DNA of 23,693 bases from Streptomyces roseifaciens (GTDB lineage: Bacteria; Actinomycetota; Actinomycetes; Streptomycetales; Streptomycetaceae). Shown here piece by piece: positions 1 to 23,693 of the stretch. The first letter of the stretch is position 1; each line of letters opens with the position of its first letter. The stretch covers positions 3,618,910-3,642,602 of the forward strand of contig NZ_LNBE01000004.1 in NCBI RefSeq assembly GCF_001445655.1, in the 5' to 3' direction. The notes beneath the pieces were generated by a model, which did not search any database, was not told the origin of the DNA, and worked only from the letters and a program-made list of their open reading frames with translations. The position numbers and the translations under genes are program-made.

Positions 1-4
1 TCTG

Positions 5-1414
5 TCAGGGCGCGCCCGCCGGGCTGGCGGCACGTGCGGCGGCCGCCCGGGGCGTGTCACGCCGCGGCGGGATCAGGGTCGCCGCCAGCGCCCCGAGCGC
101 CACCGCGGCCGCGCCCGCCCAGAGGGCGGGGACGAGGCCGTCCAGGAAGCGCTGCGGCGTCCCGTAGCCGCCCTGGGCGGAGAACAGCGAGGCGAGGACG
201 GCGATGCCCAGCGCCCCGCCCACCTCCCGCAGAGCGTTGTTCGCACCGGAGGCCATGCCCTGCTCCGCCGGGCGGACGCCGGACATGACGAGCTTCGCGG
301 CGGGGGCGAAGAACAGGCCCATGCCGATGCCGCTGACGATCAGTCCGGGGAGCTGGGCCGCGTAGGAGACATCCGGGCTCATGACCAGGGCGAAGTGGGC
401 GAGGCCGAGGGCCTGGAGGGTCAGGGCGGTGACGACGACGGGGCGGCTGCCGATGCGGTCGGCGAGGTAGCCGGAGAGCGGCGCCGCGATCATGGGCATT
501 CCGGTCCAGGGGAGCATGCGCAGCCCGGCCTCGGTGGGCGAGTAGCCGAGGACGTTCTGGAGGAACTGGCTGAGCAGGAAGATCGAGCCGAACATGCCCA
601 GGAACATGAAGACGCTCGCGGCGTTCACGCCTGCGAAGGCGCGGTTCTTGAAGAGGCGCATGGGCAGCATGGGCCGCTTCGCGCGGAGGCCGTGGTGGAT
701 GAAGCCTCCTATGAGGACGCCGCCCGCGATGAGGGCGGTCAGGACTCGGGGGCTCGTCCAGCCGTGCGCGTTGGCGTTGACCAGCCCGTAGACGACGCCG
801 AAGAGGCCGCCGCTGACGAGGAGCGTGCCGGGGAGGTCCAGGCGTGCGTTCTCGGCGCGCGACTCGTCCAGGCGGAGGCGGGCCAGCGGGATGAGGGCCA
901 GGCCCAGCGGGACGTTGAGCCAGAAGATCCACTGCCAGGAGACGTGCTCGGTGAGCGTGCCGCCGATGAGCGGGCCGCCGGCGACGGCCAGGCCGTCCAC
1001 GGCCCCTTTGATGCCGTACGCCAGGCCCCGGCGGTCGGCGGGGACGGCCGCGGTGAGCAGGGTGAGCGTCAGCGGCATGGTGATGGCGGCGCCCACGCCC
1101 TGGACGGCCCGGGCGGCGATCAGGGCCTCGATGCCGGGCGCGAGGGCGGCCGCGGCGGAGGCGGCCGTGAAGATCGCCAGGCCGATGACGAAGAGCTTGC
1201 GGCGGCCGAAGCGGTCGCCCAGGGCCGCGCCGAACATGAGCAGGACCGCGAAGGTCAGCGTGTAGGCGTTGACGGTCCATTCGAGGTCCTCCAGCGCCCC
1301 GCCGAGGTCCTTGCGGATCGACGGGAGGGCGGTGGTGACGACCAGGTTGTCCAGGGCCGCCATGAAGCCGGCGACGCCGGTGATGATCAGGGCCCAGATT
1401 GCTTTGGGCTGCAT
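5..1414 (-). CDS. MFS drug exporter, DHA2 (EmrB/QacA-like) family
   Basis: This is a 469-residue integral membrane transporter, predicted to export a small molecule or drug in exchange for protons. The sequence shows the DHA2 landmarks. An LDN-x-VV-x-TALPSI segment at residues 21-33 corresponds to the LDxTVVNVALP motif of helix 1. A GDRFGRRK loop (motif A) lies near residues 66-73, and a GGPLIGG stretch (antiporter motif C) near 146-152. Hydrophobic segments run throughout, consistent with the family's usual 14 helices and length. The ATG at 1414 is preceded by AGGGGGAAGC. The gene lies 73 bases downstream of a TetR gene on the same strand, and a palindrome resembling the one in front of tetR sits in the gap. 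It is therefore probably repressed by that TetR and induced by its substrate. The substrate cannot be deduced. Confidence 0.93.
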   Translation of the reverse strand: MQPKAIWALIITGVAGFMAALDNLVVTTALPSIRKDLGGALEDLEWTVNAYTLTFAVLLMFGAALGDRFGRRKLFVIGLAIFTAASAAAALAPGIEALIAARAVQGVGAAITMPLTLTLLTAAVPADRRGLAYGIKGAVDGLAVAGGPLIGGTLTEHVSWQWIFWLNVPLGLALIPLARLRLDESRAENARLDLPGTLLVSGGLFGVVYGLVNANAHGWTSPRVLTALIAGGVLIGGFIHHGLRAKRPMLPMRLFKNRAFAGVNAASVFMFLGMFGSIFLLSQFLQNVLGYSPTEAGLRMLPWTGMPMIAAPLSGYLADRIGSRPVVVTALTLQALGLAHFALVMSPDVSYAAQLPGLIVSGIGMGLFFAPAAKLVMSGVRPAEQGMASGANNALREVGGALGIAVLASLFSAQGGYGTPQRFLDGLVPALWAGAAAVALGALAATLIPPRRDTPRAAAARAASPAGAP

Positions 1415-1429
1415 GCTTCCCCCTGCATT

Positions 1430-1453
1430 ACTTAGTAATCAGTCACTAACTTT
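1430..1453. promoter_or_regulatory. Candidate TetR operator in front of the MFS gene
   Basis: A dyad, TTAGTAATCAGTCACTAA, spans 1432-1449 with TTAGT/ACTAA outer arms. Read on the minus strand, the site begins CAAAGTTAGTGAC, which matches 12 of 13 bases of CAAAGTAAGTGAC at the second site (2029-2050). The shared sequence in front of both genes is the classic layout for TetR autoregulation plus control of the exporter. Binding is inferred, not shown. Confidence 0.6.
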
Positions 1454-1487
1454 GATGGACATACGGAGACGCGGGTCTCCCGCGTTC

Positions 1488-2021
1488 CTAGAAACCGCTC
1501 CACACCCGGTGGTCCGGCGGGAAGCCCAGGGACATCAGCGTGTTGATCAGCATCCCCTTGGCCAGGAATCGCGTGGTTTCCTTCGCGTCCCCGCCGAGCG
1601 CCAGGTGCGCCCCGTCCCACAGCTCCAGCCACGCCGCCCGGATCGTGCTCCCGAACTCGTGGTCCCCCGCCGCCTCGGCCGAGGCCACCGCGACGTAGAT
1701 CTGCATCTGCATCCGCAGCTTCTCGGGGTCCTCGGCGATGAGGTGGTCGTAGGCGGCGGCCATGGCCTGCATCGCCCCGCGGGGCGGCGCGCCCTCGACG
1801 GCCTTCGCGAAGACCTGCCGGGTCTCCTCCAGGCAGCGGTGGGCCGCCGCCAGGAAGATCGCTTCCTTGGTGGGGAAGAGCCGGAACAGATACGGCTGCG
1901 AGACGCCCACGCGGCGCGCGATCGCCTCCGTGGACGTGCCCTTGTAGCCGGCGCGCGCGAATTCCGTGATTGCGGCGCGGATCACACTCTCGCGGCGCTC
2001 ATCCGCGCTCATCCTGACCAT
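1488..2021 (-). CDS. TetR/AcrR-family transcriptional repressor
   Basis: This is a 177-residue regulator. The N-terminal helix-turn-helix is clear: RAAITEFARAGYKGTSTEAIARRVGVSQPYLFRLFPTKEAIFLAA, at about residues 15-59, is a canonical TetR_N domain. The variable C-terminal part, about 60-177, would bind an effector. I chose ATG 2021, just downstream of the upstream operator. An ATG at 2012 with TCAGG close in front is also possible. A GTG at 2042 would place the palindrome inside the coding region and is unlikely. It lies directly upstream of the MFS exporter on the same strand, and near-identical palindromes flank it. Its likely job is to repress itself and the exporter until a ligand binds. 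The ligand is unknown. Confidence 0.92.
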   Translation of the reverse strand: MVRMSADERRESVIRAAITEFARAGYKGTSTEAIARRVGVSQPYLFRLFPTKEAIFLAAAHRCLEETRQVFAKAVEGAPPRGAMQAMAAAYDHLIAEDPEKLRMQMQIYVAVASAEAAGDHEFGSTIRAAWLELWDGAHLALGGDAKETTRFLAKGMLINTLMSLGFPPDHRVWSGF

Positions 2022-2028
2022 GAGCCGT

Positions 2029-2048
2029 AAGTTAGTGGTCACTTACTT
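2029..2048. promoter_or_regulatory. Candidate autoregulatory TetR operator
   Basis: AAGTTAGTGGTCACTTACTT is a 20-bp dyad. The arms AAGT-n-AGTG and CACT-n-ACTT flank a GT centre, with one unpaired position in each arm. It lies immediately upstream of the tetR start at 2021. Part of it recurs in front of the MFS gene at 1430-1453. This local sequence is AT-richer than its surroundings. Confidence 0.65.
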
Positions 2049-2096
2049 TGTATGTCAAAGAGGAGGGCGCCGCTGTCGTGCGCGGCGCCCCCGTCG

Positions 2097-2528
2097 TCAG
2101 GCGAGTCGTACGACCGCTCGCGACATCCCCAGGACCTTCTGGCCCTCGCTCTTGACCACCAGGTCCACCCGGACCGTCCGGTGCTCGTCGTCCTTGGCCG
2201 CGACCTTGGCCGTGACCTCGATCACCGCGCCCTTGTCGTCGTTCGGCACGACGACCGGGCGGGTGAAGCGCACGCCGTACTCGGCGACGGCGCCCGGGTC
2301 GCCCACCCAGTCGGTGACGACGCGGCCCGCCTCGGCCATGGTGAACATGCCGTGCGCGATCACGTCCGGCAGACCCACCTCCTTGGCGAACTTCTCGTTC
2401 CAGTGGATCGGGTTGAAGTCGCCCGAGGCACCCGCGTAGCGGACCAGGTCCGCGCGCGTCACCGGGAAGGAGCGGGCCGGCAGCTCGGTGCCGATCTCGA
2501 CCTCGTCGTAGGAGATACGGGCAGCCAT
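2097..2528 (-). CDS. hadB: MaoC-like hot-dog dehydratase, catalytic HadB-type subunit
   Basis: A 143-residue single hot-dog fold protein of the (R)-specific enoyl-hydratase/MaoC family. The hydratase-2 signature is intact: YAGASGDFNPIHWNE at residues 31-45 carries the catalytic Asp37 and His42. The following helix, GLPDVIAHGMFTMAEAGR, is typical of HadB. It would dehydrate or hydrate a 3-hydroxyacyl/enoyl thioester as a heterodimer with the upstream gene product. The ATG at 2528 overlaps the stop of the upstream gene (TGATG). It has GAGGAGG four bases in front, better spaced than for the alternative GTG at 2531. In mycobacteria HadAB serves mycolic acid elongation. Streptomyces makes no mycolates, so the substrate here is unknown. 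Confidence 0.9.
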   Translation of the reverse strand: MAARISYDEVEIGTELPARSFPVTRADLVRYAGASGDFNPIHWNEKFAKEVGLPDVIAHGMFTMAEAGRVVTDWVGDPGAVAEYGVRFTRPVVVPNDDKGAVIEVTAKVAAKDDEHRTVRVDLVVKSEGQKVLGMSRAVVRLA

Positions 2529-2980
2529 CACGCCTCCTCGGCGGCGCGGGCCACCAGCGTCGTGTGCGCGGTCACCACGTGCTCGCCGTGCTCGTCCCGG
2601 ACGTCGCCGCGGACCGACAGGACGTCGTTGCCCGCCAGGGACTTGATCGACTCGATCGTGGAGACGACCGAGAGGCGGTCACCGGCCCGCACGGGGCGGG
2701 CGTAGGCGAACTTCTGGTCGCCGTGCACGACGCGCGAGTAGTCCAGGCCCAGCTGCGGGTCGTTCACGACCGCGCCGGCGGCCCGGTATGTGACGGAGAA
2801 GACGAAAGTCGGCGGGGCGATCACATCCGGGTGCCCCAGCGCCTTGGCGGCCTCGGGGTCGGTGTACACCGGATTGGTGTCGCCGATGGCCTCGGCGAAT
2901 TCGCGGATCTTCTCCCGGCCGACCTCGTACGGTTCGGTGGCCGGATAGGTCCGCCCTACGAAGGACTGGTCGAGCGCCAT
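2528..2980 (-). CDS. hadA: MaoC-like hot-dog protein, HadA-type partner subunit
   Basis: A 150-residue hot-dog protein encoded directly upstream of, and translationally coupled to, the HadB-type subunit. The segment corresponding to the hydratase signature reads FAEAIGDTNPVYTDPEAA (residues 28-45). The Asp and Asn are kept, but the catalytic His position is Tyr39. HadA subunits of the mycobacterial dehydratase likewise lack the catalytic residues and act as the stabilising, substrate-binding partner. The central helix region ALGHPDVIAPPTFVFSVTY is family-typical. ATG 2980 is preceded by AGGAGGT at a spacing of nine bases. An upstream in-frame start at 3037 would run into the palindrome and terminator hairpin and is rejected. 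The order rpmG-hadA-hadB parallels mycobacteria. Confidence 0.88.
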   Translation of the reverse strand: MALDQSFVGRTYPATEPYEVGREKIREFAEAIGDTNPVYTDPEAAKALGHPDVIAPPTFVFSVTYRAAGAVVNDPQLGLDYSRVVHGDQKFAYARPVRAGDRLSVVSTIESIKSLAGNDVLSVRGDVRDEHGEHVVTAHTTLVARAAEEA

Positions 2981-3007
2981 GGGCTCGGCACCTCCTGGGT
3001 GGTTACG

Positions 3008-3023
3008 GTGGCGGATACGCCAC
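3008..3023. promoter_or_regulatory. Palindrome upstream of hadA
   Basis: GTGGCGGATACGCCAC has perfect 6-bp arms around a GATA centre. It lies 28 bases upstream of the hadA start and directly adjoins the rpmG terminator hairpin. It could be an operator for hadAB or simply a second hairpin of the terminator region. No regulator for it is evident in the window. Confidence 0.35.
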
Positions 3024-3054
3024 GAGGCCGCCCCCAAGGAATGGGGACGGCCTC
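3024..3054 (-). terminator. Hairpin terminator after rpmG
   Basis: GAGGCCG pairs with CGGCCTC, followed by one C/A mismatch and CCCC/GGGG, closing on an AAGGAAT loop. It starts 16 bases downstream of the rpmG stop. No U-tract follows, as is common for Streptomyces hairpin terminators. It may separate rpmG from hadAB or act as an attenuator. Confidence 0.6.
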
Positions 3055-3070
3055 ATGAACGAGCCTGTTG

Positions 3071-3235
3071 TTATCGCGTCTCGCGGTGCGCAGTGTGCGA
3101 GTTGCAACGGGGGCAGTGCTTCTTCATCTCAAGACGGTCCGGGTCGTTACGCCGGTTCTTCTTGGTGATGTAGTTCCGCTCCTTGCACTCCACGCAGGCC
3201 AGCGTGATCTTCGGGCGGACGTCGGTGGCAGCCAC
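3071..3235 (-). CDS. rpmG: 50S ribosomal protein L33, zinc-binding form
   Basis: A 54-residue ribosomal protein of the large subunit. It is the C+ (zinc-ribbon) form: Cys14-x2-Cys17 in [10 protein letters not shown] and Cys41-x2-Cys44 in HCPRCNSH. The basic middle [19 protein letters not shown] is the L33 signature. The GTG start at 3235 is chosen because AAGGAG lies about eight bases upstream and the protein then begins MAATDVRP, usual for this family. The upstream extension to 3304 has no family resemblance. It follows tRNA-Thr and tRNA-Met on the same strand, an arrangement shared with mycobacterial rpmG2. Because it needs zinc, it is expected to be the zinc-replete paralogue; the zinc-free paralogue is not in this window. 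Confidence 0.97.
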
Positions 3236-3275
3236 GTGAGTGCTCCTTGACGGAATGGACGGATTAACGCAGACA

Positions 3276-3281
3276 AGAGTA
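3276..3281 (-). promoter_or_regulatory. Possible -10 element for rpmG
   Basis: Read on the minus strand, TACTCT fits the TAnnnT pattern of HrdB-type -10 elements and would start transcription about 35 bases before the rpmG GTG. The -35 side is weak (TTGTGG with an overlong 19-base spacer). Readthrough from the tRNA genes could contribute. Confidence 0.35.
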
Positions 3282-3314
3282 GCCGACCGGAGGACCGACC
3301 CCACAATCGGCTAC
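3279..3314 (-). terminator. Hairpin after tRNA-Met
   Basis: On the minus strand GTAGCCGA and TCGGCTAC form a perfect 8-bp stem around a 20-base loop. It begins seven bases after the tRNA 3' end and is followed by TCTTGTCT. It may terminate the tRNA transcript. It overlaps the suggested rpmG -10 element, so transcription of rpmG and the tRNAs may be linked. Confidence 0.45.
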
Positions 3315-3320
3315 TACGTG

Positions 3321-3393
3321 TAGCGGTGACCGGACTTGAACCGGTGACACAGCGATTATGAGCCGCTTGCTCTACCGACTGAGCTACACCGCT
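3321..3393 (-). tRNA. tRNA-Met (CAT), elongator type
   Basis: A 73-base cloverleaf on the minus strand. The acceptor AGCGGTG pairs with CACCGCT, with discriminator A. The D-arm is GCTC/GAGC. The anticodon stem AGCGG/TCGCT holds loop CTCATAA, giving anticodon CAT. The T-arm ACCGG/CCGGT holds loop TTCAAGT. The 3' CCA is not encoded. The first acceptor pair A-T is matched, unlike the mismatched first pair of initiator tRNA, so it is an elongator. A lysidine-modified tRNA-Ile also reads CAT in DNA and is less likely. Confidence 0.95.
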
Positions 3394-3409
3394 TTGATGT
3401 GGGAGGGAT

Positions 3410-3427
3410 CCCCGCCCGAAGGCGGGG
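3410..3427 (-). other. UUCG-tetraloop hairpin between two tRNA genes
   Basis: In the minus-strand transcript CCCCGCC-UUCG-GGCGGGG forms a perfect 7-bp stem with the ultra-stable C(UUCG)G tetraloop. Flanking GG/CC bases could extend it. It lies in the 49-base spacer between tRNA-Thr and tRNA-Met. It may guide processing of a dicistronic precursor or terminate some tRNA-Thr transcripts. Confidence 0.6.
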
Positions 3428-3442
3428 AACCTCTCACACCAG

Positions 3443-3515
3443 AGCCCCAAAACGGAATCGAACCGTTGACCTTCTCCTTACCATGGAGACGCTCTGCCGA
3501 CTGAGCTATTGGGGC
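3443..3515 (-). tRNA. tRNA-Thr (GGT)
   Basis: A 73-base cloverleaf on the minus strand. The acceptor GCCCCAA pairs with TTGGGGC, with discriminator T. The D-arm is GCTC/GAGC. The anticodon stem TCTCC/GGAGA holds loop ATGGTAA, giving anticodon GGT. The T-arm AACGG/CCGTT holds loop TTCGATT. CCA is not encoded. It is the first gene of the Thr-Met-rpmG series. Confidence 0.96.
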
Positions 3516-3528
3516 GAGCGAGGAAGAC

Positions 3529-3556
3529 ATTACACGGTTGGCCGCCGAAGGTGAAA
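3529..3556 (-). promoter_or_regulatory. Putative tRNA-Thr promoter
   Basis: On the minus strand TTTCAC and TGTAAT lie 16 bases apart. The predicted start is about seven bases before the tRNA 5' end. The -10 fits TAnnnT-type hexamers only moderately, so this is a suggestion. Confidence 0.4.
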
Positions 3557-3709
3557 TCCGTATCCGGGCGGGGCCGGCGACGGTGCCACGGAAGCCTTCC
3601 CGCACCACACCAGTACGACTATTCGTCGCTTGCTCGAAGCCGTTCCTGACGCGCCCTACGCTCGGACCTGCTGCGTGATCATGCACGCCCCGGCACCCGG
3701 AGGAGCGCG

Positions 3710-4984
3710 ATGCCCGACAGCCAGCCGCAGCCCCCGGCGAACCCCGGCGGCGACGCCACCCCGCCCGCCGCCGTGCCCGGCGACGGCGCCCTCGTCCTCT
3801 GCGGCGCCCGGCTCGCCGACGGCCGCACCGTGGACGTGCGGCTGAGCGGCGGGCACATCGAGGCCGTGGGCACCGCCGGCAGCCTGGCGCCCGGCCCCCG
3901 CGTGGACCTCAGCGGCTATCTGCTGCTGCCCGCGCCCGCCGAGCCGCACGGGCACGGCGCCACCGCACTCACCGCCGAGGCCGACGGCCCCGTCTCGTAC
4001 GCCGCCGAGGACGTCCAGCGCCGCGCCACCGAGGCCGCGCTGCTCCAGCTCGGGCACGGGGCCACCGCCCTGCGCTGCCACGTGCGGATCGGCGACGTGC
4101 AGGGGCTGCGCTCGCTGGAGGCCGTCCTGCAGGCCCGGCGGACGCTGCGCGGGCTGACCGACCTCACCGCCGTCGCCGTGCCCCGGCTGCTGACCGGGGC
4201 CGCCGGGGCCGACGGGCTGGCCCTGCTGCGGGACGCCGTGAAGATGGGCGCCGCCGTGGGCGGCTGCCCCGACCTCGACCCCGACCCCACCGGCTTCGCC
4301 GAGACCGCCCTCGACCTCGCCGCCGAGTACGGCTGCCCGGTCGACCTGCACACCGACGGCTCCGACCCGGCCCGGCTCGCCCGGCTGGCCGCCATGGCCG
4401 GCGGCCTGCGCCCCGGCGTCACCCTCGGCCCCTGCGGCGGCCTCGCCCGGCTCCCCCGCGACCTGGCCGTCCGGGCGGCCGGGCAGCTCGCCGCCGCCGG
4501 GGTCACCGTCGTCTGCCTGCCGCAGGGCGACTGCGGGACGCTGGAGCAGCGCGGCGCCCGCGTCTCGCGCTGTGCCCCGGTGCGGCTCCTGCGGGCGGCG
4601 GGGGTGCGGGTGGCGGCCGGCAGCGGCGCCCTGCGCGACGCGGCCAATCCGGTCGGGCGCGGCGATCCCCTGGAGGCCGCGTTCCTGCTGGCCTCGCACG
4701 GCGAACTGCGGCCCGAGGAGGCGTACGAGGCGGTCAGCGGGTGGGCGCGGGCGGCCATGGGGCTGCCGCGGGTGCGGGTGGAGGCGGGCTTCCCGGCCGA
4801 GCTGCTGGCCGTCCGCGGCGAGCGCATCGAGGGCGTGCTCTCGATGGCCTACAGCCGCCTCGTGGTGCACAAGGGCCGCGTGGTGGCCCGTACGAGCGCC
4901 GTGCGGGAGTACTGCGACGGGTCGGCCGCCGCGGCCCTGGAGCTGCCCCGGCAGTCCTCGCGCGGCGGCGGAGAGCCGTCCTGA
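3710..4984 (+). CDS. Cytosine-deaminase-like amidohydrolase with degraded active site
   Basis: A 424-residue protein of the amidohydrolase superfamily, closest in layout to CodA-type cytosine deaminases. Visible landmarks are EPHGH (His80, His82), LRCHVRI (His124), VDLHTDGSD (His214), TLGPCGGLA (238-246) and AAGSGALRDAANPVGRGDPLEAA (302-324). In active enzymes of this branch the His214 segment continues to a catalytic Glu, the next segment carries a His (here Pro241), and the last carries a metal-binding Asp (here Gly306). Position 217 is Gly instead of Glu. It therefore looks like a pseudoenzyme or an enzyme with altered chemistry. The N-terminal 25 residues are Pro/Ala-rich. ATG 3710 has GGAGGAG in front. 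Function is unknown; a binding or regulatory role is possible. Confidence 0.75.
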   Translation: MPDSQPQPPANPGGDATPPAAVPGDGALVLCGARLADGRTVDVRLSGGHIEAVGTAGSLAPGPRVDLSGYLLLPAPAEPHGHGATALTAEADGPVSYAAEDVQRRATEAALLQLGHGATALRCHVRIGDVQGLRSLEAVLQARRTLRGLTDLTAVAVPRLLTGAAGADGLALLRDAVKMGAAVGGCPDLDPDPTGFAETALDLAAEYGCPVDLHTDGSDPARLARLAAMAGGLRPGVTLGPCGGLARLPRDLAVRAAGQLAAAGVTVVCLPQGDCGTLEQRGARVSRCAPVRLLRAAGVRVAAGSGALRDAANPVGRGDPLEAAFLLASHGELRPEEAYEAVSGWARAAMGLPRVRVEAGFPAELLAVRGERIEGVLSMAYSRLVVHKGRVVARTSAVREYCDGSAAAALELPRQSSRGGGEPS

Positions 4985-5050
4985 CGCGGGGCCGGGGCGG
5001 GTCCGGCGAGGCCCTCTGTCGGATTCCGGTGATCGGCGTACGGTCGGATC

Positions 5051-5713
5051 ATGCGCATTGTCATCGCTGGTGGACATGGTCAGATCGCGCTGCGGCTGGA
5101 GCGGCTGCTCCACGCGCGCGGGGACGAGATCGCGGGCATCATCCGCAGGCCCGAGCAGGCCGGCGCCCTCCTGGCGGCCGGTGCCGAACCGGTCGTGTGC
5201 GACCTGGAGTCGGCCTCCGTGGGCGATCTGGTGAAGCACCTGGAGTCCGCCGACGCCGCCGTCTTCGCGGCCGGCGCGGGGCCGGGCAGCGGCATCGCCC
5301 GCAAGGACTCCGTGGACCGCGCGGCGGCCGCCCTCTTCGCGGACGCGGCCGAGGCGGCGGGGGTCCGCCGCTTCCTCGTGGTCTCCTCCATGGGCGCCGA
5401 CCGCGAACCCCCGGAGGGCACCGATCCGGTCTTCGCCGCGTACCTGAGCGCGAAGGGCGCGGCGGACGCGGACGTACGGGCCAGGGCGGGCCTGGACTGG
5501 ACGATCCTGCGGCCCGGGCGCCTCACGGACGACGCCGGTACGGGGCTGGTGACGCTCGGGGAGTCCACGGGCCGGGGCGAGGTGACCCGGGACGACGTCG
5601 CGGCGGTCCTCGCGGCGCTGCTGGACGAGCCGGGCACGGCGGGGCGGACGCTGGAGCTGATCGGCGGCGACACGCCGGTGGCGGAGGCGGTGAAGGCGGC
5701 GGCGAGCGGCTGA
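5051..5713 (+). CDS. NAD(P)-binding atypical SDR (NmrA/YwnB-like)
   Basis: A 220-residue Rossmann-fold protein of the atypical short-chain dehydrogenase group. The N-terminus MRIVIAGGHGQIALRL carries the dinucleotide-binding GGxGxxA at residues 7-13. RRFLVVSSMGAD (106-117) supplies the central Ser strand. YLSAKGAAD (131-139) retains the Tyr-x3-Lys pair. LDWTILRPGRL (148-158) is the hallmark of this subfamily. Length is family-typical. Such proteins act as soluble NAD(P)H-dependent reductases or redox-sensing NmrA-like regulators; the sequence does not decide which. No good ribosome site precedes ATG 5051. The gene is 66 bases after the amidohydrolase-like gene and may share its transcript. 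It converges on tRNA-Tyr. Confidence 0.85.
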   Translation: MRIVIAGGHGQIALRLERLLHARGDEIAGIIRRPEQAGALLAAGAEPVVCDLESASVGDLVKHLESADAAVFAAGAGPGSGIARKDSVDRAAAALFADAAEAAGVRRFLVVSSMGADREPPEGTDPVFAAYLSAKGAADADVRARAGLDWTILRPGRLTDDAGTGLVTLGESTGRGEVTRDDVAAVLAALLDEPGTAGRTLELIGGDTPVAEAVKAAASG

Positions 5714-5781
5714 AGGCCGGCCGGGGCGGGCGCCGCCGAAAGCCGGAGCGGGCGGCTGAAAGGCGGCCCGGAAACGAAAGA

Positions 5782-5809
5782 AGCCCCTGACCTTTTCAGG
5801 TCAGGGGCT
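5782..5809 (-). terminator. Strong terminator of tRNA-Tyr, probably bidirectional
   Basis: AGCCCCTGACCT and AGGTCAGGGGCT form a perfect 12-bp stem with a 4-base loop. On the minus strand it starts eight bases after the tRNA 3' end and is followed by the T-rich TCTTTCGTTT. It can also serve the convergent SDR gene on the plus strand. Confidence 0.85.
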
Positions 5810-5817
5810 CCGTTCCG

Positions 5818-5899
5818 TGGCGGCGCCAGGATTCGAACCTGGGTAGGCTAAGCCGACGGATTTACAGTCCGCTCCCATTGGCCACTCGGGCACACCGCC
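5818..5899 (-). tRNA. tRNA-Tyr (GTA)
   Basis: An 82-base class II tRNA on the minus strand. The acceptor GGCGGTG pairs with CGCCGCC (one G-T pair), with discriminator A. The anticodon stem GCGGA/TCCGT holds loop CTGTAAA, giving anticodon GTA. The long variable arm expected of bacterial tRNA-Tyr is present, and the T-arm is CCAGG/CCTGG with loop TTCGAAT. CCA is not encoded. In S. coelicolor and S. lividans this tRNA gene is the integration site of the SLP1 element. Here it sits directly between the SDR and yajQ genes with no element attached. Confidence 0.96.
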
Positions 5900-6111
5900 A
5901 TGGGTTGTCACCTCGGGCTCTCTTTCGATTCGCTCCGGGGCAACGACGTAAACCATACCCGATGACCTGGGGTGGTCCGCCACTCGGTTCATCGCCCGTG
6001 CGAACGGGCCCGGGGTGGCTAGGCTGACGGGGCGCTCCTCCACCGGCCCCCGGCCGGCGGAGCACCGAGCCGCACCCCCCGATGGATCTACGTACGAGGA
6101 GCCAACTCAAT
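5900..6111. promoter_or_regulatory. Divergent promoter region of tRNA-Tyr and yajQ
   Basis: Plus strand: TAGGCT at 6020-6025 fits the TAGRRT-like -10 of HrdB and would give yajQ an approximately 80-base leader. Just upstream, GCCCGT-GCGA-ACGGGC (5994-6009) forms a small GNRA-loop hairpin. Minus strand: TATGGT (complement of 5952-5957) is a possible -10 for tRNA-Tyr. Neither has a good -35 hexamer, so both are tentative. No small gene was seen here. Confidence 0.35.
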
Positions 6112-6600
6112 ATGGCCGACTCCAGTTTCGACATCGTCTCGAAGGTCGAGCGGCAGGAGGTCGACAACGCCCTCAACCAGGCCGCCAAGGAGATCTCCCA
6201 GCGTTACGACTTCAAGGGCGTCGGCGCCTCGATCGCATGGTCCGGCGACAAGATCGAGATGCGCGCCAATGCCGAGGAGCGGGTCAAGGCCGTCCTCGAC
6301 ATCTTCGAGACCAAGCTGGTCAAGCGCGGGATCTCGCTGAAGTCGCTCGACGCGGGCGAGCCGCAGGCCTCCGGCAAGGAGTACAAGATCTTCGCCTCGA
6401 TCGAGGAGGGGATCTCGCAGGAGAACGCGAAGAAGGTCGCCAAGATCATCCGCGACGAGGGCCCGAAGGGCGTCAAGGCGCAGGTCCAGGGCGACGAGCT
6501 GCGCGTCAGCTCCAAGAGCCGCGACGACCTCCAGGCCGTCCAGGCCCTCCTCAAGGGCAAGGACCTGGACTTCGCGATCCAGTTCGTCAACTACCGGTAA
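6112..6600 (+). CDS. yajQ: YajQ-family nucleotide-binding protein
   Basis: A 162-residue cytosolic protein of the YajQ (DUF520/UPF0234) family, full length. It begins [28 protein letters not shown] and ends [11 protein letters not shown], both strongly family-specific. It consists of two related ferredoxin-like domains (about 1-90 and 91-162); the second is marked by [23 protein letters not shown]. Members bind nucleotides or RNA, and in Xanthomonas and Pseudomonas a homologue is a cyclic di-GMP receptor that affects transcription. Whether this one binds cyclic di-GMP cannot be read from sequence. ATG 6112 is chosen because the protein then starts as in the family. A GAGGAG site lies 11 bases upstream. 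An in-frame ATG at 6082 gives an unmatched extension. Confidence 0.95.
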
Positions 6601-6631
6601 CACGGCGGTAGTCGGCAGCAGTCACATCCGG

Positions 6632-6663
6632 GGCGCGCCGGAGGGATTCCCCTCCGGCGCGCC
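6632..6663 (+). terminator. Terminator after yajQ
   Basis: GGCGCGCCGGAGGG and its exact complement form a 14-bp perfect stem closed by an ATTC loop, 31 bases after the yajQ stop. There is no clear U-tract, but the stem is very stable. Confidence 0.8.
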
Positions 6664-6679
6664 TTCGGCGTTCCCGGCC

Positions 6680-6710
6680 TTGACCTCAAGTTATGTCGAG
6701 CTTCTAGATT
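6680..6710 (+). promoter_or_regulatory. Promoter with 19-bp spacer and spacer dyad (MerR/SoxR-like)
   Basis: TTGACC (6680-6685) and TAGATT (6705-6710) are separated by 19 bases. The spacer begins TCAAGTTATG and contains an imperfect dyad (ACCTCAAG / GTCGAGCT around TTAT). MerR-family activators, including SoxR, characteristically use 19-bp spacers with a CTCAAGTT-type half site. Transcription would start about 55 bases before the SnoaL-like gene. The regulator is not in this window. Confidence 0.55.
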
Positions 6711-6771
6711 TTGGGTGAACGGCCGCTCCACCGGGGAGCGGGCCCGTCACCGACCCACGGAGCACAGCGCC

Positions 6772-7365
6772 ATGACCGTCAGCACGCAGGAAACCGTCAG
6801 CGCCCCGGAGACGGTCGGCACCCCGGAGACGGTCAGCGCCCGGGAATTCGCCGCCCTTCAGGCCCGCGTCGGCGTCCTCGCCGACCGCGCCGACGTCACC
6901 GGGCTCATCGACCGCTACCTGCTCAGCCTCGACACCGTGCCCGCCGGCGGCGGCCGGTTCGACGACGCCTGGGCCCGGAGCCTGTTCACCCCGGACGTGC
7001 GGATCGTCTCGCCCATCGGGGCGCACGAGGGCATCGAGGGGCTGGCCGAGTCCGAGCAGGCCACCCTGGCGAAGTTCGAGCGCACGCAGCACATGGGCGT
7101 CAACTACATGATCGACCTCGACGGCGACCGCGCCACGGTGCGCTGGAACGCCCTGATGACGCATGTGCACTTGGCCTCCACCCACGAGGTCCGCGGCACC
7201 GGCCCCGGGGACCACTTCACTGTGGGCGGCACCTTCACCGGCGAGGCCGTGCGCACCCCCGAGGGGTGGCGCTTCCGGCACCTGGACATCCGCGCGGTGT
7301 GGGTGAACGGACAGGGCCCCCTCGTCCTGACCCCGAAGGCCGAGGAGACCCTGCAGTCGCTGTGA
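6772..7365 (+). CDS. SnoaL/NTF2-like small-molecule-binding protein
   Basis: A 197-residue protein with an NTF2-like (SnoaL-like) alpha+beta cone, about residues 30-190. Typical pieces are the N-terminal helix segment TGLIDRYLLSLD, the FDDAWARSLFTPDVRIVSP strand following the helices, HMGVNYMIDLDGDRATVRWNAL, and the closing GWRFRHLDIRAVWVNG. In this family the cavity either catalyses isomerisation, hydration or cyclisation or merely binds a hydrophobic ligand. No catalytic assignment is possible here. The first 25 residues contain two copies of an ETV-rich motif and look disordered. ATG 6772 has GGAG about ten bases upstream. A longer start at 6715 lies inside the promoter region and is rejected. 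A MerR-like promoter precedes it, suggesting ligand- or redox-induced expression. The gene converges on yccF. Confidence 0.78.
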   Translation: MTVSTQETVSAPETVGTPETVSAREFAALQARVGVLADRADVTGLIDRYLLSLDTVPAGGGRFDDAWARSLFTPDVRIVSPIGAHEGIEGLAESEQATLAKFERTQHMGVNYMIDLDGDRATVRWNALMTHVHLASTHEVRGTGPGDHFTVGGTFTGEAVRTPEGWRFRHLDIRAVWVNGQGPLVLTPKAEETLQSL

Positions 7366-7370
7366 GGCGG

Positions 7371-7389
7371 CCCCGGCGGAAGCCGGTGG
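7371..7389. terminator. Possible shared hairpin between convergent genes
   Basis: CCGGC-GGAA-GCCGG, with flanking C/G bases that could extend it, fills the 29-base gap between the SnoaL-like gene and yccF. It is short and weak for a terminator. Confidence 0.35.
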
Positions 7390-7394
7390 CTTCC

Positions 7395-7790
7395 TCACCA
7401 GCGGCCGGCGAACGCCTGGTCCGTCGGGACGATCTCGCGGCCCAGGGGCATCAGCGAGACCGGGATCAGCTTGAAGTTCGCGATGCCCAGCGGGATCCCG
7501 ATGATGGTGATGCACAGGGCGATGCCCGTGACGATGTGCCCCAGCGCCAGCCACCAGCCGGCGAAGACGATCCAGATGACGTTGCCCAGGAGCGACCCCG
7601 CACCCGCGTCCCGGCGCTCGACGGTCGTCCGGCCGAACGGCCACAGAGCGTAGTTGGCGATGCGGAAGGACGCGATGCCGAAGGGGATCGTGACGATCAG
7701 GATGCAGCAGATGAGACCTGCGACGACGTACCCGATCGCCATCCAGAAACCGCAGAGCACCAACCAGATGATGTTCAGGATGAACTTCAT
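7395..7790 (-). CDS. yccF: YccF-family inner-membrane protein
   Basis: A 131-residue membrane protein made of two homologous halves. NIIWLVLCGFWMAIGYVVAGLICCILIVTIPFGIASFRIANYALWPFGR (about 6-54) is repeated as NVIWIVFAGWWLALGHIVTGIALCITIIGIPLGIANFKLIPVSLMPLGR (about 70-118). This internal duplication with the IPxGIAxF motif is diagnostic of the YccF (DUF307) family. Four hydrophobic segments are visible. The molecular function of the family is not established. ATG 7790 is preceded by GGGAGGC; the track-length N-terminal extension shows no family similarity. It lies downstream of htpX on the same strand, 144 bases away. Confidence 0.93.
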   Translation of the reverse strand: MKFILNIIWLVLCGFWMAIGYVVAGLICCILIVTIPFGIASFRIANYALWPFGRTTVERRDAGAGSLLGNVIWIVFAGWWLALGHIVTGIALCITIIGIPLGIANFKLIPVSLMPLGREIVPTDQAFAGRW

Positions 7791-7892
7791 GAATCTCAGC
7801 CTCCCACTCGCACTGCTCTCCAGCGACTGGGACGCAGCAGCGGCTACCGACGGTTGCCACCCCCGGCGGATCGGCAACCCAAGGTGACGGCC

Positions 7893-7930
7893 GTCGATCG
7901 ACCGGGCCCGGTATGCGCCGTCCGGGACGG
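7893..7930 (-). terminator. Cluster of palindromes after htpX
   Basis: Within 40 bases downstream of the htpX stop are CCGTC-CGG-GACGG (7918-7930), the perfect palindrome ACCGGGCCCGGT (7901-7912) and GTCGATCGAC (7893-7902). Together they could form terminator hairpins or act as binding sites. No U-tract is present. Confidence 0.4.
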
Positions 7931-7934
7931 GCCG

Positions 7935-8792
7935 TCAGCGGCCCGCCATCTGCTCCAGGCGGGCGATGCGCTCCCCCATCGGCGGGTGGGTGGAGAACAG
8001 CTTGGTCATGCCGCCGCCCGCGCGGAACGGGTTCGCGATCATCATGTGGCTGGCCGTCTCGATGCGGGGCTCGGGCGGCAGGGGCAGCCGCTGCGTGCCC
8101 GCTTCGAGCTTGCGGAGGGCCGAGGCCAGGGCGAGGGGGTCGCCGGTGAGGCGGGCGCCGGAGGCGTCGGCCTCGTACTCGCGGGAGCGGCTGACGGCGA
8201 GCTGGATGACGGATGCCGCGATCGGGCCCAGCAGCATGATCATGATCATGCCGACGATGCCGGGGCCCTCGTCGTCGTCCGATCTGCCGAACGGGATCAG
8301 CCAGGCAAAGTTCACCAGGAACATCACCACCGAGGCGAGCGCGCCCGCGATCGAGGAGATGAGGATGTCGCGGTTGTAGACGTGGCTGAGCTCGTGGCCG
8401 ATGACGCCGCGCAGCTCGCGCTCGTCGAGCAGGCGGAGGATGCCGTCCGTGCAGCAGACGGCCGCGTTGCGGGGATTGCGGCCGGTCGCGAAGGCGTTGG
8501 GGGCCTCGGTCGGCGAGATGTACAGCCGGGGCATGGGCTGGCGGGCGGCCGTGGAGAGCTCGCGGACCATGCGGTAGAGCTGCGGCGCCTCGAATTCGCT
8601 GACGGGGCGGGCGCGCATGGCCCGCAGGGCCAGCTTGTCGCTGTTCCAGTAGGCGTAGGCGTTGGTGCCGAGTGCCACCAGGACGGCGACGATCAGGCCC
8701 GTACGCCCGAAGAGGCTGCCGATGACGATGATGAGTGCGGACAGCCCCCCGAGAAGGACTGCGGTCCTGAGCCCGTTGTGCCGGCGGTGCAC
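7935..8792 (-). CDS. htpX: HtpX-type membrane zinc metalloprotease
   Basis: A 285-residue M48-family protease of the cytoplasmic membrane that cleaves damaged or misfolded membrane proteins. The zinc-binding HELSH motif is at residues 133-137 and the third ligand Glu lies in SREYEADA at 203-210, both intact. Two N-terminal hydrophobic helices (about 10-27 and 31-48) and two central ones (about 145-165 and 178-200) give the usual topology. C-terminal [15 protein letters not shown] is family-typical. The GTG start at 8792 has GGAGGG about eight bases upstream. It stands alone in the same direction as the nuo2 operon, 172 bases from nuoN. Upstream there is a cluster of GTGGAA-type elements that might mediate stress control. 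Confidence 0.96.
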
Positions 8793-8841
8793 GGTACGCC
8801 CTCCAAGTGGTGCGGCAGGGGAACCCTTCGCGCTGTCGTGC

Positions 8842-8870
8842 TTCCACTCGCGGTGGAATCTCCAGTGGAA
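8842..8870. promoter_or_regulatory. GTGGAA/TTCCAC repeat cluster upstream of htpX
   Basis: TTCCACT (8842-8848), GTGGAA (8853-8858) and AGTGGAA (8864-8870) form nested inverted and direct repeats 50-80 bases before the htpX start. On the minus strand a TTGACC lies just upstream (complement of 8879-8884). This is a candidate operator; the regulator is unknown. Confidence 0.4.
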
Positions 8871-8922
8871 CCTTCCTGACCGGTCAACGCCAGGCGAAGG
8901 CCCCTGGTTCCCTTGTGCACGC

Positions 8923-8958
8923 GGGCGGCGCCGCTCCGTACGGGTGACGGCCGCGCCC
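8923..8958 (-). terminator. Imperfect stem-loop after nuoN
   Basis: GGGCGGCGCCG and CGGCCGCGCCC pair at 9 of 11 positions around a 14-base loop, starting about seven bases after the nuoN stop. It is the only candidate terminator for the ten-gene operon. Confidence 0.45.
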
Positions 8959-8964
8959 GGGGTC

Positions 8965-10494
8965 CTAGAGGAGCGCCCCCGAGGCGAAGCGCAGGACGAG
9001 CTGCGGGGCGCCCGACAGGGCGATGCCGGCCACGGCGGTGAGGGCGATGGCGGCTGCGAGCGGCATGGGGATGCGGACGTGCGCCGGCTCCCCTGCCGCC
9101 ACCTCTGCGCCCTCCGCGGCCTCCGCCGGGCGGAAGAGCACCGCCGTCCACTGCAGGTAGTAGTACAGGGCGATCACGACGTTGAGGGCCATGACGACCG
9201 CCAGCCAGCCCAGGCCCGCGTCGACGGCCACGGTGAAGACCGTGACCTTGGCGAAGAGGCCGATGACGCCCGGCGGCAGGCCAGCCAGGCAGAGCAGGAA
9301 GAAGCCCAGGGCGAGCGCCGCGAGCGGGCGGCGGGCGTAGAGGCCCCGGTAGTCCGTGATCCGGTTCTGCGGGCTCGTACGGGCCACCAGGGCGGCGACG
9401 GCGAAGGCACCGAGGTTCACGGCGGCGTACATCAGGGCGTACGCGACGGTGGAGCCGATGGCGTGCGCGGGGTCGTCGGCGTAGCCGGCGGCGGCGATGG
9501 GCACGAGCAGGTAGCCCGCCTGGCCCACGGAGGACCAGGCCAGGAGGCGGACGGCACTGTGGGCGCGCTCCGGGCGCTGGCGCAGCGCGGCGACGTTGCC
9601 GGCGGTCATGGTGACGGCGGCGAGCACGGCGAGGGCCGGGCCCCAGACACCGGAGTACGCGGGGAAGGCGACGACGGCGACGAGGATGAGGCCGGTGAAG
9701 CCGACGGCCTTGCCGATGACCGACAGGTAGGCGGCGACGGGCAGCGGCGCGCCCACGTAGGTGTCGGGCACCCAGAAGTGGAAGGGGACGGCCGCGGTCT
9801 TGAAGGCGAAGCCGACGAGGGTGAGGGCGACGCCGGTCTGCACGAGGGTGTCGAAGCGGGGGTCGACGTCGCCGAGCCGGGCCGCGATCTCGGTGAGGTG
9901 CAGGGTGCCGGTGGCCGCGTAGACGAAGCTGACGCCCAGGAGGGTGACGGCGGTCGCGGTGACCGAGGAGAGGAAGAACTTCAGGGCCGCCTCGGAGGAG
10001 CGGCGGTCGCCGCGGCGCAGGCCGACGAGGGCGAAGGCCGGCAGGGAGGCCACTTCGAGGGCCACGACGAGGGTCGCGAGGTCCCGGGAGGCGGGCAGCA
10101 GGGCGGCGCCCGCGGCGGAGGACAGCAGCAGGAACCAGAACTCCCCTTCGGGGAGTTCCTCGTCGCGGACGGCGCTCATGGACAGCAGGGCCGTCAGGAG
10201 GGCGCCGCCGAGCACCAGGAGCTGGATGACGAGCGTGAAGTCGTCGGCCGCGTAGCTGCAGGCGTGGCGTCCGGCGGAGGTGCCGGTGAGGCAGAACGTG
10301 GAGCGGTCGCCGTCGAGGAGCGGCAGCAGGGAGACTCCCGCGAGCAGCAGTCCGGCGACGGAGAACCAGCCGAGGAGCGGCTTGCGGCCCTCGGGGAGGA
10401 AGAGGTCGGCGACCAGGACGGCCAGCGCCACCACGGCGGTGACGGTGGGCGGTGCGATGGCGAGCCAGTCGACGGACTGGATCAGGGAGCCCAT
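8965..10494 (-). CDS. nuoN: Nuo2 complex I membrane subunit N
   Basis: A 509-residue antiporter-like proton-pumping subunit of the complex I membrane arm, with hydrophobic segments along its full length. Ion-path residues are kept: Glu147 in [16 protein letters not shown], Lys232 in [23 protein letters not shown], and Lys262 in VIGKAVGF. These correspond to the conserved helix 5, 7 and 8 charges of the family. ATG 10494 overlaps the nuoM stop (TGATG) and has GAGGAGG seven bases upstream. The much longer open frame upstream overlaps nuoM and is a shadow. It is the last gene of the nuo2 operon. It is called the second copy because the neighbouring cluster lacks nuoD, E, F and G; a complete cluster is expected elsewhere. 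Confidence 0.94.
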
Positions 10495-12083
10495 CAGTTG
10501 CCTCCTCGGAGGAGCTGCTGAACGGCCGGGTCGGTGAGGCCGAGGAGGGCCGCGGGCCAGAGTCCGGCGAGGACGGTGAGGGCGACGAGGGGGGTCCAGG
10601 CGGCGAACTCGTAGGACCGCACGTCGGCGGGTGCGTCCTCCGCGGTGCCGGCGGTCTGCGGCCGGGTGCTGCCGCCGTCGCCGCCCATGCACACGCGGCG
10701 GACGACCACGAGCATGTAGGCGGCCGTCAGGAGCGTGCCGAGGCCGGCCAGGGCCATGAACGTCAGGAACGCCGGGCGGCTGAGCCCCTCCGCCGGGCGG
10801 AAGGCGCCGAACATCGCGAGCATCTCGCCCCAGAAGCCGGCGAGCCCGGGCAGGCCGAGGGAGGCGATCGCGCCGAAGGCGAGGAGCCCGCCGAGGCGGG
10901 GCGCCTTGCCGTAGAGGGCGGCGCCGGTGCGGCCGGAGAGGGCGTCGAGGTCGCTGGTGCCGTAGCGGTCCTTGACCGCGCCGACCAGGAAGAAGAGGAG
11001 GCCGGTGATGAGGCCGTGGGCGATGTTGGCGAACAGCGCGCCGTTCACGCCCGTGGGGGTGAGCGTGGCGATGCCGAGCAGGACGAAGCCCATGTGGCCG
11101 ACGGAGGAGTACGCGATGAGGCGCTTGAGGTCGCCCTTCGCGCCCGACCGGGCCAGCGCCAGGCAGACCAGCGAGCCGTAGATGATGCCGACGGTCGCGA
11201 AGGCGGCGAGGTACGGCGCGAAGGTGTGCGCGCCGTCGGGGGCGATCGGCAGGACGATGCGGACAAAGCCGTACGTGCCCATCTTCAGCAGCACGCCCGC
11301 GAGCAGCACCGAGCCGACGGTCGGGGCGGCGGTGTGGGCGTCGGGCAGCCAGCTGTGCAGGGGCCACATGGGGGCCTTCACGGCCAGTCCGATGCCGATG
11401 GCGAGGACGGCGATGAGCTGCGTGGTGTGCCCGAGCGAGGCCCCGTTGTCAGTGGCGAGTGCCACCATGTCGAACGTGCCGCCCTTGATCCCGACCAGGA
11501 GGAGGCCGAGCAGCATCACGACGGAGCCGAGCAGCGTGTAGAGGATGAAGCGCCAGGCGGCGCGCTCCCTGCCCTCGCCGCCCCAGCGGGCGATGAGGAA
11601 GTACATCGGGATGAGCACCATCTCGAAGGCCAGGAAGAACAGCATCAGGTCGAGGACGGCGAAGGTCGCGAGGGTGCCGGCCTCGAGGACGAGGAGCAGC
11701 GCGACGAATGCCTTGGGAGACGGGCCCGCGGGCATTTTGAAGTAGCTGTACAGCGCGCAGAGGAAGGTCAGCAGCGCCGTCAGGACGAGGAGGGGGAGCG
11801 AGACGCCGTCCACGCCCAGGTGGATCCGGATGTTCAGGGCCGGGATCCAGCTGATGTCGGTGGTCGCCTGCATGCGGGCCGGGCTGTCGTGGTCGAAGCC
11901 GGCGGCGAGGGCGACGGTCAGCGCGAGGACGGCACCGGTGACGGTGACGCCGTGGCGCAGGACGGCCTGCTCGGGGCTCCTGCCCTTGAGGCCGGGCGGG
12001 GCCGGCAGCAGGGAGGCGACGGCGCCGACGAGGGGGAGGACGACGATCGCAGCGAGGAGGTACTGCATGACTGTGTGACTCAT
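10494..12083 (-). CDS. nuoM: Nuo2 complex I membrane subunit M
   Basis: A 529-residue antiporter-like subunit that forms one proton channel of the membrane arm. Diagnostic stretches are LMLFFLAFEMVLIPMYFLI, with Glu154, and LAVKAPMWPLHSWLPDAHTAAPTVGS, with Lys236. Lys267 follows in LLKMGTYGF. All three are the functional charges of NuoM, so pumping capacity looks intact. GLPGLAGFWGEMLAMFGAF is also family-typical. ATG 12083 has CGGAG eight bases upstream and follows the nuoL stop by two bases. The downstream end overlaps nuoN by one base. Length is normal. A continuous open frame to 14246 in this phase is antisense-like GC-rich shadow over nuoL. Confidence 0.95.
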   Translation of the reverse strand: MSHTVMQYLLAAIVVLPLVGAVASLLPAPPGLKGRSPEQAVLRHGVTVTGAVLALTVALAAGFDHDSPARMQATTDISWIPALNIRIHLGVDGVSLPLLVLTALLTFLCALYSYFKMPAGPSPKAFVALLLVLEAGTLATFAVLDLMLFFLAFEMVLIPMYFLIARWGGEGRERAAWRFILYTLLGSVVMLLGLLLVGIKGGTFDMVALATDNGASLGHTTQLIAVLAIGIGLAVKAPMWPLHSWLPDAHTAAPTVGSVLLAGVLLKMGTYGFVRIVLPIAPDGAHTFAPYLAAFATVGIIYGSLVCLALARSGAKGDLKRLIAYSSVGHMGFVLLGIATLTPTGVNGALFANIAHGLITGLLFFLVGAVKDRYGTSDLDALSGRTGAALYGKAPRLGGLLAFGAIASLGLPGLAGFWGEMLAMFGAFRPAEGLSRPAFLTFMALAGLGTLLTAAYMLVVVRRVCMGGDGGSTRPQTAGTAEDAPADVRSYEFAAWTPLVALTVLAGLWPAALLGLTDPAVQQLLRGGN

Positions 12084-12085
12084 GG

Positions 12086-14077
12086 TCAGGCTCCGGTGGC
12101 TACGAGCACGGCGGCGACGGCCAGGACGACGGAGCCGGCGAGCAGGGCGCTGAGGTAGGTCTGCACGTTGCCGGTCTGGGCGCGGCGGACGGCCGCGCCG
12201 AGCAGGCGGGGTGCCGTGCCCGCTCCGCGGACGTAGGCGTCGACGACCTCGCGGTCGAGGAACTGGGCGAGGCGGGCGGCCGCGCGCGTGGGCCGGACGA
12301 ACAGCGCCGAGTACACGGCGTCCAGGTGGAAGCCGGACGCGGCGTGGCGGTGCAGGGGGCCGAGGAGGGCCCGGCCGGGGTCGGCCGGGTCGGGTGCCGC
12401 CGCGATGTCGCCGTAGGCGGCCTCGTGGGTGGCGATGGTCTCCTCCTCGGAGACGTAGGGGGACGCGTCCGGGTCGGCGGCGACGGCACCGAGGGGGGTG
12501 CGGGCGGCGAGCGCGGCGGTGCGGCGCCAGGCCGCGTACATCACGATCGCGCCGGCGAGGGCGCAGCCGGTGGAGAGGACGGAGGTGGTGAGCGTCGGGG
12601 TGAGCGATCCGCCGTCGAACCAGTCGGGGAGCTTCCCGGCGGCGAGGCCGAGCCCGAGGGTGGGGAGGAACAGGATCCACAGGACGGTGTTCATGGCGGC
12701 GGGCTGCCTGCCGTGGTCGGCGGCCTCGGGGCCCTTGCCGCGGAAGGCCATCAGCCACAGGCGGCACGCGTAGGCGGCGGTGAGGAGCGCCGTGAGGAGC
12801 CCCGCGGTGAGGACGAGCCAGCCGGCCGCGCCCGGGATGCCCGCGGCGTCGCCTTCGGCGGCGTGCTCGGCCGCGCCGAGGACGGCCTCCTTGGAGAAGA
12901 AGCCGCTGAACGGGGGGATCGCGGCGAGCGCGAGGAGGGCGACGGTCATCGTCCAGTACGCGTCGGGGATGCGTTTGGCGAGGCCGCCCATGCGGGCCAT
13001 CGCGGCCAGCGAGTTCGTGCCGGCGGCGTGGATGATCACGCCCGCCCCGAGGAACAGGAGCGCCTTGAACGCGCCGTGCGAGACGAGGTGGAAGACGGCC
13101 GCGCCCCGGTTGCCGACGGCGAGGGCGCCGGTCATGTAGCCGAGCTGGCCCACGGTCGAGTAGGCGAGGACGCGCTTGATGTCGTCCTGGGCGAGGGCGG
13201 CGAGCGCCGAGCCGACCATCGTGACCGCGGCCATCACGGCGAGCACGACGAGCGCGGCCGCGGAGGCCGTGAAGAGCGGGAGGAGCCGGGCGACGAAGTA
13301 GACGCCGGCCGCGACCATCGTCGCGGCGTGGATCAGCGCGGAGACCGGCGTGGGGCCGGCCATCGCGTCGGGAAGCCACGTGTGCAGCGGGAACTGCGCG
13401 GACTTGCCCGCGACGCCGGCCAGGAGCAGCAGCGCGATCAGCGTGGGGTGGTCGATGTCCCCGGAGCCGACGGCGGTGAGGATGCCGTTGATCCGGAACG
13501 TCCCGGCGTCGGCGGCCAGCGCGAGGATGCCGATCAGGAAGGGGACGTCGCCGAGCTTGGTGACCAGGAACGCCTTGAGGGAGGCCGTGCGGGCGGCCTC
13601 CGTCTCCCAGTAGTGCCCGACCAGGAAGTACGAGCAGATGCCCATGATCTCCCAGCCGACCAGCAGCACCATGAGGTCGCCGGAGTAGACGACGAGCAGC
13701 ATGGCCGCGGTGAACAGGGAGACGAGGGCGGCGTAGGAGGGGTAGCGGGGGTCGTCGCGCAGGTAGGCCGTCGAGTAGGTCTGGACGCAGGTGGCGACGA
13801 CGCCGACCAGGACCGCGACGAGGACGGCGAAGCCGTCGAGGTGCAGGGCGAGGTCGATCGGCACGGAGCCGGTCGGGGTGAGCCGGGTGGCGGCGTCGAG
13901 CGCCTCGCCACCGCCCTGCCGCCAGGCGACGACGACGGCCAGGACCGCGGCGGCCGCGGTCGGCAGGACGGCCAGGGGGCGGACGAAACCGGGCGCGCGG
14001 CGGCCCGTCAGCAGGCCCGCGAGGGCGCCGAGGAAGGGCAGCAGGGGGACGAGAACGGCGGTGGTCGTGGTGCTCAC
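12086..14077 (-). CDS. nuoL: Nuo2 complex I membrane subunit L
   Basis: A 663-residue antiporter-like subunit, the distal proton channel, which in complex I also carries the long lateral helix at its C-terminus. Visible landmarks are [21 protein letters not shown] with Glu143, [43 protein letters not shown] with Lys225 and His250, and the helix 8 broken segment. These charges are those of active NuoL. A segment at about 480-560 is hydrophilic and rich in Asp, Ala and Glu ([26 protein letters not shown]). It precedes the last helices and is longer than I expect for E. coli NuoL. GTG 14077 overlaps the nuoK stop (GTGA), indicating translational coupling. Confidence 0.94.
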
Positions 14078-14445
14078 GCGGCGGCCTCGGCCTTCTCCTC
14101 GCGGTCTGCGCGATCGGTGTCGGGTCCGGTGTCGGGGGCGTCGTCGCGCAGGTCGCGCAGGCGGTCGACGTCGGCGGTGCCGCGGTTGCGGTGGACCTGC
14201 AGCACGATCGCCAGGCCGATGCCGATCTCCGCGGCGGCGATGGCAATGGTGAAGAGGGTCAGCGCCTGGCCGGCGTGCAGCTCGTCGCGCAGCCACACGT
14301 CGAACGCGACCAGGTTGAGGTTGACGGCGTTGAGCATCAGCTCGACGGACATCAGGACGAGGATCGCGTTGCGCCGGGCGAGGACGCCGTACAGGCCCGT
14401 GCAGAAGAGGAGGGCGGCCAGGACGGCCGGGTAGACGAGATGCAT
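14074..14445 (-). CDS. nuoK: Nuo2 complex I membrane subunit K
   Basis: A 123-residue subunit with three transmembrane helices. The two buried glutamates essential for proton transfer are present: Glu35 in [18 protein letters not shown] and Glu73 in [18 protein letters not shown]. The protein is about 20 residues longer than the roughly 100-residue norm. The extra part is a charged C-terminal tail (about 85-123) rich in Asp, Arg and Glu that would face an aqueous side. The start ATG at 14445 overlaps the nuoJ stop by one base (TGATG), and the stop overlaps the nuoL start. The charged tail parallels tails on NuoC and NuoI of the same cluster. Confidence 0.95.
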
Positions 14446-15020
14446 CAGCGCTGCGCCCCTTCCCGGCTCTTCCTGCGGGAGAGGACCACCGCGCCGACGA
14501 GCGCGGCCAGCAGCAGGACGGACAGGGCCTCGAAGGGCAGCACCCAGTGCCGGAAGAGGATCTCGCCCGAGACCTTCGTCGTGCCCTGGGGGGCGTCGCC
14601 GTCCAGGCCGATCCAGGTCGTGCGGAAGGCGTCGGCGACCACCCACACGAGGGCGGCGGCCGCGGCCACGGCGACCCCGAGGGCGACCCAGCGGTTGCCG
14701 GAGTCGGCGTCCGGGGAGCGGCCGATCGGCGCCTTGGTGAGCATCAGGCCGAAGAGGAGGAGGACGACCACCGAGCCGACGTAGATCAGGACCTGTACCC
14801 AGGCGATGAACTCCGCCGTCAGCAGCAGGTACTCCACGGCCAGCCCGCCGAGGGCGACGACCAGCCACAGGGCGGCGTGCACGAGCTGCTTGGTGGTGAC
14901 GGTCACGACGGCCGCGCCGAGGGTGACGAGGCCGACGAGGAGGAAGACGATCTCGACGCCGGTCGGGGAGAGGAAGCCGTGCGCGTCCGTACTCGCGGCG
15001 AACGTCATTGCGCCGGTCAT
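14445..15020 (-). CDS. nuoJ: Nuo2 complex I membrane subunit J
   Basis: A 191-residue membrane subunit with five predicted helices. The most conserved part, [25 protein letters not shown] (about 70-94), contains the helix 3 region that changes conformation during coupling. ATG 15020 is supported by GGAGGGAG about seven bases upstream and overlaps the nuoI stop (ATGA). A second ATG at 15008 lacks such a site. The C-terminus RKSREGAQR is basic. Length is within the family range. Confidence 0.94.
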
Positions 15021-15610
15021 GCGTCTCCCTCCTTCTCCTGCTTCTCCTGCTTCTCCTGCTGCTCCAGTTCCGCCTGCTTCTCCTGCTCCGCCTGCGCGGC
15101 CAGCTTCTCCGCCGTCTTGCGGGCCGCCGCGACCTCCTTCGGCTCCTCGGCCGCCGGATCCAGCGCGGGCGGCTCCGGCACGGTCCACATCCACTCGCGG
15201 AGCTTGTCGCGCTCGTGGACGAGGTCCTGGATGTCGGTCTCGGCGTACTCGAACTCCGGCGACCAGAACAGTGCGTCGAAGGGACACACCTCGATGCAGA
15301 TGCCGCAGTACATGCACAGCGAGAAGTCGATCGCGAAGCGGTCGAGGACGTTGCGGCTGCGCTCGCGGCCGCCCGGGGCGGCCGGGGGCACCGTCTCCTT
15401 GTGGGAGTCGATGTAGATGCACCAGTCCGGGCACTCCCGGGCGCACAGCATGCAGACCGTGCAGTTCTCCTCGAACAGCCCGATCACGCCGCGGGTGCGC
15501 GGCGGGAGCTCGGGCTGCACGTCCGGGTACTGCGCGGTGTGCGCGCGGCGCGTCATCGTGCGGAGCGTGACGGCCAGGCCCTTGGCGAGGCCGGAACCGG
15601 GAAGGCCCAC
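15017..15610 (-). CDS. nuoI: Nuo2 complex I subunit I, two [4Fe-4S] clusters
   Basis: A 197-residue peripheral subunit that relays electrons toward the quinone site through two ferredoxin-type clusters. The first cluster is [12 protein letters not shown] (Cys50, 53, 56, 60). The second is [12 protein letters not shown] (Cys99, 102, 105, 109). All eight cluster cysteines are present. The C-terminus from about 150 is a charged, Ala/Glu/Lys/Gln-rich tail ending in a KQE-type repeat encoded by three exact 9-bp units. The GTG at 15610 overlaps the nuoH stop (TAGTG). The downstream end overlaps nuoJ. In a complex lacking NuoE/F/G, this subunit is the natural entry point for electrons from ferredoxin. 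Confidence 0.95.
15032..15058. repeat. Three 9-bp tandem repeats in the nuoI tail
   Basis: CTTCTCCTG occurs three times head to tail (15032-15040, 15041-15049, 15050-15058), encoding QEK repeats near the NuoI C-terminus, with degenerate copies beyond. Slippage could change tail length without frameshift. Confidence 0.85.
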
Positions 15611-16575
15611 TACTGGGTCACCACCTTGACGACGCCCGTCAGCGCGATCTGCGCCAGGGCGAGGGGGATGAGGACGGTCCAGGCCAGCTTCTGCAGCTGG
15701 TCCTCGCGCAGGCGCGGATAGGTCACCCGCAGCCAGATCACGACGAAGGCCAGGACGGCCGCCTTGAGCAGCGTCCACACCCAGCCCATGCCGTCGCCAC
15801 CGAACGGGCCGTGCCAGCCGCCGAGGAACAGGACCGTGGTCAGACCGCACAGGACGACGATGCCCGCGTACTCGGACAGCAGGAACAGTGCGAAGCGCAG
15901 GCCCGTGTACTCGGTGTACGCGCCGAAGATGATCTCGGAGTCGGCCACCGGCATGTCGAACGGCGGGCGCTGCAGCTCGGCCAGGCCCGCCACGAAGAAG
16001 ACCACCGCGCCGACGATCTGCCACGGCACCCACCACCACTGGAACGCGTCCACGATCCCGGACAGCGAGACCGTGCCCGCCGCCATGGCCACGCTCGCCG
16101 CGGCCAGCAGCATCGGCAGCTCGTACGCCATCAGCTGGCCCGCGGTGCGCAGGCCGCCCAGCAGCGAGAACTTGTTCGCGGACGCCCAGCCCGCCATCAG
16201 CGAGCCGAGGACTCCGACGCCCATCACGGCCAGGACGAAGAAGATGCCCGCGTCCACGGCCTGGCCCACGGCGTTGCCCGGCCCGACCGGGATCGCCAGC
16301 AGGACCAGGAGGTACGGGAGGAGGGCGACCGCCGGCGCCAGCTGGAAGATCCGCCGGTCCGCGCCCGCGGGGACGATGTCTTCCTTCTGCGCGAACTTCA
16401 CGCCGTCCGCGACGAGCTGGGCCCAGCCGTGGAAACCGCCGGCGTACATCGGGCCGAGGCGGCCCTGCATGTGCGCCATCACCTTGTGCTCGGTCTGGCC
16501 GACGACCAGGGGCAGCACGAGGAAGGCGACGAAGACGGCGAGGAGGCGCAGGACGACGTCGAGTGTGTCGCTCAT
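15610..16575 (-). CDS. nuoH: Nuo2 complex I membrane subunit H
   Basis: A 321-residue membrane subunit that forms the quinone access chamber together with NuoB and NuoD. Conserved stretches are [31 protein letters not shown] (36-66) and [40 protein letters not shown] (197-236), the acidic coupling loop. Usual members read AEAESE where this has VADSE, a conservative change. Eight hydrophobic segments are visible. ATG 16575 overlaps the nuoC stop by four bases. The gene order here jumps from nuoC to nuoH with no room for nuoD, E, F or G. Confidence 0.96.
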
Positions 16576-18445
16576 GCGGGGTCGCCTCCGGCGGGGTTCG
16601 TGTCGTTCTTGGGCTCGCCGCCACCGGCGCCTCCGGCTGCGCCGGGGGCTTCCTCGTCGGCGGGTGAGCTCGGCACCGCCGGGCTCCGACGCTCGGGCTG
16701 GACGCCGTCGCGGCGGGAGGGGGGACGCGGCCCGCCACCGGGAGCAGAGGTCTCCCCGGCTGCGCCGGGGGACGCCTCGTCGGCGGGGCTGCTCGGCACC
16801 GCCGGATCCCGGTGCTCCGGCTCGGCGCCGTCGCGGCAGGCAGGAGCGCTCGGCTCGGCCTCGGGCTCCGGGGTGACCGGGGCACCGTCGGACGAGGGCT
16901 TCTCGGCTGCGCCGGAGGGCGCCTCGTCGGCGGGGCTACTCGGCACCGCCGGATCCCGGTGCTCGGGCTCGGCGCCGTCGCGGCGGGCAGGAGCGCTCGG
17001 CTCGGCCTCGGGCTCCGGGGTGACCGGGACCTCGCCGGACGGGGGCTGCTCGGCTGCGCCGGAGGGCGCCTCGTCGGCGGGACTGCTCGGCACCGCCGGA
17101 TCCCGGTGCTCCGGCTCGGCGCCGTCGCGGCGGGCAGGAGCGCTCGGCTCGGCCTCGGGCTCCGGGGTGACCGGGACCTCGCCGGACGGGGGCTGCTCGG
17201 CTGCGCCGGAGGGCGCCTCGTCGGCAGTGCTCGGTTCCGCCTCGGGGGTTTTGGGTGACGGCGGTTCCGGGGTTGTCGGGGGCTGGTCGGGGCTGGGCTT
17301 CGGGGGTTCCTCGAAGGCCGGGCGGGCGTGGTGCCAGGGGGCGTCGGAGGAGCGGGGGCGCGGCTTCTCCCCCGTCTCGGCGGGGCGTCCCGCCTCCGTC
17401 TGGCTCGCCGAGCCGTCGGACGCACTGCGCGCGCGCCGCGGAGCTGCGGGCTCCGCCTGGCTCGCCGAGCCGTCCGCCGCGCTGCGGGTACGCCGCGGGG
17501 CGGGCTCCGCGCCCTGCCGGTTTGCGGAGCCGTCTGCGGCGCCGCGGGCGGGGGCCTCCGTCTGGCTGGCCGAACCGTCTGCCGCACTGCGGGCGCGGCG
17601 CGGCGCGGCCGCAGCTTCCGGCTGGCTGGCCGAGCCCTCCGACGCCGTGCGGGTACGGCGCGGCGCGGCCGCGGCCGCGGCCTCCGGCTGGCTCGCCGAG
17701 CCCTCCGACGCCGTGCGGGCGCGGCGGACCGGGCGGTCGCCTGCGGCGCGCGCGGCGCGGGCCGGGCGGGCGGGGGCCGGGGGGAGCTGGCCCTTGAGGG
17801 GGCCCCATTCGTTGGGGTCGGGGACGCCCGGGGGAAGCATCTGGCGCCGCTTGGGGCCGCCTTCCGCCGCCTCCCCCGGCTCCTTGGCGCCCGGCCAGGC
17901 CTTGACCACCCGCGCCGCCAGGACGAAGTCCTTGCGCAGCGGGTGGCCCTCGAAGGCGTCCGGGAGGAGGAGCGGGACGAGGTGCGGGTGGCCCGGGAAG
18001 TCGATGCCGAACATCTCGTGGGTCTCGCGCTCGTGCCACGCCGCGCCCGCATAGACGCCGACAGCAGTGGCCAGCGCAGGCGCCTCGTGCGGCACGGTGG
18101 TGCGCAGGAGCAGGCGGCGCATGCCCTCGCCCCCGCCCGGGAGGGCACCCGGCAGCGCGGCCAGGTGCGCGCAGACGCGGAAGCCCGTACCGGGCTCGTC
18201 CACGGCGCTCAGCCAGTCGAAGAAGGTGCAGCCCAGCCGGTCCCGGGCCGTTTCGAGGGCGGTGATCCACCGCTCGGCCGGGACGTCGACCGTGAGCAGG
18301 TCGTAGGTCTCCTCGGCCGTCGCGCCTTCGCCGAAGAGCGAGATCACTCCGGCCGGCAGCCAGCCGACGGCAAGGTCGGCAACGGGCTCGGGAGCGGGAG
18401 CGGGCTCGGAAGCGGCCTCCGGCACGGACTCGGGCGTCGGCTCGG

Positions 18446-18449
<4 letters not shown>
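16572..18449 (-). CDS. nuoC: Nuo2 complex I subunit C with giant repeat-built tail
   Basis: A 625-residue protein; usual NuoC is about 200-250 residues. The genuine NuoC domain occupies about 25-180. It ends with the signature [18 protein letters not shown] and [17 protein letters not shown] (138-175), which normally contacts NuoD, NuoB and NuoI. From about 195 on the chain is low complexity and rich in Pro, Ala, Glu, Ser and Arg, with no membrane or fold signature. It holds six GSA[SN]-centred units (242-353) and then three nearly identical 49-residue units plus degenerate ones (409-625). ATG 18449 overlaps the nuoB stop (ATGA). No nuoD sequence is fused to it. The tail may be a flexible docking or crowding arm; its function is unknown. 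Confidence 0.9.
16662..17225. repeat. 147-bp tandem repeats within nuoC
   Basis: Copies lie at 17079-17225, 16932-17078 and 16785-16931, exactly 147 bp (49 codons) apart, so the frame is kept. I count about three differences between the first two copies. The third differs more, and a shortened 123-bp derivative follows at 16662-16784. The marker GGATCCCGGTGCT recurs at 16804, 16951 and 17098. The encoded unit begins [10 protein letters not shown] and ends RDPAVPSSP. Confidence 0.95.
17391..17726. repeat. Degenerate GSA[SN]-unit repeats within nuoC
   Basis: Six copies of a [SA][DE]GSA[SN] core are each preceded or followed by an RRxRSA- or RRxRTA-type basic patch and an Ala-rich linker (NuoC residues 242-353). 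Spacing varies from 15 to 22 residues, so it is a diverged array, older than the 147-bp array beside it. Confidence 0.8.
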
Positions 18450-19044
<595 letters not shown>

Positions 19045-19048
<4 letters not shown>

Positions 19049-19455
19049 GTCCACTCCAGGACGCCCTTCTTCCATGCGTACAACAAGCCCACGGCGAGGA
19101 AGCCGAGGAAGATGAACATCTCCACGAGCGTGGCTCCGCCGAAGCCCGGCGCGGCGAAGACCGTCGCCCAGGGGAACAGGAAGATCGAGTCCACCGCGAA
19201 GATCACGTACAGGAAGGCGTAGACGTAGTAGCGGATCTGGGTGTGGGCCCAGCCCTCGCCGACGGGGTCGACGCCGCACTCGTACGTCAGCAGCTTCTCG
19301 GGCGTCGGCACGACGGGCCGCAGCAGCCGCCCGGCCCCGAAGGCCACGGCCACGAAGAGCACCCCGACGACCGCGAGCAGCCCCACCACGGAATAGCTCT
19401 GGAAGTAGTCCGCAGCCAGCGGGACAGCGGCATGGGCATCGGCAGTACTGCGCAC
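19045..19455 (-). CDS. nuoA: Nuo2 complex I membrane subunit A
   Basis: A 136-residue subunit with three transmembrane helices. The helix 1-2 loop carries the conserved [15 protein letters not shown], with Cys60, which lies near the quinone cavity in complex I. In helix 2 the usual FDxE acidic pair reads [12 protein letters not shown], so only one acid (Asp) remains. This may be an idiosyncrasy of the second copy. I chose GTG 19455 because GGAGG (19461-19465) lies five bases upstream. A GTG at 19470 gives five more residues with a poorer site. It is the first gene of the ten-gene operon, with the promoter region to its right shared with the divergent kinase gene. Confidence 0.92.
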
Positions 19456-19460
19456 GGTCG

Positions 19461-19465
19461 CCTCC
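19461..19465 (-). promoter_or_regulatory. Ribosome site that fixes the nuoA start
   Basis: GGAGG on the minus strand, five bases before GTG 19455. It lies inside the coding frame that would arise from the alternative GTG at 19470. Confidence 0.6.
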
Positions 19466-19520
19466 GGCACGTCCGCCCCTCGCTCCCTGTCCTGCGTGTT
19501 CGACGTTCTGTACGCACGGG

Positions 19521-19560
19521 AGTCTAGGCCCTGGTGGGGTTATCCCCACCCTTCCCCACC
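19521..19560. promoter_or_regulatory. nuo2 promoter -10 and dyad operator
   Basis: On the minus strand TAGACT (complement of 19521-19526) fits the TAGRRT -10 of HrdB-type promoters and would start nuo2 transcription about 60 bases before nuoA. No good -35 exists. Instead the -35 zone is occupied by GGTGGGGTTATCCCCACC (19533-19550), a perfect 7-bp dyad around TTAT, with a further CCCCACC half site at 19554-19560. This arrangement suggests a regulator acting at the -35 position. The divergent kinase gene starts 49 bases away. Confidence 0.5.
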
Positions 19561-19608
19561 CACGGCCCCCATGGCGGTGGGCCCCGGAGGCCGTGCAGGC
19601 TTGGGCTT

Positions 19609-20892
19609 ATGACCGCCAGCAGTGCCGCGAGAAGTACGCCGAACAGCACGTCGAACAACGCGTCGAGCACATCGCATACATCGCACACATCACAAACATC
19701 ACATATCACCGGAAGCACCGCTTCCAGGGACGAGGCCGACGGCGGTGACCGGCTTCCTCCCGCCCGCTTCGCCTTCGACGCCCGGACGTGGAAGGAGGTC
19801 GCGCACCTGCTGCTCAACCTGCCGGAGGCGCTCACCGGCTTCGTCTACGTGTCCCTGTGGCTCTACGCGGGCGTCCTGACGTCCCTCACGGTGATCGGCC
19901 TGCCCCTGCTCGCGGTGGGCCTGATGGGCGCGCGGGCGCTCGGCCGGCTGGAGCGCCGGCGGGCGCGGGCGCTGCTGGGGCTGCGGATCGAGGAGCCGAG
20001 CCGGCTCTCCCGGCAGCAGCGGGGCCGGGGCTTCTTCCCCTGGCTGTGGACGACGCTGAAGGACCCGGTCGCCTGGCGCACCACCCTCTACGGCTTCATC
20101 CGGCTGCCCTGGGGCATCCTCACCTTCGTCCTCACGCTGTGCCTGCTCTTCGTCGGCTGGCCGCTCCTCGGCCACGTCGCGCGCGGCATGACGAACCTGG
20201 ACCGCGCCATGGTGCGCGGCCTGCTCAGCCCCTCCAGCGAGCTGGAGCGGCGGATCGCCGAGCTGGAGCAGGACCGCGGCGTGGTCGTCGACACCGCCGC
20301 CGCCGACCTGCGCCGCATCGAGCGCGACCTGCACGACGGCGCCCAGGCCCGCCTCGTCGCACTCGCGATGGGGCTGGGCCTGGCCAAGGAGAAGGTGCTG
20401 GAGGACCCGGAGGCGGCGGCGCGGATGGTAGACGAGGCGCACGGCGAGGTGAAGCTCGCCCTGCAGGAGCTGCGCGACCTGGCCCGCGGCATCCACCCGG
20501 CCGTCCTCACGGACCGCGGCCTGGACGCGGCCCTGTCGTCGGTGGCGGCGCGCTGCACGGTGCCGGTGTCCGTCTCCGTCGACCTGGCCGAGCGGCCCGC
20601 ACCGGCCATCGAGGGCATCGCGTACTTCACGGTCTCCGAGCTCCTGCAGAACATCAGCAAGCACAGCCGGGCGCGGACGGCCGAGGTCGAGCTGTGGCGC
20701 AAGGACCGGCGGCTGCTGATCCAGGTGCGCGACGACGGCCGCGGCGGCGCCTCGACGGACTCGGGCACCGGGCTGGCCGGGCTCGCGGAGCGGCTGGGCT
20801 CGGTCGACGGCCTGTTCGAGGTGGACTCGCCGCCCGGCGGCCCGACCGTCGTCACGGCGGAGCTGCCGTGGCGCGAGCGCACGGCGGGCTGA
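19609..20892 (+). CDS. Membrane sensor histidine kinase 1 (NarX/DesK type)
   Basis: A 427-residue kinase. Residues 1-55 are a polar Ser/Thr/Asn/His tail containing a TSH repeat. About 60-195 contains a putative-sensor membrane domain with two hydrophobic pairs (75-108 and 160-190) and almost no extracytoplasmic loop. A HisKA_3 phosphoacceptor follows: RRIERDLHDGAQARLVALAM, with His242. The HATPase domain shows TVSELLQNISKHS (N box, Asn348), DDGRGGA (375-381) and GTGLAGLAERL (386-396). It is expected to phosphorylate the response regulator encoded downstream. ATG 19609 is the only plausible start, but its ribosome site is poor. It is paralogous to the next gene, with stretches of identical DNA. 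Confidence 0.88.
   Translation: MTASSAARSTPNSTSNNASSTSHTSHTSQTSHITGSTASRDEADGGDRLPPARFAFDARTWKEVAHLLLNLPEALTGFVYVSLWLYAGVLTSLTVIGLPLLAVGLMGARALGRLERRRARALLGLRIEEPSRLSRQQRGRGFFPWLWTTLKDPVAWRTTLYGFIRLPWGILTFVLTLCLLFVGWPLLGHVARGMTNLDRAMVRGLLSPSSELERRIAELEQDRGVVVDTAAADLRRIERDLHDGAQARLVALAMGLGLAKEKVLEDPEAAARMVDEAHGEVKLALQELRDLARGIHPAVLTDRGLDAALSSVAARCTVPVSVSVDLAERPAPAIEGIAYFTVSELLQNISKHSRARTAEVELWRKDRRLLIQVRDDGRGGASTDSGTGLAGLAERLGSVDGLFEVDSPPGGPTVVTAELPWRERTAG
19669..19704. repeat. Four 9-bp AT-rich units at the kinase 1 N-terminus
   Basis: ACATCGCAT, ACATCGCAC, ACATCACAA and ACATCACAT follow head to tail. They encode Thr-Ser-His or Thr-Ser-Gln units with ACA and TCA codons that are rare in Streptomyces. 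Local GC is far below the surroundings. Confidence 0.85.
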
Positions 20893-20900
20893 GAGCCCGC
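20884..20900 (+). terminator. Small hairpin at the kinase 1 stop codon
   Basis: GCGGGCT-GAG-AGCCCGC has a perfect 7-bp stem and spans the TGA stop at 20890-20892. It is followed by the 21-bp repeat array. It may slow or partly terminate transcription. Confidence 0.4.
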
Positions 20901-20907
20901 TCCTCCG

Positions 20908-20997
20908 GGCCTGCGCCCCCTTACCGCAGGCCTGCGCCCTGTTCCCACAGGCCGGCGCCCTGTCTCCACAGACCGGCGCCCTCTTCCCGCAGGCCGG
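20908..20997. repeat. Four 21-bp tandem repeats between the two kinase genes
   Basis: Units at 20908-20928, 20929-20949, 20950-20970 and 20971-20991 share the pattern GRCCKGCGCCCnnTnnCCRCA, followed by a 6-base partial copy. The 220-base gap holds no gene. The period equals two DNA helical turns, so repeats face the same side of the helix, as in arrays of regulator sites. It could also be a decayed coding repeat. Confidence 0.85.
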
Positions 20998-21112
20998 GGG
21001 TAGGGACAGCCCCACCCCCGGAACACCTACTCGCTCCATGGTCCGGAGCCCCGTCCTCCGCGAGCCTTGAGGTACGGAGCAACCACCGCGACCCGGGAGA
21101 TCGGACGACGAC

Positions 21113-22453
21113 ATGGCCATGGACTACAGGGACTACGGCCGGGCGGAGGCACGCCGGGCCCCCCACCGGGTGCCCGCCGTACTGCGCGCGCCCCTGGAGG
21201 GCCGCACCTGGCGCGAGTTCCTCTACCTCCTGCTCAGCCTGCCGATGGCGGTCCTCACCTTCTCGTACGCGGTGACGATGACGGCGGCGGGCATGGGCCT
21301 GCTGATCACCTTCGTGGGCGTGCCCGTGCTGGCCGCCGCGCTGGTCGGCGTACGGGCGCTGGGCGCCGTCGAGCGGGCCCGCGCCCGGGCCCTGCTGAAG
21401 CTGGAGATCAGCGAGCCCGAGCCGGTGCGGCCGCGGAACGGCCGCCGCGGGCTCATGCCGTGGGTCGGGGCGCTCCTCAAGAGCGGCGTGTCCTGGCGGC
21501 ACGTGCTCTACGCGGTGCTGCACCTGCCGTGGGCGATCGGGGCGTTCACCGTCTCGGTCGTGATGTGGTCGGTCGGCTGGATGCTGTTCCTCTATCCGGC
21601 GTACTGGTGGATGTACCCGAAGTGGTGGGGCCAGCCCGGCATGCAGTTCGGCGGCGACTCCGAGCACGACGCGGGCCTCTTCGTCGACAACCCCTTCGAG
21701 ATCGGCGTGACCTGCCTCGCCGGCCTGCTCGTGGTGCTGGCCACCCCGTGGGTGATCCGCGGCCTCGCCTCCGTCGACCGGCTGCTGGTGAGCGGCCTGC
21801 TCGGCCCCTCGCGGCTCGCGGAGCGGGTGTGGGAGCTGGAGGAGGACCGCGGCGTGGTCGTGGACACCGCCGCCGCCGACCTGCGCCGCATCGAGCGCGA
21901 CCTGCACGACGGCGCCCAGGCCCGCCTCGTTGCCCTGGCCATGGACCTGGGCCTGGCCAAGGAGAAGCTGGAGGAGGACCCGGAGGCGGCCGCCCGGATG
22001 GTCGACGACGCGCACGGCGAGGTGAAGCTCGCCCTGCAGGAGCTGCGCGACCTGGCCCGCGGCATCCACCCGGCGATCCTCACCGACCGGGGCCTCGGCC
22101 CGGCCCTGTCCGCGCTGGCGGCCCGCTGCACGGTGCCGGTGCAGGCCGAGGCGGACCTGCCGGACCGGCCCGCGCCGGCCATCGAGGGCATCGCGTACTT
22201 CACGGTCTCCGAGCTCCTGCAGAACATCAGCAAGCACAGCGGGGCCCGCAGCGCCCGCGTGGACGTGTGGCGCTCGGGGAGCCGCTTGATGCTCCAGGTG
22301 TGGGACGACGGCCGCGGCGGGGCGTCCACGGCCGGGGGCAGCGGGCTGGCCGGGCTCGCGGAGCGGCTGGGCTCGGTGGACGGCCTGCTGGTGGTCGACT
22401 CGCCGGAGGGCGGGCCGACGACGGTCACCGCGGAGCTGCCCTGGCGCGGCTGA
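21113..22453 (+). CDS. Membrane sensor histidine kinase 2 (paralogue of kinase 1)
   Basis: A 446-residue kinase with the same layout as kinase 1: a short N-terminal tail, sensor membrane domain (about 35-215), HisKA_3 box RRIERDLHDGAQARLVALAM with His265, and HATPase domain with TVSELLQNISKHS, DDGRGGA and SGLAGLAERL. It differs by an extra segment at about 160-197 between the last two membrane helices. This is very aromatic (YPAYWWMYPKWWGQPGMQ) and followed by an acidic GDSEHDAGLF. It probably forms an extracytoplasmic sensing loop that kinase 1 lacks. ATG 21113 is used; ATG 21119 is an alternative, and neither has a strong ribosome site. It lies between kinase 1 and the response regulator on the same strand. 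Confidence 0.9.
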   Translation: MAMDYRDYGRAEARRAPHRVPAVLRAPLEGRTWREFLYLLLSLPMAVLTFSYAVTMTAAGMGLLITFVGVPVLAAALVGVRALGAVERARARALLKLEISEPEPVRPRNGRRGLMPWVGALLKSGVSWRHVLYAVLHLPWAIGAFTVSVVMWSVGWMLFLYPAYWWMYPKWWGQPGMQFGGDSEHDAGLFVDNPFEIGVTCLAGLLVVLATPWVIRGLASVDRLLVSGLLGPSRLAERVWELEEDRGVVVDTAAADLRRIERDLHDGAQARLVALAMDLGLAKEKLEEDPEAAARMVDDAHGEVKLALQELRDLARGIHPAILTDRGLGPALSALAARCTVPVQAEADLPDRPAPAIEGIAYFTVSELLQNISKHSGARSARVDVWRSGSRLMLQVWDDGRGGASTAGGSGLAGLAERLGSVDGLLVVDSPEGGPTTVTAELPWRG

Positions 22454-22506
22454 CCCCGTCCCACCCGCGCCCGGGCCCCGTCGTACAGCGGCGGGGCCTG
22501 CTCCCT

Positions 22507-22533
22507 GCGTGACATGCTTAGCGCGTCACATGC
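22507..22533. promoter_or_regulatory. 11-bp direct repeat before the response regulator
   Basis: GCGTGACATGC (22507-22517) and GCGTCACATGC (22523-22533) match at 10 of 11 bases. They also contain GTGAC/GTCAC as an inverted pair. They lie 38-64 bases before the regulator start, a good position for autoregulation. Binding is speculative. Confidence 0.4.
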
Positions 22534-22560
22534 TGCCGGCGCGGGGGGACCACAGGTCGT

Positions 22561-22565
22561 GGAGG
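22561..22565 (+). promoter_or_regulatory. Ribosome site that fixes the response regulator start
   Basis: GGAGG lies five bases before GTG 22571. Longer starts at 22514 or 22559 would include this site and the 11-bp repeats in the coding region. Confidence 0.6.
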
Positions 22566-22570
22566 ACAGG

Positions 22571-23230
22571 GTGCGAGTCGTCATCGCCGAGGATTCGGTG
22601 CTCCTCCGGGAGGGTCTGACCCGGCTGCTGACCGACCGGGGCCACGACGTCGTGGCGGGCGTCGGCGACGGCGAGGCGCTGATCAAGGCCATCCGGGAGC
22701 TCGCCGACGAGGGCGCCCTGCCGGACGTGGTCGTGGCGGACGTACGCATGCCGCCCACCCATACGGACGAAGGCGTGCGCGCCGCGGTGCAGCTGCGCAA
22801 GGAGCACCCGGGCCTGGGTGTGCTGGTCCTGTCGCAGTACGTGGAGGAGCAGTACGCGACGGAGCTGCTGGCGGGCAGCAGCACGGGCGTGGGCTACCTG
22901 CTCAAGGACCGGGTGGCCGAGGTCCGCGAGTTCGTGGACGCGGTGGTGCGGGTGGCGCGCGGCGGCACCGCGCTGGACCCCGAGGTCGTCGCCCAGCTGC
23001 TGGGCCGCAGCCGGAAGCAGGACGTGCTCGCGGGGCTCACACCGCGCGAGCGGGAGGTGCTCGGCCTGATGGCGGAGGGGCGTACGAATTCGGCCGTCGC
23101 CAAGCAGTTGGTGGTGAGCGACGGAGCCGTCGAGAAGCACGTCAGCAACATCTTCCTGAAGCTTGGGCTTTCCCCTAGTGACGGGGATCACCGGCGGGTG
23201 CTGGCCGTGCTGACCTACCTCCGCTCCTGA
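22571..23230 (+). CDS. NarL/LuxR-type response regulator
   Basis: A 219-residue two-component regulator. The receiver domain (1-120) has the acidic pocket Glu7-Asp8, phosphoacceptor Asp57 in VVVADVRMPP, Ser88 in LVLSQY and Lys112 in YLLKDR. The C-terminal LuxR/GerE helix-turn-helix is LTPREREVLGLMAEGRTNSAVAKQLVVSDGAVEKHVSNIFLKLGL (156-200). It should be the DNA-binding partner of the two adjacent kinases, one regulator serving two sensors. GTG 22571 is preceded by GGAGG at five bases, giving the family-typical start MRVVIAEDSVLLREG. Targets are unknown; candidate sites are the local repeats and the dyad in front of nuoA. A hairpin follows the gene. Confidence 0.94.
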   Translation: MRVVIAEDSVLLREGLTRLLTDRGHDVVAGVGDGEALIKAIRELADEGALPDVVVADVRMPPTHTDEGVRAAVQLRKEHPGLGVLVLSQYVEEQYATELLAGSSTGVGYLLKDRVAEVREFVDAVVRVARGGTALDPEVVAQLLGRSRKQDVLAGLTPREREVLGLMAEGRTNSAVAKQLVVSDGAVEKHVSNIFLKLGLSPSDGDHRRVLAVLTYLRS

Positions 23231-23258
23231 TCCTCTGATACTCCGTCAGCTATGGACA

Positions 23259-23282
23259 GCCGCCCTGGTGAGAGGGGGCGGC
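23259..23282 (+). terminator. Terminator after the response regulator
   Basis: GCCGCCC and GGGCGGC form a 7-bp stem with a 10-base loop, 28 bases after the stop. No U-tract. Confidence 0.6.
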
Positions 23283-23285
23283 CGC

Positions 23286-23329
23286 GCGAGGACCCGGCAC
23301 CGAGGACGCGAGGACCTAGCACCAAAGAC
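23286..23329. repeat. Two 22-bp direct repeats
   Basis: Units 23286-23307 and 23308-23329 both begin GCGAGGACC and match at 18 of 22 bases. They lie in the gap between the regulator and korA. The rest of this 296-base gap holds a possible TACGAT -10 near 23456-23461 for korA, without a good -35; no gene was seen. Confidence 0.7.
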
Positions 23330-23526
23330 CTAGAGGGCGGGCGTGGGGCGCGCGGCGTTCAGGGGACGCCGAAACCGCCCCATACCCGGACAAGCGGAAG
23401 CCGTATGCCCCGCTTCCTCTTGTGATCCATCCCAGGTAGGCAGCCCTTACCCACGTACGATGGCCCGTGGGAACGCCGGTCGGGCACCACCGTGTGCGCG
23501 CCGCCGCCAGAGGGAGGTCCGAAGCA

Positions 23527-23693
23527 GTGACCAGCCAGGTCAGCAGCCCGGCCGAACAGGCCGAACCAGCCGAGCAGCCGGGCGGGGCAGCCGCCCCGCC
23601 GAGCGCGGGACAGGCGCCGTCGCCCCTCACCGCGCAGCGCGACCCCGCCGAAGGGGCCGCCTCCTCCAAGGAGGTGCGCCGGCTGGACAGGGT
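23527..23693 (+). CDS. korA: 2-oxoacid:ferredoxin oxidoreductase alpha subunit (N-terminal fragment)
   Basis: The gene is cut by the right edge; 55 codons are visible. It starts at GTG 23527 with GGAGG nine bases upstream. The protein begins MTSQVSSPAEQAEPAEQ, continues through an Ala/Pro-rich stretch, and reaches KEVRRLDR at the edge. As I remember them, streptomycete KorA proteins have this same variable leader, followed by KEVRRLDRVIIRFAGDSGDGM, the start of the gamma/alpha domain. The enzyme oxidises 2-oxoglutarate or related acids with CoA and reduces ferredoxin; korB would follow. Identification rests on the leader and position only, because the conserved domain lies outside the window. 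Confidence 0.72.
   Translation, partial: MTSQVSSPAEQAEPAEQPGGAAAPPSAGQAPSPLTAQRDPAEGAASSKEVRRLDR

Follow-up and report, generated by a model that had tools for sequence, protein, structure and literature searches.

A second complex I gene set in Streptomyces roseifaciens, with a probable distant NuoD2 subunit, a candidate methyltransferase partner, and membrane-arm-free relatives

We analyzed a 23,693-nucleotide stretch of the Streptomyces roseifaciens genome (the window); published work is cited for those parts of each paper that were available to us. Ten complex I subunit genes, nuoA2, B2, C2, H2, I2, J2, K2, L2, M2, and N2, lie in that order on the minus strand, from position 8965 to about 19470. 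The series begins with nuoA2 (19045..19470; NCBIfam NuoA, E = 1.2e-35; start codon uncertain) and nuoB2 (18446..18982; NuoB, E = 2e-67), whose translation carries the four ligands of the [4Fe-4S] cluster N2. These are followed by nuoC2 (16572..18449; Pfam PF00329, E = 1.4e-30), which encodes a tail of about 400 residues rich in proline, alanine, and acidic residues with tandem repeats, by nuoH2 (15610..16575; NuoH, E = 3e-91), and by nuoI2 (15017..15610; NuoI, E = 1e-29), with two 4Fe-4S motifs and an amphipathic N-terminal segment in the alignment. The remaining genes are nuoJ2 (14445..15020; NuoJ, E = 1e-33), nuoK2 (14074..14445; NuoK, E = 5e-35), nuoL2 (12086..14077; NuoL, E = 4e-149), nuoM2 (10494..12083; NuoM, E = 9e-164), and nuoN2 (8965..10494; NuoN, E = 3e-92). 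An earlier note on this DNA had described a ten-gene nuoABCHIJKLMN operon, and family matches confirmed all ten genes and their dense packing.

That note had also stressed overlapping starts. With the initial gene boundaries, overlaps of 1 to 7 bases occur at seven of the nine junctions; if nuoC2 instead starts at the ATG at 18449, across the nuoB2 stop, B2 and C2 overlap as well. Likely start codons give junctions between a 4-base overlap and a 2-base gap, so the description holds for most of them, but not for A2-B2, the sole one with a real gap (62 bp). The nuoC2/nuoH2 overlap is 4 bp, at the C-H position occupied by nuoD in loci outside the class.

The iron-sulfur ligands proved complete, as first described, with four cluster cysteines in NuoB2 and eight in NuoI2 (translation and alignment). 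There is likewise no NADH-oxidizing module: no E, F, or G gene lies within the cluster, and matches to PF01512 (NuoF) in the genome are confined to the nuo1 copy and two other unlinked places. The claim that proton-path charges are kept survived in part. Among the variants listed, from a check of a few motifs only, parsed in part of the 36 loci supplied, the NuoA2 ECG motif and the glutamates of NuoK2 and NuoL2 are retained. In NuoH2, by contrast, the PFDLPE loop of NuoH has lost its first Glu: all 12 variants listed (22 loci) carry Val, Ile, or Leu there.

Flanking the cluster is a gene for an htpX-like M48 peptidase (7935..8792, minus strand; Pfam PF01435), which adjoins nuo2 or korA in many loci; it is a frequent neighbor, with at most a putative part in the system. 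Genes for two sensor kinases and one response regulator (19717..23230, plus strand; Pfam) lie between nuo2 and korA; their S. coelicolor counterparts are AbrC1/C2/C3, SCO4598-4596 (PMC9739823). A korA gene had been placed about 4 kb away, and its start is indeed present (23527..23693, plus strand), but only the first ~55 codons, since the window ends where contig C4 ends. This fragment shares the motif KEVRRLDR with the full KorA on contig C6, the sole match of a POR-family search of the assembly.

The cluster lacks nuoD, as had been noted, but the genome does not: a search for a second nuoD found nuoD2, a divergent 383-residue open reading frame 1.7 Mb away. The set A, B, C, D, H, I, J, K, L, M, and N is therefore fully encoded, ten genes in the cluster and nuoD2 elsewhere, which supports reading the cluster as encoding an E/F/G-less complex I minus one of its eleven subunits. 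A single draw of 118 class genomes gave NuoH2 in 34 and NuoD2 in 55, including all 34, among the matches listed. NuoI2 was likewise found in 55, in 54 together with NuoD2, giving a union of 56 system genomes, 55 of them with a dedicated NuoD2 (again among the matches listed; raw counts, without phylogeny correction). The system spans 21 family codes of this draw. We called orthologues by the break in identity and coverage: at least 61% versus at most 46% identity for NuoH2, at least 45% versus at most 40% for NuoI2, and at least 46% for NuoD2, plus the full-length G041, G056, and G100 (41-46%), versus matches of at most 44% that stop at residue ~300-308. At 15 of the 18 readable loci outside the class, nuoD2 is part of one 11-gene operon; the other three likewise have no nuoD in the operon. 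This co-occurrence and operon order suggest that NuoD2 joins Nuo2, and we dropped NuoD1 as a shared subunit.

The same counts weigh against the earlier proposal, in which NuoD1 of the main nuo operon also serves Nuo2 and the complex is a ferredoxin:quinone pump with KorAB as its specific feed. In its favor, 34 of the 56 system genomes have KorA within 10 kb of nuoB2 or nuoI2 (the window genome counted through its partial korA; distances read by hand from match coordinates), including other Streptomyces. In 16 further genomes KorA is on another contig, in 2 it is distant on the same contig, and in 4 of the 56 no KorA match was found, including 1 of the 35 full sets, so the refuting case named in the earlier note, nuo2 lacking korAB in many genomes, did not arise. 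However, 45 of the 62 genomes that lack the nuo2 system have KorA too; among 12 of these that we opened, 8 have it within 3 kb of htpX and 5 near nuoN1. Because KorA has similar neighbors without nuo2, its adjacency to nuo2 may be an inherited position; we dropped KorAB as a diagnostic partner, and the idea of a specific KorAB feed is weakened. With a dedicated NuoD2 that tracks nuo2, the borrowing of NuoD1 is not supported, and we give the combined proposal almost no chance of being correct.

We aligned NuoD2 to Nqo4, in which H38 and Y87 are the quinone head-group residues (PMC7684303). This pair is not intact in NuoD2: the His is kept in 54 of 55 class sequences, and the Tyr87 position is Trp in all 55. 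The same Trp occurs in 15/15 in-operon NuoD2 proteins outside the class, in 17/17 actinobacterial loci with a NuoD drawn from named records, in 120/120 listed homologues of one NuoD2 from outside the class, and in 119/120 listed homologues of the window genome's NuoD2, the remaining one not being parsed. NuoD1 has Tyr in 21/21, as do 23 of 26 loci with NuoD of other kinds (two have other motif spacing, and one was not parsed). With Trp in place of the head-group tyrosine, the acceptor step would not be the textbook one, and it is doubtful from these residues that NuoD2 has a normal quinone site.

Only 13 bp separate nuoD2 from a gene for a MidA/NDUFAF7-family methyltransferase, whose PF02636 domain scores above the curated cutoff (E = 2.4e-16). 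MidA is present in 55 of the 118 class genomes, 53 of them with NuoD2; the exceptions are G100 and G110 (NuoD2 without MidA) and G059 and G066 (MidA without NuoD2). In Streptomyces, 8 of 10 genomes have MidA and nuoD2 on opposite strands, which precludes a single operon there, and at four loci outside the class MidA directly follows nuoN2. NDUFAF7 is an arginine methyltransferase acting on NDUFS2 R85 (PMC3829151, PMC8042128), and the corresponding position is Arg in 55/55 NuoD2 and Thr in 21/21 NuoD1. MidA is therefore likely, judging from sequence, to be the NuoD2 arginine methyltransferase: it shares the PF02636 family with NDUFAF7, and the HRGxE target Arg is present in NuoD2. In contrast to NDUFAF7, the bacterial MidA, whose activity is predicted, is tied to a second complex I rather than to the main one.

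The 56 system genomes divide into 35 with the full system and 21 that we call arm-free, in which only nuoB2-C2-I2 is left, plus a separate nuoD2 in 20 (the exception, G004, is a 93%-complete assembly). Among named species, Actinosynnema pretiosum carries the arm-free trio. Arm-free here means no NuoH2, no linked NuoM2, and no other A, H, or J-N match beside the trio; as exceptions, G026 retains pieces of nuoA2 and nuoH2, and in G014 nuoB2-C2 and nuoI2 are on different contigs. We searched for NuoM2 in the 22 genomes with a partial system lacking NuoH2 and in four controls. NuoM2 was found in G060, which was therefore scored as a full set; in G026 a second NuoM-like protein (43%) lies elsewhere, and G093 gave no NuoM2 match at the cutoff of this search. 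On the NuoD2 tree, a quick tree with several long branches, three changes are required to explain the arm-free state, and G014 and G026 fall among the full types. We therefore dropped a single event for the arm-free state as a whole; the older cases may reflect one loss or several.

We then compared segments, picked after the alignments were seen, with the full-type consensus, using alignments of B2, C2, and I2 from 46 of the 56 genomes each and of D2 from 55 (the partial full-type NuoB2 rows of G005 and G029, at contig ends, are included in the means). Segment roles, except where a paper is named, are those we take them to have in the complex I structure. In the 18-19 older arm-free cases, the NuoB2 helix and loop, the NuoI2 N terminus, and the NuoD2 quinone/NuoH face show 0.15-0.32 identity to this consensus, versus 0.80-0.90 in full types, whereas the Fe-S motifs are at 0.81-0.90. 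The NuoD2 b1-b2 loop falls to 0.66 versus 0.98, and its C terminus to 0.54 versus 0.94. Two recent losses keep the NuoB2 membrane-side segments (1.00 and 0.90), and their NuoI2 N terminus has already changed (0.58).

One reading of these forms is that B2-C2-D2-I2 docks on the nuo1 membrane arm, giving one pump with two interchangeable peripheral arms. The trio lies 1-7 kb from nuoN1 in 6 of the 21 arm-free loci opened, and the NuoB2 membrane side kept in the two recent losses would suit such docking. The older cases, with eroded membrane and quinone faces beside well-kept Fe-S motifs, argue against it, and we regard docking as unlikely. Missing membrane genes could also mean that nuo2 is a decaying duplicate without function, an explanation we find hardly credible: the system is retained across the 21 family codes, the cluster ligands of B2 and I2 are kept in the aligned rows, and S. 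coelicolor proteins have been reported. An earlier proteome study, cited in PMC9739823, found the products of SCO4599-SCO4608 at higher levels in S. coelicolor than in S. lividans, which also contradicts the possibility, raised earlier, that Nuo2 proteins are not translated. By analogy with cyanobacteria, it has been suggested (PMC3765725) that NuoL2 and NuoM2 are exchanged into the 14-subunit complex, with no separate Nuo2 enzyme. This is very improbable, as a full separate set exists, including B, C, D, and I, the peripheral set persists after loss of L2 and M2, and in G111, which gave no KorA match, nuo2 is the sole complex I. The persistence of B2-C2-D2-I2 after arm loss suggests instead that the peripheral module does something useful by itself, and it is probably a soluble ferredoxin-linked oxidoreductase. 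By eye, no new conserved redox partner was recognized beside the trio among composition-filtered open frames from eight class loci and one named locus (L101 gave no frame).

Taking these observations together, we put the probability at roughly 0.7 that Nuo2 is an E/F/G-less complex I with an exiled NuoD2, MidA methylation, a ferredoxin feed, and a self-standing peripheral module. The nuoD2 gene would have left its place between nuoC and nuoH together with the gene for MidA, its likely assembly methyltransferase, if the direction of the move is as we infer, and MidA would probably dimethylate the NuoD2 Arg beside N2, as NDUFAF7 does in mitochondria. Reduced ferredoxin, for which KorAB is one plausible source, would probably hand electrons to the two NuoI2 clusters; they would then pass to N2 in NuoB2 and on to a presumed menaquinone acceptor at the NuoB2/NuoD2/NuoH2 site, and quinone reduction would drive ion pumping by the membrane arm. 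After arm loss, B2-C2-D2-I2 would be useful by itself, presumably as a soluble assembly of these subunits. By analogy, ferredoxin is a reasonable donor. Reduced F420 or flavodoxin could take its place, and the archaeal enzyme Fpo receives its input from F420H2. Campylobacter complex I provides a second precedent, with flavodoxin as donor (cited in PMC11238625). A search of the window genome for PF04432, the FrhB/FpoF-type C domain, gave 0 matches, so we dropped F420 input, and a donor other than ferredoxin appears quite unlikely overall. A broader reading, in which Nuo2 is an ancient Actinomycetota complex I lineage with a re-tooled acceptor site, a dedicated arginine methyltransferase, and a NuoB-C-D-I core acting as an autonomous soluble ferredoxin-linked oxidoreductase, its arm shed at least three times, is tentative, and we hold it at slightly less than even odds.

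The gene set itself is already known: the Streptomyces nuo2 cluster SCO4599-SCO4608 is in print (PMC3765725, PMC8388888, PMC9239103), as is the separated nuoD2 (PMC3765725, PMC8388888), and the three reports call the function unclear or guess at subunit exchange. The available parts of these reports contain no mention of MidA, the Trp, the 11-gene operon outside the class, or arm-free forms, and PMC9239103 describes NuoC and NuoL as lacking, although we found both in nuo2. For the NuoD2 Trp, the MidA link, and the arm-free module, we found nothing in print in the open-access literature searched. In the usual view, complex I is a single machine, and neither its peripheral nor its membrane arm makes sense without the other. 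The arm loss appears to be a natural experiment on this view, as a four-subunit core with three [4Fe-4S] clusters is retained, and the most conserved quinone residue had changed already before the membrane arm was removed. Two questions thereby become testable: the capabilities of a Q-module that has no pump, and the purpose of the head-group tyrosine and of the methylated arginine beside N2. It also offers a testable role for a much-sequenced, unexplained Streptomyces cluster adjoining the AbrC antibiotic regulator genes.

Cyanobacterial NDH-1 and archaeal Fpo are 11-subunit complex I-like enzymes, and Nuo2 resembles them in having A-B-C-D-H-I-J-K-L-M-N without E/F/G and in keeping the Fe-S path from I to B. 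Another such enzyme is found in Desulfitobacterium (PMC11238625). Nuo2 differs from the 11-subunit enzymes in its Trp in place of the quinone tyrosine, its MidA partner, the separation of nuoD from the operon in the class, and its many relatives without a membrane arm. A model for the arm-free module is the MBS of Pyrococcus, a complex I relative that has no quinone Tyr and whose cytoplasmic subcomplex retains activity when purified (PMC7684303). MBS lacks the His too, whereas NuoD2 nearly always keeps it, and, unlike arm-free Nuo2, MBS has its membrane arm present in the cell.

We identified a tightly packed nuoA2-B2-C2-H2-I2-J2-K2-L2-M2-N2 cluster by family profiles on the minus strand of the window, the terminal stretch of contig C4 in an 8.6-Mb genome; the main operon, including nuoD1, is on contig C7. 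The earlier note had described this second complex I as lacking nuoD. That held for the cluster but not for the genome: a NuoD-family search returned nuoD1, a remote HycE-like protein and a 383-aa open reading frame 1.7 Mb away, NuoD2, which starts 13 bp after a PF02636 (MidA/NDUFAF7 methyltransferase) gene. No residual sequence remains at the nuoC2/nuoH2 junction, the site of nuoD outside the class. By gene content, the Streptomyces set is complete for a predicted 11-subunit enzyme. Nuo2 proteins are reported in Streptomyces (data excerpted from PMC9739823), and the cluster and separated nuoD2 are already in print, as seen in portions of PMC3765725 and PMC8388888; an excerpt of PMC9239103 calls the function of the cluster unclear.

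Within the cluster, the NuoC2 tail (16757-17726) carries tandem repeats (a 147-bp unit in 3.2 copies, and others), and the first glutamate of the NuoH2 (15610-16575) PFDLPE loop is Val, Ile or Leu in all 12 listed variants. AbrC-type two-component genes (19717-23230) separate nuo2 from korA, as in most opened Streptomyces loci and partly in G007; they were not found at that position in G076 or most other opened nuo2 loci. A third complex-I-like cluster, at 999-8415 of locus L008 on contig C3, encodes antiporter-like (PF00361) and NuoH-like (PF00146) proteins. Its HycE/NuoD-like protein probably lacks a [NiFe] site, since it contains no CxxC motif.

NuoD2 of the window genome shares 89-96% identity with at least 120 listed homologues, mostly named Streptomyces. 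Across 118 genomes of the class, in counts that ignore kinship, NuoD2 occurs in 55 genomes and NuoH2 in 34, all 34 with NuoD2; NuoI2 occurs in 55, 54 of them jointly with NuoD2 (union 56). The two genomes with only one of NuoD2 and NuoI2 are assemblies 91% and 93% complete. In families holding both states (f15 and f28), presence and absence of the two proteins also match. MidA was found in 55 class genomes, 53 with NuoD2. In 18 of 20 opened nuoD2 loci it is encoded on the same strand as nuoD2, upstream of it and no more than about 5 kb distant; in the other two (L080 and L084) it was not seen. Of 10 Streptomyces genomes, nine have MidA no farther than 0.3 kb from nuoD2 and the tenth has it at about 7 kb; in eight of the 10 the two genes are on opposite strands. 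Two genomes, G059 (L146) and G066, have a MidA match without NuoD2; NuoD1 of G066 (L208) has Thr at the NDUFAF7 target position.

In the quinone site, His38 and Tyr87 of Nqo4 bind the head group (from sections of PMC7684303). Aligned to Nqo4, the His38 equivalent is kept in 54 of 55 class NuoD2 sequences, and the Tyr87 position is Trp in 55/55. Trp also occupies this position in all 15 in-operon NuoD2 sequences, in 17/17 actinobacterial loci with NuoD from named records, and in 120/120 homologues listed for a NuoD2 encoded outside the class. NuoD1 has Tyr there in 21/21; of 26 loci with other NuoD kinds, including one Rubrobacter, 23 have Tyr at the motif, two have other spacing and one was unparsed. 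NDUFAF7 methylates an arginine beside N2, according to passages of PMC3829151 and PMC8042128. This Arg is present in 55/55 NuoD2 sequences, and NuoD1 has Thr in 21/21, as in Thermus, so NuoD2, not NuoD1, is the plausible MidA substrate; we infer that MidA acts on this arginine. Searches of the open-access literature turned up no description of the Trp signature, of the link to MidA, of the 11-gene operon seen outside the class or of a membrane-arm-free module.

NuoI2 orthologues (at least 56% identity) occur in 59 of 149 genomes of the phylum draw; 11 more, all of family f43, gave only weak NuoI matches (32-41%), which are another kind of complex. We opened 20 loci, of which one (L194) was the other kind, with Tyr, and one was cut. 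In 15 of the remaining 18, the order is nuoA-B-C-D-H-I-J-K-L-M-N, where the nuoD flanked by C and H is of the NuoD2 type; nuoD is absent from three, as in Streptomyces. In four opened loci outside the class, midA directly follows nuoN2. Given this operon and MidA placement, the simplest history would be that midA and nuoD2 were once part of the 11-subunit operon and that both genes probably left it in the class.

The likeliest function of nuo2 is a ferredoxin-to-menaquinone pump, with an acceptor step most likely modified by the NuoD2 Trp. KorAB, proposed earlier as the electron source, may feed it, but adjacency is weak evidence because korA has similar neighbors without nuo2 (in 12 such opened genomes, within 3 kb of htpX in eight and near nuoN1 in five) and because G111 (L129), whose sole complex I is nuo2 (one match each to NuoB, NuoD, NuoH and NuoM), gave no match in the KorA search. 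The window's korA fragment (23527-23693, about 55 codons) is cut by the contig end. A full korA on contig C6 (L039, 262-2208) has a different setting and N terminus; near-identical korAB copies may have caused the break.

In 21 of the 56 genomes, neither NuoH2 nor linked NuoM2 was found, and only nuoB2-nuoC2-nuoI2 remain together, as in Actinosynnema pretiosum. Of these 21 genomes, 12 have KorA no more than 10 kb away; htpX adjoins the trio in eight and nuoN1 lies 1-7 kb away in six; NuoD2 (20/21) and usually MidA lie elsewhere. Two losses are recent: one-contig genome G026 keeps A2, B2, C2 and I2 but just two short fragments of nuoH2, and G014 has htpX after nuoI2, whereas G074, of the same genus, carries the full set. 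In the NuoD2 tree, G026 and G014 each branch among full types. For the older cases (n = 19; 18 for NuoD2), we scored identity to the full-type consensus over segments chosen after viewing alignments. The Fe-S motifs and NuoD2 HRGAEK and Trp segments score 0.81-0.92. Four segments that score 0.80-0.90 in full types have eroded, to 0.32 in the NuoB2 amphipathic helix, 0.23 in the NuoB2 quinone-cavity loop, 0.15 in the N-terminal segment of NuoI2 and 0.26 in the part of NuoD2 that faces NuoH and quinone; the NuoD2 b1-b2 loop (0.66) and C terminus (0.54) are intermediate. We take the assignments to membrane or quinone faces from general complex I knowledge. Survival of the peripheral core after loss of the arm indicates an activity worth retaining, and its eroded membrane and quinone faces favor a soluble module. 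The cytoplasmic subcomplex of MBS, described as active in the available portion of PMC7684303, shows that such a module is possible.
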